From the NCBI RefSeq assembly GCF_913063105.1, contig NZ_CAJXYQ010000001.1, forward strand, positions 62,001 to 126,000: a stretch of 64,000 bases of DNA, written 5' to 3'. The translations under genes were made by a program, and so were the position numbers. Below are positions 1-64,000 of this stretch, piece by piece. Below the pieces are notes generated by a model. The model was given only the letters and a program-made list of their open reading frames with translations, was not told the origin of the DNA and did not search any database. The number at the start of each line of letters is the position of its first letter. Within the stretch, counting starts at the first letter, position 1. The DNA is from an uncultured Draconibacterium sp. (GTDB lineage Bacteria; Bacteroidota; Bacteroidia; Bacteroidales; Prolixibacteraceae).

Positions 1-113
1 AAATCGGCTACCAGATTTATTGTAGTATCATCATCGCCACACGAGCTAATCATTGGCATTGCAATCGCAAGAACGGCCAAAAAAGCCAGCCATTTGTATA
101 TTTTATCTTTCAT
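1..113 (-). CDS. Partial surface lipoprotein at the PUL end (N-terminus only)
   Basis: Only the first 37 codons lie in the window; the gene runs off the left edge. Translation begins MKDKIYKWLAF and shows a classic lipoprotein signal: Lys-rich start, hydrophobic core, and lipobox ending in Ser-Ser-Cys25, followed by Gly-Asp-Asp-Asp. The acidic run just after the cysteine resembles the export signal that sends Bacteroidota lipoproteins to the cell surface. It is the last visible gene of the SusC/SusD locus, so it is probably a glycan-binding protein or a surface glycosidase. Which of these cannot be decided from 37 residues. It is separated from the gene upstream of it by 242 bases holding two strong hairpins, so its transcript level may differ from that of susCD. 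Confidence 0.75.
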   Translation of the reverse strand, partial: MKDKIYKWLAFLAVLAIAMPMISSCGDDDTTINLVAD

Positions 114-272
114 CACTTTTACAATTTCGTATTTAGAGCAAGCTTACAACACAAACACATGGCGCTCATTTTCTGCATTTTACATCGTTCGTTTTGTTTT
201 TTTACACGACATAGGAATTACAGGGTACCCAAAAGCACCTTTAACGTTTTAATCAAATTTTTCAGAAGGAAA

Positions 273-341
273 ACATAGGGAAGCCATAAGCTTCCCTATG
301 TCAAACCGAAGTTAAATAGTGGTTTTTCACCACTATTTAAC
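273..341 (-). terminator. Two tandem hairpins between PUL lipoprotein genes
   Basis: Two perfect hairpins lie between the SusE-position gene and the next lipoprotein gene. The first (311-341) has a 13-bp stem around a 5-base loop. The second (273-301) has a 12-bp stem around a 5-base loop and is followed, on the minus strand, by TTTTCCTTC. They could act as a partial terminator or as RNA-stabilising 3' structures that let the upstream susCD message accumulate above the distal genes. The rest of 114-355 shows nothing else. Confidence 0.6.
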
Positions 342-355
342 TGGAATATTGTGAA

Positions 356-1153
356 TTATTCAGCCGGAACATATACATATGTCCATCCGGTTGCCCATGC
401 TGCATTCGGAACATACAGCACCATTTTATCTTCGGTAAGCTCTACAATCTGGAACAAGCCACTACCGTTACCACCGCCGTCAACGCCACCTAAAATAATC
501 TGGTCGTTAACTTGCAGGGTTTGGTTTGTTACGTCAAGTACAAAGCTTCCTTTTTGTCCGGCACCATCAGCCGACGAGTAGTAAGTGTAGTTTGCAGCTC
601 CGTCAAGGTCGAAATGCATTTTACCTGCTACATCAGAAGGAGGACAGCATTCGCCACCAGCATTCCACCATACCGACCAAGGTTTATTCGATGGATCGGA
701 CATGAACCACCAAAGGCCACCGTCGCCACCAACACCATCAAAAACCCATGTTTTTCCGGCTGCAGTGTTTTCGCTAACCAAATCATACCAGTCCTGGTCA
801 AGCGGAGTATCCAACACATCAATTGTTACATCAATTGATTTTTCGAAAAACTCGGCACCTAAGGTTCCGGTAAAAGTAAAAGTTGAAGTACCGGGAATTG
901 GATAAATAATCTCAACTTTATTGGTTAATGCAATACCCAGGTTATAATCCCAGTAACCGGTAACTCCGGGCGTAGCCATTTCTAATACAAGCAGGTTACC
1001 GCCATTTGAGTTTTGAGTCACCACCAGCTCAACGCCATCAATGTTTGTGGAGTTCTCCAGTTCTTTTTCATCAACAATTGATTCGCAAGCTGAAAACAGC
1101 AAAACCAATAAGCCGAGTAAAAGACTAATATTTTTAAATTTATTTATCTTCAT
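356..1153 (-). CDS. SusE-position surface glycan-binding lipoprotein
   Basis: 265-residue lipoprotein with lipobox Phe-Ser-Ala-Cys23. It lies 21 bases after susD, where PULs usually carry SusE/SusF-like surface glycan-binding proteins. Residues about 40-110 look like a PKD/Ig-like fold. Residues about 120-265 are rich in Trp, Gly and Tyr (clusters GGLWWF and WSVWW, and a Cys-Cys pair before PPSD), which is typical of a carbohydrate-contacting beta-sandwich. No catalytic motif is visible. Likely role: capturing oligosaccharide at the cell surface for the SusCD transporter. The target glycan cannot be read from sequence. Similar small PKD-plus-Trp-rich proteins occur in beta-glucan loci, but that is only a memory-based hint. 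Confidence 0.7.
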   Translation of the reverse strand: MKINKFKNISLLLGLLVLLFSACESIVDEKELENSTNIDGVELVVTQNSNGGNLLVLEMATPGVTGYWDYNLGIALTNKVEIIYPIPGTSTFTFTGTLGAEFFEKSIDVTIDVLDTPLDQDWYDLVSENTAAGKTWVFDGVGGDGGLWWFMSDPSNKPWSVWWNAGGECCPPSDVAGKMHFDLDGAANYTYYSSADGAGQKGSFVLDVTNQTLQVNDQIILGGVDGGGNGSGLFQIVELTEDKMVLYVPNAAWATGWTYVYVPAE

Positions 1154-1174
1154 TTTTCTTGATTTTAAAAGTTA

Positions 1175-2887
1175 TTACCAACCTGGATTTTGCTCGTAAA
1201 CGCCGTTTGAAAGTCTGACTTCCGTTTCAGGGAATGGCATCAAACCTTTAATTTCAGAACGGTAGTTTGGCGAGTATTTCGCGTCAATTCCAGAATTACG
1301 TACATCAAGTGTATAGTTGAAAGCCGATTCAACATCTCCCCAGCGAACCAGGTCGAACCAACGTAAGCCTTCAAAAGCCAACTCGTACAAACGTTCTTGC
1401 TTAAGTGCGTCTAATGAATAGGCAACCGGATCCAAGCCGGCACGTGCTCTAACGCGGTTCATACCATCAGCTGTTCCGGTAATTTCAGAGTGCATAAGCA
1501 GCACATCGGCAAAACGCATAAAAATAAAGTCTTGTGCGTGCATTAGCTGCATATCTGTATTTCCCCAATTGTACAACTGAATAAACATACCCTTAACATC
1601 ACCACCATTTTCGCGGTGCTGAATAGCGATGTATTTTTTATTGAAGAAACCCGTTTCATGATCTCCTTTATCAGCTTCGTAACCACCGGCACCTTGCGCA
1701 GCATTACCTAATTCAAGTATAGAACCTTCTTTGCGCGGATCTTCAGCATCCCAGCTATTCCAAAGGTTCGGATTAATTGGACACCAGCCCCAACCCTGAC
1801 CAAAAGGAACCATTGAGTTATCGCGAACACCGGTAAACAGTGCCAGGCGGTTGGTATAAATATTTCCGTTGTTCCAACCCCAGTCGCCAAACGAGAAACG
1901 CTGAACAAACATGGTTTCATAATTACCTGTTCCGAAAGTTGGCGAGTGGCCGTCTTGTCCAACCCATGATAGGTTATTTTCGTGAGCCCATGGTAAAACG
2001 GTTGTATCGCCTGCCGAAATATTTACGTAAGAGTAAGGCCACAGGTTTCTGAAATCGCTAACCAGTTCGTGTCCACTATTATTTATACAGTCGCTTAAGT
2101 ATCCGGCAACATCAGAAGCCGACAGCGAACCACCGTCTGCCAATGGTAATACATCGGTGGACTGGCCTTCCATATTTGTCATATACCCGGTGTAGTACAA
2201 ATAAACACGACCAAGATAAGCTTGTGCTACCCATTTATTGGCGTGGCCATAGCTTGAAGTTGGTATTTCAGGAAATGGTGTAGACGGCATGGTTTCGATG
2301 GCCAATTTCAAATCTGATGCGATTTGTGCATACGTTTCTGTAATTGTATTTCTTGGTCCGTCTTTTGGATCGTCGATTGCAGTAATAAGCGGCACTCCAC
2401 CTAAAAATTTAACCAAACGGAAATAGAAAAACGCCCGCATAAACAGTGCTTCTCCAATCTGCTGATTTTTAAACTCCTGCGCCTCTTCTGCTGAAGCAAA
2501 GAAAGTAGAGAAATCAGCTTCGGCTGTTTTCTCAATAATGGCGTTTGCACGTGCAATACCATTGTACGACTGCGACCACAGATCACGATAAGTGTCTTCC
2601 AGCGGATCTTCAAAATTATCCACCCATTTGGCTGATTTATCGTCAGGACCACCACCACCTAACATCATGTCAGACAAAAGGTTGGCAGCCATCGATTCGT
2701 TACTGTGCACGTTTGGCGTATAAATCGCATTATACACACCGGCTATGGCTTCTTCCATATCGGTAGGTGTTGAATAATACGTATCCAAACTTTTACCGTA
2801 AAGGTTCTCTGTATCTAGAAATTCATCTCCGCAGCCTGTCGTAAACAACATTACGCATGCAACTGCTAAGTATATTATATTTTTCAT
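1175..2887 (-). CDS. susD: SusD/RagB family nutrient-binding outer-membrane lipoprotein
   Basis: 570 residues, usual for SusD. The signal ends in lipobox Thr-Thr-Gly-Cys19. The N-terminal helical part has the family-typical stretch DMEEAIAGVYNAIY near residue 45, TPR-like helices follow, and the C-terminus has the usual SusD ending (RWFDLVRWGD, then a short YNPGW-like tail, here EQNPGW). SusD acts as the hinged lid over the SusC barrel and binds the incoming glycan at the cell surface. It starts 13 bases after the SusC stop, so the pair is co-transcribed. Family assignment is firm; the bound sugar is unknown. Confidence 0.95.
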   Translation of the reverse strand: MKNIIYLAVACVMLFTTGCGDEFLDTENLYGKSLDTYYSTPTDMEEAIAGVYNAIYTPNVHSNESMAANLLSDMMLGGGGPDDKSAKWVDNFEDPLEDTYRDLWSQSYNGIARANAIIEKTAEADFSTFFASAEEAQEFKNQQIGEALFMRAFFYFRLVKFLGGVPLITAIDDPKDGPRNTITETYAQIASDLKLAIETMPSTPFPEIPTSSYGHANKWVAQAYLGRVYLYYTGYMTNMEGQSTDVLPLADGGSLSASDVAGYLSDCINNSGHELVSDFRNLWPYSYVNISAGDTTVLPWAHENNLSWVGQDGHSPTFGTGNYETMFVQRFSFGDWGWNNGNIYTNRLALFTGVRDNSMVPFGQGWGWCPINPNLWNSWDAEDPRKEGSILELGNAAQGAGGYEADKGDHETGFFNKKYIAIQHRENGGDVKGMFIQLYNWGNTDMQLMHAQDFIFMRFADVLLMHSEITGTADGMNRVRARAGLDPVAYSLDALKQERLYELAFEGLRWFDLVRWGDVESAFNYTLDVRNSGIDAKYSPNYRSEIKGLMPFPETEVRLSNGVYEQNPGW

Positions 2888-2900
2888 TGTCTAATTTTTT

Positions 2901-5900
2901 TTAAAACTCAACACTTAAACCAAACATAACTGTTCTCGCCTGTGGGTATAACCCAAGGTCAATACCTGAAGCCCAACTTGCGTCATGTCCAAAAGCGACT
3001 TCCGGATCCATTCCATCATAACCGGTAAAGGTGTACAGGTTACTTACTGAGGTATAAAGTCTTACATTCGAAATAGCATCGATATTTGAAAGCAGGTGTC
3101 CGAAATTGTAACCAAAAGTTAAGTTACTAACTCTTAGGTAATCGGCATCGTGCATGTAAATATCCGAAACAAAGTTGGTGTTGCGGTTCGATGAAGAACT
3201 TAAGCGCGGTAATCTGTCTGAGGTACCTTCTCCGTGCCAGCGATCGAAAATACCCGTGGTATAGTTCTGGTCGAAGTTATCGGCAAACGAACGATACGAC
3301 TGCATTACCTGCATACCGAATTTACCTGTAAAAGTAGCATTGGCGTAGAAGTTTTTAAATTCAGCACCTAACTGAATACCAATTTCCCAATCGGGGTTAG
3401 GATCGCCCAGCATTATTTTATCATCTTCATCAATAACGCCATCAAGGTTTTGGTCAACAAAACGCACATCGCCCGGACGTTGGTCGCTGAAATAAGGATT
3501 TCCTTCAGGAGTAACGTAAGCATCAACTTCATCCTGGTTTTGTAATAAACCATCGGTTTCGTATCCATAGAAGAAACCGATTGGCATACCTACCTCAACT
3601 CTTGATACTGCAGCAGTACCTTGAGACAACACGTGTGATGGTCCTTGAATTACGCCATCGGTATTGGCAATACTGGTAACTTCGTTTTTGTTGTAGGCCG
3701 CACTAAACGAAACATTGTATTTAAAATCGCCTACTTTATCGTTCCAGCCAAATACCATTTCAACACCAGTGTTTTCAATATCTCCACCGTTGATGTATGG
3801 GGCAGCAGCACCAAAAGTTCCAAGAATAGGTGCTTCAAGCAACCACCCTTTGGTTGTTTTCTTGTACCAGTCAAAAGTAACCGCCAGTCTTGAATCAAGA
3901 AGACGAGCATCAACACCAATGTTTAACTGTTCTGATTTTTCCCAGGTTACATCAGGGTTGGTTACCCGCTCCGGATAGGCGGTTGTTCCTGAAACCGGTT
4001 TTGTATCGCCAAAGAAATAACCAGGGAATACATAAGCAATTTGCGATGAATAGATAAAATTCGGAATTGACTGGTTACCGTTTTGTCCCCAGCTGGCACG
4101 CAATTTTGCAAAATCCAGAATTGAAATATCGTCCATGAAATCTTCTTCAGTAATTACCCAACCAGCAGCAAACGATGGGAATGTACCCCAACGGTTACCT
4201 TCGGCAAAGTTTGAAGAACCATCGGCACGTACCGTTGCCGAGAACATGTATCTTTCTTTAAAGTTATACTGTGCACGGGCGATATACGACATTAAGCCAC
4301 CGCCACCGGCTGCCCAATCGGCACCCCAGGTGTTAATTTCGCTAATCGACTCGGGACTTTGTGTATTATTTATGTACGCATATTTAGGATCGCCAGGGAA
4401 CAGCAAGTTGTTTCTTGAACCACCTACTTCCATATTAATCTGGTTTTTCAGCAACTCGGTACCTACCAGTACATCTACTTTATGGTCGCCAAACAAACGG
4501 CCGTAAGCAGCAGTAGTTGTCCAGGTCCAGTTGTTACCGAAATATTGGTTTTGCGAAGCGCCATCCACATCATCGTTATACAACAGTCCTAAACTGTAAG
4601 TAGGATTCATTGAACGGCCATAGCCAAACCATGCATCAACACCAAACGAACTTCTAACCACAAGGTCTTTAATTGGCTCAACTTTAATGTAAGCGTTACC
4701 TGTTACTTTGTTTCCTTTACCATAGTTGTAATTGTGGCGGTAATACATTCTTGCAATCGGGTTGGTTTGCCCGGTTGATAAACCATCTAAAGTTGGTGTA
4801 AAACCGTATTCGTTAATGTTGTTATCAATTGATGGTTGCCAGTATGCCGGCATCAATGGATTTTGAACCAGTGCATCGTGCAGGTCGTTCCAGTAAATGT
4901 TACCGGTACCCACACTGCGGTTTTCGGTATTGGTGTAAGTGAAGTTTTCACCAATGGTAATAATGTCGTGCTCATCGTTTTTATACAGAACAAATTCAGT
5001 ATTTAAACGAGCTGTTAATCTTTTGTACCCGGCATCGATGATATCGCCACCAATAATACCTGTTTGATCGAGGTATGAGATACCTGCTGAGTAAATTACA
5101 TCGTCGCTACCACCTGTGATGTTAACAGCATGGCTTTGCATTGATGCATCTTGTTTGGTTATTTCGTCAATCCAGTTGGTACCTTCCCAACCGTTTTGCA
5201 ACATACCCCAAATGTCTTCACCCAACTGAGTTCCCAGCTCGCCAGGAAAATTGTTATTTAACCAGGCATTGTTTTTCAAAATCGCTTCCCAGTTGTTTGG
5301 TGCCAAACCATCGTTAACCCTACCTTCGTCCATAATGTACATGTATTCCTGTGCATTAAGTGGATCGAGGTTTTTGTAAATGTTCTGAATACCATAGTAA
5401 CCATCGTAGGTAACCATTGGTTTTTTGTTTTTCGAACCTTTTTTAGTGGTAACAAGTACAACCCCGTTAGCAGCACGCGAACCATAAATAGCCGCCGAAG
5501 CTGCATCTTTCAGTACATCAATCGATTCAATATCACTGCTGTTCAGGTAGTCGATATTACCAACTGCAACTCCATCAACAATGTATAATGGATCTGAATC
5601 GCCAATGGTACCCAAACCACGAATGGTAACTTTAGTACCTGCTCCCGGCTGACCATTGTTACGTGTAATACTAACACCCGGAGTAGTTCCCTGTAACGCT
5701 TCCATTGCAGTTGAAGTATTCAAGGCTGCAATTTCTTCACCCTTTACATTAATGTTTGCACCAGTGGTTAAGGCCTTTTTTTGAACACCGTAACCAACAA
5801 CTACTACCTCATCAACGTCAAAAGCGTCACTTTCCAGAACAACGTCAACCTGCGTACGTCCGTCAACAGGTATTTCCTGCGGTTTCATTCCAACAAACGA

Positions 5901-6131
5901 AAACAGCAAAACTGCATCTCCTGAAACTTTCAAGGTATAAACCCCATCAAAGTTTGTAACAGTACCGTTTGTAGTTCCTTTAACAACTACTGTAACCCCC
6001 GGTAATGGCTGGTTGTCATCTGCCGAAGTAACTACACCGCTAAGTGTAACTTCCTGGGCAAATAAGCCAAGGGAAAATACAGTACTCAAAATCAACATGA
6101 GAAATTTTCTCATTCTTTGTTTTTCTTTCAT
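2901..6131 (-). CDS. susC: SusC/RagA family TonB-dependent outer-membrane transporter
   Basis: 1076-residue TonB-dependent receptor importing oligosaccharides across the outer membrane with SusD. After a signal peptide (about residues 1-25, ending LFAQ) comes a carboxypeptidase-D-regulatory-like domain (about 27-105, GVVTSADDNQPLPGVTV). The TonB plug follows, with VDEVVVVGYG and the SusC signature TIRGLGTIGDSDPLYIVDG, then the 22-strand barrel. There is no extra N-terminal STN domain, so it is not expected to signal through an anti-sigma factor. Control more likely comes from the neighbouring HTH regulator. A second Met seven codons in (near 6113) is an alternative start. The 461 bases upstream hold its control region. 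Confidence 0.95.
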   Translation of the reverse strand: MKEKQRMRKFLMLILSTVFSLGLFAQEVTLSGVVTSADDNQPLPGVTVVVKGTTNGTVTNFDGVYTLKVSGDAVLLFSFVGMKPQEIPVDGRTQVDVVLESDAFDVDEVVVVGYGVQKKALTTGANINVKGEEIAALNTSTAMEALQGTTPGVSITRNNGQPGAGTKVTIRGLGTIGDSDPLYIVDGVAVGNIDYLNSSDIESIDVLKDAASAAIYGSRAANGVVLVTTKKGSKNKKPMVTYDGYYGIQNIYKNLDPLNAQEYMYIMDEGRVNDGLAPNNWEAILKNNAWLNNNFPGELGTQLGEDIWGMLQNGWEGTNWIDEITKQDASMQSHAVNITGGSDDVIYSAGISYLDQTGIIGGDIIDAGYKRLTARLNTEFVLYKNDEHDIITIGENFTYTNTENRSVGTGNIYWNDLHDALVQNPLMPAYWQPSIDNNINEYGFTPTLDGLSTGQTNPIARMYYRHNYNYGKGNKVTGNAYIKVEPIKDLVVRSSFGVDAWFGYGRSMNPTYSLGLLYNDDVDGASQNQYFGNNWTWTTTAAYGRLFGDHKVDVLVGTELLKNQINMEVGGSRNNLLFPGDPKYAYINNTQSPESISEINTWGADWAAGGGGLMSYIARAQYNFKERYMFSATVRADGSSNFAEGNRWGTFPSFAAGWVITEEDFMDDISILDFAKLRASWGQNGNQSIPNFIYSSQIAYVFPGYFFGDTKPVSGTTAYPERVTNPDVTWEKSEQLNIGVDARLLDSRLAVTFDWYKKTTKGWLLEAPILGTFGAAAPYINGGDIENTGVEMVFGWNDKVGDFKYNVSFSAAYNKNEVTSIANTDGVIQGPSHVLSQGTAAVSRVEVGMPIGFFYGYETDGLLQNQDEVDAYVTPEGNPYFSDQRPGDVRFVDQNLDGVIDEDDKIMLGDPNPDWEIGIQLGAEFKNFYANATFTGKFGMQVMQSYRSFADNFDQNYTTGIFDRWHGEGTSDRLPRLSSSSNRNTNFVSDIYMHDADYLRVSNLTFGYNFGHLLSNIDAISNVRLYTSVSNLYTFTGYDGMDPEVAFGHDASWASGIDLGLYPQARTVMFGLSVEF

Positions 6132-6592
6132 AGATTTAATTTTGATTTGAATTACAAATAATTTCTATTCTACTATAGTTAGTCATCGCACACAAAGTGC
6201 AATTCATCTCATTTCAACTAATGGCGTAAAAAAGGTTGGGTTGAAAAGCCAATTCCGGCTTTTTGAAGTGCAAAAAGTATTCATAGTAAGTTAGTTTTAT
6301 AGTTTGTTAATTGTGGATATAACAATATGCTTATTGTTCGATGCACAATATAGTGTACAATTTTAATCTATTTATATTATTTAAACAAAATTTCACATTT
6401 CGAATATCAACGAAAAATTGACTTTTCCCAAGAATTTTACCCTATCATAAATACTACACAACCTATTACAAAATACATCAAATACACATCACAAGAATTT
6501 CATATCCCTGATTTACTGAATATTAACAAGAGTTACATTGTAAATATTACACATCTAACAACTATATGCTCTACAACATAAATTGTACTGAA
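6132..6592. promoter_or_regulatory. AT-rich intergenic control region of the PUL with an inverted repeat
   Basis: 461 bases without a gene between the regulator's 3' end and susC. The region is very AT-rich. It contains a perfect inverted repeat, AACAATA-TGCT-TATTGTT, at 6321-6338, followed within 25 bases by two more ACAAT-containing words (6344-6363). This is a reasonable candidate operator for the adjacent HTH regulator. I found no good TTG/TAnnTTTG promoter on the minus strand here, so susC may depend on activation. No terminator is evident after the regulator gene. Confidence 0.4.
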
Positions 6593-9484
6593 TTAAATAT
6601 TCGATAAGTAAGTTGATAGATTGATTGAGCGCGAGAGCTCCAATTTTTTTCTCAGTCGGTAGCGACTAATTTCTACTCCACGAAATGAAATATTAAGCAA
6701 TGTTGCTATTTCTTTGGTTGAAATATTCATTCGGATGTAAGCACAGAGCCTTAAATCTTTTGGAGATAGTTGCGGGAATTTTTCTTTCAATCGTTCAAAA
6801 AACTCCTTGTGAACCTCATCAAAATAGGTTTCGAAAATACGGTTCTGCTGTTTATCGTCAAGCTCTTTTTCAATGCGCCGCTTTAAAACGGCCATTTTCG
6901 ATTTTACAGCCCCGTCCTCGGTGGTGTTTTGTATTTTCTGCAGCTCTTGATTTACTTTCATCAAGAACCTGTTTTTATGAATGATATTATTGGTTTGATT
7001 GGCCAATTCCTTATCGCGGTAGATCATTTCTGCCCGCAACTTTTCATTCCGGAGTTTTATAATCTCTTTTTCAGCAATAACCGCCTGGTGTTGAAAATGT
7101 TCGTCTTTTTCCTGCATTTCCTTTTGATGAAGCACACGCGCCTGCTTTTCGCGCTGTTTAATACGGTACTGAATTACAAGAATTGTAACAACAATTGAAA
7201 CCAAAAGAAAAATAACATATAAAAAGTGTGCCCAGTTGGAGCGATACCACGGTGGCAAAATCGAGAAACTAAATTCACTAATGCCACTCTCTTTACCATA
7301 ATTATTGAGCGCTTTAATTTTAAAAGTATAGTCGCCAAACGGAAGGTTCGTAAAATCCTTGTAAGGATCAGCTGTCCAGGGCGACCATTGATCCGAAAAA
7401 TTTTCAAGATAATAACTAAAGCGTAAGTCTTTAAGATTTTCGTAAAAAGGCGAGTTATAATGAAAACGAATACTGTTCTTCCGAAATGGGAAATTAAAAC
7501 GCTCCGTATCACCTCCCAACGGATAAATCACAGAATCGAGATAGCTGAGTTCAACTTTTGTAATAAAGCTTTGAAAATCGGCATTGTATGACTTTGAGAA
7601 CTTCGAGTTATAATGTACAAAGCCCTGGTCAATTCCAAAAATGGTATATTGTTCATCCAGCGGATAAATAAATTCGAAAGCACTAACAAATTGTTCTCTT
7701 ATGGCATCAAACGGGCTGGTGATTTTCGTATAAGTTAAATCTTCGTTTTTGCGTAAAACACCCGACTCTGTTTCTGAAATATACCATACGTTTTCTTCTT
7801 CGTCACTCACAACTTTCTGAAGCTGCCCGCGAAGTCCGAATAATTCATTAATTGCATCAGCTTCTACAAAACTGTTGCTTGCTGTTTGGTAGGTAAAAAC
7901 ACCATCAACTGTGGAAACGTAAAGCTCATCATTCAATTCAAACAGCAAGTTGCTTCTATCGGATGGCAAACCTTGTGCTTTACCATACCTTGAGAAACGA
8001 ACAACACTGTCTGCTTTTTCATTTAAGCTCATTCGAAAAACGCCTTTCCCTCCGTGGCTCATCCATATATCGCCACCTTTATCTTGTTTGATAAACCGCG
8101 ATGATTCATTAAAACCTTTTAGTTTATGGGAATACTCCCACCCCCGGGCTCCTTTTTTCAATACAACCAGGCCATGATAGTGTCCTCCCAACAATAAATC
8201 AGGTTGATTTTTAAGCCTTATGTATCCCCAGGCTCCCGGTTCGTCAGAAATAAGTTCAGCTTTATCGGCCCGAATAAGATAAGTTCCGTTATTATGCCCG
8301 CACAACAACTGGTTATCGAATTCTTCAATAAACCAGACCTGCCCTTCGGAGTTTTCGACCAGGTTATAATCTGCATCAAGTGCATCACGCGATTCATACG
8401 ACCGCACAAAAAGTCCCTGATTGGTTCCAAGGTATAACTTGTTATTGTAAATTTTTGCCGAGTAACCTGTTCCCAATGTGCCCTGGCCGGTAAGATAGGT
8501 AATCGGAGAATTGGTTTCAACGTACGATATACCATTATCAAGCCCCAGCCACAAATTGTTGTCTTTATCAGGAAATACACTTAAAACCGTATTATTTTGT
8601 AACTCTTTTCCACGGTTTACAATGTGTAAAACTTCGCCATTGGCATCGGCAATAACCACCCCATTTAAGATGGTTCCAAATGCTAAGTTTCCGTTTGCAA
8701 ATTGCGTTGCACAAAACAACTTATTGGTTTTTATAAAGGAATTAACATCCGTGTCCCACTCGGTTAAATTACGCCCATTGTAATAAAACAGGCCTTTATC
8801 TGCAGTGCCAATTAACAAATTATCGGCATCAAGCTCTGTAATCGACAAAATCTGGGAGTTTTTAAGCGAATTGGCATAATTTAATTGCACCGGCCGGCCC
8901 TCAACAAGGGTAAACAAGCCTACTTCCAAATCCTGGTAATAAAGTTTACCTGCTATGTTAAACGAAAAATGAAATTTATTTTGAGGAACAACAATTTCAA
9001 TAGTTTCACCATTGTAAATAAATATTTTCTCAAAAGATTGAAAAATAACTTTACCCTCGATTTCATGAATTTTCCATACCTCATCAAAATCTCGATGCTG
9101 CCCGGGCACCAGGTTCAGCAGGCTCTTAAACTCGTATCTTCCACTACTGTTTCGTTGTATACATCCAAAATCGTAAGATAAGGCAGCGTAAATGTTATTA
9201 TTCGAATCAATAAATACCGAGCGAACCAGGGATGAAGGTACCGGGATTAATTCCCAATGAAAACCATCAAAACGCAGCACTCCATCGTTATTGGCAAAGT
9301 ACATAAACCCATCTTTATCTTGTGCAATATTCCAGTTTTGTGTACCGGCAGAATACTCAGATTTTTCGTAGTTACGAATATGAGGAGTTCCAATATATTT
9401 TTCTTGTGTAAACCCAAAAACCGGGAAAACCAAAAAAATAATCAAATACTTCCTTATATCACTTAACTTACATGTAAACTCCAT
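6593..9484 (-). CDS. PUL sensor/regulator: propeller, Y_Y_Y, transmembrane and LuxR-type HTH
   Basis: 963 residues. It has an N-terminal signal/anchor (IRKYLIIFLVFPVFG), periplasmic two-component-regulator propeller repeats (about 30-650), and a Y_Y_Y domain (about 671-745). One membrane helix (about 748-772) leads to a coiled coil (about 775-870), and a LuxR-type helix-turn-helix fills the last 65 residues (SPKDLRLCAYIRMNISTKEIA, followed by a recognition-helix-like stretch). Unlike hybrid two-component systems there is no histidine kinase or receiver domain, so ligand binding outside is coupled straight to DNA binding inside. It lies upstream of susC on the same strand and is the probable local activator. 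A promoter with a TATATTTG element overlaps the end of the next gene (9508-9539). The ligand is unknown but is probably the glycan of this locus. Confidence 0.88.
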   Translation of the reverse strand: MEFTCKLSDIRKYLIIFLVFPVFGFTQEKYIGTPHIRNYEKSEYSAGTQNWNIAQDKDGFMYFANNDGVLRFDGFHWELIPVPSSLVRSVFIDSNNNIYAALSYDFGCIQRNSSGRYEFKSLLNLVPGQHRDFDEVWKIHEIEGKVIFQSFEKIFIYNGETIEIVVPQNKFHFSFNIAGKLYYQDLEVGLFTLVEGRPVQLNYANSLKNSQILSITELDADNLLIGTADKGLFYYNGRNLTEWDTDVNSFIKTNKLFCATQFANGNLAFGTILNGVVIADANGEVLHIVNRGKELQNNTVLSVFPDKDNNLWLGLDNGISYVETNSPITYLTGQGTLGTGYSAKIYNNKLYLGTNQGLFVRSYESRDALDADYNLVENSEGQVWFIEEFDNQLLCGHNNGTYLIRADKAELISDEPGAWGYIRLKNQPDLLLGGHYHGLVVLKKGARGWEYSHKLKGFNESSRFIKQDKGGDIWMSHGGKGVFRMSLNEKADSVVRFSRYGKAQGLPSDRSNLLFELNDELYVSTVDGVFTYQTASNSFVEADAINELFGLRGQLQKVVSDEEENVWYISETESGVLRKNEDLTYTKITSPFDAIREQFVSAFEFIYPLDEQYTIFGIDQGFVHYNSKFSKSYNADFQSFITKVELSYLDSVIYPLGGDTERFNFPFRKNSIRFHYNSPFYENLKDLRFSYYLENFSDQWSPWTADPYKDFTNLPFGDYTFKIKALNNYGKESGISEFSFSILPPWYRSNWAHFLYVIFLLVSIVVTILVIQYRIKQREKQARVLHQKEMQEKDEHFQHQAVIAEKEIIKLRNEKLRAEMIYRDKELANQTNNIIHKNRFLMKVNQELQKIQNTTEDGAVKSKMAVLKRRIEKELDDKQQNRIFETYFDEVHKEFFERLKEKFPQLSPKDLRLCAYIRMNISTKEIATLLNISFRGVEISRYRLRKKLELSRSINLSTYLSNI

Positions 9485-9507
9485 TTGCCAATTGGGTCCT
9501 TTTTACA

Positions 9508-9539
9508 CAAATATAATCAATGATTTTTCTGAAATTCAA
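9508..9539 (-). promoter_or_regulatory. Bacteroidota-type promoter of the PUL regulator
   Basis: On the minus strand TTG (9537-9539), 21 bases, then TATATTTG (9508-9515) matches the Bacteroidota housekeeping consensus. Transcription would start about 9502-9504, giving a leader of roughly 20 bases before the ATG at 9484. The promoter sits inside the last codons of the upstream DUF3365 gene, so the regulator can be made independently of it. Confidence 0.55.
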
Positions 9540-10080
9540 TTTTCCACAATCCCCTGAAGTCGCTTAACTGATATCCGGTGGCCAAATCAGCCGGATAGAG
9601 GTGCTGAAGTTTCTGTCGTGTAGCTGTGTTTATATCGGTTTCAATATTGCCATGGCACTTTAAACATGCCGGAAGGCCAATTCGGATAGGTTTATAGTAA
9701 ACCAGGTTATTCCCCGATTGAATGAGCGTGTCAGCCACGTTTCTGGCAGAAAAAATCTCCCAAAGTTGTTTATCCTCATTAGTTTGCAGGGCATTCTCCG
9801 GATTCCTATTTTTGGCTGAGACCCTGGATATCATACAATTATAAACTTCATTCAGGCTATCAACCAGCTCACCGGCTTGCAAGTTACAAAACTCAACAGC
9901 ATATTCCGAACCTCCTTTTTGAATGGCTGCCCCTACATTTTGCAAAAGAACGGCTTGTACATCTTCGGTAATTTGTTGTCCGTTTTTTTGATACTTACTA
10001 TAGGTTTCACGATCAATATTTTTTCCGCAACTCCAACAGAAAGCGAAAAATAACAGCACAAGAATTTTAGTTTTCATCAC
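9517..10080 (-). CDS. DUF3365/Tll0287-like lipoprotein with one c-type haem site
   Basis: 187-residue lipoprotein (lipobox Cys-Trp-Ser-Cys18) with a single c-type haem motif CLKCH at 139-143. The DUF3365 (Tll0287-like) family has a PAS-like fold that carries a covalently bound haem, often as the sensing part of a receptor. Here it stands alone with no kinase or membrane helix, so it would be a membrane-anchored periplasmic or outer-membrane mono-haem protein, either a small redox carrier or a sensor subunit. It is transcribed away from the SAM riboswitch operon and towards the PUL regulator. Neither neighbour explains it. Family assignment is good; function is unknown. Confidence 0.8.
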   Translation of the reverse strand: MMKTKILVLLFFAFCWSCGKNIDRETYSKYQKNGQQITEDVQAVLLQNVGAAIQKGGSEYAVEFCNLQAGELVDSLNEVYNCMISRVSAKNRNPENALQTNEDKQLWEIFSARNVADTLIQSGNNLVYYKPIRIGLPACLKCHGNIETDINTATRQKLQHLYPADLATGYQLSDFRGLWKIEFQKNH

Positions 10081-10105
10081 AGTGTATCTTAAATTAATGT
10101 ATCAA

Positions 10106-10145
10106 TTCAGCTTTATTTGGTAATCTGCAAGTTCAGCTTTATTTG
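10106..10145 (+). promoter_or_regulatory. Candidate promoter of the SAM-riboswitch operon within a 14-bp direct repeat
   Basis: The word TTCAGCTTTATTTG occurs twice, at 10106-10119 and 10132-10145, a 26-base period. The end of the first copy supplies TTG (10117-10119). After 18 bases the second copy supplies TTTATTTG (10138-10145), one mismatch from TAnnTTTG. A start near 10150 would put the riboswitch about 50 bases into the leader. Whether the repeat has a regulatory meaning of its own is unclear. Confidence 0.4.
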
Positions 10146-10203
10146 TGAAATCACAAAATCAACTATCTTTATGCCATCAAATATTCTTTCAAAAAAGGGT
10201 GTT

Positions 10204-10306
10204 TGATTATACAGAAGAGTGGAGAGATCGGGCTCAATGAAACTCTGGCAACCTTCATCAGTTATGAAAAGGTGCCAATACCCGGCCGGTAACGGAATTA
10301 TAATTG
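10204..10306 (+). promoter_or_regulatory. SAM-I (S-box) riboswitch aptamer
   Basis: The conserved S-box core is readable: AGTGGAGAGA, GGGCTCAATGAAACTC, TGGCAACC and AAAAGGTGCCAAT occur in the right order and spacing. The P1 helix closes the element, with 10204-10211 pairing with 10299-10306 over eight pairs, two of them G-U. SAM binding normally stabilises P1 and shuts off expression. The element lies 197 bases before the first gene of a methionine operon (HcyBio, NIL-ferredoxin, UPF0280, metH, metF), exactly the expected target. Other SAM riboswitch classes do not match this core. Confidence 0.93.
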
Positions 10307-10385
10307 TAACACAATCGATGAAGAAACTGCACTACAAATTATTTTTTACCAGCTATTTGCACGGGGCAAATATGTGTATGCGCGA

Positions 10386-10425
10386 GCGGTTATAACCGCA
10401 TAACCGCATACCAAAACCGTTTTTT
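10386..10425 (+). terminator. Expression platform of the SAM riboswitch (alternative hairpins and T-run)
   Basis: A perfect 14-base palindrome GCGGTTATAACCGC (10386-10399) is followed by two further AACCG words, at 10402-10406 and 10415-10419. The last runs straight into TTTTTT. The single CGGTT arm can therefore pair with any of three AACCG partners, and only the last pairing gives a hairpin abutting the T-run. This is what an attenuator with competing folds would look like, although the stem is short. The remaining leader (10307-10385 and 10426-10502) shows no other feature. Confidence 0.5.
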
Positions 10426-10502
10426 AGTTGAATTTTTAAAAGGCAAAACCATGCCCGGAATTCGTTTTTGGGCAATGAAAAATTTGCCACGCTTGATATA
10501 TT

Positions 10503-11666
10503 ATGCCAAAAGAAAAATCTTACGAAGAAATTAATCAGAAGCTGAAGGCAGGAAAAGCAGTTGTTTTAACTGCCGAAGAAGTTGCACAACTGGCAAAAAA
10601 ACTATCGCCAGAAGAAATTGTTGAACAGGTAGACGTAGTAACAACGGCCACCTTCGGAGCCATGTGTTCGTCGGGGGCAATCATTAATTTTGGCCATGCT
10701 AACCCGCCAATACGCATGGAAAAAATAAGGTTAAACGGGGTACCCTGCTACGAAGGACTTGCTGCGGTTGATTCCTACATCGGCGCAACTGCCTGCAATC
10801 CCGACAACCCGGATTATGGTGGTGCTCATGTTATTCAGGACCTGCTTGAAGGCAAAGATGTGGTTTTGGAAGCCTGGGCCAAAGGAACCGATTGTTATCC
10901 GCGAAAGCACATAAAAACCACCATTAACATTAACTCCATTAACGAGTTTACACTTTTTAATCCGCGCAATGCCTATCAGAATTATAACGTGGCAGTAAAC
11001 ACCACCCCAACAATAAAACACACCTACATGGGAACACTGCTTCCGAATTTACGCAATGCCACTTATTCCACTTCGGGCGAGTTAAGCCCTTTATTAAACG
11101 ACCCTGATTTTAAAACCATTGGTCTGGGTACACGTATATTTTTGGGAGGCACACAAGGCTTTGTGGTATGGCCGGGAACGCAGTTTCATACCACACGCCC
11201 AAAAAACGATTTGGGAGTTCCCGTAACCAACGCAGCCACCATTGCCGTTATGGGTAACCTAAAAGAAATGTCGGCCGATTACATTCAGGCAGCATCCTAC
11301 GAGAAATATGGCGTAAGCATGTTTGTTGGCATTGGCATACCCATTCCTGTTTTAAATACTGATATTGCCAAACGGGTGTCAATCAACAACAGCCAGATTG
11401 AAACTTCGGTATTAGATTATGGAACAAATGGCACCCCAAAACTGGCTCAGGTAACCTACGAACAGCTACAATCGGGCTTTATAAAGGTAAAAGGGAAAAA
11501 AATCAGAACCGCCCCGGTAGCCAGCCTAAAAAAGGCACGTAAAATTGCCGATGAACTAAAAAAATGGTTGCAGAACGGACAATTTGAAATAAGTAAACCG
11601 GTGCAAATGTTCCCGGGCAACACCTCGTTAAATCAATTAATTGAAACGGAGGCCGACAATGATTAA
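10503..11666 (+). CDS. Homocysteine biosynthesis protein, HcyBio (DUF39) family
   Basis: 387 residues spanning the whole HcyBio/DUF39 domain. In methanogenic archaea this family, with a partner NIL-ferredoxin, makes homocysteine from aspartate semialdehyde and sulfide, avoiding acylated homoserine. The N-terminal half carries four cysteines, Cys55 (AMCSSG), Cys82 (GVPCYEG), Cys98 (TACNPD) and Cys131 (GTDCYPR). These are candidates for the persulfide chemistry proposed for the family. It is the first gene after the SAM-I riboswitch and overlaps the NIL-ferredoxin gene by 8 bases, which indicates tight coupling. Family and context are strong. Catalysis in this organism is inferred from the archaeal work. 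Confidence 0.9.
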   Translation: MPKEKSYEEINQKLKAGKAVVLTAEEVAQLAKKLSPEEIVEQVDVVTTATFGAMCSSGAIINFGHANPPIRMEKIRLNGVPCYEGLAAVDSYIGATACNPDNPDYGGAHVIQDLLEGKDVVLEAWAKGTDCYPRKHIKTTININSINEFTLFNPRNAYQNYNVAVNTTPTIKHTYMGTLLPNLRNATYSTSGELSPLLNDPDFKTIGLGTRIFLGGTQGFVVWPGTQFHTTRPKNDLGVPVTNAATIAVMGNLKEMSADYIQAASYEKYGVSMFVGIGIPIPVLNTDIAKRVSINNSQIETSVLDYGTNGTPKLAQVTYEQLQSGFIKVKGKKIRTAPVASLKKARKIADELKKWLQNGQFEISKPVQMFPGNTSLNQLIETEADND

Positions 11667-12069
11667 GAAAAGATACATCCTGAATTTCCCTCCGCAAAGC
11701 GGCGATAAAGCATTTACCTACCATTTGGTTAAAGATTACGACATCAGAATAAATATTCTGAAGGCGGAGGTATACCCCGGAAAACGCGGAAGCCTGTTGC
11801 TTGAACTGCAGGGTAAAAAAGAAAACATCGAACAAGGTGTTGAATACATTAAAAGCCATAAAATCACCTGCGAATCGCTCGATAAGCGTATTCGCTGGAA
11901 AGAGGAAAAATGTATCGACTGCGGCAACTGCTCTGCCGTTTGTTTTGCCGGGGCCCTTACAATGAACAAAGAATCGTGGAAACTGGAATTCGACAAAAGC
12001 AAATGCGTGGTTTGCGAACTTTGTATTCCGGCATGCCCGCTAAACCTTTTTGAAATTGATTTCCGTTAA
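11659..12069 (+). CDS. NIL-domain protein with two 4Fe-4S clusters (HcyBio partner)
   Basis: 136 residues. The NIL domain covers about 1-75. A ferredoxin-like half follows with two cluster motifs: Cys85-88-91-95 and Cys116-119-122-126, the latter ending in CP. I chose ATG 11659 because a strong GGAGG lies 7 bases before it and it overlaps the previous stop, as in translational coupling; a TTG 18 bases earlier is less likely. NIL-ferredoxins are the known companion of HcyBio proteins in sulfide-dependent homocysteine synthesis and are thought to supply electrons for persulfide reduction. This is the exact gene pair seen in methanogens. Confidence 0.9.
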   Translation: MIKKRYILNFPPQSGDKAFTYHLVKDYDIRINILKAEVYPGKRGSLLLELQGKKENIEQGVEYIKSHKITCESLDKRIRWKEEKCIDCGNCSAVCFAGALTMNKESWKLEFDKSKCVVCELCIPACPLNLFEIDFR

Positions 12070-12081
12070 CAACTGTAAGCT

Positions 12082-12834
12082 ATGAAGCTTTTTGAAGAAC
12101 GAACATACCGCAGCCAATTTAATACCGAGCGCTTTAAAGGCTTCGAGATAAAACATCTGGAAACCGACCTTTGGATTGGGGTTGATCCCGAGTCGTACAA
12201 AGAAGAAATGCAGGTTGTTGCCTTGGCGAAATTACAGGCCCTGCGCCAAACTTTTGATACCTACATTGAAAAAGAACCGTTTTTCAAAAAAAGCCTAAAG
12301 CCCTTTCAACCATCAGAATTTGCACCAACCGAAGCAAAAGAGATGGCGCTTGCAGCCGAACAGGCCGGCATTGGCCCTATGTCGGCGGTGGCAGGATTGT
12401 TTGCACGCAAAATTGGCGAAGAAATTTGTAAAAACTTTTCCGTGAAAGAGCTGTTAGTTGAAAACGGTGGAGATATTTACCTGCTATTGGAAAAGGAACT
12501 GGTTCTTTCTGTTTTTGCCGGTGAGTCCATTCTTTCCGAACGAATAGGATTGGTAATTTCAGCGGGTGAAGGAAGCTTTGGCATTTGCACATCAGCCGGA
12601 ACTGTTGGCCCGTCGTTAAGTTACGGAAAAGCGGATGCTGTAGTAGTAGTTTGCAACGACATACTGCTTGCCGATGCGTTGGCAACTGCACTGGGCAACA
12701 AAGTTAAAACGCCCGACCATGTGGAGAAAGTGATTAAACAAGCCGAAAATTACTCTGCTATACAGTCCTTGCTTATTATTTGCGAAGACAAAATCGGGAT
12801 TAAGGGGGAGAACGAAATACGAATATTGAAATGA
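12082..12834 (+). CDS. UPF0280 family protein, probable sulfide-assimilation partner
   Basis: 250 residues of the UPF0280 (COG2122) family, related in fold to the ApbE-type flavin transferase group. Recognisable features are the Gly-rich stretches [11 protein letters not shown] and VENGGDIYL, and a C-terminal [12 protein letters not shown] region. In Methanosarcina a member of this family improves sulfide use for cysteine and homocysteine synthesis. Here it is third in the SAM-riboswitch operon, 12 bases after the NIL-ferredoxin, supporting the same job. Its exact chemistry is unsettled. No signal peptide is present, so it should be cytoplasmic. Confidence 0.85.
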
Positions 12835-12910
12835 AAGGAAAGGCCCCCTGAGTCACCTCAAGGGAAGATCAGACAAAACAACAGTTACGAAGAAATTGAA
12901 AGAGAGAAAA

Positions 12911-15900
12911 ATGAGTTTAAAAAAAGACATACGTAAAGAATTAGAGAAAAGGGTTTTGGTATTGGATGGTGCAATGGGATCACTCATTCAGGGCTATAAA
13001 CTGGAGGAGAACGATTACCGGGGAGAACTGTTGAAAAATCACGCTGACGACCAAAAAGGTAATAACGACATGCTTTCGCTTACCCGCCCTGATGTGATTG
13101 CCGAAATTCACGAAGAATACCTAAAAGCCGGTGCCGATATAATTTGCACCAATACCTTTAATGCTACAAGTATTTCGCAGGCCGACTACAACACCGAAGC
13201 CTACGTTTATGAAATGAATAAAGCATCGGCAGCAATAGGCCGCGAGCTAGCCGATAAATATACCGAGGCAAACCCTGCCAAACCGCGTTTTGTTGCCGGA
13301 TCAATTGGGCCTACCAACAAAACACTGTCCCTATCGCCCGATGTAAACGACCCCGGCTACCGGGCCATTACTTTCGACGAAGTAAAAAATGCTTACCGCG
13401 AACAAGCCGAGGCCTTGCTGGATGGTGGTGCCGACCTGTTTCTGATTGAAACTATTTTTGACACACTTAACAGCAAAGCCGCCATTTTTGCCATTGAAGA
13501 AGTGTTGGAAGCAAGAGGCGAAAACATTCCGGTAATGATATCGGGAACCATTACCGACGCCAGCGGACGCACACTGTCGGGACAAACCTTAGAGGCCTTT
13601 CTGAATTCAGTTTCTCACATCAACCTGTTAAGTATTGGTTTAAACTGTTCGCTGGGTGCTACCGATTTAGAGCCCTACATCAAAGAACTGGCCGGAAAAG
13701 CACCTTTTCATATCAGTGCACACCCCAATGCCGGCCTGCCCAACCAATTTGGCGAGTACGACGAAACACCGGAAATTATGGCCGGGCACATTAAACACTA
13801 TCTCGACAATAACTATGTAAATATTATTGGAGGTTGTTGCGGCACCACACCGGCACACATAAAAGCCTTTGCCGATATGGCAAGCAAAGCAGCACCACAT
13901 CACATTCAACAGGCATCCACCTACACTAAACTTAGTGGATTAGAGCCGGTTACTATCACTGAAAATACCAACTTTCTGAATATTGGTGAACGTTGTAATG
14001 TAGCCGGATCGCGTAAATTTGCCCGTTTAATCAGCGAAGAAAAATACGAAGAAGCGCTGTCAATTGCCCGCAACCAGGTTGAAAGCGGAGCACAGGTAAT
14101 CGACGTAAATATGGATGACGCCATGCTGGACGCCGAAAAAGAAATGGTAACCTTCCTTAACCTGATAATGGCCGAGCCCGATATCGCCCGACTTCCGATA
14201 ATGATCGATTCATCAAAATGGCATGTAATTGAAGCCGGGTTGAAATGCTTGCAGGGAAAAGCCATTGTAAACTCCATTAGTTTAAAAGAAGGCGAAGCAG
14301 TTTTTATTGAACAGGCACAAAAAATTAAACGTTACGGTGCAGCAGTTATCGTTATGGCTTTTGACGAAAAAGGCCAGGCCGACAATACTGAACGACGCAA
14401 AGAAATTTGTAGCCGCGCCTACAAAATACTTACCGAGCAGGTAAAACTGCCTGCACAAGATATTATTTTCGACCCCAACGTACTTACCATTGGCACCGGT
14501 ATTGAAGAGCACAACGCTTATGCGGTTTCATTTATCGAATCGGTAAAATGGATAAAACAAAACCTGCCCCTTGCAAAGGTTAGCGCCGGAGTAAGTAATG
14601 TTTCGTTTGCATTTCGCGGTAACAATGTGGTACGCGAGGCTATGCATTCGGTTTTCCTTTTTCATGCCATAAATGCCGGACTGGATATGGGAATTGTAAA
14701 CCCCGGAATGCTTCAAATTTACGATGAAATACCGAAAGACCTGCTTGAAAAAATTGAAGACCTGGTACTAAACCGCAAACCCGACGCTACCGAACGTTTA
14801 CTCGAGTTTGCCGAAAACCTGAAATCATCAGCAAAAAAAGAGGAGATAAAAGACCAATGGCGAGAACTTACGCTAGAAAAACGCATTGAACATTCGCTGG
14901 TAAAAGGCCTTCCCGAGTTTGTCGACCAGGATATGGCTGAAGCTATTGAAAAATACTCGCCTGCATTAACCATTATTGAAGGTCCGCTAATGGACGGCAT
15001 GAATGTGGTTGGCGAACTTTTTGGCTCCGGAAAAATGTTTCTGCCACAGGTAATTAAATCGGCACGGGTAATGAAAAAAGCGGTAGCCTATCTGCTGCCA
15101 TATATTGAAGCCGATAAAGCAAAATATAAAAACAGTACTTCGCAGAAAAAAGTGCTGATGGCTACTGTAAAAGGCGATGTGCACGACATTGGGAAAAATA
15201 TTGTTGGGGTAGTTTTAGCCTGTAACAACTACGAGATTATTGATTTGGGCGTGATGGTACCCACCGAAAAAATACTTGATGAAGCCATTAAAAATGAGGT
15301 AGACGTTATTGGATTGAGTGGATTAATTACCCCTTCGCTGGAAATTATGGTTGACATTGCCAAAGAAATGGAACGCCGAAAAATGACTATTCCGGTGATG
15401 ATTGGCGGGGCAACCACCTCGAAAATTCATACGGCAGTAAAAATTGCACCCGAATATTCAGCTCCGGTGGTTCATGTAAAAGATGCATCGCTGGCTGTTA
15501 ATGTGGTTGCCAACCTGGTAGCAAAAAACGAATCGTTTATCAAAAACCTTGATGCGGAGTATGAACAAATCAGAGCGTTTCAGGGAAAACGAAAGGAAAA
15601 AGCATACTTAACACTTGCCGAGGCTCGTTCAAATAAGTTCAAAATTGATTGGAACAATACACCTATTTATAAACCAAATTTCACAGGAGTTAAGCACTTA
15701 ATCGATTTTCCGCTTGAGGAGTTGAGAAACTATATTGATTGGACTTTCTTTTTTATTACCTGGGGATTAAAAGGCCATTATCCGCAAATTTTAGCAGACG
15801 AAAAACAGGGCGAAGAAGCCAAAAAACTGTTTAAAGAGGCCAATGAGTTTTTGGATGAAATAATTGAAAAGAAAATGCTGCAGGCTAATGCCGCATTCGG

Positions 15901-16579
15901 AATTTGGCCGGCTCTGGCTGATGGCGACGACGTTGTGCTTTTCGGTGATGAAGCCTGCCAACAAGAAATCGGGCGTTTCTACCACCTTCGTCAGCAAGAG
16001 AAGAAAAAGCAAGGTGTAGCCAATTTTTGCTTATCCGATTTTGTTGCCCCAAAAGAATCGGGCAAAGTAGATTACTGTGGAGGGTTTGCCACCACAGCAG
16101 GCATTGGCATTGAAAAATGGACCAAAAAGTTCCGCGAAGAAAACAACGATTACAAAGCCATTATGGTTGAAGCCCTGGCCGATAGGTTAAGCGAAGCTTT
16201 TGCCGAGCTGCTGCATTTTGAAATTCGAAAGAATTACTGGGGCTATGTTCCGGACGAGCAACTTTCGCTGGAAGAAATGCTGAAAATAAAATACCAGGGT
16301 ATTCGCCCGGCACTGGGTTACCCGGCTTGCCCTGAACACTCTGAAAAAGAAAACCTTTTTAAATTAATTAAGGCAGAGGAAATTGGCATTTCGCTAACCG
16401 AACATTTTGCCATGTATCCCAATGCTTCTGTTTCGGGGCAATATTTTGTGCACCCCGAGTCGAGGTATTTTAGCCTCGAAAAGGTGGGTAAAGACCAGGT
16501 GGAAGATTATGCCAACCGAAAAAATGAATCGATTGAATTTGTTGAGAAGTTTTTATCCATTAACCTGAATTATAAATAA
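12911..16579 (+). CDS. metH: Cobalamin-dependent methionine synthase
   Basis: 1222 residues, full length for MetH, which methylates homocysteine using methyltetrahydrofolate and B12. Domains in order: homocysteine-binding barrel (1-320, zinc ligands in GLNCSLG and GGCCGTT), pterin-binding barrel (about 345-620, starting near [11 protein letters not shown]), cobalamin cap and Rossmann domain (about 640-880), and the SAM-dependent reactivation domain (about 900-1222). His758 in GDVHDIGKN is the lower cobalt ligand. I start at ATG 12911, preceded by AGAGAG; a TTG 15 bases earlier is possible. It receives homocysteine from the upstream trio and is followed by metF. Confidence 0.97.
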
Positions 16580-16735
16580 AGCCAAAACAAGCATTAAACA
16601 GAGTATCGAACCCTGTATGCCCGGCGTAAATTATATCAATTCATTAAAAAAACACGGATTGAAGCGGTATTTATACGGCCAAACCAACGAACAGGTTCGA
16701 ATTTGTTAAATTTGTTGTTGTAAAACAGACTACAG

Positions 16736-17689
16736 ATGAAAGTTATTGATACCATAAACCAGGCAAAAAAAACGGTATTCTCTTTTGAGTTGCTTCCGCC
16801 ATTAAAAGGAAACGATGTATCGCGTTTACACCGTACCATCGAGAGTTTAACCGAATTTGATCCGAAATACATTAACATTACCACCCACCGCGACGAGGTG
16901 GAGTTCAAGGAACTTCCCAACGGTAAAATCGAAAAACGTACGGTTCGTAAACGCCCGGGAACAGTTGCCGTTGCTGCAGCCATACAGCACAAGTACGGAA
17001 TACCCGTGGTGCCTCATATTTTATGTGGTGGCTTTACTCGCAGCGAAACAGAACACGTTTTAATCGACCTTAATTTTCTGGGGATCAACAATGTTTTGGC
17101 CCTGCGTGGTGACGGATTAAAAGGACAACATGTTTTTCAGCCTACACCGGGAGGAAATGCCAATGCCAACGAGCTGGTTAAGCAGATTAAAGACCTGGGC
17201 AAAGGAAAATACCTGGAAGAGGACCTGAAAAACAACTCGCCACTTGACTTCTGCATTGGAGTTGCAGCTTATCCTGAAAAGCATTTCGAATCGCCTAACA
17301 TGGAGCAGGACATGCTTTACCTGAAACAAAAAGTGGATGAGGGTGCCGATTATATTGTAACGCAAATGTTTTTTGATAACCAGGTATACTACAACTTTGT
17401 AAACAGGTGCCGCGAAATGGGAATTACCGTTCCCATTATTCCGGGTATTAAACCCATTAACCTGAAAAACCAGCTTACTGTGCTGCCTAAAATTTTCAGT
17501 ATCGACCTGCCACAAGATTTATCAAAAGAACTGGCAAAGTGCAAAAATAACGACGATGCCAGACGTGTTGGTACCGAGTGGGCCATTTATCAATCGAAAG
17601 ATTTGGTGGCCAACAATGTTCCTTCGTTGCACATTTACACCTACGGTATTTCCGACAATGTAAGCGAAATTATTAAGGCTGCGTTTTAA
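16736..17689 (+). CDS. metF: 5,10-Methylenetetrahydrofolate reductase
   Basis: 317 residues with the MetF barrel pattern: FSFELLPPLKG at the N-terminus, ITTHRDEVEF, then LRGDG (about residue 122) and DYIVTQMFFDNQ (about 205). The enzyme reduces methylene-THF to the methyl-THF used by MetH, so its place just after metH completes methyl supply in the operon. The 156-base gap from metH contains a TAAATTTG word (16707-16714) but no matching upstream TTG. A secondary promoter is therefore possible but weak. The gene ends at a clear terminator. Confidence 0.96.
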   Translation: MKVIDTINQAKKTVFSFELLPPLKGNDVSRLHRTIESLTEFDPKYINITTHRDEVEFKELPNGKIEKRTVRKRPGTVAVAAAIQHKYGIPVVPHILCGGFTRSETEHVLIDLNFLGINNVLALRGDGLKGQHVFQPTPGGNANANELVKQIKDLGKGKYLEEDLKNNSPLDFCIGVAAYPEKHFESPNMEQDMLYLKQKVDEGADYIVTQMFFDNQVYYNFVNRCREMGITVPIIPGIKPINLKNQLTVLPKIFSIDLPQDLSKELAKCKNNDDARRVGTEWAIYQSKDLVANNVPSLHIYTYGISDNVSEIIKAAF

Positions 17690-17716
17690 AGCACAAACAA
17701 TACAAGTAAAAAATTA

Positions 17717-17751
17717 GGCTGGAAGTTTTCATTTTCCAGCCTTATTTTTTT
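17717..17751. terminator. Bidirectional terminator between metF and the DUF4837 gene
   Basis: Stem GGCTGGAA (17717-17724) pairs with TTCCAGCC (17734-17741) around a 9-base loop. It is followed on the plus strand by TTATTTTTTTA and on the minus strand by TAATTTTTTAC. It serves two converging genes. Confidence 0.85.
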
Positions 17752-17773
17752 ATTCCGGAAGAAGGAATCCAAT

Positions 17774-18817
17774 TTATCCTTCTACCTGTATTTCAACATC
17801 TTGCTGATTCAATTTGTCGTTATCGGCCTGGTTATTTTGTTTAAGCGAATAAATCATCGCTTCTACCTGGCGCAAAAAATTACGTTTGTCTTTGCTGGGC
17901 GCATAAACAAAGCCAAAGGCATTAATAACGCGTTGGTTTGAGGCATCCAACTCTGAAAGGGCAATGTAAGGCCCTCCCATAAAATCATTTTCAACCCGCC
18001 AAAGGCCACGCATTTCGGCAGCGTAATTTCCGTTGTGTTTCAACACATTAAATATCTGGTCGATACGTTTTTCGGTTGTCATATAACTGCCTTCGGTTGG
18101 ACCAGGAACATATTTTTTTAATAAACTGTCGCGTATTGGCAACTGATAATCAACAGTAAATGCACTATCCGAAACATAAGGGTAGGTGTATACAACAATT
18201 CCCTGAATAATGTCGGGCGTATCATACTGCACCCAAATAAAATCTTTTTGTTTTTCCATTATTCTAAATCCCGGAGGAACCTGCATGGTTATTCCCAGTT
18301 CTGTATTTAGAGTATTGAATACAGCTTTTTCGTATACCTTTCGGTAATTCATTGTAATGCGTTCTTTCTCGGCAGCAACAAAATACGATAAGATTTTATC
18401 CTTGTTTTCCTCAAAAATCTGCACAAACTCGTCGGCAGTTTTTGCAGTAATAAGTACGGTTGCCTGCGGATAAGCCCATACGTCATCGGTAAAACTTATT
18501 CCCGATTTTTCAGTATTTGCAGATATACTGGTGCGTACAATGTTTCGTGCGGTTTTAAAAATATCTTTAAATGCGGCATGAGGGATATCAATCAAGTCGA
18601 ACATCGGTTCATCCTGTGGTAATCCGGCATGAGACTGTGCCAGTGTTTCGCGCATAATTTTTCCGGGCTCAGCCTCCCACGATTCTTTCGAAACAATGAC
18701 CACCATTTCTCCGGCTTTTCCGGTAATGTTGGTATACATTTGAGTTGAATCGGCTCCGCACGACAACAGAATTGTGGCAGCAAAAACTAGTAAAACGAGG
18801 TGGTTAAATGTTTTCAT
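17774..18817 (-). CDS. DUF4837 family lipoprotein
   Basis: 347 residues from the ATG at 18817, which gives a proper lipoprotein signal with lipobox Leu-Ser-Cys followed by GAD. An in-frame Met 20 codons upstream would put a charged tail in front of the signal and is unlikely. DUF4837 is a Bacteroidota-specific family of unknown function. The visible body alternates strands and helices, with AGEMVVIVSKESWE near the N-terminus and VPPGFRIMEKQKDFIWVQYD in the middle. It lies in its own transcription unit between the tatA terminator and the terminator shared with metF. Nothing around it indicates its role. Confidence 0.85.
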   Translation of the reverse strand: MKTFNHLVLLVFAATILLSCGADSTQMYTNITGKAGEMVVIVSKESWEAEPGKIMRETLAQSHAGLPQDEPMFDLIDIPHAAFKDIFKTARNIVRTSISANTEKSGISFTDDVWAYPQATVLITAKTADEFVQIFEENKDKILSYFVAAEKERITMNYRKVYEKAVFNTLNTELGITMQVPPGFRIMEKQKDFIWVQYDTPDIIQGIVVYTYPYVSDSAFTVDYQLPIRDSLLKKYVPGPTEGSYMTTEKRIDQIFNVLKHNGNYAAEMRGLWRVENDFMGGPYIALSELDASNQRVINAFGFVYAPSKDKRNFLRQVEAMIYSLKQNNQADNDKLNQQDVEIQVEG

Positions 18818-18917
18818 ATTATCAGCTTTTTTTTTTGGATTTTCCGCACCATCAACAAAAACCTTACCATATTGCAATAAAACAAATTACCCAAAGCAAT
18901 AACCAGCCTGAGGTAGT

Positions 18918-18954
18918 ACAAAAAATCCCGTCGCTGCATTACAGAACGGGATTT
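18918..18954 (-). terminator. Terminator after tatA
   Basis: Stem ACGGGATTT/AAATCCCGT (18923-18931 with 18946-18954) has a T-run on the minus strand. It closes the M23-dxr-rseP-tatA group. Confidence 0.8.
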
Positions 18955-18976
18955 GTAATATCTGGTACGATATTAA

Positions 18977-19177
18977 TTAACTTTCAATTTTTCCGGTATC
19001 CGATTTTTTATCTTCCGCCTCGTCTTCTTTTGTGGCATTTTTAAATTCTTTCATTCCTTTTCCAAGGCCTTTCATTAATTCCGGAATTTTACGTCCACCA
19101 AAAAGAAGTAAAACAATAATTAAAATGATAATTATTTCCTGAGGTCCGATAAATCCTGCTACAACAAATAAATTCAT
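18977..19177 (-). CDS. tatA: Sec-independent translocase subunit TatA
   Basis: 66 residues with the TatA/E layout: a short N-terminus, one membrane helix (about 9-25, [19 protein letters not shown]), the Gly-containing hinge, an amphipathic helix ([18 protein letters not shown]) and an acidic/basic tail. TatA oligomers form the passage for folded proteins with twin-arginine signals. It is last in the row after rseP and is followed by a terminator. tatC is not in the window. Confidence 0.93.
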
Positions 19178-19222
19178 ATCAAATAAGTTAATTGGTTCAA
19201 AAACAAAAATAGTTTTTTTTAC

Positions 19223-20563
19223 TTAAAATGTGCCGTTAATCATTTTTATTATATCGTTGGCATTTGCATAAAGTACTAAGGCCAAAAGTAATACCATTCC
19301 GGCAATTTGTGCATATTCCAGAAATTTTTCTCCGGGTTTCCGGCCGGTAATCATTTCGCCGAATAAAAACATTACATGTCCGCCATCTAATGCTGGTATT
19401 GGCAGCAGGTTCATAATGGCCAGGATGATGGAGATAAAGGCCGTCATGTTCCAGAAATGTGCCCAATCCCAGGTTGGTGCAAATATATTCCCGATAGTGG
19501 CAAAACCACCTAATGATTCGTATGCTTTTGTTTCTTTTTTAAAGAATAGCTTAAACTGTTTCAGGTAATTTCCGGTGGTTTGAACACCACGGTTTATACC
19601 TGCCGGAATAGACTCAAAGAAACCGTATTTTATGGTTTTATATTCGAACAAGCCTTCCGGGTTATTAAATGCCGGGTTAAAACCAATTTTACCATCTTCG
19701 TTAACGGTAACACTTTTAGTCATTGCTTGTCCGTTACGGGTAATTTCAAATGTTACTTCCTGGTTTACATTCGATTCGAGGTAAGCCGTAAACTGGTCGT
19801 AATAATCAAAAGCCTTGCCGTCAACTGCTCCAAGCACATCGCCTACTTCAAACCCGGCATTAACAGCCGGCATATCTTTTGCCAAACGCCCAATCTGTAT
19901 ATCATACGGAATTCGTTCTTCCCAAATACCCTTACTTTTTAGTAAAAGCGCCAGATCTTCGCCGGTAATTTCAACCTCTGTTTTTTCCCCGTTGCGTTCC
20001 ACCTGCACCGTTTTTGCACCATCTAACACAATGGTTGGTACAATTTTATTAAACTGCTCGATGTACTGATTATCGACAGTAAGAATTTTATCGCCTGTTT
20101 TAAAGCCAATTTGCTCGCCAACCTCGTTAACAACAATGCCGTATTTTACATTTTCGGTGGGCAGGTATTGCTCGCCCCAGGCATATAAAACACCAATGTA
20201 AATTACCATGGCAAAAATAAAATTCATTAAAACGCCACCCAGCATGATAAGCAAACGCTGCCAGGCCGGTTTTGCCCTGAACTCATAATCTTTTGGTGGC
20301 AACTTCATCGCCTCCTTGTCCATCGACTCATCTATCATTCCCGAGATTTTTACATAGCCACCCAATGGTAACCAGCCAATTCCGTATTCGGTTTCGCCTT
20401 TTTGTATTTTAAATAACGAGAACCAGGGATTAAAAAAGAGGTAGAATTTTTCTACGCGGGTTCTAAAAAGTCGGGCAAACATAAAGTGACCTGCCTCGTG
20501 CAGAACCACCAATATGGATAAACTTAAAAGTAATTGTGCTGTTTTAATTAATATCGACTCCAT
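19223..20563 (-). CDS. rseP: Site-2 intramembrane zinc protease RseP
   Basis: 446 residues. The zinc site HEAGH (His22, Glu23, His26) is in the first membrane helix and the partner LDGGH motif is near residue 390. Two PDZ-like regions lie between them (about 115-300, including NAGFEVGDVLGAVDG). RseP family proteases cleave membrane-spanning anti-sigma factors and signal-peptide remnants. An ECF sigma/anti-sigma pair lies elsewhere in this window (30369-31587), but no direct link can be claimed. It follows dxr by 10 bases, the common dxr-rseP arrangement. Confidence 0.95.
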   Translation of the reverse strand: MESILIKTAQLLLSLSILVVLHEAGHFMFARLFRTRVEKFYLFFNPWFSLFKIQKGETEYGIGWLPLGGYVKISGMIDESMDKEAMKLPPKDYEFRAKPAWQRLLIMLGGVLMNFIFAMVIYIGVLYAWGEQYLPTENVKYGIVVNEVGEQIGFKTGDKILTVDNQYIEQFNKIVPTIVLDGAKTVQVERNGEKTEVEITGEDLALLLKSKGIWEERIPYDIQIGRLAKDMPAVNAGFEVGDVLGAVDGKAFDYYDQFTAYLESNVNQEVTFEITRNGQAMTKSVTVNEDGKIGFNPAFNNPEGLFEYKTIKYGFFESIPAGINRGVQTTGNYLKQFKLFFKKETKAYESLGGFATIGNIFAPTWDWAHFWNMTAFISIILAIMNLLPIPALDGGHVMFLFGEMITGRKPGEKFLEYAQIAGMVLLLALVLYANANDIIKMINGTF

Positions 20564-20573
20564 TCAATCTTCT

Positions 20574-21740
20574 CTAAATTTTGTTTTCTGTTAACAACGA
20601 TGTTAGTGTTCTTGTTTCGTTGTTTGTTTCAATTAAATCATTCAGGCCGGGTTTTTCAATAAACGCAACCTTATCCATGGCTTTTTCAATAATTACGGGC
20701 ATCTGCAAAAAGTTTATTTTTCTTTTCAGAAAAGCCTCTACCACAATCTCGTTTGCTGCATTAAGAACACATGGCAAATTACCACCTTTCTCCATTGCGG
20801 CAAAAGAGAGTGCAAGGTTACGAAAAATTTCTGTATTTGGCTGCTCAAAATTTAAGCTTGGGTAGTCTAAAAAGTTGAAACGTGGGAAGTTATTCTGAAT
20901 TCGGTTGGGAAATCCCATTGCATATTGAATGGGCAGCTTCATATCGGGCAGTCCCATTTGGGCTTTCATCGACCCATCTTCAAACTGCACAATGGAGTGA
21001 ATAATTGATTCCGGATGTACAATTACATCAATTTTTGATGCCGGTAAACCAAACAACCAGTGAGCTTCAATTACCTCAAAGCCTTTATTCATGAGCGTTG
21101 CTGAATCGATGGTAATTTTGGCTCCCATGTCCCAATTGGGATGTGCAAGGGCATCGTCAACAGTTACGTGTTGCAGTTCGTCAAAGCTTTTTCCCCTGAA
21201 GGGTCCACCCGAACAGGTAAGGTATATTTTCTCTATCGGGTTCATAAATTCGCCCACCAAACACTGAAAAATAGCTGAGTGTTCGGAGTCTACAGGCAGT
21301 AAATCAACACCCTTCTCGCGTGCAGCACGGGTAATTATTTCACCGGCAACAACCAGGGTTTCTTTGTTGGCAAGGGCAATTTTTTTCCCGGCTTTAACTG
21401 CATTATAGGTTGGAATAAGCCCCGAATAGCCTACCATGGCAGTAAGCACCAAATCAATGGTATCCATTTCAACCACCTGGTTTAATGCTTCCTCTCCGGC
21501 GTAAACTTTAATATCTTCGTCCTCAAGTGCATCCGAAACCAGCCGATAGTTGCCCTTATTGGCAATTACCACCACATTGGGTTGAAATTTTATTGCCTGT
21601 TTAATCAGCAGCTCAACACTGTTATTGGCCGTTAAAACCTCAACTTCAAATAATTCCGGATTTTGTTCGATCACCTCAAGTGCCTGGGTTCCGATTGATC
21701 CTGTTGACCCGAGAATTGCTATTCTTTTTTTCATTTTCAA
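20574..21740 (-). CDS. dxr: 1-Deoxy-D-xylulose 5-phosphate reductoisomerase
   Basis: 388 residues. It has the NADPH-binding GSTGSIGTQALEV at the N-terminus, metal/substrate motif LLPVDSEHSAIFQ (about residue 148), and the SGGPFRG loop (about 186). It commits DXP to the non-mevalonate isoprenoid pathway. The start overlaps the stop of the M23 peptidase gene by 4 bases, so the two are translationally coupled. Confidence 0.97.
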   Translation of the reverse strand: MKMKKRIAILGSTGSIGTQALEVIEQNPELFEVEVLTANNSVELLIKQAIKFQPNVVVIANKGNYRLVSDALEDEDIKVYAGEEALNQVVEMDTIDLVLTAMVGYSGLIPTYNAVKAGKKIALANKETLVVAGEIITRAAREKGVDLLPVDSEHSAIFQCLVGEFMNPIEKIYLTCSGGPFRGKSFDELQHVTVDDALAHPNWDMGAKITIDSATLMNKGFEVIEAHWLFGLPASKIDVIVHPESIIHSIVQFEDGSMKAQMGLPDMKLPIQYAMGFPNRIQNNFPRFNFLDYPSLNFEQPNTEIFRNLALSFAAMEKGGNLPCVLNAANEIVVEAFLKRKINFLQMPVIIEKAMDKVAFIEKPGLNDLIETNNETRTLTSLLTENKI

Positions 21741-22594
21741 AAATCAATGTACTGTTCAGGGTCAAGCGCTCTTCCATCGTGCCACAATTCAAAATGCAAG
21801 TGTGGTCCGCTAGTTAGCTCTCCGGTGTTACCGATTATAGCTATTGCTTCGCCGGCCCGCACGCCTTGTCCTGTCTTTTTTAGTAACTCAGCATTATGTT
21901 TATAAACCGACACCAGATTGCTTTCATGCTGAATATAAGCAACATATCCGGTTTCCAATGTCCACCCGGCAAAAATTACCGTACCATCAAGCACCGACGA
22001 GATGCGCGCATTGGGTTCGCTCACCAAATCAATACCAAAGTGGTCGGGTGTATTTTTAAAATGTTGCGAAACAATACCCTTTACCGGAACAAAAAAATGA
22101 ATCTGGCTCAATTGGGTAACGCCTGAATTATTATTTTGAATAGAAAGACTAAGTTGTTCGGCTAATAATTTATCCTGAAAAACCGAATCGTGATTATACG
22201 CTTTAAATTCAACCTCATCGTTACTAATTTCTGTAGTTGCCGATAGGTCATCTTCAGGAACTTCACCCGACATTATTGCCTGTATTCCTTTAAAGAACTG
22301 GTCGCGTTTGGCAAGTTCCTGCTCTAAAGAATCAACCACCAGGGCATTTCTCACCAACATTTGTCGATACTCGGCCTTGGGGTAACCCGGAATATACTCG
22401 CGCAAACCGGTTGTGGCAATCAATAAAATTACCAGAATTACCAGAACTGCCGATGTTAAACTGGTAACCGTAAACACTTTCAGTCGCGAAAGCTTCATGC
22501 TCCAAACCGACTGAAAAGTTGTATCGTTATAAATTATTAACCGGTATTGATTTTTTAGTTTATCAAAAAACTTCTTTTCTTCCACCCTAAACAT
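21737..22594 (-). CDS. M23 (LytM) family membrane-anchored metallopeptidase
   Basis: 285 residues. A cytoplasmic N-terminus leads to one membrane helix (about 42-64), a coiled-coil-like linker, and a LytM domain (about 165-285). The zinc ligands are present: HFGID for the first His/Asp and HLHFE for the last. The enzyme is therefore probably active, unlike EnvC/NlpD-type activators. Such proteins cut peptidoglycan cross-links during growth or division. A CAAATTTA (TAAATTTG on the minus strand) at 22607-22614 may be the -7 element of the operon's promoter. Confidence 0.88.
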   Translation of the reverse strand: MFRVEEKKFFDKLKNQYRLIIYNDTTFQSVWSMKLSRLKVFTVTSLTSAVLVILVILLIATTGLREYIPGYPKAEYRQMLVRNALVVDSLEQELAKRDQFFKGIQAIMSGEVPEDDLSATTEISNDEVEFKAYNHDSVFQDKLLAEQLSLSIQNNNSGVTQLSQIHFFVPVKGIVSQHFKNTPDHFGIDLVSEPNARISSVLDGTVIFAGWTLETGYVAYIQHESNLVSVYKHNAELLKKTGQGVRAGEAIAIIGNTGELTSGPHLHFELWHDGRALDPEQYIDF

Positions 22595-22662
22595 TTTTAA
22601 GCGCTACAAATTTAGAAAGAATTGAGACATAGCCCTGTTGTTTAGGTATTTTTAACCAAGTG

Positions 22663-23667
22663 TTATTGCTCAACCGGGTAGCATATTCGCGTTAACCATT
22701 TCTCCGGATCGGGTTCCTGCCCGGGATCGGTGATATAAAACTCCAGGGGTGCACCGGATAGGGCGAAGCCATGTGCTTCCATCCATTTTTGTATCGCAGC
22801 ATGGCCATCCTGCAAATTAGTGTAGTCGCCGTAATAGTCAACTGTTGCACAAGTTAAGGCAGGCAAACTGGCAGTCATAACCTTGTTGTTCCCTTCTACC
22901 ACTTCGGCTATCGGTATTCCGCATTCCAAATCAATGTCTTCTTCATTCATTAAATGATACATGGCAAATGGCATTCCCGTCATCTCAAGCTGCTTACTTG
23001 CCAGAAAGCCGCTGATTTCGCCATACATTTCACCCATTTTCAGGCTAATTTCAATAAACGGAACCGTTTCGCGTATACCTGCGTAATTTATGGCCTGTGT
23101 TTCTTGCAGAAGCACAACATAATCCTGAGCCTCTTCAATTGCCTGGCTTAAGGCTTTAATTCGGGTTAATCCATACTCAAAATCGGCACCAATATATTTA
23201 GGCATCATTAATCCAAACCAACGGGCAAAGGGGTTATTACCTACATCGTAAGAAAGGGTCCATTGCAACAAAGTGCTGTCGTTTTTTGATGTTAGCACAA
23301 AATTACTCAATGCATTTCCCTGTTGCATAAAGTTTAAGCTCAACTCAATGCTTTCAAAAGGTTTGGCCTTAGTAATTTCGATGGCTCCACTTCCCACATT
23401 TTTATTTTGGCTTTCCCAGCTGTAGCCGGCGCCTTGTCCAACTCCATAATTTTTATACTCCACCTTCATGGTAGTGTCCAATTGATTCCACCTCGACCAT
23501 TTATTCCATTGATGCAAATCAACAATTTGTGCGTAAACAGTTTTTGGCGATGCCTGAATAACGGTACTACGCTCAACCACAACGGTTCCGGGCAAAAAAT
23601 AAGCAATTGCTACAAACAGTGCTGCCAAAAACAACACCCACATAATAATTCTCAGGTAACGACTCAT
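22663..23667 (-). CDS. SRPBCC-domain protein fused to a GyrI-like effector-binding domain
   Basis: 334 residues. One N-terminal membrane helix (about 7-26, MWVLFLAALFVAIAYFL) is followed by an SRPBCC/polyketide-cyclase-like domain (about 30-175, with VYAQIVDLHQWNKWSRWN). A GyrI-like/AraC-effector-binding domain fills about 180-334 and ends in FYITDPGQEPDPEKW. Both folds have a deep hydrophobic cavity for small molecules. The combination recurs in Bacteroidota but has no settled function. It is a single gene in its own unit, with no recognised promoter. Confidence 0.8.
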   Translation of the reverse strand: MSRYLRIIMWVLFLAALFVAIAYFLPGTVVVERSTVIQASPKTVYAQIVDLHQWNKWSRWNQLDTTMKVEYKNYGVGQGAGYSWESQNKNVGSGAIEITKAKPFESIELSLNFMQQGNALSNFVLTSKNDSTLLQWTLSYDVGNNPFARWFGLMMPKYIGADFEYGLTRIKALSQAIEEAQDYVVLLQETQAINYAGIRETVPFIEISLKMGEMYGEISGFLASKQLEMTGMPFAMYHLMNEEDIDLECGIPIAEVVEGNNKVMTASLPALTCATVDYYGDYTNLQDGHAAIQKWMEAHGFALSGAPLEFYITDPGQEPDPEKWLTRICYPVEQ

Positions 23668-23853
23668 TTTTAAATTTTTATTTCAATATAACATTTATCG
23701 TGTAATTCAAACAAGCAATCAAATACAAATGTTAAAACCATGCCTAAGGATTTTACATGAAAGTAAAAAACACACCGGCAAAGCGATTAAAAAAGTAGAT
23801 TCAAGCGACTTTCTTCTGAAACCTTCGCCTGAACAAATGAGATAAAAATCACG

Positions 23854-23882
23854 TTGTTAAGTATTCTGAAAAACTATATTTG
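23854..23882 (+). promoter_or_regulatory. Bacteroidota-type promoter of the S46 peptidase gene
   Basis: TTG (23854-23856), 18 bases, then TATATTTG (23875-23882) is a near-perfect housekeeping promoter. Predicted start is about 23888, leaving a leader of about 23 bases before ATG 23911. Confidence 0.7.
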
Positions 23883-23910
23883 CAACAAAATTTAGATTAG
23901 AACAAGTAAT

Positions 23911-26067
23911 ATGATGAGAAAATTAAATTTACTACTGCTGCTGACTGTTTTCATTTTTAGCTCGGCAGTTGCAAAAGAAGGCATGTGGCTACCTTCGTTA
24001 ATTCACAAGTTAAACATTAACACCATGCAAAATATGGGGTGCGAGTTGAGTGCTGAAGATATTTACAGCATTAATCAATCGAGCCTTAAAGATGCAATTG
24101 TTGCCCTCGACCGCGGTTCTTGTACCGCCGAAGTCATTTCAAAAGATGGACTGCTTTTAACCAACCATCACTGCGGATTTGGCGAAATTCAACAACACTC
24201 GAGCGTTGAGCACGATTACCTTCAGGATGGTTTTTGGGCAATGTCGAAAGAAGAAGAGCTTCCGAATCCGGGTAAAACAGTAACTTTTCTTGTATCGGTT
24301 GAAGATGTTACGGCAAAAGTTTTGGCTGAAGTTAATGCTGAAATGAGCGAAAGTGAACGGGCACAGAAAATTGATGCCACTATTCACGAGTTGGAAAAAG
24401 AAGCAAAAGGCGATACCCACTTCGAAGTTTACATCAGAGATTTTTTTAATGCCAATCAATACTTTCTGTTTGTAACCGAAACCTTTAAGGATGTGCGTTT
24501 GGTAGGTGCCCCTCCACAAGCACTTGGTAAATTTGGTGGCGATACCGACAACTGGATGTGGCCTCGTCATACCAACGATTTTGCCATGTTTCGTGTTTAC
24601 GCCGGGCCTGATGGGAAGCCGGCCGAATATGCAGAAGACAATGTTCCTTACCAGCCAAAATATCACCTGCCTATTTCGCTAAAAGGAGTGAAAGAGGATG
24701 ATTTTGCCATGGTGTTTGGTTACCCGGGCAGAACAAACCGTTACAAAACATCGTGGGGTATCGACTATACCATGAAAGTAACCAATACGGCACGTATTAC
24801 TGTTCGCGAGAAAAAACTGGACATTATTGCCGATTATATGGCCACCAGCCAGAAGGCAAAAATCCAATATGCATCGAAACACGCACGTAGTGCCAACTAC
24901 TATAAAAATGCCATTGGCCAAAACGAAGCCTTAACAAAGCTTGGCATTATTGCTCAGAAAGAAGAACTGGAGCAAGAGTTTAGCCAGTGGGTAAATGCCA
25001 ACAGCGAGCGCAAAGCAAAGTATGGTGAAGCACTTCCGCTAATTGAAGAGGCTTATAAAAATGTAGAAGCTGAAAAAGCAATGGAATATGCAGCTGAAGC
25101 TCTTTTGCGGGGCCCGGAGATTTTTATGTTTGCATCGCGTGCCAGCCAGTTAATGGATTTGCTGGAGAAACCCGAAGAAAACAAAGATAAAATTGAAGCA
25201 TTTACGGCTCGTTTAAAAGCCTCGTTAGATGGCTATTTTAAAGATTACGATGCTGCTACCGACGAAAAAATTGTTGCTGCCCTGCTTGAAATTTACGCAC
25301 AAAATAATCCTTCAGCCTTCCACCCTGATTTCTTTAATGAAATTCAGCAAAAGTATAAAGGCGACTATGAAAAATATGCTGCAAAAATGTTCCAAAAAAC
25401 CATTTTTGACAGCAAAGAAGAATTAGCTGCATTTCTTGAGGCTCCATCAGCAAAAGTTTTGAAGAAGGATATGGCACTGGCAGCAGCCAGCGATATTTTT
25501 GATATGTACCGTTCAACATCGATGAAACTAAGAAGCGGCAACGATAAACTGCTAAAAGGAAGAAGATTATTTGTGGCGGGATTAATGGAAATGCAACCGG
25601 ACAAAAAATTCTATCCGGATGCCAATTCAACCATGCGATTAACCTACGGCACCGTAATGCCTTACGACCCGCGCGATGGCGTAACGTATAAGTATTACAC
25701 CACAACCGATGGCTACCTGGAGAAAGAAATTCCGGGCGATTATGAATTTGACGTACCTGCCCGAATGAAAGAACTGTTGCTGGATGAAAATTTCGGACAG
25801 TATGCCGATGAAGACGGTAAACTACGTACCTGTTTTATTACCGACAACGACATTACCGGAGGAAACTCGGGAAGCCCTGTAATTAACGGAAAAGGCGAGT
25901 TAATTGGTATTGCTTTTGATGGCAACTGGGAAGCCATGAGCGGCGACCTTGATTTTGAAGACAAGCTGCAACGTTGTATCAATGTTGACATACGGTTTGT
26001 GCTTTGGGTGGTTGACATTTACGCCGGTGCACAAAACCTGATTGATGAAATGACTATTGTTCGCTAA
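23911..26067 (+). CDS. S46 family dipeptidyl-peptidase, DPP7-like
   Basis: 718 residues with a signal peptide (about 1-21) and the S46 chymotrypsin-like catalytic parts. These are the His in LLLTNHHCG (86/87), the Asp in the GDTDNWMWPRHTNDF region (about 220), and Ser653 in TGGNSGSP. S46 enzymes remove dipeptides from peptide N-termini in the periplasm. Specificity in this family turns on the residue 18 after the catalytic Ser. Here it is Gly671 (IAFDGNW), as in DPP7 (hydrophobic/broad), rather than the Arg of DPP11 (Asp/Glu). It is monocistronic, with its own promoter and terminator. Confidence 0.92.
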   Translation: MMRKLNLLLLLTVFIFSSAVAKEGMWLPSLIHKLNINTMQNMGCELSAEDIYSINQSSLKDAIVALDRGSCTAEVISKDGLLLTNHHCGFGEIQQHSSVEHDYLQDGFWAMSKEEELPNPGKTVTFLVSVEDVTAKVLAEVNAEMSESERAQKIDATIHELEKEAKGDTHFEVYIRDFFNANQYFLFVTETFKDVRLVGAPPQALGKFGGDTDNWMWPRHTNDFAMFRVYAGPDGKPAEYAEDNVPYQPKYHLPISLKGVKEDDFAMVFGYPGRTNRYKTSWGIDYTMKVTNTARITVREKKLDIIADYMATSQKAKIQYASKHARSANYYKNAIGQNEALTKLGIIAQKEELEQEFSQWVNANSERKAKYGEALPLIEEAYKNVEAEKAMEYAAEALLRGPEIFMFASRASQLMDLLEKPEENKDKIEAFTARLKASLDGYFKDYDAATDEKIVAALLEIYAQNNPSAFHPDFFNEIQQKYKGDYEKYAAKMFQKTIFDSKEELAAFLEAPSAKVLKKDMALAAASDIFDMYRSTSMKLRSGNDKLLKGRRLFVAGLMEMQPDKKFYPDANSTMRLTYGTVMPYDPRDGVTYKYYTTTDGYLEKEIPGDYEFDVPARMKELLLDENFGQYADEDGKLRTCFITDNDITGGNSGSPVINGKGELIGIAFDGNWEAMSGDLDFEDKLQRCINVDIRFVLWVVDIYAGAQNLIDEMTIVR

Positions 26068-26088
26068 GCGGATTCAATATATTTAGTA

Positions 26089-26118
26089 AAAACCTCGTCA
26101 ATTTTGGCGGGGTTTTTT
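26089..26118 (+). terminator. Terminator after the S46 peptidase gene
   Basis: AAAACCTC (26089-26096) pairs with GGGGTTTT (26109-26116), one G-U pair included, and runs into a T-run. Confidence 0.75.
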
Positions 26119-26232
26119 GTTGCTCATACCTGAGATTAGGAATAGTGAGCAATGCGACGAATAAAAACAAAGTTTGTTTATTAAAAAGAATACTCACTTC
26201 TTTGTACTTCTAATCTCACTGCAATAAATAAA

Positions 26233-26694
26233 ATGGCTCGTCCAAAAATAACCATATATACCGATGGAGCGTCTCGTGGAAATCCCGGCCCCGGCGGATA
26301 CGGCATTGTTTTACTCTCGGGGCAATACCGCAAAGAACTATCCGAAGGGTATAAACTAACCACCAACAACCGCATGGAATTGCTTGCGGTAATTGTTGCC
26401 TTGGAAACGCTTAAAATTCCGGGCAGCGAGGTCACCATTTATACCGACTCGAAATATGTGGCCGACGCAGTAGAAAAAGGCTGGGTTTTTAACTGGTTAA
26501 AAAAACGTTTTAAAGGCAAAAAAAATGCCGACCTGTGGATGCGCTTCCTCGAGATTTACAAACAACACGTGGTAAAATTTGTGTGGGTAAAGGGCCATGC
26601 CAACAATCCGTTAAACGAACGCTGCGATGAGCTTGCCGTTGAAGCGTCGTTGCAAACCGACTTGCTTGAAGACAAAGGTTACCAGCCAAATTAA
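26233..26694 (+). CDS. rnhA: Ribonuclease HI
   Basis: 153 residues, full length for RNase HI. It cuts the RNA strand of RNA-DNA hybrids. The acidic catalytic residues are in YTDGASRGNPGPGGYG (Asp11), NNRMELLAV (Glu), YTDSKYVADAV (Asp) and RCDELAVEA (Asp). The basic handle KKRFKGKKNADLW is present, as in the E. coli type. The 165 bases before it hold the previous gene's terminator and an AACAAAGTTTGTT palindrome, but no clear promoter. Confidence 0.95.
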   Translation: MARPKITIYTDGASRGNPGPGGYGIVLLSGQYRKELSEGYKLTTNNRMELLAVIVALETLKIPGSEVTIYTDSKYVADAVEKGWVFNWLKKRFKGKKNADLWMRFLEIYKQHVVKFVWVKGHANNPLNERCDELAVEASLQTDLLEDKGYQPN

Positions 26695-26775
26695 GAACTG
26701 TTTAAAACAGCTTTGAGAACCAGGAATAAGTAGCTGAATTCTATTTCTTCAAAATCACCATAACAGTATGCGGTA

Positions 26776-28167
26776 CTATTGGTTTACAATTTCGCGGGCC
26801 ATTAATATGCCGTTAACCGATGCCTGCATCAGGCCGCGGGTAATGCCTGCCCCATCGCCCCCAACGTACAGATTTTTAATACTTTCCGTCCGAAAAGCTT
26901 TATTCACCTTAATTTTATTCGAATAAAATTTCACTTCAATACCGTAAAGCAATGTTTCATCGCTAGCCAAACCGGGGCTAACTTTATCCAATGCCTGTAT
27001 CATTTCAACAATATCAGTCATTATTCTGTACGGAAGCACAAGGCTTAAATCGCCGGGTACAGCATCTTTCAGGGTAGGTATAATGTTATTACGGAAAAGC
27101 CGCTCGGGTGTTGTTCGCCTGCCACGGATAAGGTCGCCAAACCGTTGTACCAAAATTTTATGTTGCGTAAGCATATTGGCCATATCGGCAACATGCTTAC
27201 CATAATCGATTGGCGCATTAAAAGGCTCGGTAAATTTTTGCGAAACCAGCAACGCAAAATTGGTATTGCTACTTTTCAGGTCTTTGTAACTGTGCCCGTT
27301 AACCACTGCCAAATTATTATCGTAATACTCTGATGATACAAAACCACCTGGATTTGAACAGAATGTGCGCACCTTATCATCAAAAGTTTTGGTGTAATGC
27401 ACCAGTTTGGCTTCGTAGAAATTATCGTTAATTTCCTGCATAATTTCGTTGCGGCATTCTACACGCACGCCAATATCAACAATTCCTACTTCGGTGCCGA
27501 TGTTGTGTTGCTCACACTTTTTTAATAGCCAGTCCGACCCTTCGCGGCCAACCGCAACAACCACATTATCAGCACTGTACTTCGCATCTTTGGTAAGCAC
27601 TGCAGTAATGGTACTGTTATTAAATTCAAAATCGAGTGCCGGTTTTCTGAAAAGAACCTCTACCCCTTGTTTCACAATAAAATCGTAGAGTGCTTTGTAA
27701 AGCGATTGTGTTTTTTCGGTTCCGAGATGACGAACGGGGCAATGTACCAGGCGAAGATTAGCTTCGATTGATTTTTTCTGAATTTCGCGCATAGCCGGTG
27801 TTATCTCTTCGCCATGCACAGCCGGATCGCCACCGAATTCAAGGTAAATCCGGTCGGTATATTTTATCAGTTCGTTGGTTGCCTCAATGCCAATGTAGTC
27901 TGAAATGGTTCCACCAACTTCGTGCGACAGCGACAGCTTGCCATCTGAAAATGCTCCTGCCCCGGCCCACCCTGTTGTAATATTGCAGGGTTTACAATGA
28001 ACACAAACACCTCCATTGGTATGTTTTGGACACTTTCGTTTATAAATATTCGGGCCTTTTTCGAGCATCAGAATTTTTAGCCCGGGCTTGGTTTTTACTA
28101 ATTCGTAAGCAGTAAAAATGCCGGCAGGACCGGCACCAACTATTATTACATCGAAATGAGATTGCAT
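26776..28167 (-). CDS. FAD-dependent dehydrogenase/oxidoreductase (COG2509 type)
   Basis: 463 residues. The N-terminal FAD-binding Rossmann motif is DVIIVGAGPAGIF (5-17). A four-cysteine segment, CPKHTNGGVCVHCKPCN (about 48-64), follows. NAD(P)/FAD-type sequences occur later (VVVAVGREGSDWLLKK), and the C-terminus is YVGGDGAGITRGLMQASVNG. This is the conserved 'uncharacterised FAD dehydrogenase' group found in many anaerobes. The cysteine segment is part of that group and might bind metal or a cluster, but this is unproven. Substrate unknown. It is transcribed divergently from the next gene. Confidence 0.85.
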   Translation of the reverse strand: MQSHFDVIIVGAGPAGIFTAYELVKTKPGLKILMLEKGPNIYKRKCPKHTNGGVCVHCKPCNITTGWAGAGAFSDGKLSLSHEVGGTISDYIGIEATNELIKYTDRIYLEFGGDPAVHGEEITPAMREIQKKSIEANLRLVHCPVRHLGTEKTQSLYKALYDFIVKQGVEVLFRKPALDFEFNNSTITAVLTKDAKYSADNVVVAVGREGSDWLLKKCEQHNIGTEVGIVDIGVRVECRNEIMQEINDNFYEAKLVHYTKTFDDKVRTFCSNPGGFVSSEYYDNNLAVVNGHSYKDLKSSNTNFALLVSQKFTEPFNAPIDYGKHVADMANMLTQHKILVQRFGDLIRGRRTTPERLFRNNIIPTLKDAVPGDLSLVLPYRIMTDIVEMIQALDKVSPGLASDETLLYGIEVKFYSNKIKVNKAFRTESIKNLYVGGDGAGITRGLMQASVNGILMAREIVNQ

Positions 28168-28253
28168 TGAAATATTTTTTGGTTACCCAAAATGTAAAAG
28201 TAAACATTTTGAACTAAATACAAGCCGTTTACACTTTTTCTGCTGCGAAGCAT

Positions 28254-28261
28254 TAACTTTG
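28254..28261 (+). promoter_or_regulatory. Possible -7 promoter element of the phosphatidylserine decarboxylase gene
   Basis: TAACTTTG fits TAnnTTTG, but no TTG lies at the right distance upstream. If real, transcription begins near 28267. That would leave the TTG at 28292 and the ATG at 28394 as possible starts and exclude an earlier TTG at 28259. Confidence 0.3.
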
Positions 28262-28291
28262 CTTGTTAATTATTTACTACAAGGTTTAAGT

Positions 28292-29287
28292 TTGAAGATT
28301 ATTAAATTGCTGAGTATTGTTTTGTGCATCCATCTTTTTGCCTGTAACAGGCAGGAAGCCACGCTGACTGATAATGCCCGGGAAAATACAAACATGGACA
28401 AGATTGAATACATTGACAGGACAAGTGGAGAAAGAAAGACAGAAAATGTACCCAGCGAAGGTACTTTAAAATGGCTTTACACTTCGGGTTCAGGGAAAGC
28501 GGCTTTACAGCTTCTTTTTAAACGTAAAATTGTATCGGCTTTGGGTGGCTGGTATATGAACACAGCTTTCTCTTCAAAACGAATTCCAGGTTTTGTGAAA
28601 GACCAGAACATTGATTTAAGCGAGTACCGACGAAGCAACATAGAAGATTACCATTCGTTTAACGACTTTTTTTACCGAAAGATTAAACCCGAAGTCCGCC
28701 CAATTGAAGCAGAAATTGTTTCGCCTGCCGATGGAAAAATACTCGTGTTTCCCTCACAAAAAGACCTGTCTTCTTTTTTTGTTAAAGGCGCTGAGTTTAC
28801 CTTAGCAACCTTTCTTCAGGATAAAAATCTGGCTAAAAAATATGTGAACGGATCGATGGCGATTATTCGTCTTGCCCCTGCCGACTACCACCGCTACCAC
28901 TTTCCGGCCAACGGTATTGCTTCCCAGTCGGTAAAAATAAACGGGCACTACTTTTCGGTATCGCCATTGGCTTTGCGGGGCAGCTTACGCATTTTTTGCG
29001 AAAACAAACGCGAACACTGCACACTTTCAACCAAAGAATATGGCGACATCCTGATTGTTGATGTTGGCGCAACAATGGTTGGAGGAATAACGCAAACCTA
29101 CCCGGCTAATTCCGAGGTAAAAAAAGGAGACGAAAAAGGTTATTTTTCGTTTGGCGGATCAACACTGGTTTTGTTGTTCGAAAAAGGAACAATCACCTTT
29201 GATGCCGACCTGATAGAAAACACAAAAAAAAGCATGGAAACCACCGTTAAGGTTGGCGAAAAAATTGCTTCTTCAGGAAAGACGTGA
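28292..29287 (+). CDS. psd: Phosphatidylserine decarboxylase proenzyme with an apparent lipoprotein signal
   Basis: Converts phosphatidylserine to phosphatidylethanolamine. The proenzyme parts are present: SPADGKI (Asp), YHRYHFP (His) and the self-cleavage site FGGST near the C-terminus, which generates the pyruvoyl group. The C-terminal body resembles the roughly 300-residue clostridial-type enzyme, whose N-terminus aligns with the internal ATG at 28394 (MDKIEYIDR). The frame stays open upstream and encodes a convincing lipoprotein signal (KIIKLLSIVLCIHLFACNR) reachable from a TTG at 28292 that follows ACAAGG. I use this longer start. If correct, the enzyme would be lipid-anchored outside the cytoplasm, which would be unusual. 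If the ATG is the start, it is an ordinary cytoplasmic-face enzyme. Confidence 0.85.
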   Translation: MKIIKLLSIVLCIHLFACNRQEATLTDNARENTNMDKIEYIDRTSGERKTENVPSEGTLKWLYTSGSGKAALQLLFKRKIVSALGGWYMNTAFSSKRIPGFVKDQNIDLSEYRRSNIEDYHSFNDFFYRKIKPEVRPIEAEIVSPADGKILVFPSQKDLSSFFVKGAEFTLATFLQDKNLAKKYVNGSMAIIRLAPADYHRYHFPANGIASQSVKINGHYFSVSPLALRGSLRIFCENKREHCTLSTKEYGDILIVDVGATMVGGITQTYPANSEVKKGDEKGYFSFGGSTLVLLFEKGTITFDADLIENTKKSMETTVKVGEKIASSGKT

Positions 29288-29336
29288 TAGCATGACTTTG
29301 AGCCATACTATCACTGGATTGAATTGTTTTTTGTTT

Positions 29337-30365
29337 TTAAAATGCCACCGACACTCGAATTCCGGGGTAAACATTTTTAAAGAAATCGTTGAAATACAAC
29401 TCGGGTTTTACCGAAAATGTATCGTTTACTTTTTTATTGATAGCAATCCGAAAAGTATTCTCCTTAAAAAAATCGTTATTTCGTTTTACCAGGTAACCCA
29501 CCGAAAATCCATACCATTTATCCTGTTCCGGATTGTTTGAAAAGTTCCTGTCGTAGCTTAACGAAACAAAATGGTTGAGTTCAAAAAATTTGCTGTCGTT
29601 TGATTCCGAAAAATCGTACATCATATTCCAATCAATATAATAGGCATTTTTGTACAAGCCCTTTTTACCGAACGATAGCCCCATACGCAAGGTAACATCT
29701 GAAACAAAGGTGTTTTTCACCCAGCCCGAACCAATTCCGGCCGATAGTAGCAACATGTCGTAATTTTGCTGGCCACGGCTACTGAAATTTGCTTTTACTT
29801 CATCGCCCCGTAAATCTAACCAGGCAATAATCTTTTTGCGTTCCTTTTCTTCAAATTTGCCTGCAAGGAATGCTGATGCCATTTTGGTTTTGTTTTTAAA
29901 ATCCTCGGAAAAGAAATAGTTCAAATCATCCAATTCGTCAACATAAATTTTCATCTCCATGGCGCGGTACGAAAAGAAAACACAATAACGCCCATAGTCT
30001 TTCTCGTAGGTCGATCCATCTTCAAAAACAACCAGTGTTTTGCTATTCCTTTTCGTATTTGCAAATGCAATTTCTTTAAAATTCCATACCCACATATCCT
30101 CTCCCTGTTCCTGAAAAGTTATGATTATCCGCTCATCTTCAGAAGGTTCTTCAATACTAATTTCCGATAACACTTGCTGAATTTGCCGGATTCGAATATC
30201 CATGCTCACTTCTCCGGGAATTTTGCGCATAGCATTAGTACTGGCTACCTCAATCAGCATATTATCAAACTTATACCAAATAGTGTCGCCTTTATGGTAG
30301 CCTTCCATGGCCAAAACCGTTTGCGAAAGAAGGAGTAAAAACAGCACTGTAATAATTGTTTTCAT
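29337..30365 (-). CDS. Unknown envelope protein, probably with a C-terminal beta-barrel
   Basis: 342 residues; I do not recognise the family. A signal peptide (about 1-19, ending VLAMEG) is followed by a domain of about 150 residues with IWYKFDNMLIEV. The second half alternates Tyr/Phe-rich strands (for example FVSLSYDRNF and WYGFSVGYLV) and ends in ...SVAF. An aromatic final residue like this is typical of outer-membrane barrels. It lies 3 bases after the anti-sigma-like gene and belongs to the same operon, so it is likely an envelope component whose level is set by the adjacent ECF sigma factor. Confidence 0.65.
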   Translation of the reverse strand: MKTIITVLFLLLLSQTVLAMEGYHKGDTIWYKFDNMLIEVASTNAMRKIPGEVSMDIRIRQIQQVLSEISIEEPSEDERIIITFQEQGEDMWVWNFKEIAFANTKRNSKTLVVFEDGSTYEKDYGRYCVFFSYRAMEMKIYVDELDDLNYFFSEDFKNKTKMASAFLAGKFEEKERKKIIAWLDLRGDEVKANFSSRGQQNYDMLLLSAGIGSGWVKNTFVSDVTLRMGLSFGKKGLYKNAYYIDWNMMYDFSESNDSKFFELNHFVSLSYDRNFSNNPEQDKWYGFSVGYLVKRNNDFFKENTFRIAINKKVNDTFSVKPELYFNDFFKNVYPGIRVSVAF

Positions 30366-30368
30366 GAC

Positions 30369-31067
30369 TTACTTGTTAAAAATGTTTTTGTTTAAATTGT
30401 TTCTGTTTTCTATAAAACTTTTCTGAAATACTTTCATCTCCATTTCGGGCGTTTTTACGGTTGGTTTTTTCTGAATATCGAGTTGAATCCGTTCACTTTT
30501 CAACTCAAAGGGAGCTGATTGCTGACCCCCCTCGTCTTTGGCAAGTTGCTTTTCCAATGCTAAAACCTGTTGTTCGCTTTCTGCCAACTGCTTTTTTAAG
30601 TTTTCTATTTCTTGCCGGAAATTATCCTCAGTTTTCGAATATTGATGAATTGAATCTGACAAAGCCAGGTATTTTTGCTCCCAACCGGTATTCGGCTTAC
30701 CCGTATTTTTGCAAACTATCTTCTCCTGATAAACTATTCTCTCTTTTTCAACAACCTGAACTACAGGCTCTTTTTCCGCAAGCTGCAGTAACTTTAAAGA
30801 ATCAACAGCTGTAAGCAAACGCTGCCTTTCAATCGTTAAGCTCTCAATGGAGGCCTGTTGTTTTGCCCTGTTGCCAATGCCCGCAAAAACGCCTGCACCT
30901 AACAACAATCCGAGAAAAACTGCTGCCACGCGCCAAAATGCCGCCACCCCTTTTCGCTGATGCATTGTGGTAGCCAGGCGGCTCCACAGTTCCTCCTTAT
31001 TCGCCATTTTTGAATTGGCATCCTGTGCGGCAAATGCCTCTTTTATGTTATGTTCCAGATTGCCCAT
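30369..31067 (-). CDS. Probable membrane anti-sigma factor
   Basis: 232 residues. A short cytoplasmic N-terminal part (1-43, with ELWSRLATTMHQRK) is followed by one membrane helix (about 44-65, FWRVAAVFLGLLLGAGVF). The periplasmic part is mostly coiled coil (about 70-180, two heptad-rich blocks rich in Gln/Glu/Leu). The layout and the 20-base overlap with the upstream ECF sigma gene identify it as that factor's partner. No classical zinc anti-sigma motif is visible. Its coiled coil might respond to envelope state through the downstream barrel-like protein, but that is inference. Confidence 0.75.
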   Translation of the reverse strand: MGNLEHNIKEAFAAQDANSKMANKEELWSRLATTMHQRKGVAAFWRVAAVFLGLLLGAGVFAGIGNRAKQQASIESLTIERQRLLTAVDSLKLLQLAEKEPVVQVVEKERIVYQEKIVCKNTGKPNTGWEQKYLALSDSIHQYSKTEDNFRQEIENLKKQLAESEQQVLALEKQLAKDEGGQQSAPFELKSERIQLDIQKKPTVKTPEMEMKVFQKSFIENRNNLNKNIFNK

Positions 31068-31587
31068 ATTCCTTGTTAATTTTCTTTTGTAAAAGTTTTC
31101 TTGCTTTAAAAAACTGCGAGCGCGAAGTGTTTTCCGTTATTCCCAGCATGCTTGCAATTTCTTTATGCGCATAACCATCAACAGCATTCATTAAAAACAC
31201 CGTTCGGTATCCATCCGGCAGTTCATTTACCAGCTCAATTAAAGCTTCGTGGTTACTTTCTTCATAAAACAGGGTGTCGTACCTCTCCTCGTCAATCGTT
31301 TCCAGCTTATAAAGTGTATTCAGTTCTTTTCGCCTGCTCATAAGGCACTGGTTAATTACTATTCGTTTTAACCAGCCATAAAAAGCCGTCTCATTTATAA
31401 ATTCAAATTCCGGTAGCTTCTCAAAAATTTTGAGGAAAGCCTGAAACAACGCCTCTTCGGCCAGCTCATGCGAAACGGCATAACGTTTTGCCACTGCAAA
31501 CAGTTGGTCGGCATACCTGTCGAAAAACTGTTTTTGTGCCCGTTGGTCGCCTTTTGCGCTATTATGAATTAATTTTTGAACCTTCAC
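31048..31587 (-). CDS. ECF-type RNA polymerase sigma factor
   Basis: 179 residues starting at GTG 31587. Region 2 includes FFDRYADQLFAVAKRYAVSHELAEEALFQ in pieces (about 18-46). Region 4 is the C-terminal HTH (about 118-165, LPDGYRTVFLMNAVDGYAHKE with SMLGITENTSRS following). It directs transcription of its own regulon, typically including its operon. The next gene overlaps it by 20 bases and encodes the probable anti-sigma factor. A GGCAACGTTTT word 51-61 bases upstream resembles an ECF -35 element. Confidence 0.92.
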   Translation of the reverse strand: MKVQKLIHNSAKGDQRAQKQFFDRYADQLFAVAKRYAVSHELAEEALFQAFLKIFEKLPEFEFINETAFYGWLKRIVINQCLMSRRKELNTLYKLETIDEERYDTLFYEESNHEALIELVNELPDGYRTVFLMNAVDGYAHKEIASMLGITENTSRSQFFKARKLLQKKINKEYGQSGT

Positions 31588-31637
31588 GAAGCCTTTTCTT
31601 GCAATTTGTTTTCAACCTAAAAATGCAAGTTAGGTAT

Positions 31638-31648
31638 AAAACGTTGCC
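31638..31648 (-). promoter_or_regulatory. Candidate ECF-type -35 element before the sigma gene
   Basis: Minus-strand GGCAACGTTTT contains the GCAAC core common to ECF-dependent promoters. The matching -10 element would fall near 31615-31622, giving a leader of about 20-25 bases. It suggests autoregulation, but the -10 is not clear. Confidence 0.3.
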
Positions 31649-31665
31649 CGGGGGCATAAAAAAAA

Positions 31666-32277
31666 TTAGAAATCAAGCGAAAGTTGCTCGTCTAACAAGC
31701 GAAAAGTCATTCGATGATAAGGAGTTGGGCCATGTGCTTTTATGGCAGCGCGGTGTGCTTTTGTCGGGTAACCTTTGTTTTTATTCCAAGCGAATTGAGG
31801 ATATTCCTGGTGGATCTTTGCCATAAAATCATCGCGATAGGTTTTGGCAAGAATTGAGGCTGCCGCAATGGAATAAAAACGGCCATCGCCTTTTATCATG
31901 CAGGTATAAGGTATTTTACTTTTTGTTCTGAAACGGTTTCCATCAATCAGCAGGTGTTGCGGCTCTATTCCAAGTTGTGTAACTGCCCGGTTCATCGCTA
32001 AAAACGAAGCATTCAAGATATTTACCTCATCAATTTCCCGATTGTCAACAGCCACCACTGCATAGGCCAAGGCCTGTTGTTCAACAATTGGACGAAGTTG
32101 ATAGCGTTGCTTTTCGCTCAGTTTTTTTGAATCGTTTAGCAGCTCATTTTCAAAGTTTTGTGGCAGAATTACAGCGGCTGCAAAAACGGGGCCAGCCAAA
32201 CATCCTCGCCCAGCCTCATCACATCCGGCCTCAATGGTATTTTGTTTATAAAAAGGAAGTAGTTTTTGTTTTTCCAT
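31666..32277 (-). CDS. rnhB: Ribonuclease HII
   Basis: 203 residues, normal for RNase HII. Motifs are [14 protein letters not shown] (Asp-Glu catalytic pair, about 18-31), LIDGNR (about 112) and a later catalytic Asp in AKTYRDDFM. It removes single ribonucleotides from DNA and degrades RNA-DNA hybrids, complementing the RNase HI encoded at 26233. A TAACTTTG word lies at 32305-32312 on the minus strand, a possible promoter -7. Confidence 0.95.
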
Positions 32278-32347
32278 TTTAAGAAGGTAAAGCTAAAACT
32301 GTAGCAAAGTTAAACTGATAAATTGTTTGTTTCTGCTATTTAAAGTG

Positions 32348-33472
32348 TTACTGAAGAGACTTCTCAACACTCATCCACAGTAAGCGGGCTGTTTCATCCC
32401 AACTAAATTTATTTTTTTGCACAAAACCTTTTTCCACTAATTCTTTTTGCAACTCAGGATTGTTATAAATGCGTAGCATTGCATCGGTAATCTGGTCAAT
32501 CTTCAGCGGATCGGCATAAAGCACAGCGTTTCCTCCAACCTCGGGTATCGATGTGGTATTGGAACAAATAACCGGGATACCGGCACTCATTGCCTCAACA
32601 ATTGGAATTCCAAAACCTTCAAAAAACGGAACAAAAGCCAACGCCAACGCTCCACCAAAAATATCATGCAAATCGCGCGTTGCCACCCGCCCGGTAAAAA
32701 CCACATCGCTTTTATGCCGCATATTTTCGTAAGTCTCAAAAATTGGCCCTGTTTTGTGCATCTCTCCGCCAACAATAACCAGTTTTGTCCGATCGTTAAC
32801 CACGCTTTTAAAAGCATCAAACGCTTTTAACAAACCACACACATTTTTTCGGGGATGCAAGGCGCCAACAAATAAAAAATACTCCGAGCCATCCGCATAA
32901 GTTTCACGTGCTTTTTGCTTCTCGGCGTCCGAAATGGGCTCAAATATCTGATTAATACCATCGTAAACAACGTCAATTTTATCATAATCAACCTTAAACG
33001 ACCGGGTAATATCTTCTTTTGAGTAAAAAGAAACAGTGGCAATACGTTTAGCCAAACTTGCAAATTTTGGAAAATAATGGTTGTAATACTTTGCCTTTAA
33101 CCAAGGCAAATCATCGGGCCGATGCACAAAATTAATATCATGAATTACACCAAGTTGCGGCACAGTGGTACGTTGCGACAAATACCCATCGGGCGAGAGA
33201 AACAAATCTGCTTTGTACTTTTTGAGCACCCTTGGAATCTGGTATTCAAACCACAAATACCATAAAACCGGATGACGCGTAGGTGGCCCAATTACCACAG
33301 GAGTTACATTTTCTGCAAAAATAAAGTCTTGACTATAGGCCCGGTCGAACATAAAAATAAACTCATGCTCCGGATGGTTAATCGTCATTCGCTTGAGAGT
33401 TTCATAAGTAAACCAACCTATTCCTTCAAGCTTTCCTTTTAATAATAAACGGGTATTTACGGCAATAACCAT
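32348..33472 (-). CDS. Glycosyltransferase family 4 (GT-B) enzyme
   Basis: 374 residues from ATG 33472 (MVIAVNTRLLLKGKLEGIG); the longer frame adds ten residues with no support. The GT-B fold ends with the sugar-nucleotide region FVGALHPRKN (about 205) and the EX7E-type motif FEGFGIPIVEAMSAGIPVIC (about 295-314). It is probably a cytoplasmic or membrane-associated transferase adding a sugar to a lipid-linked glycan or surface polysaccharide. The divergent neighbour is a flippase, which supports a small polysaccharide-assembly pair. Donor and acceptor are unknown. Confidence 0.88.
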   Translation of the reverse strand: MVIAVNTRLLLKGKLEGIGWFTYETLKRMTINHPEHEFIFMFDRAYSQDFIFAENVTPVVIGPPTRHPVLWYLWFEYQIPRVLKKYKADLFLSPDGYLSQRTTVPQLGVIHDINFVHRPDDLPWLKAKYYNHYFPKFASLAKRIATVSFYSKEDITRSFKVDYDKIDVVYDGINQIFEPISDAEKQKARETYADGSEYFLFVGALHPRKNVCGLLKAFDAFKSVVNDRTKLVIVGGEMHKTGPIFETYENMRHKSDVVFTGRVATRDLHDIFGGALALAFVPFFEGFGIPIVEAMSAGIPVICSNTTSIPEVGGNAVLYADPLKIDQITDAMLRIYNNPELQKELVEKGFVQKNKFSWDETARLLWMSVEKSLQ

Positions 33473-33569
33473 GGGCGCTGTCGATTTTTCGTAAATGTAC
33501 AAAGTCTGTTCAAATATTTGTTACTTTTAAGCGTTCAAATTAAAGGTACTATTCAACAAACATGGTGTT

Positions 33570-35018
33570 TTGAAACGTAAATTTGTTACTAACCTGATAT
33601 TATTACTTTTTCTGAATCTGCTGATTAAACCTTTTTGGATTTTTGGCATCGACAGAACCGTTCAAAATACTGTTGGCGACGAAAGTTACGGCCTTTACTT
33701 TGCCCTATTCAACTTTTCGATGTTGCTGAATATTTTTCTGGATTTGGGGATTACCAATTACAATAACCGTAACATTGCCCAGCACAATTTTTTGCTTCCG
33801 AAACACCTCTCCAACATTATTGGGTTAAAACTGGTTTTAGCGGTGGTTTATGCCATTTTTAGTTTAGGAATTGCAGCCATTATCGGCTATAACAATATTC
33901 AATTTCACCTGCTTCTTTTTCTTATTCTAAATCAATTCCTTATCTCGTTTACGCTTTACCTGCGCTCCAATATCAGTGCCCTCCATTTTTTTCGTACTGA
34001 TAGTTTTATTTCGGTACTCGACCGCAGCATCATGTTGGTTATTTGCAGCATTTTACTTTTTACCAACTGGACAGGTATTCAATTCAATATCAACTGGTTT
34101 GTATACGCCCAAAGTATTGCCTATGTTTTAACAGCCCTAATTACCTTAGGAATTGTACTAAGCAAATCGGGGCGTATAAAAATCCGCTTCGATCGAAGTT
34201 TCTTTAGTGTCTTTCTTCGGAAGTCATACCCCTATGCATTGCTTATTTTGCTCATGTCTTTTTACAACAGAATCGATTCAGTAATGCTCGAACGCTTGCT
34301 TCCTCATCCCATCGGAAAACAACAGGCAGGCATTTATGCCCAGGCTTTTCGTTTACTTGATGCCGTTTCGATGTTCGGATTATTATTTGCCGGACTACTG
34401 CTTCCCATTTTTTCGCGAATGATTAAGCTGAAAGAGAAAGTTGGACAGATGGCTCAGCTATCATTTACGCTGCTAATTATTCCGGCAATAATTATCGCTG
34501 TTTCCAGCATTTTTTACAGCAATCAGATTATGGCAACGCTCTACACGTCGAACACCGAGAAATCATCGGGATTACTGGGCATACTCATGATTGGGTTTGT
34601 TGGTATTGCATGCACCTATATTTTTGGCACCTTACTTACGGCAAACGGAAGTCTGAAACAACTGAACATTATGGCATTTTTTGGTATGCTTCTGAATATT
34701 GTTCTCAACCTGGTACTTATTCCACGTTTTATGGCTTACGGATCGGCCTATGCCAGTTTATGCACACAATTGTTTACCGGTTTTGCCCAACTTATTTTGG
34801 CTTGTCTGATTTTTAAACTAAAACCCAAAATAAGCTTTATAATTCAGCTAAGCGTTTTCACCTCAGGAACCATTATACTGGCATTTTTGTCTTTACAATT
34901 ACAACATTGGTTTTCTGGTTTTCTGGTAACCATCTTCGGTTCATTGTTACTTGCTGTCGTACTTCGCCTTTTTAATATCAGAAACCTTTACCAGATTATT
35001 CGATATGACCAGGAATAA
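33570..35018 (+). CDS. Oligosaccharide flippase-like membrane protein (MATE/MOP superfamily)
   Basis: 482 residues beginning at TTG 33570; the nearest upstream ATG frame stops at once. About 12-14 hydrophobic helices run through the protein, with the typical Wzx-like N-terminus (FVTNLILLLFLNLLIKPFWI and TVGDESYGLYFALF). Proteins like this move lipid-linked oligosaccharides across the inner membrane. The divergent glycosyltransferase gene 97 bases away suggests a shared glycan. The next gene overlaps it by 14 bases. Confidence 0.85.
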   Translation: MKRKFVTNLILLLFLNLLIKPFWIFGIDRTVQNTVGDESYGLYFALFNFSMLLNIFLDLGITNYNNRNIAQHNFLLPKHLSNIIGLKLVLAVVYAIFSLGIAAIIGYNNIQFHLLLFLILNQFLISFTLYLRSNISALHFFRTDSFISVLDRSIMLVICSILLFTNWTGIQFNINWFVYAQSIAYVLTALITLGIVLSKSGRIKIRFDRSFFSVFLRKSYPYALLILLMSFYNRIDSVMLERLLPHPIGKQQAGIYAQAFRLLDAVSMFGLLFAGLLLPIFSRMIKLKEKVGQMAQLSFTLLIIPAIIIAVSSIFYSNQIMATLYTSNTEKSSGLLGILMIGFVGIACTYIFGTLLTANGSLKQLNIMAFFGMLLNIVLNLVLIPRFMAYGSAYASLCTQLFTGFAQLILACLIFKLKPKISFIIQLSVFTSGTIILAFLSLQLQHWFSGFLVTIFGSLLLAVVLRLFNIRNLYQIIRYDQE

Positions 35019-35649
35019 TCCAACAATAGATGAACTAAAAAACAGTGACCAATACGAGCAGGTCGCAGAATTGCACCACAGCAACATAAAAGAATTTGTT
35101 ATTGACCAAACTCTTAACGGTGGAAAATTGGTAAAACGTTACATGATTTACCAGTTGGTAATGATAACATTGGGAACTGCAATTTTTAGCTTTTCGGTGT
35201 TTTTGGCTTTTAAATCGAATCCGGCACCCCTTTATTGGTGTTTAGCTGCACTCATATTTTGCTTTTCCATTTTAGTAGTTTTTCATGAACTGCTACATGG
35301 TCTTGCTATAAAATATACAGGTGCGCCAAAAGTTAACTATGGAGCGTACTTTAAGAAGTTTATTTTTTATGCCGAAGCCGACCAATTTGTTATGAACCGA
35401 CAACAATTTACTTTAATAGCTCTCGCTCCTTTGATTGTTGTAAAGTTTATCACTTTTATTGGAATATTATTGACTTTTGGTCATCCGGCCATTTATGGAA
35501 TTGCTTTTGTAATGTGTGCGCACAGTTTATTTTGTGCCGGCGATGTGGCTTTGTTATCCATTTTTTACCGGGAGAAATTTGCCGATATTTATACTTTCGA
35601 TATCCGGGCGGAGAAAAAAACCTACTACTACAAAAAGCTAAAACGCTAA
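35005..35649 (+). CDS. DUF3267 membrane zincin-like protein
   Basis: 214 residues from ATG 35005, overlapping the flippase stop. Four or so membrane helices are visible (about 47-70, 75-93, 135-155, 160-185). A zinc-protease motif HELLHG (His94, Glu95, His98) sits at the end of the second helix. A later Cys-Ala-Gly-Asp (about 176-179) could supply the third ligand. DUF3267 is a putative membrane peptidase family with no well-known substrate. Coupling to a flippase is notable and might mean processing of a partner in the same envelope pathway. Confidence 0.82.
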   Translation: MTRNNPTIDELKNSDQYEQVAELHHSNIKEFVIDQTLNGGKLVKRYMIYQLVMITLGTAIFSFSVFLAFKSNPAPLYWCLAALIFCFSILVVFHELLHGLAIKYTGAPKVNYGAYFKKFIFYAEADQFVMNRQQFTLIALAPLIVVKFITFIGILLTFGHPAIYGIAFVMCAHSLFCAGDVALLSIFYREKFADIYTFDIRAEKKTYYYKKLKR

Positions 35650-35658
35650 AAAAAGGAC

Positions 35659-35687
35659 AAAAAAAAGGCAGCTTCTACAAGCTGCCT
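35659..35687 (-). terminator. Terminator after frr
   Basis: A 9-bp stem AGGCAGCTT/AAGCTGCCT with a four-base loop is followed on the minus strand by eight T. On the plus strand it lacks a T-run, so it mainly serves frr. Confidence 0.85.
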
Positions 35688-35740
35688 CAAAGCCATGAAA
35701 ACAATTAAACAATGTTCAGAAAACAGAAAACTAGAAACAA

Positions 35741-36304
35741 TTAAATAGTCATTATATCTTCTTCCTTGGCTTTTACCAAGGCGTCGATCTTCTTACCGTA
35801 TTCATCAGTTAAGCTTTGCACTTCTGCTTCCGCATCTTTCTCTAAATCTTCCGACAAACCTTCTTTTAAAAGTTTTTTCAGACTGTCATTAGAGTCTTTT
35901 CGTGCACCACGAACGCTTACTTTTGCATTTTCACCTTCCTGATGAGCTTGTTTTACCAAGCCTTTTCTTCGTTCTTCAGTTAGTACCGGAATATTTATTC
36001 TGATAATCTCGCCATTATTATCGGGATTCAATCCCAAATTTGCGTTTATAATTGCTTTTTCAATTTCGGGAATTAAATTCTTTTCCCAAGGTTGAACTGC
36101 AATGGTACGTGCATCAGGAGTACTTACATTAGACACCTGATTTAGTGGCGTTTGACTACCGTAATATTCAACATGAACTCCATCCAACATAGCCGGATTT
36201 GCTTTTCCTGCCCGAATGTGAATTAACTCTTTCTCGAGGTGCTCTATGGCTGCCTCCATCTTCTCTTTACAATGATCTAAAACGAACTCTACTTCTTCTT
36301 GCAT
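35741..36304 (-). CDS. frr: Ribosome recycling factor
   Basis: 187 residues, full length, with the RRF helical bundle: KEKMEAAIEHLEKELIHIRAG in pieces near the N-terminus, PWEKNLIPEIEKAI (about 92) and IRINIPVLTEERRKGLVK (about 116). It splits post-termination ribosomes with EF-G. It lies downstream of pyrH on the same strand but has its own promoter-like sequence, so the pair need not be strictly co-transcribed. Confidence 0.97.
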   Translation of the reverse strand: MQEEVEFVLDHCKEKMEAAIEHLEKELIHIRAGKANPAMLDGVHVEYYGSQTPLNQVSNVSTPDARTIAVQPWEKNLIPEIEKAIINANLGLNPDNNGEIIRINIPVLTEERRKGLVKQAHQEGENAKVSVRGARKDSNDSLKKLLKEGLSEDLEKDAEAEVQSLTDEYGKKIDALVKAKEEDIMTI

Positions 36305-36341
36305 TGGTTAAAACACTGAGTTTCCAACTGTGGACTGTTAG

Positions 36342-36369
36342 CAAATATAGAAAAAATATAAATTCCCAA
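36342..36369 (-). promoter_or_regulatory. Candidate frr promoter
   Basis: Minus-strand TTG (36367-36369), 17 bases, TATATTTG (36342-36349). The predicted leader to ATG 36304 is about 30 bases. The spacing is slightly short for the consensus. Confidence 0.5.
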
Positions 36370-36411
36370 AAATTTTTTAATTAATTTATTCCTGTTTCAA
36401 ATAAACCAAGG

Positions 36412-37122
36412 TTAACAATAAACGAGGGTTCCGATTTCTTCCCCACTCATAACTCGCTGTAAATTACCCTTTTGATCCATATTGAAAACATAAATCGGCA
36501 AATTATTCTCTTTGCAAAGAGTAGTTGCAGTTAAATCCATTATTCTCAGATTTCGCTTGTAAATCTCATCAAAACTAATTTTACTGAACTTGGTTGCCGA
36601 AGAATCCTTTTCCGGATCGGCCGTATAAATTCCATCAACACGTGTTCCTTTCAACATCACATCGGCTTCAATTTCAATTCCGCGCAATGCGCTGGCTGTA
36701 TCGGTGGTAAAATACGGATTACCTGTTCCGCCCGAAATGATAACCACTTCGCCATTGGCAAGGGCTTCAACAGCTTTATCTTTCGAATAATATTCTCCTA
36801 CGGGCTCCATACGAATTGCAGTGAGCACTTTGGATTTTACGCCCTGGCTGATTAATGCTGAATTTAAGGCTAAACTATTAATAACGGTGGCCAGCATTCC
36901 CATCTGATCTCCTTTTACTCGGTCAAATCCCTTAGCAGCACCACTTAATCCGCGAAAAATATTTCCGCCACCAATTACAATTCCAACCTGAATTCCGGAT
37001 TTTACTAACGTGGCTATTTCTTCGGCATAATCTGATAACCGGTTTTGATCAATTCCGTACTGTTGATCACCCATGAGTGACTCACCGCTTAGTTTTAAAA
37101 GAATGCGTTTGAATTTTGCCAT
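36412..37122 (-). CDS. pyrH: UMP kinase
   Basis: 236 residues from ATG 37122 (MAKFKRILLKLSGESLMG), typical for bacterial UMP kinase. It has the amino-acid-kinase motifs GIVIGGGNIFRG (about 49) and the C-terminal MDLTATTLCKENNLPIYVFN. It phosphorylates UMP to UDP. A 75-base longer frame exists, but it would include the promoter-like TATATTTG at 37148-37155, so it is rejected. frr follows after 107 bases, the common pyrH-frr order. Confidence 0.96.
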   Translation of the reverse strand: MAKFKRILLKLSGESLMGDQQYGIDQNRLSDYAEEIATLVKSGIQVGIVIGGGNIFRGLSGAAKGFDRVKGDQMGMLATVINSLALNSALISQGVKSKVLTAIRMEPVGEYYSKDKAVEALANGEVVIISGGTGNPYFTTDTASALRGIEIEADVMLKGTRVDGIYTADPEKDSSATKFSKISFDEIYKRNLRIMDLTATTLCKENNLPIYVFNMDQKGNLQRVMSGEEIGTLVYC

Positions 37123-37147
37123 GATTGTTTGATTGAATTTTGATGGA

Positions 37148-37155
37148 CAAATATA
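37148..37155 (-). promoter_or_regulatory. Candidate pyrH -7 promoter element
   Basis: Minus-strand TATATTTG, with a predicted start near 37142 and a 20-base leader. No exact TTG is found at the -33 position. Confidence 0.45.
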
Positions 37156-37186
37156 GTATAAATTGGAACTTGAATAAAACGTAAAT

Positions 37187-37217
37187 AAAAAAGCCATCTG
37201 CTAGCTGCAAATGGCTT
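37187..37217 (-). terminator. Terminator following a possible small gene
   Basis: AAGCCAT (37191-37197) pairs with ATGGCTT (37211-37217). On the minus strand it is followed by TTTTTATTT. It lies 22 bases after the stop of a small frame at 37240-37341 and well past the terminator of the acyl-CoA synthetase gene, implying a separate short transcript. Confidence 0.65.
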
Positions 37218-37239
37218 CAAAAAACTCTGTGCTGTCTTA

Positions 37240-37341
37240 TCAATTACCCTTCGAATTGGTAATTAAATACTCATAAAAAAACTGCTTTTCTGAACGGGTG
37301 CGAATTTTGCCTTTTTTCAACACCCCAAACATGATAAACAT
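37240..37341 (-). CDS. Possible 33-residue small protein
   Basis: A short frame beginning MFIMFGVLKKGKIRTRSEK has AAGG eight bases before its ATG. It lies between two same-strand terminators (37406-37427 upstream and 37187-37217 downstream). The protein is basic in the middle and ends in NSKGN. I recognise no family. A chance frame of this length is quite possible. The bracketing terminators are the main argument that something is transcribed here, either this peptide or a small RNA. The rest of 37123-37554 shows no other gene. Confidence 0.3.
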   Translation of the reverse strand: MFIMFGVLKKGKIRTRSEKQFFYEYLITNSKGN

Positions 37342-37405
37342 CAGGCCTTGAACAATTGAAAAACAGGGTGTTTTAACAGGTGTAAGTATTAATTAGCGTT
37401 TTACT

Positions 37406-37427
37406 AAAAACCATCATCCAAATGATG
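37406..37427 (-). terminator. Weak terminator after the acyl-CoA synthetase gene
   Basis: CATCAT/ATGATG stem (37412-37417 with 37422-37427), four-base loop, followed on the minus strand by GGTTTTTAG. It lies 128 bases after the stop at 37555. Confidence 0.5.
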
Positions 37428-37554
37428 TGAATGCGATAATCTGTTAACCGTTTAACCTTTTACACTTGCAAATTAAAACTGCTGAAAAACCAGAAATTTG
37501 TGTTCAGTTATTTTTATTAAATTCAGCTATTGATAGACAATAACTATCCATCAA

Positions 37555-39207
37555 TTAAACAATCTCTATTCCTCTTTCTTTACAGAGTTTAACCGACATC
37601 TGACTGAGTTTGTACTTCTGAATTTTGCCACTGGCTGTCATCGGAAATTCTTCTACAAAAAAGATATATTTTGGAATTTTAAACCGGGCTATATTTCCCC
37701 GGCAAAAATCAACCACTTCTTCTTCGCTAAGCGTTTCTCCTTTCTTTAATTTTATAAAGGCTCCAACGGCTTCGCCATATTTTGCACTGGGCACTCCGGC
37801 AACTTCAACCGCTTCAATCTGAGGCAAACGGTAAAGGTAATTTTCTATTTCGCGCGGGTAAATGTTTTCTCCGCCACGGATAATCATATCTTTAATACGT
37901 CCGGTAATTTTATAAAAACCTTCCTCTGTTTTAATGGCCAAATCTCCCGAATGCAGCCAGCCCTCCTTATCAATAGCCTTTGCAGTAGCCTCGGGATTAT
38001 TGTAATACCCTTTCATTACGTTATAACCTGTACAACAGATTTCTCCCTGCTCACCAGGCCCACATAGTTCTCCTGTTTCCGGATTTACAATTTTCACTTC
38101 AACATTCGGGAACTCAAAACCAACTGTTGTAGCGCGCACCTCCACCGAATTGTGTGTGCGTGTTGCAGTCATCCCCGGCGAACTTTCCGTTAATCCATAC
38201 ACAATAATAATGTCTTTCATGTTCATCTTATCCATCACCTGGCGCATGGTTTCAATGGGGCACAAAGCTCCGGCCATAATTCCGGTTCGCAGCGACGAGA
38301 GATCAAACATATCAAACATGGGGTGGTTTAACTCGGCAATAAACATGGTTGGCACCCCGTAAAGTGCCGTACATTTTTCCTTTTGAATGGAGGCCAACAC
38401 CATCAGCGGATCAAAATCTTCAGTAAATACCATGGTGGCTCCATGCGAAACAATGGCACAAACTGCCAGCACACAACCAAAGCAATGAAACAAAGGCACA
38501 CATACCAGCAAACGATCGTCTTCGGTATACTTCATGCACTCGCCGGTGGCAAAACCATTATTTAAAATATTATGATGTGAAAGCATTACACCTTTAGGGA
38601 AACCGGTTGTGCCTGATGTGTATTGCATATTCACTACATCGTGGCAGTTTAGCGTTTCCTTTACACTTTCCAGCTCTAAATCGTCAACATGGCTACCGAG
38701 CAACATGAGTTCATCGGTGTTATACATTCCGCGATGCTTTTGCTGTCCGATGAATCCCACATTCTTTAATTCAGGAAATTTCTCCGCTTTTAGTTTTCCG
38801 CGAGCTTGTGTTTTTAGTTCGGGAACCAGCTCAAACATCATTTTTACGTAATCGCTGTCGCGGTATCCATCAACAATAAAAAGGGTGTTTATGTCGGCAT
38901 TTTGAAGCAAATATTCAAGTTCAGCCAATTTATAATTGGTATTAACCGTTACCAGAATAGCTCCAATTTTGGCGGTAGCAAACATTAAGGTTGTCCAATC
39001 GGGAACATTTTTTGCCCAAACCCCTACCTTGTCGCCCGGTTTAATGCCAATAAACAAAAGGCCTTTGGCCAAGCGGTCAACTCTTTCGTTAAATTGTTTG
39101 TACGAAAAACGAAGGTTGCGGTCGGGATAAACAATAAAATCTTTGTCGGGTGTTTCAAATGCCCACTTTTCCAGAATATTTCCCAGGGTATAATCGAGTA
39201 GTTGCAT
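37555..39207 (-). CDS. AMP-dependent acyl-CoA synthetase
   Basis: 550 residues of the adenylate-forming superfamily. It has the P-loop-like [20 protein letters not shown] (about 195-214), [10 protein letters not shown] (about 335), [12 protein letters not shown] (about 421), the hinge [20 protein letters not shown] and a C-terminal catalytic Lys in [11 protein letters not shown]. It activates a carboxylic acid, probably a medium- or long-chain fatty acid, to its CoA thioester. The next gene upstream, only 13 bases away, encodes an XRE-cupin regulator, a frequent pairing that suggests co-transcription and perhaps effector sensing. Confidence 0.92.
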
Positions 39208-39220
39208 GCAAAGCTTTTTA

Positions 39221-39796
39221 TTAAACAGGAGTATAAATTACGGCAAGAATTTTAGCTGACCTATCGCCTGCGGCATGAATATTATGAGCCACAATCGAAT
39301 CGATATAAATGGTATCGCCTTTTTCCAACTGATACACTTCTTTCCCGTAGTTAATTTCAATACTACCTTCCAGCACATAAATAAACTCTTCGCCTTCGTG
39401 CGATGAAAGTTTATAATCCGATTCTTCCGCCGGTTCGATATCAACCAGGAAAGGTTCCATATGCCGCCCGGCTTTTGCCTGCGACAAGGAGAAAAAATTC
39501 AGGTGCTCGCGCGTTGTTTCATCATCGGTAGAGAAACTAAAGCTTTCAGCGGCTTCGCCCGATTTAACTATTGCCGGTCCAATTTTATCGTGGTCATCGA
39601 GAAAAGTACCGATGCGCACGCCCATTGCCCGCGATATTTTTATTAAAATACCTAAGGATGGAACGTTTCCTTTTTCTTCAATTAACTCCAATTGACTATC
39701 ATCCAGATTAGCCTGAAGTGCCAAATCTTCGCGCGATAATTTCCTGAACTCGCGAAACTCTTTTATTTTTTTACCAATCTCTTTTCGGTTCTTCAT
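39221..39796 (-). CDS. XRE-family regulator with C-terminal cupin domain
   Basis: 191 residues from ATG 39796 ([20 protein letters not shown]); the longer frame runs into low-complexity upstream sequence. An N-terminal helix-turn-helix (about 5-62, including [20 protein letters not shown]) is followed by a cupin_2 sensing domain (about 110-190, [18 protein letters not shown] and [16 protein letters not shown]). Such regulators bind a small effector in the cupin. It directly precedes the acyl-CoA synthetase gene and may control it in response to a fatty acid or related metabolite (inference). Confidence 0.9.
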
Positions 39797-39920
39797 AAGA
39801 TGTCTGATTTTGTCGTAAAAATAATAGTTTGCCCGAAATGTAAAAATGACACAAATAACAATTTTTATCTTCGGGTGATTTTGAAACTTTTGTTGCGTTT
39901 CAATTTTGTTGGCCACAAAA

Positions 39921-39949
39921 AGAAAAAGGTGCCCAAACGAGCACCTTTT
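39921..39949 (-). terminator. Terminator of the glycogen operon
   Basis: AAAAGGTGC/GCACCTTTT stem (39924-39932 with 39941-39949), with a T-rich minus-strand tail, 28 bases after the glgP stop. Confidence 0.85.
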
Positions 39950-39976
39950 CAACTATTATTTATGTACTAAAACGAA

Positions 39977-42550
39977 TTAGCTTATCCATTTTATAAACCT
40001 AAAATCCTGGCGATGCGGAAGTTCAGGATGTTTGGCAAACAGCCTGAAACTGTATGAAAACGACCCCGGATGATCAGGAAGAATGGTGTGTTTGTAGCAG
40101 CAACCGGTTCCTTCACATTTCTCCGGTTTAAACTCAATGGTATTAACAATTTTATCCTGTCCCTCATCGTTGCTTTCGGTAATTACCAACTCCAGACCAA
40201 TTTCATCAGGACTTAAACCTTTCAAATCAACCGATACTTTTACCGGGTATTCATCGCCCATAATCATGGTATGCGCAATTCCGTCGATAATTTCAATATT
40301 CTTAACCTCTATTTCCTGCCACTTGGTAGCTACTTTTGCTTTCCAGGCTGCCAGTTCTTTGGCTAATTTAAAACCATCAGCGTTAACCCGTTGCGAACGA
40401 TCAAATTGCGGATTGTAATACCGGTCCTGATAATCGCGCATCATTCGTGCAGTAGTAAAGTTTGGCGAAACATTGGCCAATGTGTTTTTAACGTATTTAA
40501 TCCATTTTTCAGGAACATCCTGTTGGTTGCGTTTATAATAAGCCGGAACAACTTCTTCTTCAAGAATATTGTAAATGGTTTCTGCGTCCAGTTCGTCCTG
40601 GAAATCCTGCACATCATAATCGCGCTCGGCTGGTAAAGCCCAGCCGGCATCTTTTTGGTAACCTTCAACCCACCAGCCATCGAGTACCGAAAAGTGCAGG
40701 GTTCCGTTCATAACACCTTTTTCGCCACTGGTACCCGAAGCTTCCAACGGGCGGGTTGGTGTATTCATCCAAACATCAACCCCCTGTAATAACATTTTTG
40801 CCAGGTTCATGTCGTAATTCTGCACAAACAAAATTTTACCTCTAAACTCCGGACGTTTCGATACTTCTACAATATTTTTTATCAGGTCCTGTCCAGCTTT
40901 ATCAGCCGGATGCGCTTTACCGGCAAAAATAAACTGTACCGGACGATCAGGGTTATTTACAATTTTTGCCAGTCGATCGAGGTTACGGAATAACAGGTGA
41001 GCACGCTTGTAGGTAGCAAACCGTCGGGCAAAACCAATGGTCAGCGTATTGGGATTTAATTTTCCAAGGATTTCGGTGATGAGCTTTGGATTTTCAGAAC
41101 GTTTAATCCAGTTATCAGAGAAGCGCTCTTTGATGTAGTTGATCAGTTTCTGACGTAACTTTTTACGCAGTTCCCAAATTTCATGATCGGGAACATTGTA
41201 AATTTTCTTCCAAACATCAAAATCCAACTGGTTATTCGGGAACTCCTCTCCAAAATATTTTTTATGAATGTCTTTCCATTCCTGTGCCGCCCATGTAGGG
41301 TAGTGTACTCCGTTAGTAACATAGCCAATTTCCAGTTCTTCTTCGAGGAATCCCTGATAAAGATTTTTAAGTACAGCTTTACTAACATCGCCATGCAACA
41401 TACTAACACCATTAATTCCCTGCGAGAGGTTACTGGCGAGGTAACTCATATTAAAATGGTCTTCTTCAGCCCTGGCTTTTCCAAGCATTTCAAACGATTC
41501 CCAGCTAATTCCCAATTTTTCAGGGAAGAAATTCATGTAATGCCTGAACATATCTTTGTGGAAGGAATCGTGTCCGGCCGGAACCGGTGTATGCGTAGTA
41601 AATACAGTTGAAGCATTTACCACCTCCTTGGCTTCTGCGTACGATAGTTTTTGTTCGGCCATAAGGTTGGCAATGCGTTCGATGCCAATAAAAGCAGCAT
41701 GCCCTTCGTTACAATGATATACATCTGATTTGTAACCCAATTTATTTAAAGCCTGAATACCACCCAGGCCAAGCAACATTTCCTGTTTCAAACGATTTTC
41801 ATTGTCGCCACCATACAAGTGGTGGGTTACAAAGCGGTCGGCATCGTTATTTTCGTGATGATCAGCATCAAGCAGGTACAATTTTATTGAACCAACATAA
41901 GTTTGCCAAACACGTCCGATGAGTGTTCGTCCGGGATACTGCACCTCTACTTTTACCCATTCGCCATTAGCATCCAATGCCGGCTGAACGGGGATTTTCG
42001 AAAATTGCTGTGCATCGTAAATTGCCATTTGCTCGCCGTGCAGGTTTAGGTTTTGTCTGAAATAGCCATAGCGGTATAACAGACCTACGGCAACCAGATT
42101 AACTTTCATATCGCTGGCTTCTTTCAGGTAATCGCCGGCAAGAATTCCTAAACCACCCGAGAATATTTTTAAACTGTCGTGTAAACCATACTCCATACTA
42201 AAGTAGGCGATTTCAGGACCGGCCAGGTTCTTTCTTTCTTCGAGGTATTTATTAAACCGGACATTTACCTCGTTCATTCGCGCCATAAAGGCTTCATCGT
42301 TTTCCAGCTCCTTAAAGCGGCTAAAACCTACCTGATCGAGTAACACGATGGGATTGTGCGCACATTCTTCCCAAACTTCCTGATCGATATATTCAAAAAG
42401 TTCCCTGGCTTCTGTATTCCAGCTCCACCAAATATTTTTTGACAGTTCACGAAGTGGCGAAAGTTTTTCCGGCACATTCGACTCTACAATAATTCGTTTC
42501 CATACCGGCTCATCAACAGCCGGGTTTTTTATAAACTTTAATTCTTCCAT
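39977..42550 (-). CDS. glgP: Alpha-glucan phosphorylase (DUF3417-containing)
   Basis: 857 residues. The N-terminal DUF3417 segment (LRELSKNIWWSWNTEARELF, about 33-52) marks the short bacterial/archaeal-type alpha-glucan phosphorylase. The catalytic PLP lysine lies in EASGTSGEKGVMNGTLHF. Phosphate contacts and the GHAAF/NEGHAAFIGIER region are present. It releases glucose 1-phosphate from glycogen or maltodextrin. A C-terminal extension of about 120 residues (from about 740) is beta-rich and may bind glucan. It is last in the glycogen operon, with 150 bases before it that include a TAATTTTG word (42627-42634, minus strand), so some independent transcription is possible. Confidence 0.94.
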   Translation of the reverse strand: MEELKFIKNPAVDEPVWKRIIVESNVPEKLSPLRELSKNIWWSWNTEARELFEYIDQEVWEECAHNPIVLLDQVGFSRFKELENDEAFMARMNEVNVRFNKYLEERKNLAGPEIAYFSMEYGLHDSLKIFSGGLGILAGDYLKEASDMKVNLVAVGLLYRYGYFRQNLNLHGEQMAIYDAQQFSKIPVQPALDANGEWVKVEVQYPGRTLIGRVWQTYVGSIKLYLLDADHHENNDADRFVTHHLYGGDNENRLKQEMLLGLGGIQALNKLGYKSDVYHCNEGHAAFIGIERIANLMAEQKLSYAEAKEVVNASTVFTTHTPVPAGHDSFHKDMFRHYMNFFPEKLGISWESFEMLGKARAEEDHFNMSYLASNLSQGINGVSMLHGDVSKAVLKNLYQGFLEEELEIGYVTNGVHYPTWAAQEWKDIHKKYFGEEFPNNQLDFDVWKKIYNVPDHEIWELRKKLRQKLINYIKERFSDNWIKRSENPKLITEILGKLNPNTLTIGFARRFATYKRAHLLFRNLDRLAKIVNNPDRPVQFIFAGKAHPADKAGQDLIKNIVEVSKRPEFRGKILFVQNYDMNLAKMLLQGVDVWMNTPTRPLEASGTSGEKGVMNGTLHFSVLDGWWVEGYQKDAGWALPAERDYDVQDFQDELDAETIYNILEEEVVPAYYKRNQQDVPEKWIKYVKNTLANVSPNFTTARMMRDYQDRYYNPQFDRSQRVNADGFKLAKELAAWKAKVATKWQEIEVKNIEIIDGIAHTMIMGDEYPVKVSVDLKGLSPDEIGLELVITESNDEGQDKIVNTIEFKPEKCEGTGCCYKHTILPDHPGSFSYSFRLFAKHPELPHRQDFRFIKWIS

Positions 42551-42700
42551 TTTCTTTTCAATTTTAATAGTTAACGGCGCTACTCCACTGAAGCAACACC
42601 TTTGCTAACTTGCTTATAGCGAGCTGCAAAATTAAACTAACATTTATACTAAGTGTTATTTACACAGTTATCTTTTGATGAATTTAATGTTTGCTACAGA

Positions 42701-44032
42701 TTACGATTTCTTTCTGCGGATAGTATTTTTTTGTTTTTTCATCTTTTGCAGTCGTTTTAAATCGGCTTCCATCTTTTTTATTTTATCCTCCTTTTCTTCA
42801 AGCAGACGGTGTAACGATGCAATTTCGTTTTCAATTTCGTTTTCCGGCACATGGGCATTTAGCCTTATTTTAAAATCGCTCAACACATTCATGTAATTAA
42901 TGAATGCCTCATAAGGCGAATCGAAATGATTATAGGATTTGTGCGGATTACCATCGGTAAAATATTTTGTCGACATGTAAAAAAAGTGATCACTCACCTG
43001 CAGGTAATTCCAGTCTTTTTTCAAGGTAGCATCGGTACATTTTTGCATTTGCTTATTCATGTCATAAAGTTTCCCAAAGGCTTCCTTTTGCATACCGTTG
43101 CCAATCCAGGCACTCAGGTCACGCTCCTCATCCGACCAGGAAATAGGATGCGGAACACTTACCATTGAAATGGGTTGAAGCTCTTTAACCAGCTCGGATG
43201 GTGCAGCAAATTTAATGCTTTTACTGCTAACAATTTCTTTTGCCAATGCTTCAAGAAAAGCAAAAATACCGCTTTGTTTGGTGTGGCGGTAGCCAAAGGT
43301 GTCGTAGCCCATAAACAAATTAAGCACTTCCTCTTTGTCTCCGATTTTCTCCATCCATCCTGTAAATTTTTCAGCGGTTAACGGGTATTCATCCCAGTTT
43401 TTATCCGAGAAACGGAAAGCAATATCATCGCTCATTTTATAATTTCGCATTAATACTTTTAATCTCGGATTTATGGCATTCACATATAAAAAGTTGGGGC
43501 TTTTCCATCCCAGTACGTGTTTTGCTCCTTCAGTTAAAATGCCGGCATAGCCCATTTTTGCTACCATATCGCCTATTTCGTCCGAATAAATCATTTCGGT
43601 ATTACGAAATACTTTGGGCCGTTGGCCAAACAAACGAAAAATCTGTTCGTCGTGCCTTTTTACTTCGCTTATAAAACTATCGCGGTCTTTTAAGGCACTT
43701 AGCGAATGTGAATTGGTTTCGGCCAAAAACTCAACACATCCGGTTTTTGCCAGTTCCTGAAACGATTCGATAACTTCGGGCACATAAAGCTCAAACTGCT
43801 CGAGTGCCACTCCGGTAACAGAAAAGGCAACTTTAAATTTGCTGCCATGCTGTTTTGCCAACTTTAGCAATAATTTATTGGCGGGCAAATAACAATTGTC
43901 GGCAATTTGCCGCACAATACTTTCATTGGAATAATCGTCGTAATAATAATGATCGTTACCAATATCGAAAAAGCGATAACGCCTGTGACGAAAAGGTTGA
44001 TGTATTTGAAAATATAAACAGACTGATTTCAT
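42701..44032 (-). CDS. Glycoside hydrolase family 57 alpha-amylase-like enzyme
   Basis: 443 residues. GH57 conserved regions are visible: YFQIHQPFRHRRY at the N-terminus, SVTGVALEQ, FLAETNSHSLSAL (region with the nucleophile Glu, about 130) and GYDTFGYRH (acid Asp, about 266). The last 40 residues form a charged coiled coil (HRLLEEKEDKIKKMEADLKR) ending in a Lys/Arg-rich tail, unusual for a hydrolase and perhaps an oligomerisation or anchoring element. No signal peptide, so it acts in the cytoplasm on glycogen or maltodextrin. It follows the GT4 gene by 10 bases. Confidence 0.9.
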   Translation of the reverse strand: MKSVCLYFQIHQPFRHRRYRFFDIGNDHYYYDDYSNESIVRQIADNCYLPANKLLLKLAKQHGSKFKVAFSVTGVALEQFELYVPEVIESFQELAKTGCVEFLAETNSHSLSALKDRDSFISEVKRHDEQIFRLFGQRPKVFRNTEMIYSDEIGDMVAKMGYAGILTEGAKHVLGWKSPNFLYVNAINPRLKVLMRNYKMSDDIAFRFSDKNWDEYPLTAEKFTGWMEKIGDKEEVLNLFMGYDTFGYRHTKQSGIFAFLEALAKEIVSSKSIKFAAPSELVKELQPISMVSVPHPISWSDEERDLSAWIGNGMQKEAFGKLYDMNKQMQKCTDATLKKDWNYLQVSDHFFYMSTKYFTDGNPHKSYNHFDSPYEAFINYMNVLSDFKIRLNAHVPENEIENEIASLHRLLEEKEDKIKKMEADLKRLQKMKKQKNTIRRKKS

Positions 44033-44042
44033 AATTTACGGG

Positions 44043-45335
44043 TTAATGGTTTGGCATGGCACTAAGGTAAACTTTTCGTACCTCTTTGGCAGAATAAATC
44101 CATTTTAACTCATTCACTTCGCTTTTACCTTCACTTTTAAAGTGTTGGGCCAACGAGGGGTAATTTAATACACCATAAATAGCATCGGCCATGGCATAAG
44201 TATCCCAAAAATCGATTTTTATGGCATGTTGCAGTATCTCAGCCACTCCCGACTGGTTTGAAATGATTACGGGCACATTTAATTGCATGGCCTCGAGTGG
44301 CACAATACCAAAGGGTTCCGACACCGATGGCATTACAAAAACATCGGTCATTTTAAAGAGGTCGTTTACATCGTTACCTTTTAAAAAGCCGGTAAAATGA
44401 AACCGATCGGCTATTCCCAGTTCTGCTGTCCGGCTTACCATTTCGTTCATCATATCGCCGCTACCGGCCATTACAAAGCGTGCATTTTGCATTTTTTTAA
44501 GCACCATGTTAGCGGCTTCAACAAAATAGCCCGGTCCTTTTTGCATGGTTATTCGTCCTAAAAATGTTACCACTTTATCATTCACGCCTTTCGGGGGCAG
44601 GCTACCTTTTTCATCGCCTACCGCTTCAACAGCATTATAAACAGTAATTACTTTTTCGGGCGCAATACCGTATTTTTCGATTACTATATTTCGTGTAAGA
44701 TTACTTACGGTTATAATCTTATCGGCGGCTTCCATTCCTTCGCGCTCTATGGCATAAACCTTTGGATTAACATCTCCACCACTACGATCAAAATCGGTAG
44801 CATGCACATGAATTACCAGCGGTTTTCCGCTAACATTTTTAGCTGCTATTCCGGCCGGATAGGTCAGCCAATCGTGTGCATGAATAACATCAAAATCCTT
44901 TTCTTCCGCTATCACCCTGGCCACCAATGCATAATCTCTTATTTCCGATAACAGGTCGGGGCCATAACCACCACTAAAATTGATTCGTGAGTTATCGTCG
45001 GTCTCAACAAATTTTGTTTTACGGGTGTAACGCCGGCTTTTCAATTGCCAGAACTGTTCTTCGCTTACATACGGAAGAATTGGCGAGTCTATTTCGAGGT
45101 ACTCGATGGCATTGGAAGTGGAGTTAAAAGAAACGGTTTGTTGTGTTACCGGTATATTGTTAGCACCAATCAGTTTAATGCGTGTCTGGTCCTCGTCGCC
45201 AAAGGCTTTTGGCACAACAAAAGTAACATCAACATCGTTCAGTTCCGACATTCCTTTTGTTAGCCCATAGCAGGCTGTTCCCAATCCGCCTGAGATATGG
45301 GGAGGAAATTCCCATCCAAACATTAAAACTTTCAT
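44043..45335 (-). CDS. Glycogen-synthase-like GT4 glycosyltransferase
   Basis: 430 residues. The N-terminal FGWEFPPHISGGLGTACYGL carries the Gly-Gly-Leu-Gly nucleotide-sugar loop of starch/glycogen synthases. The C-terminal domain has VTFLGRITMQKGPGYFVEA (about 255) and SVSEPFGIVPLEAMQ (about 352). Placed between the debranching enzyme and GH57 amylase genes, it is the probable chain-elongating enzyme of the operon. It is GT4-like rather than the classic GlgA GT5 type, and its donor (ADP- or UDP-glucose) cannot be told from sequence. It sits 49 bases after the debranching gene. Confidence 0.88.
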   Translation of the reverse strand: MKVLMFGWEFPPHISGGLGTACYGLTKGMSELNDVDVTFVVPKAFGDEDQTRIKLIGANNIPVTQQTVSFNSTSNAIEYLEIDSPILPYVSEEQFWQLKSRRYTRKTKFVETDDNSRINFSGGYGPDLLSEIRDYALVARVIAEEKDFDVIHAHDWLTYPAGIAAKNVSGKPLVIHVHATDFDRSGGDVNPKVYAIEREGMEAADKIITVSNLTRNIVIEKYGIAPEKVITVYNAVEAVGDEKGSLPPKGVNDKVVTFLGRITMQKGPGYFVEAANMVLKKMQNARFVMAGSGDMMNEMVSRTAELGIADRFHFTGFLKGNDVNDLFKMTDVFVMPSVSEPFGIVPLEAMQLNVPVIISNQSGVAEILQHAIKIDFWDTYAMADAIYGVLNYPSLAQHFKSEGKSEVNELKWIYSAKEVRKVYLSAMPNH

Positions 45336-45384
45336 ACGCGCTTTTTCAACTGGTTATAAAAGTGCTTTTAGTATCGCTTCGCAC

Positions 45385-47331
45385 TTAATCCGAATAATGC
45401 TGAACCATATTCAGGGCATAGGATACACCCGCCACATTCCAGGCCTGCGAAATGGCTCCACGCCCGCTATGCGGCGGATCGCCATCATACATTTCCGAAA
45501 TATTACCGATACAGTTTTCAGTCATTTCTGTTTCAAAACTTTCCATTATTTGTTTTACAAAGGGCAAGCCTCCGCGCTTGTGTATTTTCAGATAAGCTTC
45601 CACAAAAAACTGCAACAACCAGGGCCAAACAGCGCCCTGATGGACTGCAATCTCACGCTCTTCGGGTCCGCCGTTAATGATACCAAAGTAGCGCAAATGA
45701 TCGGGCGACAAAGTACGCAGTCCTCTGTTGGTAAGCAGTTTTCGTTTCGCCACACTTAATACCTGCTTTTGTTGCTCTTTCGATAGCGGGGTGTAGTCCA
45801 TGGCAACTGCAATTAGCATGTTGGGGCGAACGGCCCAATCCTGGTTTTCATCTTTCACCACATCAGCCAGGTAAGCATGCCCCTCGCTCCAAAACGTTTT
45901 AAGAAACGATTGTGCAACAGTTTTACACATGTGTTTCCACTCGTCGATAAACCCCTGATCTCCTGCCATATCTGCAAGATCGAGTGCAAAACAAATAGCA
46001 TTAAACCACAAAGCGTTTACCTCAACAGCCATACCCGACCGGGGCAATACCGCTTTTCCGTTAATGCTTGAATTCATCCATGTAAGTGCTGTGTCTTTCT
46101 TTTCGGCATAAATTAACCCGTTGGGTAACATTTTTATGTATTCCAGGTTATTGTTTTTATAGGCATTAAGAATACGCTTAATGGCGGTGCCATATAATTT
46201 CCACAAAGCCTTTGGATTATTCTTTTTCTTAAAATACTGTTGAATCACCCAAATAAACCAAAGGGAAGTATCCGCCGAGTGGTATTCCAGGTTTTTGTCG
46301 TTTACCCGATCGGGGAAAAAACCATCGTTAAAATATTTTAGATAGGAGTCCAGAATCTTTTCGCAGAGTTTTGAGTCGTTAAAAGCCAGGCACAAACCGG
46401 GCAAAGCCACAAAGGTTTGGCGGGTTATGCTGTTGTACCATGGGAAACCGGCAACAATATCGGCAGTATAGCCCCGGTGCATTACAAACTGATGTGCTGC
46501 CTGCTCCAATACACTGTTAAACGTTTCTTTGTCGCCGCGTTTTTTTTGCTCCCTGGTAAAACGTTGTTTTAACGATACGGGGTTAGCTTCTTTAAGTCCG
46601 GCTGCAAAAACAATCGATTCGCCCTTTTTCATCGGAAACTCAAAGTATCCCGGAACAAAAAGATCTTCCAGGTAATCGTATCCCCGGTTTAATTCTTTCA
46701 GGTATTCAATATCATAATACCAGTCGGGTACAGCTACAAAATCAACCGTTTTGCTGCTTTGCATATACAAATCGGGGTAGCCTTTATACAAACAGGTTTT
46801 TATCCCGTTTTTTGCTTTACCAAATTTTCGGTTTGCATACATGTTTGCCTTACTCAGCTGGTGTATATTCCGAAAGGCCAAAAATGGTTTTAAGCGCAAG
46901 GTGGTTGGCGAAGTTGCTTCTTCAAGTGTGTATTTTATTAGAACCTGTTCTTCTTTTTCAACCAGCAAGCGTTCTTTTGTGAGCACTACCCCTCCAACCC
47001 GGTAGGTAATTTTAGGAATGGCATCAAACTCTACATTCCGTATGTATTTATGCCCTTTGGGTTCGTATGTTCCACCTTTATACCGATGAATTCCCAGATT
47101 GAACTCCGCTTCGTTTTGTATTACAGTTTCATCGAGCGAAGAAAGCAACACATGCTTTTCTCCTCCAAAATTGGCAATGGGGCACACCAATAGTCCGTGA
47201 TATTTTCGGGTATTGCAGCCGTTTAGTGTGGTACTTAAATAAGAACCGGCCCTGTTTGAACGTAATATTTCTTTGAACAGCGAATATTCAAGATTTACCA
47301 GCTGTTCCTTATCAAATTGAAGGTAATGCAT
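45385..47331 (-). CDS. Amylo-alpha-1,6-glucosidase (glycogen debranching enzyme)
   Basis: 648 residues from ATG 47331 (MHYLQFDKEQ). An N-terminal beta-domain (about 1-270, with SNRAGSYLSTTLNGCNTRKYHG) is followed by an (alpha/alpha)6 barrel (about 290-640). The barrel contains the conserved FPDRVNDKNLEYHSADTSLWF in pieces, AVEVNALWFNA and HQGAVWPWLLQFF. It hydrolyses alpha-1,6 branch stubs left by phosphorylase. A TAACTTTG word at 47394-47401 on the minus strand could act as an internal promoter. It follows the GSCFA gene by 76 bases. Confidence 0.93.
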   Translation of the reverse strand: MHYLQFDKEQLVNLEYSLFKEILRSNRAGSYLSTTLNGCNTRKYHGLLVCPIANFGGEKHVLLSSLDETVIQNEAEFNLGIHRYKGGTYEPKGHKYIRNVEFDAIPKITYRVGGVVLTKERLLVEKEEQVLIKYTLEEATSPTTLRLKPFLAFRNIHQLSKANMYANRKFGKAKNGIKTCLYKGYPDLYMQSSKTVDFVAVPDWYYDIEYLKELNRGYDYLEDLFVPGYFEFPMKKGESIVFAAGLKEANPVSLKQRFTREQKKRGDKETFNSVLEQAAHQFVMHRGYTADIVAGFPWYNSITRQTFVALPGLCLAFNDSKLCEKILDSYLKYFNDGFFPDRVNDKNLEYHSADTSLWFIWVIQQYFKKKNNPKALWKLYGTAIKRILNAYKNNNLEYIKMLPNGLIYAEKKDTALTWMNSSINGKAVLPRSGMAVEVNALWFNAICFALDLADMAGDQGFIDEWKHMCKTVAQSFLKTFWSEGHAYLADVVKDENQDWAVRPNMLIAVAMDYTPLSKEQQKQVLSVAKRKLLTNRGLRTLSPDHLRYFGIINGGPEEREIAVHQGAVWPWLLQFFVEAYLKIHKRGGLPFVKQIMESFETEMTENCIGNISEMYDGDPPHSGRGAISQAWNVAGVSYALNMVQHYSD

Positions 47332-47407
47332 AACAGTAACGCTTTGGTAAATTGAGTATTGGTTCAGCAGCGACAATAAACTTTGCGTAGGAACAAAGTT
47401 ACATGAA

Positions 47408-48439
47408 TTAAGTCATATTTCTTAAATTGCTGCGCCTAAAATCCTCAATCTGTACATTAAAATATTCTTTTTCTAACTTTAAATTAAGATACGGGTGTCT
47501 TTTTCCCAAATCCTCTGTTTTTTTCTGAAAGCTAAGAAGAAATTTAGAATATTCCGGCGAATTTTTATTGATTGGCCGATGCTTTACAGCATTGCAAATT
47601 TTTAGCACTTCTCGTGCTGTTTCGGTACTTTCCGGGTCGATTAAAGCCTGCTCAAACCGTTCCCAGATATGCTTTACGGCTGCCCCGGAAAGGTGCAACA
47701 TATCTTCGGCATAAAACCGATAATCGCGCAGTTCATCCATTACAATTTCGTACGAAGGAAAGTAAGCACAACGTTCGCTTCCAAAGTGTTGAATAAGTTG
47801 ATCGACAGCCAGAAGAAGTATTGCCTTACTGCGCTGATTTTCAATAGCCCCATCTTTCCAATGGCGAATCGGGCTTACTGTAAACACGACTTTTACATCG
47901 GGATTTTGCTGCCAGATTTTGCCGAATAAACCAATATATTCATCAACAATTTGTTGTACCGATAGTCGTTCGCGCAGAAACTCGCGTGCAGGTATTTTGT
48001 GACAATTGGAAACCAACGCACCATTTTTTTTATACCGATAAATCCAGGCGGTACCAAAGGTGATAAATAAAAAGTTAGATTGTTTCAGATAAGCCGACGA
48101 TGCTGCAATGCGATTGTTTATACCATCAACAGCCAGGTTTGCTTCGGCATGCGAAAAACGCCCGTGGTGATTAAAGCTGTGCCACAGCCCATTGTGTTGT
48201 ACCAAATCGTCTGCTTCAAAGGTTCTTTCTTCCAACAACAGGTGCAAACCGCTCACCACCGACATGGGGTTGTACAGAATTCCAAACGGGTTGATATCAA
48301 CCGAATATTTCAGCGCCTCCAGCTTCTCTCCAATGTTTTCGGTAAAACACGACCCCATTAGCAGGTTCTTCTTTTTGTATCCTGTTTTCCATGAAAACCC
48401 AGGTAAAGCAACCTCCGTTTGAAATTTTGTTTCGCCCAT
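47408..48439 (-). CDS. GSCFA family (SGNH-hydrolase-like) protein in the glycogen operon
   Basis: 343 residues. The family motif MGSCFTENIGEKLE is at about 28-41, and a late AEDMLHLSG (about 243) supplies an Asp-x-x-His pair, the layout of SGNH/GDSL hydrolases with Ser replaced by Ser/Cys in GSCF. A central FLFITFGTAWIYRYK is also typical. The family has no established reaction. Its start directly abuts the stop of the branching enzyme gene, so it is firmly part of the glycogen operon. It could deacylate or acylate a glucan or a linked metabolite (speculation). No signal peptide. Confidence 0.85.
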   Translation of the reverse strand: MGETKFQTEVALPGFSWKTGYKKKNLLMGSCFTENIGEKLEALKYSVDINPFGILYNPMSVVSGLHLLLEERTFEADDLVQHNGLWHSFNHHGRFSHAEANLAVDGINNRIAASSAYLKQSNFLFITFGTAWIYRYKKNGALVSNCHKIPAREFLRERLSVQQIVDEYIGLFGKIWQQNPDVKVVFTVSPIRHWKDGAIENQRSKAILLLAVDQLIQHFGSERCAYFPSYEIVMDELRDYRFYAEDMLHLSGAAVKHIWERFEQALIDPESTETAREVLKICNAVKHRPINKNSPEYSKFLLSFQKKTEDLGKRHPYLNLKLEKEYFNVQIEDFRRSNLRNMT

Positions 48440-50458
48440 TTATTGCACTTTAGGGATATCTACCTTTTTTAACACTACGGCGGTTCGTGCCGGCAGATAC
48501 AATTTTAGGTAATGCTGGCTGTCCATTCCTTTGCTGGGCATGGTGTAATAACTAATTTCTTCGTCAATCCGGTCGTGTCCTCCAAAGCGCCCCGAATCGG
48601 AGTTCAGCACTATTTTATATTTTCCGGCCCCGAGCGGAATGCCATAATCGGTAAACGATTGCGTTGGGTTGAAGTTAAATACAAACAAAAACAAGCCCCG
48701 GTGAAAAGCCAGCACTTTATCGGCTTTATTGTCGAAAACTTTGTCGACCGATGGTACGGTAAGAATCCTGTTTTGATTGATCAGCTGAATCATTTCCTTA
48801 TCGAAATCGTACAGCCAATGAAACTTCAGTTGCTGATCTTCGGCAATACTCCAGATGCGACGTGCATGCGCATAGGACCAATTATTGCCTTCGCGCGGAA
48901 AATCAATCCATTCGGGATGCCCAAACTCATTACCCATAAAGTTAAGATAAGCCCCTCCGGCACTGCCAGCTGTTGCCAAACGAATCATTTTATGCAGGGC
49001 AATTCCACGCTCCACCGTAATATTGGGCTGATCTTTTCGCATGGAAAAATACATTTCTTTATCAATCAGTCTGAAAATTATTGTTTTATCGCCTACCAGT
49101 GCCTGGTCGTGTGATTCGGCATAACTCACCACTTTTTCATCCAAACGCTTCGAGGTAAGCTGGTAAAAAATGTCACCCACTTCCCATTCATCGTCAGATT
49201 TTTCTTTGATCATCTTAATCCAGAAATCAGGAACACCCATGGCCATCCGGTAGTCGAAACCCAGCCCGCCATCGTTAACAGATGCGGCCAACCCGGGCAT
49301 TCCACTCATATCTTCGGCAATAGACAAAGCCCGGGGATTTATTTCCTTAATAAGTTTATTTGCCAATTTAAAATAGGTTGTGGCTTCGTGGTCTACATTG
49401 GCATTAAAATAGTCGTTGTAATTGGTAAAGGCAATTTCCAGTCCATGGTTAAAATAGAGCATACTTGTTACCCCGTCAAAACGAAATCCATCAAACTGAT
49501 ATTCGGTAAGCCAATAGCTGATATTGGACAAAAGAAAATGCAGCACTTCGTTTTTACCGTAATTAAAACAATAGCTATCCCATGCCGGATGCTCGCCTTT
49601 AGCTCCTTCGTGAAAAAACTGATAGCGGGTACCATCGTAGTTTCCAAGGCCCTCGAGTTCGTTTTTAACGGCATGCGAGTGCACCAAATCCATAATAACA
49701 GCTATACCCATGCCATGCGCCTCATCAATCAGCTGTTTGAGTTCGTCGGGGGTTCCAAAGCGCGATGACGCAGCAAAAAAGCTACTTATGTGATAACCAA
49801 AGCTACCATAATACGGATGCTCCGGTATAGCCATCAGCTGAATAGTGTTGTAGCCATTTGCTTTTATGCGTGGTAACATCTGCTCCCTGAATTCATTGTA
49901 GGTATGCACACGCTCTTCTTCGCCCGCCATTCCAACATGGCCTTCGTAAATAAGTGGCGGTTCATCGCTTCGCTGAAAGTCAGGATTTACCCATTGATAA
50001 GCCTTTTCCGGAGCCCAAACCTGTGCATTAAACATATGGGTTTTTTCATCCTGAACAACACGCCTGGCCCAGGCCGGAATGCGTTTGCCAAAATTTACGG
50101 CCCAGTGTACATTTAAAGCATAGAGGTCGCCATGCGCCAGCTGTTCATGTTCCAGATGAAGCTCCCAAACACCATGCTCGAGATGCACAAAAGAGTATGC
50201 CGCACTTTCTTCCCAGTTGTTAAAAGTACCTATTAAAAACAGGTGTGTGGCATTGGGTGCCCATTCGCGCATTACCCATCCGTTTTCGGTTTTATGCAAA
50301 CCAAAATACAAATGTCCGGTGGCAAATTCCTCGAGTGTTTTTCCTCCGGTTAATTCGTTTTCTTTTCGGTCGGCCTGAATCATTCGGTCTGAAATAACTC
50401 CCGAAAAGGGTTCCAGCCATTTATCGTCTTGTACTAATTTGGGCAGGTATTTTTTCAT
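48440..50458 (-). CDS. glgB: 1,4-Alpha-glucan branching enzyme, GH13_8 (eukaryote-like) type
   Basis: 672 residues. CBM48 (about 45-165) is followed by the GH13 barrel, with IMDLVHSHAVKN (about 258), FRFDGVTSMLYFNHG (about 330), catalytic Glu in ALSIAEDMSGMPG (about 395) and YAESHDQALVGDK (about 455). The C-terminal beta-domain follows. The sequences DGVTSMLY and GNEFGHPEWIDFPREGNNWS mark the eukaryote-like GH13_8 subgroup rather than the E. coli GlgB type. It makes alpha-1,6 branches in glycogen. It is first in the operon and preceded by a terminator hairpin in its apparent leader. Confidence 0.95.
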   Translation of the reverse strand: MKKYLPKLVQDDKWLEPFSGVISDRMIQADRKENELTGGKTLEEFATGHLYFGLHKTENGWVMREWAPNATHLFLIGTFNNWEESAAYSFVHLEHGVWELHLEHEQLAHGDLYALNVHWAVNFGKRIPAWARRVVQDEKTHMFNAQVWAPEKAYQWVNPDFQRSDEPPLIYEGHVGMAGEEERVHTYNEFREQMLPRIKANGYNTIQLMAIPEHPYYGSFGYHISSFFAASSRFGTPDELKQLIDEAHGMGIAVIMDLVHSHAVKNELEGLGNYDGTRYQFFHEGAKGEHPAWDSYCFNYGKNEVLHFLLSNISYWLTEYQFDGFRFDGVTSMLYFNHGLEIAFTNYNDYFNANVDHEATTYFKLANKLIKEINPRALSIAEDMSGMPGLAASVNDGGLGFDYRMAMGVPDFWIKMIKEKSDDEWEVGDIFYQLTSKRLDEKVVSYAESHDQALVGDKTIIFRLIDKEMYFSMRKDQPNITVERGIALHKMIRLATAGSAGGAYLNFMGNEFGHPEWIDFPREGNNWSYAHARRIWSIAEDQQLKFHWLYDFDKEMIQLINQNRILTVPSVDKVFDNKADKVLAFHRGLFLFVFNFNPTQSFTDYGIPLGAGKYKIVLNSDSGRFGGHDRIDEEISYYTMPSKGMDSQHYLKLYLPARTAVVLKKVDIPKVQ

Positions 50459-50980
50459 AGGTTTGACTCCTTCCTTTTAATCTTTCCAAATCGGTATTCA
50501 TTTCCCGATTTGTTTTTTTAAAGATAGAGATTCGGATGTGAAAATAGCCGCTATTGTAAGAAAATGCGGTGAGAATTTTTAAAATATAAAACTCCACGCA
50601 AATAAACCTGAGATTTTACATCACAAGAATGCGCATAAAAAAACCATGGCGGGGGACGCCATGGTTAGTAGTTGTTTAATAAATGCTGTTTAATTATAAC
50701 TTAAAACGCCGCAAAATTAAACAAAAGACCTACCGAAAAAACCATATCCGAAAAAACTTTTTATGTTATAGAATTGTTTTGGGCATAACAAATATCAGAT
50801 GTTTTGTCCCGGCTTTTTTATGTGCTCAGTGCAGTACTATTGATTTTGGTTATTTTTACCTGCAGTCAATAAGCTGAGATCAATAAAATGAGGATGAATT
50901 TAAACATACATTTCAGCGAATAAGTTAAATGCCTCGCTGATTCTGAAAATAAAAACGCTTGACGACATAGAATTAAAACC
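50459..50980. other. Divergent intergenic region upstream of glgB and the PLP enzyme
   Basis: 522 bases without a convincing gene. It contains a minus-strand terminator (50637-50666, listed separately) and a minus-strand TAATTTTG (50712-50719) that could be the -7 element of the glycogen operon, although no TTG is placed correctly. A 64-codon plus-strand frame at 50683-50877 is judged spurious. I see no SAM-riboswitch core before the PLP enzyme gene. Confidence 0.5.
50637..50666 (-). terminator. Terminator/attenuator hairpin in the leader of the glycogen operon
   Basis: A perfect 10-bp stem AACCATGGCG/CGCCATGGTT (50642-50651 with 50657-50666) has a five-base loop and is followed on the minus strand by a T-run of seven. 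It points towards glgB, 179 bases before its start codon. No minus-strand gene lies behind it within the window, so it must terminate leader transcripts or an unannotated small RNA. Confidence 0.8.
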
Positions 50981-52213
50981 ATGAAAAAAACCGGATTTAC
51001 AACCACCGCCCTAAATGTACCCTTTGCCAAAGCCGACCCCCACAATGCTTTGCAAATGCCGCTTTACGAAGCTGTAGCTTACGAGTTCGACTCGGCAGAA
51101 CAAATTGAGGCCAACTTCAGGGGTGAATATATTGCTCATGTATACTCCCGATCGTCGAGCCCAACGGTAGAGTATTTCGAGTTGAAACTAAAAGCACTTA
51201 CCCAAAGCAGCGCTGTAATTGCTGTTAGCTCGGGTATGGCAGCCATTTCGAATACGCTGCTGGCCCTTACCAAAGCCGGCGATAATATTATTTCCGGCAA
51301 CCGATTGTTCGGACATACTTTTGCTCTCTTTCAAAATACACTTTCTGAATTTGGACTGGAAACCCGTTTTAGTAAACTCTGTTCTGAATCAGAAATAGAA
51401 AAATTAATTGACAAAAATACCCGGGCCATTTATTTTGAAACGGTTACCAATCCTCAGCTGGATATTGCTGATATTGAAATGCTGTCGCGCGTAGCAAAAA
51501 AACACCAATTGTTATTAATTGCCGATAGTACTCTAACACCACCCAATGTTTTTAATGCCGGGGAGTTTGGAATTAATATCGAAGTGCTTTCTACTACCAA
51601 ATACATTTCCGGAGGAGCAACTTCGTTTGGTGGCGCCATAATCGACCACGGAAATTACGACTGGAAACGCAACCCAAACCTATCGGCCTATACCGAAAAG
51701 TTTAAAGCCAACGCATTTGTTGCCAAAATAAGGAAAAACATTTACCGAAATACCGGCGGAAGCATGGCGCCCCAAACTGCCCGCTTTCAAATTCAGGGGC
51801 TCGACATATTGGAGCTTCGGGTAGAAAAATGCTTTCAGAACTGCCTGGCGCTGGGCAATTTTTTGAATGCACATCCTCAAGTTAAAAAAGTGAGCTACCC
51901 GGGATTGGAGACGGATGAGCGCTACCCTTTGGCACAAAAGTATTTTAACGGCATTCCGGGCACCATTATGAGTTTCGAGCTTGAATCGAAAACGGCCTGT
52001 TATGCTTTTATGAACAGGCTTCAAATCATTCGTCGGGCCACAAATCTTAACGACAACAAAACATTGATTATTCACCCCTACTCCACCATTTATGCCGAAT
52101 TTACGGAAGAAGAACGCTCTGCAGCAGGTATTAACGATTGTATGCTACGCCTGTCGGTAGGTATTGAAAATGTAGGTGATGTAATTGCTGATATTGAGGC
52201 GGCCTTATCGTAA
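50981..52213 (+). CDS. Cys/Met-metabolism PLP enzyme (O-acetylhomoserine sulfhydrylase/methionine gamma-lyase-like)
   Basis: 410 residues of the trans-sulfuration PLP family. PLP-binding Lys207 is in STTKYISGGATSFGG. The phosphate/partner-subunit motif YSRSSSPTVEYFE (54-66) differs from the usual Y-x-R-x-x-NPT by Ser for Asn. The cofactor Asp182 is in IADSTLTPP. Family members include O-acetylhomoserine sulfhydrylase, cystathionine synthase/lyase and methionine gamma-lyase, and sequence alone cannot separate them here. It is a single gene with no SAM riboswitch, far from the methionine operon. Confidence 0.88.
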   Translation: MKKTGFTTTALNVPFAKADPHNALQMPLYEAVAYEFDSAEQIEANFRGEYIAHVYSRSSSPTVEYFELKLKALTQSSAVIAVSSGMAAISNTLLALTKAGDNIISGNRLFGHTFALFQNTLSEFGLETRFSKLCSESEIEKLIDKNTRAIYFETVTNPQLDIADIEMLSRVAKKHQLLLIADSTLTPPNVFNAGEFGINIEVLSTTKYISGGATSFGGAIIDHGNYDWKRNPNLSAYTEKFKANAFVAKIRKNIYRNTGGSMAPQTARFQIQGLDILELRVEKCFQNCLALGNFLNAHPQVKKVSYPGLETDERYPLAQKYFNGIPGTIMSFELESKTACYAFMNRLQIIRRATNLNDNKTLIIHPYSTIYAEFTEEERSAAGINDCMLRLSVGIENVGDVIADIEAALS

Positions 52214-52250
52214 CCATCCTGATTTTAACACTAAGACACTACGTTTTTTT

Positions 52251-52426
52251 CACCGCAAAGACGCTAAGGCGCTGGGATTTTCTCAACTGAGATATGGTTT
52301 AAATACTTCTGGAAATTTCTTTATCTGCCTGCTGCGATTTGCATAGTGCCTGTTTATTGTTTTTTATTCTTTGCGGCTTCGCGGTTTAATTCTTTTTTCA
52401 CCGCAAAGACGCTAAGGCACAGAGGT
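52251..52426 (+). repeat. Dispersed intergenic repeat, left flank of the giant gene
   Basis: Two copies of CACCGCAAAGACGCTAAGGC lie at 52251-52270 and 52399-52418, each after a T-run. The second is preceded by TTGCGGCTTCGCGGTTTAAT (52371-52390). A related copy lies beyond the other end of the giant gene at 63753-63799 in the same orientation. A further short duplication, CATTAAAGCATTG, lies at 52434-52446 and 52459-52471. They look like members of a dispersed genomic repeat family rather than part of a gene. Confidence 0.7.
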
Positions 52427-52480
52427 ATTTCACCATTAAAGCATTGCAGCATTCAGGCATTAAAGCATTGCCCCTTCTTT

Positions 52481-55400
52481 TTAGTAAGCCAACATTACGG
52501 TACCATTTTTAACCGTACCCAAACCATCGTTCAGTATCAGCACATAAATGTAGTTACCGGCCGGCAATCCACCCGATTTACCAATGGTAAGTATGTTTTC
52601 TGAGGTTCCCCACCACCAGGCATCTTCGTAAGTTCCCCAAACATCGAGGTTACCGTAATGTTCTTTTTCCCAAAGCTTCACACCGTTTCGGTTAAAGATC
52701 ATCAGCTTCGCATTCGGGTATTTCTGTATACACAAGATCTGGAAGAAGTCGTGAACACCGTCATCGTTTGGCGAGAATCCGTCAGGAATAAACAACTCGC
52801 AGTTCAATTCGGTATCCAGGTATTCCGGATAACCATCGAGGTCGAGGTCGTCGTTACTGTAATCGCCATCGCCATTTAGGTCTTCGTTCACTGTTGGGTA
52901 CTGGTCATCTTCATCGTTGGTATCGCGCCAGTCGCGTATTCCGTCGCCATCAAAGTCCTGAATTGGTGCATTGCTGCCCGTTTCGTTTCCGTAATCGGCC
53001 CATCCCGAATAAGTATCATAAGCATCATCCAATCCATCTCGGTCTTCATCAGAGTACCATCTTAATACATCGGCAATACCATTATTATCGTCATCGTGGC
53101 CTTCAATCATATCAAATACCCCGTCGTTATCCGAGTCGATATCGAGGTAGTCAGGCATCGAGTCGCCATCGGTATCTTCCGGAGTAAACGGATAGCCGCC
53201 ATTTTCCGGATCGTAGGCATCGTCCCAACCGTTACCGTTACCATCGCGGCCCGTTGGAGGGATATAATTACCTTCGGCCTGTCCTTCAATGTTATCAGGA
53301 ATACCGTCGTTATCCGAGTCAATATCGTAACTATCGGGTATGCCATCGTGGTCGGAGTCGATAGCGCGGTCGCCCTCAACAATATCAATAATACCATCGT
53401 TATCGTCGTCAATATCGTCGGTATCCGGAATTCCATCACAGTCGTTATCCGGTACGCGTGTAATGTAAACCCAGGCTGTATCGCACAACGACGGAATACC
53501 GTTGTCGCAAATCACATACTGGAAGCTGTCAATTCCGAAGAATCCTTCAAATGGGATGTATTCGAAGTTTCCGTTGGAATAAAGGGTAAGGGCGCCACTG
53601 TCAGGTGGTGTTACCGGCACCGGATTAACGCTTATGTCATCTCCATCCGGATCGGAATCATTTAGAATAACATTTCCAAATAAGTCGCCACAAGGTACTT
53701 CGTAATAATCATCAACCGCAATTGGCGGATTATTGGCCGGACGAACCATAATAAATACAATGGCCTGTCCACATTCGGGCTCACACGGTATACCATCGTC
53801 ACAAATCTGGTAACGGAAAATATCCGGTCCTTCATAATCGAGGTCAGGTGTATAGGTTACCATACCGGTGTTATTATCAACAACCACCGAACCATGACTT
53901 GGCGCAATAACCACACCAAGCGATTCAAGGTTGATATTGGTTTTCAGATCGTAGTCGTTATTGGTCACCGGAATTTCAACCGGAACATTAACTGCGGTAA
54001 CAGCCGAGTCGTTCACCACGTTTGGCGGCAGGTTGCCAAATACCTCGAATGTTGCCTCGCAAGTACTTGAATTGCCATTCACATCGTAGGCAGTTACCGT
54101 TATGGTGGTAATACCAATATTGTCGCAATCCAGTTCATAATCGTCGAGTAATACAGTGTCAATACCACACTCATCAGATACCGTGTCGGTAACCATATCC
54201 CAGCTCAATTCATATTTTCCGTACTCATCCAACTGAATGGTTTGTAACGGACGACACTCAATAAACGGATCAACCGGATCGATAACGGTAACAATAGCTT
54301 CGCAGGTATCGCGTAAACCATAATAATCGGTTACAATTAGTGTTACCAGGTTATCTCCAACATCAAAACAGTCGAACTCATCCGGCGTTATCTGATAGGT
54401 TTCAATTCCGCAGTTGTCAAACGAGCCGTTATCAATCATATCAGGGGTTATGGTAGCTATACCTGTATCATCAAGGTAAACCGTAATATTTTGACAAATG
54501 GCTGTTGGTGGAATGTTATCTCCAATAATTATATCGGCCACACAAACGCCTGAATTTCCGGCTTCATCTGTTACAACCACATTAACCTGCCGGCCTTCTT
54601 CCACATCCAAACAGGTGAAATCGCTTATGTCCACATCAATTATCAGATCTTCAGCTGCAGTACAATTATCTGATGATCCGTTGGCAATAGTTGCAATGTC
54701 AATTTCTGTCATAATGTAATTGCCTTCGTCATCGAGATAAACGGTTATGGAATTACACACCGGAACAGGAGGAATTGTATCGGTAAGGGTAATTACCTGC
54801 TGACAAGAATCAACATTTCCACAAAGGTCGGCAATGCTATAGTAGTTGGTAATTGTTGTACTACCTAAAGCATATTGTTTTTCACTACGGAAAGTGAATG
54901 AATTCGGATCTATTTCACAATTATCTGTTAGTACTCCTCCGGCCGCCTCAAACGCTTCAATAGTCGTAATATCATGCAGCACTTCTGACAGACACTCAAT
55001 AGCGGTATCAGACGGGCAAATTATTACAGGTGGAGTAATATCGTTTATGGTAATGCTGTATGAACATTGCGCAATATTTCCACAAATATCTTCAATACTG
55101 TAGGTTCTTACAATAATTAACGGACAGGTAGTGCCATTTAAGCTATCTCCCACATGACGGAACGAACTTTCAAGCAACTCGTAATTATCTGTTGCTGTTC
55201 CACCTGCCGCTACAAAATCGGCAAGACTGGTAAATATCCGGGCGTTTACATCATCGAAACACTCAACTGATATATCTGCCGGACAGGTTAGCACCGGATT
55301 CGACTCGTCGCGTTTGAAAATGGTGTATGAACAGGTTTCCGACCAGTTACCGCACTCATCTGCAACAATGTAGGTATAGGTCATCTGGCCTTCGCAATCT

Positions 55401-58400
55401 GACACCAGCGAATCGAGACTTACCAATGTAAATGATGAAGAATCGATTTCGCAATTGTCGCTGGCAGAACCACCTCCACTAATAAATTCACTTAATACCA
55501 CGTACGGATCAGGGTAAGCTGCGGTTGCATCGATGGTATCATCAGGCGGACAGAACAACAAGGGCTTTTCATCGTCAACCACAGTGATGGTATGTGTGGT
55601 TTCGCCACGGTTGCCACTCATATCGTAGATTTCGTAGGTATTGATATATCTTCTCGGGCAAACGCTATCGTAGGTAATCGACGAGATTAGTTTAAAGCTG
55701 CTGCTGTCAATCTCACAATTGTCGCTGAACCAACCGCGGAAGCTTAAGAATACCTCAATGGTTGTAATTTCAACCGGATCGCACACCAGTGTAGTATCCG
55801 GTATACCAATCAACGGCGGTATAGAATCGATTACTGTTATTTGCTGAATATAATCGGTGTAATTATCACACTCATCAGTAAAACGATAGGTACGGAAAAC
55901 AATACCCGGACTAGCTGCCGAATCACCTTCATAAGTCATTACAAAGTCACCGCAATCGTCGTCAACCAAACCACCATCTGCCCTGAATTCGGCATAATCG
56001 GCATAAGGCCCCGGCATGTAACAATCGGCATTCAGGTCGTTTGGTGTAGCAAGTACCACCGGAGGAATGGTATCGTTTTTATAAATATACTGAGTTGCCT
56101 GTCTGTAGTTACCACACCCATCAGTTAATCGATAGGTTCGGGTATATGTGGTCGGACAGGTGCCAAACTGGTCAGTAACCATTAAAGTAAGTGTAAGGAA
56201 TCGGTCCTGACAGTTATCATCGGCTATATCTCCGGCAGCCCGCACTTCGTAAATATCTTCGTAAACCCTTGGCAGCGGATCGTTACATCCCAGGGTAATT
56301 TCTTTAAATTCGAGATCTGGTCGAATGGTATCATCCACTTTAAACACCTGTATACAGCTGGTTTCTTCGCCATTTACATTGCGTATAAAGTAAGTAATGG
56401 TAATAGTTTTCGGACAGCTACCACTGCTGCTGATAGTGGAGCGGAACGATGACGGATCTAAGGCAACCGGATTACTGTAGGCCACACCTCCGGCAGCTTC
56501 AAAGGCTGCCAATGAAGTATAGCGTGGAACTTCAGGTTCACATTCGAAAGTATAGCCTGACAGATTCGGACATTCCAACACAAATTCAGCAGCCTGGTAT
56601 ACATATATAATTTGTGTACACTGCGTAGTATTACCGCAGAAATCTCCTACTTCATATGTTCTGGTAATTGTTTCCGGATCAGTACCTCCATCCGATACAT
56701 CGCTAACGTGACGGAAACTAACCACCGCACAATTATCGCTGAAACTACCTCCCATTGCCAGGAATTCTGATGTATCGGCAGCCGGATCAGGAGCAAAACC
56801 ATAGCCAACAGTTAAATCAGGAGGACAATTTAATACCGGATCTATCTGATCGTCAACAATTATCTGATGTGTTGCACTTAATGTATCGCCATCGAAATCC
56901 AATACGCGGTAGGTGCGAATTTCTTCGTAACAGTAGTTGACTCCAACATAAACTACAGTATCAACTGTGAAGGTACTGGTATCAATTCCGGCATTTGAGA
57001 ATACCTCCACATCAGGATGCAGCGCAAGATAGGCCAGTAAGGAATCCAGCAATGGATAGCTAAACCGCTCCTCGTAACAAATTTCTGTTACAACCGGCGA
57101 CATATACTTATCAAGCGGAACAGGTTCGGTTATGCTTACTGTTATGCTTGCAACACATTCGTTTGCATCGGTAACTGCTAAGGTATAGTCGCCTGCAGCC
57201 TGATTAAATAAATCTTCGTTTATTCCAATGGTGTCTCCTGCTTCGTTTGTCCAGGCGTAATCATAAGTTGGTGTTCCTCCGATAACCGAAACATCGATAC
57301 TTCCGGTTGAATCGCCCATTACCAGCACATCGGTAACGGATACAAGGATAATCTCGAGCTCTTCCGGTTGCTCTATGGTAACAGTTAAAGTGGCTGAACA
57401 GCCAAGTGTATCGGAAAGTGCATCGGTAACTGTGACCGTATAAACACCAGCCGGCAGGTTAGTTAAATCCTCCGTGATTTCTCCATTGCTCCAGCTGTAA
57501 GTATAAGGTTCAATACCACCTGAAACTTCGATATCGATTGAGCCTGTGCTATCGCCATAACAAAGCACATTAACCGAATCAGCCATAATTACCGGATCGC
57601 TGATTACCACATGTAACCAGGCCGTATCCGGACATGCAGAGCCAGTACCTAGAACACGGAAGTCGTCACCTGTTTCGGTATAGGTTAAGCCGGTTCCATC
57701 TGTCCAGGTATATTCTACACAAGCATAAACCGTATCGTAAGTAACACCTCCATCAATTAATGTGGTGGTAAGAATAACAATGGAATCGCATCCCAAATCG
57801 GTTTTTAATGTAGCCTCGTATACATTTTCTACTGTGGTAGAAACAGTGTATCCATTCCAGTCATATTCCGGATCTCCAACACAAAGAACCGTATCCATAC
57901 GTACTGTATCCGGTGGCAAAATGGTGACATTATAGGTCAACAAACTATCGCAATTGTAGAAATTCGGAATGGTATCAAAATAAATCCACGATTGGTCAGA
58001 TGTAATCGTTACATTATTTATGGTAGTGTCAGGTGCTCCGTAACAAAGCGTTAAGTACAGCACCGAATCAGTTACCGGCAATACAGTCACTTCGTAATAG
58101 ATTAAAGTATCACAACCCGACGGACCAGGTGCATTGTAGATATAAACACTATCCGTTTCATTCGATATACTTATTCCATACCAGTCGGCCACCGGATCGC
58201 CATAACAGATTGAATTGGTAAGGGTATCTTTCATGGCCGGCAGAATGGTAACATCGTAGGTTAACAGCGAATCACAACCATATTGGTTAGCACCAGGCAG
58301 TGTATCAAAATAAACCTGGCTGAAATCGGTTTGTATCCATACATTGTTCCAGGCAAATTCCGGACTACCTTCGCACAATATGGTGTCCAGCAAAGTATCG

Positions 58401-61400
58401 GTAAGCGGATGCGAAATAAGTGTTAACTCCAGTCGTAAGGAGTCGCAACCCTGCTGATAGTAGAGCGTATCGGTATAAATACTGTCACGGTCAGTCAGGA
58501 TATTAATCGAATGCCAGGTGAAGGCCGGTTCGTTCTCACAAATCTCAATGGTATCCAGAATATAAGTTGGACGAAGTATTTCTACATCAAGATACACTAT
58601 CGAATCGCAGCCATACTGATTGGTAAGTACATCGGTGTAAATACTGTCGGTATACGCATCTACCTGGTTAATGGTATTTACACCCCAGGCAAAGTCTGGC
58701 TCTCCTTCACAAATGGTAGTATCAATGGTTACCGTATCCGGATACACAATACTTACATTTAATGTCAGCACCGAGTCACATCCAAACTGATTGGCTCCAA
58801 CCAGGGTATCCCGATAGGTACTGTCATTTAATGCATATACCATCAGATTATTCCATGCAAAAGCAGGCGTTTCGTAACACAGCATGGTATCAATTATCGT
58901 ATCGGTAATTGGCAGAATTTCAACATTAAATATGAGTAGCGAATCGCAATTATATCGGTTATTCAGACGTGTTTCGTATTGATCGCTAAAGTTGGTTTGA
59001 ATGGTATTACTATACCAGGCAAATGGTGCATCGCCTTCGCAGAGCGTTGTATCCAGATAAGTGGTGTCGGGTGGAATTACAAATACATTCAGCGTAACCA
59101 GCGAATCACAATTGAATTGATTCTGGAGCGTTACCTGGTAGCTGTCGTCGCGGGCTGAAGTAATGGTTTGTCCGTTCCAGATAAATGAAGGTGCTCCAAC
59201 ACATAAAACGGTATCCATTTCAAATGTACTAACCGGATTCGACTGCACGGTTAAGGTCAATATCGAGTCACAACCAACAGCATTAACAAGCGTTGCATTG
59301 TATACGCCATCGCGGTCGGTTAAAATCGTATTTCCATTCCAGTCGAAAGCTGGCTCATTCTCGCATACCTCAGTAAGCTCGTCGCTATAGGTCGGATAAA
59401 GAATACTTACTTCCATGGTAACAACGGAATCACAACCTTCGCTGGTTTTTAGGGTAGCCGTGTAAGTGCTGTCGTTGGTACTAACCAGGTCAAATCCATT
59501 CCATGGCACTGCCGGATCACCCAGACAAAGCGTCATGGTTTCGGTAGTATAACTTGGAGGAATAATAATAACATTCAGTGTCAGTAGTGAATCACAACCA
59601 AAACGATTGACCAAAACAGCTTCGTAGCTGCTATCCTGATCGGTTAGTACAGTATGTCCATTCCACGGATATGTTGGTGCTCCCTGACATAAAACAGTAT
59701 CCAGAACAACGGTATCGGGTTCGTGTACTTCAACATACAAGGTTAACAGGGTATCACATCCTAAACCGATAATACCGGGGATGGTATCCTGATATTCACC
59801 GGCAGCTGTAACCGTATTTCCAATCCAGTTATATGGTAGTTCATCTGTACACAAACTCAGGTACATCGTATCTTCTTCCAATGGCTCGATAAACAAGTCA
59901 AGAACCCGAATAGTATCACAACCCACACCGATTTCTCCTGGAACTGTATCTACATACTGACCTCCTGCATCATAGAAATTGCCGTTCCAGTCGAAAGGTA
60001 GTTCGTTGGCACAGATGCTGGCGTAGATTGTGTCTTCTTCCATTGGCTCGATGTACAGATCCAACATTCTTATGGTATCACAGCCTACGCCGATTTCGCC
60101 CGGGATGGTGTCGATATATTGACCGGCGGCATCGTAGAAGTTGCCGTTCCAGGTGAATGGTAGCTCGTTGGCACACAGGCTTACGTAAATGGTATCTTCT
60201 TCCATTGGCTCAATAAACAGGTCGAGCATCCGGATGGTATCACAGCCTACACCAATCTCTCCCGGGATGGTATCGATATATTGACCGGCGGCATCGTAGA
60301 AGTTACCCAGCCAGTTGAATGGAAGTTCGTTGGCACATAAGCTTACGTAAATGGTATCTTCTTCCATTGGCTCGATAAACAGGTCGAGCATGCGGATGGT
60401 ATCACAGCCTACGCCGATTTCGCCTGGGATGGTATCGATATATTGACCGGCGGCATCGTAGAAGTTGCCGTTCCAGGTGAATGGTAATTCGTTGGCACAT
60501 AAGCTTACGTAAATGGTATCTTCTTCCATTGGCTCGATAAACAGGTCGAGCATCCGAATGGTATCACAGCCTACGCCAATTTCTCCCGGGATGGTATCAA
60601 TGTATTGACCGGCGGCATCGTAGAAGTTACCCAGCCAGTTGAATGGCAATTCGTTGGCACACAGGCTTACGTATATGGTATCCTGAATAGGTGGCTCAAT
60701 GCGCAGCTCTATGGAGTCGCTTGTGGTACAGGCATTGGCATCGATAACCGTATAAATCAACTGATAATTTCCGGCTGCTGCTCCACTAAAGATAACATCG
60801 GAAGAATCTGTTCTGTCGAGATAAACGGCTCCCGCACCTGTCCATAAGTGAGTCAGTTCTCCTGTTCCTCCGCTTGGATTACCGGCCAGCAAAATCACAT
60901 CATTTTCACAGGCAATGGAATCATCAGCCGTAATGTCTGCGAGCAACTCTTCCAATGGCTCAAACACAAACTGGAGCGATTCGTCACAAGAGTCTTTATC
61001 GTTTACGGTTACCCAATAAATACCGGGCCCTACATTAGGCAGGTCTTCATCAGTAGAAAGAACATTTCCGAGCGTATCTGTCCAGAGGTAGGAATAAGGT
61101 TTACGCCCCCGTTCCACTGTCAGATAAATACTCCAGGTATCGCCGTAACATTGTGCAGTATCCACTACTGCTGATAGTCTGATATTTTTAATTTCATTGA
61201 TATATACCTGATGGAAGGCCGTACAGCCCAGCGAGTCGGTTACCCAAACGGTATACAGCTGGTCGCCTGCCAGCGAATCCACATCCTCGGTAGTGGCAAA
61301 TACATTTCCGGTGCTGTCGGTCCACTCAAATAAATAGTAAGGTGCATTGGCAAATGGTGTACCTCCGGAAACGTGCAAATCAATCTCTCCCGGTTTTTTG

Positions 61401-63730
61401 CCGCCACAGCGCACATCAATACTGTCGGCCGACAATACAATGGGTAATGGTTCGGTAATGTCTACTGTGTCGTAGGCTAAACAATTATTGGCATCGGTAA
61501 TAATAACCGTGTGCTGGCCGGGCGCCAGGTTAACCGCCCAGGCAGAATCCATTGCCGGGTTGTTATCCCACTCGTAGGTAAACGGTGCTGTTCCGCCAAA
61601 TACAGCCACATGGGCTGCGCCATTATCATATTCGTAACACTGTACATCTATTATGCTGTCGATAAGCGTATAAAGTGGTTCGGGTTCTACAATAATTACC
61701 GTATCGTTAACAAAACAGCCATTGGCATCGGTAACGGTTAGCAGGAAAGTATCGGCAGGAAGATTATACACTGAGTCGCCCGAGTAGGTTCCGGTGTTGT
61801 AACCGGCCCATTCAAATGACAAGGCTCCTGTTCCGCCGGTGGCCGACGATAATATAAAGCCATCAGTTCCGCCATAACAGCTGATGTGGTGAACACTATC
61901 GATATCAACCAGCAATTCCAGTGGTTCGTTAATGATAACTGTATCGCTGGCTGTACAATTATTAGCGTCGGTTACGGTAACCACATATTCTCCCGGGCCT
62001 AAATTTCGTACCCACGCTGAATCCTGCACCGGAATGGTATTCCATTCGATAAGGTAAGGTGCTGTTCCGCCAATTACAGCTACATGGGCTGCTCCCGAGC
62101 TATCGCCATAACAAAGAATATCAATAATGCTGTCGATATCGGCAATCAGCGGATCCGGTTCGGTAATCACTACCGTATCGTTAACCACACAACCGTTTAC
62201 ATCGGTAACGGTAAGCAGGAAGGTATCGGCAGGTAAATTAAACACCGAATCGCCGGTAGCTGTATAGCCCGAGAACCCGGTCCACTCGAAAGTAAGGGTA
62301 TCGGTGCCACCGCTAGCCGAAGCAAAAATTAATCCGTCGGAACCACCGTAGCAACTAACATGTTTTATACTGTCGATATTCACCAGCAACTCGAGCGGTT
62401 CATCAATAATTACGGTATCGGCAGCGCTACAGTTATTGGCATCGGTAACGGTAACAATGTATTCGCCCGGCCCCAGGTTGTTTGCCCATACCGAATCCTG
62501 TACCGGTGTGGTATTCCATACGATAGCGTAAGGAGGTGTTCCGCCGCTTACTTCCACATGCGCTGCTCCCGATTCATCGCCATAACACAAAATACCGATT
62601 ACGCTGTCGATTTCAGCCAGCATGGGTTCCGGTTCGGTCAGAATAACGGTATCGAATACCGTACACAAATTCTCGTCGGTAACGGTTAACAGGAAGGTAT
62701 CAGCAGGCAGGTTGTATACGGTATCGCCGGTTGCTGTATAGCCCGAGTACCCTAGCCATTCAAAAGTAAGTGCCCCGGTTCCACCGCTGCCGTGTGCCCA
62801 GATAAAACCATCGCTGCCACCGTAACAACTGATGTCTTTGGTACTGTCGATGGCTACCAGTATTTCAGGAGGAGAAATAATCTCTACCGAATCAAAATCG
62901 GTACAGCCATTGGCATCGGTAACGGTCAGGTAGTACATGCCTGCCCCCAGGTCGCCAATGCTGTCGCTTGTTGCGCTTAAGCCATTGGGGCCTGTCCAGC
63001 TAAAATTATAAGGTGCAATACCATCGGTAATGTTTGCTTTAATAGCAGCCGAGCTGTCGCCATAACACAAGAGGTCGGTAACTACAAAGGCAATATCCGG
63101 ATTACTGAATAAGTATTCTACCGTATCGATAGCAGGTTCGCAGGTGATGTTATCGGCCAAACCATACGCCGTGATAATAAGTTGTACACTACCCGCCAGG
63201 GAGTCAGTTGGGCCAAGGTAGTAGGTGGGATGCAAAGCTGTTGAATCGCTAAAGGTACCGTCGCCGGTGCTGGTCCAGAACAAGGAGCTGTGGTTCCAGG
63301 CTGTATCAGCCGTCAGCACAATATCTTCCATTGAACAAACCACCTGATCGGGGCCGGCCATGGCGCCCGGTGTAGGAAATACTTTTACCCGACCAACTTC
63401 AAAGGTATCGCAACCGTGTACCGACCAGTGCAATACCCAAACATCAAATTCGCCTTCATCGTCCCAAAGCTGATCGATCTCGCTTCCGTAGGTGGTATCG
63501 CCAACAGCAGGGCGGTCGAGGTCCATAAAGTCGAGGTAAGGTACTTCGCTGGCATACAAGCTGGAGTCGGGCAAACGGTAAATGTTCCACTCGTAGGTAT
63601 CGCCTTCTTCCCCGTCGATGCGATAGGTACGGGTGGCTCCAACACATACCGAGTCGATGACATAGGTCTCCTGGGCAAGCACGTTGGCCGCCATCAGCAG
63701 GAAGATTACTATGTACATCAGTTTTTTCAT
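52481..63730 (-). CDS. Giant 3749-residue secreted repeat protein with type IX (CHU_C) sorting domain
   Basis: Signal peptide 1-19 (VLAQ). Then: Ig/PKD-like start (20-205); nine SprB-type repeats of about 78 residues (about 207-925); one Ig-like domain (about 927-1013). Next come about nineteen two-cysteine repeats of about 54 residues (1017-2043, pattern Cys...Trp-x-Gly/Asn...Gly-Cys-Asp-Ser). Two more SprB repeats (about 2043-2205) lead to about eleven HYR-like repeats (about 2290-3230, D-x-x-x-P-V-L-x-C-P). Two cadherin/Big-like domains (3230-3427), acidic thrombospondin type-3 calcium repeats (3427-3643) and a gliding-motility-type C-terminal domain (3645-3749, FIPDGFSPNDDGVHDFF) complete it. 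Such proteins are exported by the type IX system and displayed as adhesins. The repeats make it shear-resistant and calcium-stabilised by analogy. The ligand is unknown. Confidence 0.93.
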   Translation of the reverse strand: MKKLMYIVIFLLMAANVLAQETYVIDSVCVGATRTYRIDGEEGDTYEWNIYRLPDSSLYASEVPYLDFMDLDRPAVGDTTYGSEIDQLWDDEGEFDVWVLHWSVHGCDTFEVGRVKVFPTPGAMAGPDQVVCSMEDIVLTADTAWNHSSLFWTSTGDGTFSDSTALHPTYYLGPTDSLAGSVQLIITAYGLADNITCEPAIDTVEYLFSNPDIAFVVTDLLCYGDSSAAIKANITDGIAPYNFSWTGPNGLSATSDSIGDLGAGMYYLTVTDANGCTDFDSVEIISPPEILVAIDSTKDISCYGGSDGFIWAHGSGGTGALTFEWLGYSGYTATGDTVYNLPADTFLLTVTDENLCTVFDTVILTEPEPMLAEIDSVIGILCYGDESGAAHVEVSGGTPPYAIVWNTTPVQDSVWANNLGPGEYIVTVTDANNCSAADTVIIDEPLELLVNIDSIKHVSCYGGSDGLIFASASGGTDTLTFEWTGFSGYTATGDSVFNLPADTFLLTVTDVNGCVVNDTVVITEPDPLIADIDSIIDILCYGDSSGAAHVAVIGGTAPYLIEWNTIPVQDSAWVRNLGPGEYVVTVTDANNCTASDTVIINEPLELLVDIDSVHHISCYGGTDGFILSSATGGTGALSFEWAGYNTGTYSGDSVYNLPADTFLLTVTDANGCFVNDTVIIVEPEPLYTLIDSIIDVQCYEYDNGAAHVAVFGGTAPFTYEWDNNPAMDSAWAVNLAPGQHTVIITDANNCLAYDTVDITEPLPIVLSADSIDVRCGGKKPGEIDLHVSGGTPFANAPYYLFEWTDSTGNVFATTEDVDSLAGDQLYTVWVTDSLGCTAFHQVYINEIKNIRLSAVVDTAQCYGDTWSIYLTVERGRKPYSYLWTDTLGNVLSTDEDLPNVGPGIYWVTVNDKDSCDESLQFVFEPLEELLADITADDSIACENDVILLAGNPSGGTGELTHLWTGAGAVYLDRTDSSDVIFSGAAAGNYQLIYTVIDANACTTSDSIELRIEPPIQDTIYVSLCANELPFNWLGNFYDAAGQYIDTIPGEIGVGCDTIRMLDLFIEPMEEDTIYVSLCANELPFTWNGNFYDAAGQYIDTIPGEIGVGCDTIRMLDLFIEPMEEDTIYVSLCANELPFNWLGNFYDAAGQYIDTIPGEIGVGCDTIRMLDLFIEPMEEDTIYVSLCANELPFTWNGNFYDAAGQYIDTIPGEIGVGCDTIRMLDLYIEPMEEDTIYASICANELPFDWNGNFYDAGGQYVDTVPGEIGVGCDTIRVLDLFIEPLEEDTMYLSLCTDELPYNWIGNTVTAAGEYQDTIPGIIGLGCDTLLTLYVEVHEPDTVVLDTVLCQGAPTYPWNGHTVLTDQDSSYEAVLVNRFGCDSLLTLNVIIIPPSYTTETMTLCLGDPAVPWNGFDLVSTNDSTYTATLKTSEGCDSVVTMEVSILYPTYSDELTEVCENEPAFDWNGNTILTDRDGVYNATLVNAVGCDSILTLTVQSNPVSTFEMDTVLCVGAPSFIWNGQTITSARDDSYQVTLQNQFNCDSLVTLNVFVIPPDTTYLDTTLCEGDAPFAWYSNTIQTNFSDQYETRLNNRYNCDSLLIFNVEILPITDTIIDTMLCYETPAFAWNNLMVYALNDSTYRDTLVGANQFGCDSVLTLNVSIVYPDTVTIDTTICEGEPDFAWGVNTINQVDAYTDSIYTDVLTNQYGCDSIVYLDVEILRPTYILDTIEICENEPAFTWHSINILTDRDSIYTDTLYYQQGCDSLRLELTLISHPLTDTLLDTILCEGSPEFAWNNVWIQTDFSQVYFDTLPGANQYGCDSLLTYDVTILPAMKDTLTNSICYGDPVADWYGISISNETDSVYIYNAPGPSGCDTLIYYEVTVLPVTDSVLYLTLCYGAPDTTINNVTITSDQSWIYFDTIPNFYNCDSLLTYNVTILPPDTVRMDTVLCVGDPEYDWNGYTVSTTVENVYEATLKTDLGCDSIVILTTTLIDGGVTYDTVYACVEYTWTDGTGLTYTETGDDFRVLGTGSACPDTAWLHVVISDPVIMADSVNVLCYGDSTGSIDIEVSGGIEPYTYSWSNGEITEDLTNLPAGVYTVTVTDALSDTLGCSATLTVTIEQPEELEIILVSVTDVLVMGDSTGSIDVSVIGGTPTYDYAWTNEAGDTIGINEDLFNQAAGDYTLAVTDANECVASITVSITEPVPLDKYMSPVVTEICYEERFSYPLLDSLLAYLALHPDVEVFSNAGIDTSTFTVDTVVYVGVNYCYEEIRTYRVLDFDGDTLSATHQIIVDDQIDPVLNCPPDLTVGYGFAPDPAADTSEFLAMGGSFSDNCAVVSFRHVSDVSDGGTDPETITRTYEVGDFCGNTTQCTQIIYVYQAAEFVLECPNLSGYTFECEPEVPRYTSLAAFEAAGGVAYSNPVALDPSSFRSTISSSGSCPKTITITYFIRNVNGEETSCIQVFKVDDTIRPDLEFKEITLGCNDPLPRVYEDIYEVRAAGDIADDNCQDRFLTLTLMVTDQFGTCPTTYTRTYRLTDGCGNYRQATQYIYKNDTIPPVVLATPNDLNADCYMPGPYADYAEFRADGGLVDDDCGDFVMTYEGDSAASPGIVFRTYRFTDECDNYTDYIQQITVIDSIPPLIGIPDTTLVCDPVEITTIEVFLSFRGWFSDNCEIDSSSFKLISSITYDSVCPRRYINTYEIYDMSGNRGETTHTITVVDDEKPLLFCPPDDTIDATAAYPDPYVVLSEFISGGGSASDNCEIDSSSFTLVSLDSLVSDCEGQMTYTYIVADECGNWSETCSYTIFKRDESNPVLTCPADISVECFDDVNARIFTSLADFVAAGGTATDNYELLESSFRHVGDSLNGTTCPLIIVRTYSIEDICGNIAQCSYSITINDITPPVIICPSDTAIECLSEVLHDITTIEAFEAAGGVLTDNCEIDPNSFTFRSEKQYALGSTTITNYYSIADLCGNVDSCQQVITLTDTIPPVPVCNSITVYLDDEGNYIMTEIDIATIANGSSDNCTAAEDLIIDVDISDFTCLDVEEGRQVNVVVTDEAGNSGVCVADIIIGDNIPPTAICQNITVYLDDTGIATITPDMIDNGSFDNCGIETYQITPDEFDCFDVGDNLVTLIVTDYYGLRDTCEAIVTVIDPVDPFIECRPLQTIQLDEYGKYELSWDMVTDTVSDECGIDTVLLDDYELDCDNIGITTITVTAYDVNGNSSTCEATFEVFGNLPPNVVNDSAVTAVNVPVEIPVTNNDYDLKTNINLESLGVVIAPSHGSVVVDNNTGMVTYTPDLDYEGPDIFRYQICDDGIPCEPECGQAIVFIMVRPANNPPIAVDDYYEVPCGDLFGNVILNDSDPDGDDISVNPVPVTPPDSGALTLYSNGNFEYIPFEGFFGIDSFQYVICDNGIPSLCDTAWVYITRVPDNDCDGIPDTDDIDDDNDGIIDIVEGDRAIDSDHDGIPDSYDIDSDNDGIPDNIEGQAEGNYIPPTGRDGNGNGWDDAYDPENGGYPFTPEDTDGDSMPDYLDIDSDNDGVFDMIEGHDDDNNGIADVLRWYSDEDRDGLDDAYDTYSGWADYGNETGSNAPIQDFDGDGIRDWRDTNDEDDQYPTVNEDLNGDGDYSNDDLDLDGYPEYLDTELNCELFIPDGFSPNDDGVHDFFQILCIQKYPNAKLMIFNRNGVKLWEKEHYGNLDVWGTYEDAWWWGTSENILTIGKSGGLPAGNYIYVLILNDGLGTVKNGTVMLAY
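60035..60682 (-). repeat. Four near-identical tandem 162-bp repeats inside the giant gene
   Basis: Copies at 60521-60682, 60359-60520, 60197-60358 and 60035-60196 each encode 54 residues starting DTIYVSLCANELPF. They alternate between NWLGNFYD (first and third) and TWNGNFYD (second and fourth), so the recent duplication unit was two repeats (324 bp). A fifth copy (59873-60034) is clearly related but diverged, and the following ones drift further. Recombination between copies should change protein length. Confidence 0.9.
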
Positions 63731-63752
63731 TTATGTTTTGCTATTGTTCTAT

Positions 63753-63930
63753 TGCGACTTTGCGGTTAATTTCCTTTTTTCACCGCTGAGACGCTAAGCT
63801 TTTGTCTATTGCTATTTGCGTATTGCCTATTCATTCCTTTTTCTACTTTGTGGCTTTGTGAAACTTTGTGGTTTATTATTTTTTAAACACAGAGTCCACG
63901 GAGTTCTCACAGAGAGCCACGGAGTTTTAA
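63753..63930 (+). repeat. Dispersed intergenic repeat, right flank of the giant gene
   Basis: TTGCGACTTTGCGGTTAAT, a T-run, then CACCGCTGAGACGCTAAGC (63781-63799) parallels the left-flank element at 52371-52420. It is followed by TTGTGGCTTTGTGAAACTTT-type words (about 63848-63870) and two CACAGAG-n-CCACGGAGTT words (63890-63927). No gene lies in 63731-63926. Confidence 0.65.
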
Positions 63931-64000
63931 TATCCGGTTTCAAGTTTCACTTCTTTATAAACCACCGGCAAAGGTTTCTGACGCTCCACCCTTATTCCGG
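63927..64000 (-). CDS. Possible C-terminus of a further minus-strand gene
   Basis: An open frame enters from the right edge and ends at the stop at 63927-63929, encoding GIRVERQKPLPVV and ten more residues. It is too short to identify. If real, it lies 197 bases upstream of the giant gene on the same strand. In related loci the neighbour of such adhesins is often a PorP/SprF-type outer-membrane protein, but this tail does not show it. Confidence 0.35.
   Translation of the reverse strand, partial: GIRVERQKPLPVVYKEVKLETGY

Follow-up and report, generated by a model that had tools for sequence, protein, structure and literature searches.

In the window, as we call the whole 64,000-nucleotide stretch of DNA analyzed here, the 3′ strand of the P1 stem of a SAM-I riboswitch aptamer ends 11 nt before the start codon of a short open reading frame (ORF) with Met and Cys codons near its end, and an operon for methionine synthesis follows. 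Judging from comparisons with related loci, we think it probable that the aptamer gates translation of this Met/Cys-codon leader, which would make the arrangement a two-input switch built from two stacked sensors. We also hold, with somewhat better than even confidence, that it belongs to a widespread and unreported two-input class in Bacteroidales, in which operons would be on only when SAM and charged Met- or Cys-tRNA are both low. The operons of this class would be those for the homocysteine trio (HcyBio, NIL-ferredoxin, and UPF0280), metY, aspartokinase, and some metH genes. From the candidate promoter onward, the elements of the locus are arranged along the forward strand as follows.

10142 to 10171, forward strand: weak candidate promoter of the Bacteroidota type (TTTG, 18 nt, TATCTTTA), a pattern match only
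10204 to 10306, forward strand: SAM-I (S-box) aptamer (RF00162, 79.1 bits, E 5.8e-17), kept upstream of HcyBio in relatives
10318 to 10395, forward strand: leader peptide ORF of 25 codons plus a stop, MKKLHYKLFFTSYLHGANMCMRERL, read directly
10372 to 10380, forward strand: Met-Cys-Met codons of the leader (ATG TGT ATG), the proposed sensing codons
10386 to 10399, forward strand: palindrome GCGGTTATAACCGC over the leader stop codon, which can form a hairpin, with no U-run directly behind it
10503 to 11666, forward strand: HcyBio (DUF39, COG1900), proposed homocysteine-forming sulfurtransferase (PF01837, 489.5 bits)
11659 to 12069, forward strand: NIL-domain ferredoxin with two 4Fe-4S motifs (PF09383, PF00037, and sequence)
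12082 to 12834, forward strand: UPF0280 (COG2122) protein, related to ApbE (NCBIfam PRK04334.1-3, 238.5 bits; PDB 2o34)
12911 to 16579, forward strand: metH, cobalamin-dependent methionine synthase (NF007024, 1992 bits; TIGR02082, 1726 bits)
16736 to 17689, forward strand: metF, methylenetetrahydrofolate reductase (TIGR00676, 307.7 bits)
17716 to 17742, forward strand: terminator-like hairpin followed by a U-run, from an intrinsic-terminator scan

A sequence-only reading of this DNA had described an S-box core with P1 ahead of the operon, and the covariance model bears this out. A cmscan search of the 64 kb window matched RF00162 over the full model (positions 1-108) with 79.1 bits against a cut-off of 44.4, and this was the sole match above a gathering score. 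It is also the only SAM-I aptamer found in the 4.93 Mb assembly, which is 91% complete. The P1 stem is AU-rich, with the 3′ strand GGAATTATAATTG, and a short P4 is able to close on a GUAA loop. The aptamer is predicted to bind SAM. The candidate promoter has one mismatch in its −7 element relative to the consensus TAnnTTTG (PMC9723704).

Relatives were examined through HcyBio loci of named genomes, of which there are at least 547; the 80 closest were kept. An aptamer model built from seven aptamers, namely that of the window and six of the 80 loci, which match by construction, places SAM-I directly upstream of HcyBio in 40 of these 80 loci, including those of Odoribacter and Butyricimonas. All 41 matches to this model, counting that of the window, share the HcyBio strand and lie just ahead of the gene. 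When 14 distinct HcyBio loci were scanned with Rfam's own SAM-I model, seven gave a match. Among 295 genomes drawn evenly from the order, seven of 11 HcyBio genes have SAM-I just upstream on the same strand, a count made with strict filters under which weak matches are lost. Because only one SAM-I aptamer was found in the assembly and 7/11 HcyBio genes in the draw have one upstream, chance placement is very unlikely. A phylum-wide draw is uninformative for this linkage, since HcyBio was found there in one of 392 genomes and that genome is the present one.

The five genes lie on one strand, as had been read from the sequence, and each is supported by gene calls and profile matches. The HcyBio protein scores 136 bits with the related methanogenesis marker 16 model, well under its cut-off of 364. 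Its Cys55 is kept in 80/80 loci and its Cys131 in 78/80; matched by position, these correspond to Cys54 and Cys131 of MA1821, in whose numbering Cys54 is the essential residue (PMC12068725). The UPF0280 assignment rests on a PRK04334.1-3 score that is under the model's cut-off of 271 bits and on a match to PDB 2o34 at 2e-31, and no Pfam match was found for this product at 0.001. We take PRK04334 to be UPF0280. The metH start is probably the ATG at 12911, and the frame is open from a TTG at 12896 too.

Overlaps or short gaps had been claimed throughout the operon, which needs correcting for its last two genes. The NIL-ferredoxin ATG at 11659 lies inside the end of HcyBio and overlaps its stop codon, and UPF0280 follows after 12 nt, but the gaps are 76 nt before metH (counted from the ATG) and 156 nt before metF. 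A single terminator at the operon end had also been proposed, and the hairpin at 17716-17742 agrees with it; the scan found 13 such sites in 8 kb against a shuffle mean of 11.2. In relatives, the NIL-ferredoxin gene adjoins HcyBio in 78/78 loci with room for it and UPF0280 is present in 71/73, metH is found in 45/71, and metF lies within 800 nt after metH in 24/39. In 68 HcyBio loci the available sequence extends 450 nt or more upstream and leaves room downstream; 33 of them have both SAM-I and metH, one has SAM-I alone, nine have metH alone, and 25 have neither. SAM-I and metH go together across HcyBio loci.

The operon would carry aspartate semialdehyde and sulfide to homocysteine, and homocysteine to methionine by methylation. 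DUF39, NIL/ferredoxin, and COG2122 proteins are required for homocysteine formation in Desulfovibrio, where homoserine is not an intermediate (PMC5764234), and the methanogen enzyme, L-ASST, is MA1821-MA1822 (PMC12068725). The same three families occur in the window; here, however, the trio shares an operon with metH and metF and stands beside a separate metA-metY operon. A CBS domain is reported for the methanogen enzyme (PMC12068725), whereas Pfam finds none in the HcyBio protein of the window. The riboswitch had been put forward as independent evidence that the trio serves methionine synthesis. It does confirm that role, but it does not discover it, because the role was already established genetically (PMC5764234).

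A search for acylhomoserine genes elsewhere in the genome found metA and metY on contig C10, in a row with an aspartokinase-like gene. MetA is a homoserine O-acetyltransferase (MetA_acetyl, 493.7 bits) and MetY an O-acetylhomoserine sulfhydrylase (TIGR01326, 674.6 bits), and each exceeds its cut-off; the aspartokinase-like gene reaches at best 200.8 bits, under the cut-offs shown. No SAM riboswitch was found before these genes: positions 4000-10000 of L091 gave six matches at E up to 5, none to a SAM family. The trio as the sole homocysteine route of this organism is thereby ruled out. The proposal that the whole sulfide-to-methionine branch sits in one SAM-sensing unit survives in that the aptamer is genuine and belongs with the operon, but this branch is not the only one here. 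With metA and metY also present in this genome, the trio may be needed under some conditions only.

Other genomes differ in this respect. Five of the 11 HcyBio genomes in the 295-genome draw, each 99% complete, have no MetA; MetX is absent from them or represented by fragments of about 20 bits, and PF01053 matches are partial only, at 28-31 bits, just above the cut-off of 27 bits and in our reading typical of other PLP enzymes. With no MetA, no MetX beyond fragments, and no full PF01053 match, the trio is probably the only route in these five genomes, barring other pathways outside the search. In another genome (G398), SAM-I precedes metY and a metX-like gene, and its HcyBio has no SAM-I. The table of methionine variants in PMC9026213, in the portion available, lists MetA, MetY, CTBL, and CTGS, and the trio is not among them.

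The earlier reading had taken the riboswitch to act directly on the operon, but the anatomy of the locus suggests that a leader peptide intervenes. That reading had overlooked the short ORF at 10318-10395. Its ATG is at +12 from the P1 end, it closes with NMCMRERL and a stop, and 107 nt separate this stop from HcyBio. By eye, the P1 3′ strand could form AU pairs with leader codons. The Met-Cys-Met residues are identical in 10/10 aligned leaders. Across these ten 25-codon leaders, window included, pN/pS is 0.34 against a column-shuffle mean of 0.83; this value was reached in three of 1000 column shuffles, and all ten leaders stayed open in seven of 1000. Because the ten leaders are close relatives, this is the weakest of the coding tests. 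A second leader group (n = 6) has a pN/pS of 0.28, a value without a shuffle control.

The hairpin over the leader stop has counterparts elsewhere: many leader stops are spanned by a hairpin or have one close behind. In 32 loci, 60-nt windows at leader stops have a mean folding z of −1.27, versus −0.53 and −0.58 alongside, and seven of the 32 fall below −2, compared with three and four of the flanking windows. The hairpin signal at leader stops is thus moderately above shuffles. U-runs do not come directly after the hairpins in the sequences that were looked at, which makes Rho or translation coupling as likely as intrinsic termination.

A survey of leaders across the order covered all 99 SAM-I sites over the cut-off in the 295-genome draw, counting the window, divided into two kinds by the P1 3′ strand; 96 sites were classed by rule and the last three by eye under the same rule. 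Leaders were called Met/Cys-rich when their last eight residues, excluding the initiator, contained two or more Met, or three or more Met and Cys combined. The 86 sites with an AU-rich P1 include 66 with a leader ORF (ATG at +5 to +22), seven with a metH start at this place, and 13 with neither; 44 of the 66 leaders are Met/Cys-rich and 22 are not. The 13 sites with a GATAAG-type P1 have one leader, which is not Met/Cys-rich, and 12 lack one. First genes are mostly metY, metH, aspartokinase, or HcyBio for the AU kind, and metB-like or metH for the GATAAG kind. Met/Cys-rich leaders recur in 26 of 40 AU family labels (96 sites).

These numbers are far above those from shuffled sequences. Counting the window, 41 HcyBio loci carry an aptamer; they have 32 leader ORFs, of which 25 are Met/Cys-rich, compared with means of 7.7 and 0.15 and maxima of 15 and 3 in dinucleotide shuffles. 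For 67 AU-type loci, drawn from 80 of the 99 sites, a leader ORF past P1 is found in 49 (against a mean of 12.7 and a maximum of 24 in 200 shuffles) and a Met/Cys-rich end in 31 (mean 0.23, maximum 2). ORFs begun at other distances in the same sequences are Met/Cys-rich in zero to three of 66 cases. Among 63 leaders, the final 30 nt contain 117 ATG triplets in frame, with four and three in the other frames; with one leader per family label (31), the counts are 61 in frame and two and one out. Triplets TGT and TGC near leader ends number 47 in frame and 112 and 11 out of frame. The Cys codons carry no independent frame signal, because any ATG with C or T after it includes TGY.

The leader ends SFMHFSNMCMR, SMSMCMRCMR, and SSMDMRCMR are recurrent, and six Arg codons are in use for the Arg residues of leaders. 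In one family label, Cys runs replace Met: CCCFCCC precedes metY in two genomes, and in one of these CCCCCCC ends a leader before a gene without an assigned identity. This replacement speaks for the meaning of the codons and against a motif at the nucleotide level.

The distance from P1 to the start codon is narrow. Start codons peak at +12 to +14, where 42 of the 70 AU-type sites with a start in the searched range fall, and in HcyBio relatives, counted from the final base of P1, the leader ATG is at +8 to +15. In 11 leaderless loci the gene's own ATG lies at +8 to +21, namely that of HcyBio at +8 or +13 in four loci and that of metH at +12 to +21 in seven. Because the enzyme's own ATG sometimes takes the place of the leader ATG where the leader is missing, we read the aptamer as one translational switch that would act on any start codon some 13 nt past P1, which in the window is the leader's. 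SAM-I riboswitches have been described that control the ribosome binding site via the 3′ strand of P1 (PMC2258182).

In the proposed mechanism, SAM binding would let the AU-rich P1 cover the ribosome landing site, leaving the leader untranslated. At low SAM the leader would be translated, and ribosomes would reach the Met-Cys-Met codons just before its end. If charged Met- or Cys-tRNA were scarce, decoding there would be slow, which would block the stop hairpin or keep Rho off and so allow expression of the operon. The sequences display the aptamer, the leader ORF, the narrow spacing, the in-frame Met codons, and the recurrence of the arrangement over many family labels; from these we infer leader translation, stalling, and a downstream step through the hairpin or Rho. 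Counting against a two-input switch are the 13 of 86 AU-type sites without leader or gene start, the 22 leaders that miss the Met/Cys criterion, the lack of a U-run terminator directly after the window hairpin, and the only moderate folding signal.

Some of the same observations could be accommodated by a relay without amino acid sensing, in which SAM-I would switch leader translation and the ribosome would merely block Rho or open the hairpin. The P1-to-ATG spacing holds for 11 full genes too, as such a relay would allow, and a cobalamin riboswitch is known to act via a translated upstream ORF in Mycobacterium (PMC12713380). We nevertheless consider this reading unlikely, as it leaves unexplained both the Met/Cys-rich ends of 44/66 leaders and the leaders that stand before methionine genes without a detected aptamer.

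That an ordinary SAM-I riboswitch acts directly on the operon, through a terminator or the HcyBio start, with the short ORF irrelevant, appears quite improbable for the window. Terminator or ribosome binding site control is the known case for SAM-I (PMC2258182). In seven of the 41 SAM-I HcyBio loci, moreover, a leader is missing and HcyBio itself starts 8-32 nt past the aptamer (at +30 or +32 in three of them), so the relay is dispensable and the aptamer presumably acts directly there; two further loci (L035 and L048) have neither a leader nor this arrangement of the HcyBio start. In the window, however, HcyBio starts 196 nt past the P1 end, and a scan found no convincing intrinsic terminator between the two. 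The conservation of the ORF as protein, its narrow start distance, and in-frame Met codons far above shuffles also speak against an irrelevant ORF. An arrest peptide, in which the nascent MxMR end would stall the ribosome on binding a metabolite rather than by sensing charged tRNA, as TnaC stalls with tryptophan, would suit the enrichment of Arg (13.8% of the last eight residues versus 4.2% elsewhere in survey leaders), but it is very doubtful given that leader bodies differ among family labels and that Cys runs can replace Met, unlike a specific arrest sequence.

Leaders also occur without a detected aptamer, both before HcyBio (L032, L059, L061, and L227 of G502) and on C10, where the Met-rich leader MNIDSRNTNSFTAASCCSAMFMSSMFMSMR (L091, 5477-5569) lies 83 nt before the aspartokinase gene and no aptamer was found. 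Both homocysteine operons of this genome have Met-rich leaders, and SAM-I is only on the sulfide-direct one. The pattern ATGTNYATGCG has 17 sites in this genome against seven for a control pattern, and the 17 include the leaders of the window and of C10 along with other short frames. Three other family members examined have a leader before aspartokinase-metY-metA, again with no aptamer detected. The aspartokinase-metY-metA leaders, coming from one family, may all stem from a single inherited event.

The aptamer-less HcyBio loci of G462, G529, and G398 have no Met leader. Of 20 metA loci examined, the three from the window's family have a Met leader, and none ending in Met-Arg was seen in the remaining 17; four of the 17 (L195, L202, L203, and L205) have short ORFs that pass a loose Met/Cys filter, and metY adjoins metA in one of the 17. 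The two-input class, as we picture it with the same slightly better than even confidence, would consist of aptamer and leader as distinct modules, each retained or lost on its own in different lineages.

The Bacteroid-trp motif is a Trp leader. It has been listed in Bacteroidota (PMC2864571), and leader-peptide attenuation has been suggested for amino acid operons of Flavobacterium (PMC9723704). Some long 5′ UTRs of B. thetaiotaomicron hold small ORFs that resemble leader peptides (PMC7366714). SAM-I is present in Bacteroidetes (PMC2258182), and SAM regulons have been surveyed (PMC3766115). Leader peptides are treated in PMC4833913 and PMC2965389, the available portions of which contain no methionine leader. 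Neither SAM-I combined with a methionine leader peptide nor a SAM riboswitch before DUF39 appeared among the literature matches listed, the scope of which lay mostly outside subscription journals and preprints.

The window aptamer fits the full SAM-I model (RF00162) above its curated score, but the first start codon past P1 opens a Met/Cys leader ORF, where a SAM-I riboswitch would have a terminator or an enzyme gene. The trp, his, and ilv attenuators likewise have a short ORF with codons for the product near its end and a hairpin at the stop; here, by contrast, the codons are for Met and Cys, the ORF is directly behind a riboswitch, and no intrinsic terminator was seen. The Mycobacterium ppe2 cobalamin riboswitch similarly acts through translation of a small upstream ORF (PMC12713380). 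That ORF overlaps its gene and works by reinitiation, whereas the window leader ends well before HcyBio and has codons for products of the pathway.

If the two-input reading is true, the locus would be a naturally occurring cascade, with a ribosome-based sensor placed under the control of a riboswitch for the same pathway. Messages of Bacteroidota mostly lack Shine-Dalgarno sequences. Because the same kind of aptamer lies about 13 nt before a leader or an enzyme gene, depending on the species, these loci make riboswitch action in Bacteroidota directly testable. The arrangement would also suggest how two homocysteine routes in one cell could come under different controls.

The trio of HcyBio, NIL-ferredoxin and UPF0280 genes is also present in loci taken mostly from rumen and gut Bacteroidales MAGs (L062-L067, L069-L074, L076, L077 and L079-L082), where the fetched stretch contained no SAM-I match and neither metH nor metF. 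In genome G398, SAM-I sits on the metY/metX-like route and not on HcyBio: metY and a metX-like gene lie downstream of the aptamer on contig C54 (L133), and the HcyBio gene is without SAM-I.

The genome of the window itself encodes a Met-rich leader on another contig, where no riboswitch was found before aspartokinase-metY-metA.

L091 5477-5569, contig C10: Met-rich leader peptide MNIDSRNTNSFTAASCCSAMFMSSMFMSMR

The stop of this leader bears the hairpin GCCTTCAA...TTGAAGGC, and the aspartokinase-metY-metA genes begin 83 nt downstream. Two further features lie within the window.

50981-52213: a further PF01053 enzyme
52481-63730: single ORF of 3749 codons, a repeat-rich protein as judged by eye

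The former resembles an OAH sulfhydrylase or methionine gamma-lyase and scores under all NCBIfam cut-offs among the matches listed; the product of the latter, again judged by eye, is probably exported.

Runs of Cys codons (CCCCCCC, CCCFCCC) replace Met at the ends of the SAM-I leaders of L124, L146 and L231, all from one family label, and metY is the first gene in the last two. SAM-I aptamers with a GATAAG-type P1 (L094-L101, L110, L114, L115, L119 and L157) lack a Met/Cys-rich leader, and mostly precede metB-like genes or metH. A single order, the Bacteroidales, has two kinds of SAM-I, distinguished by P1 type.
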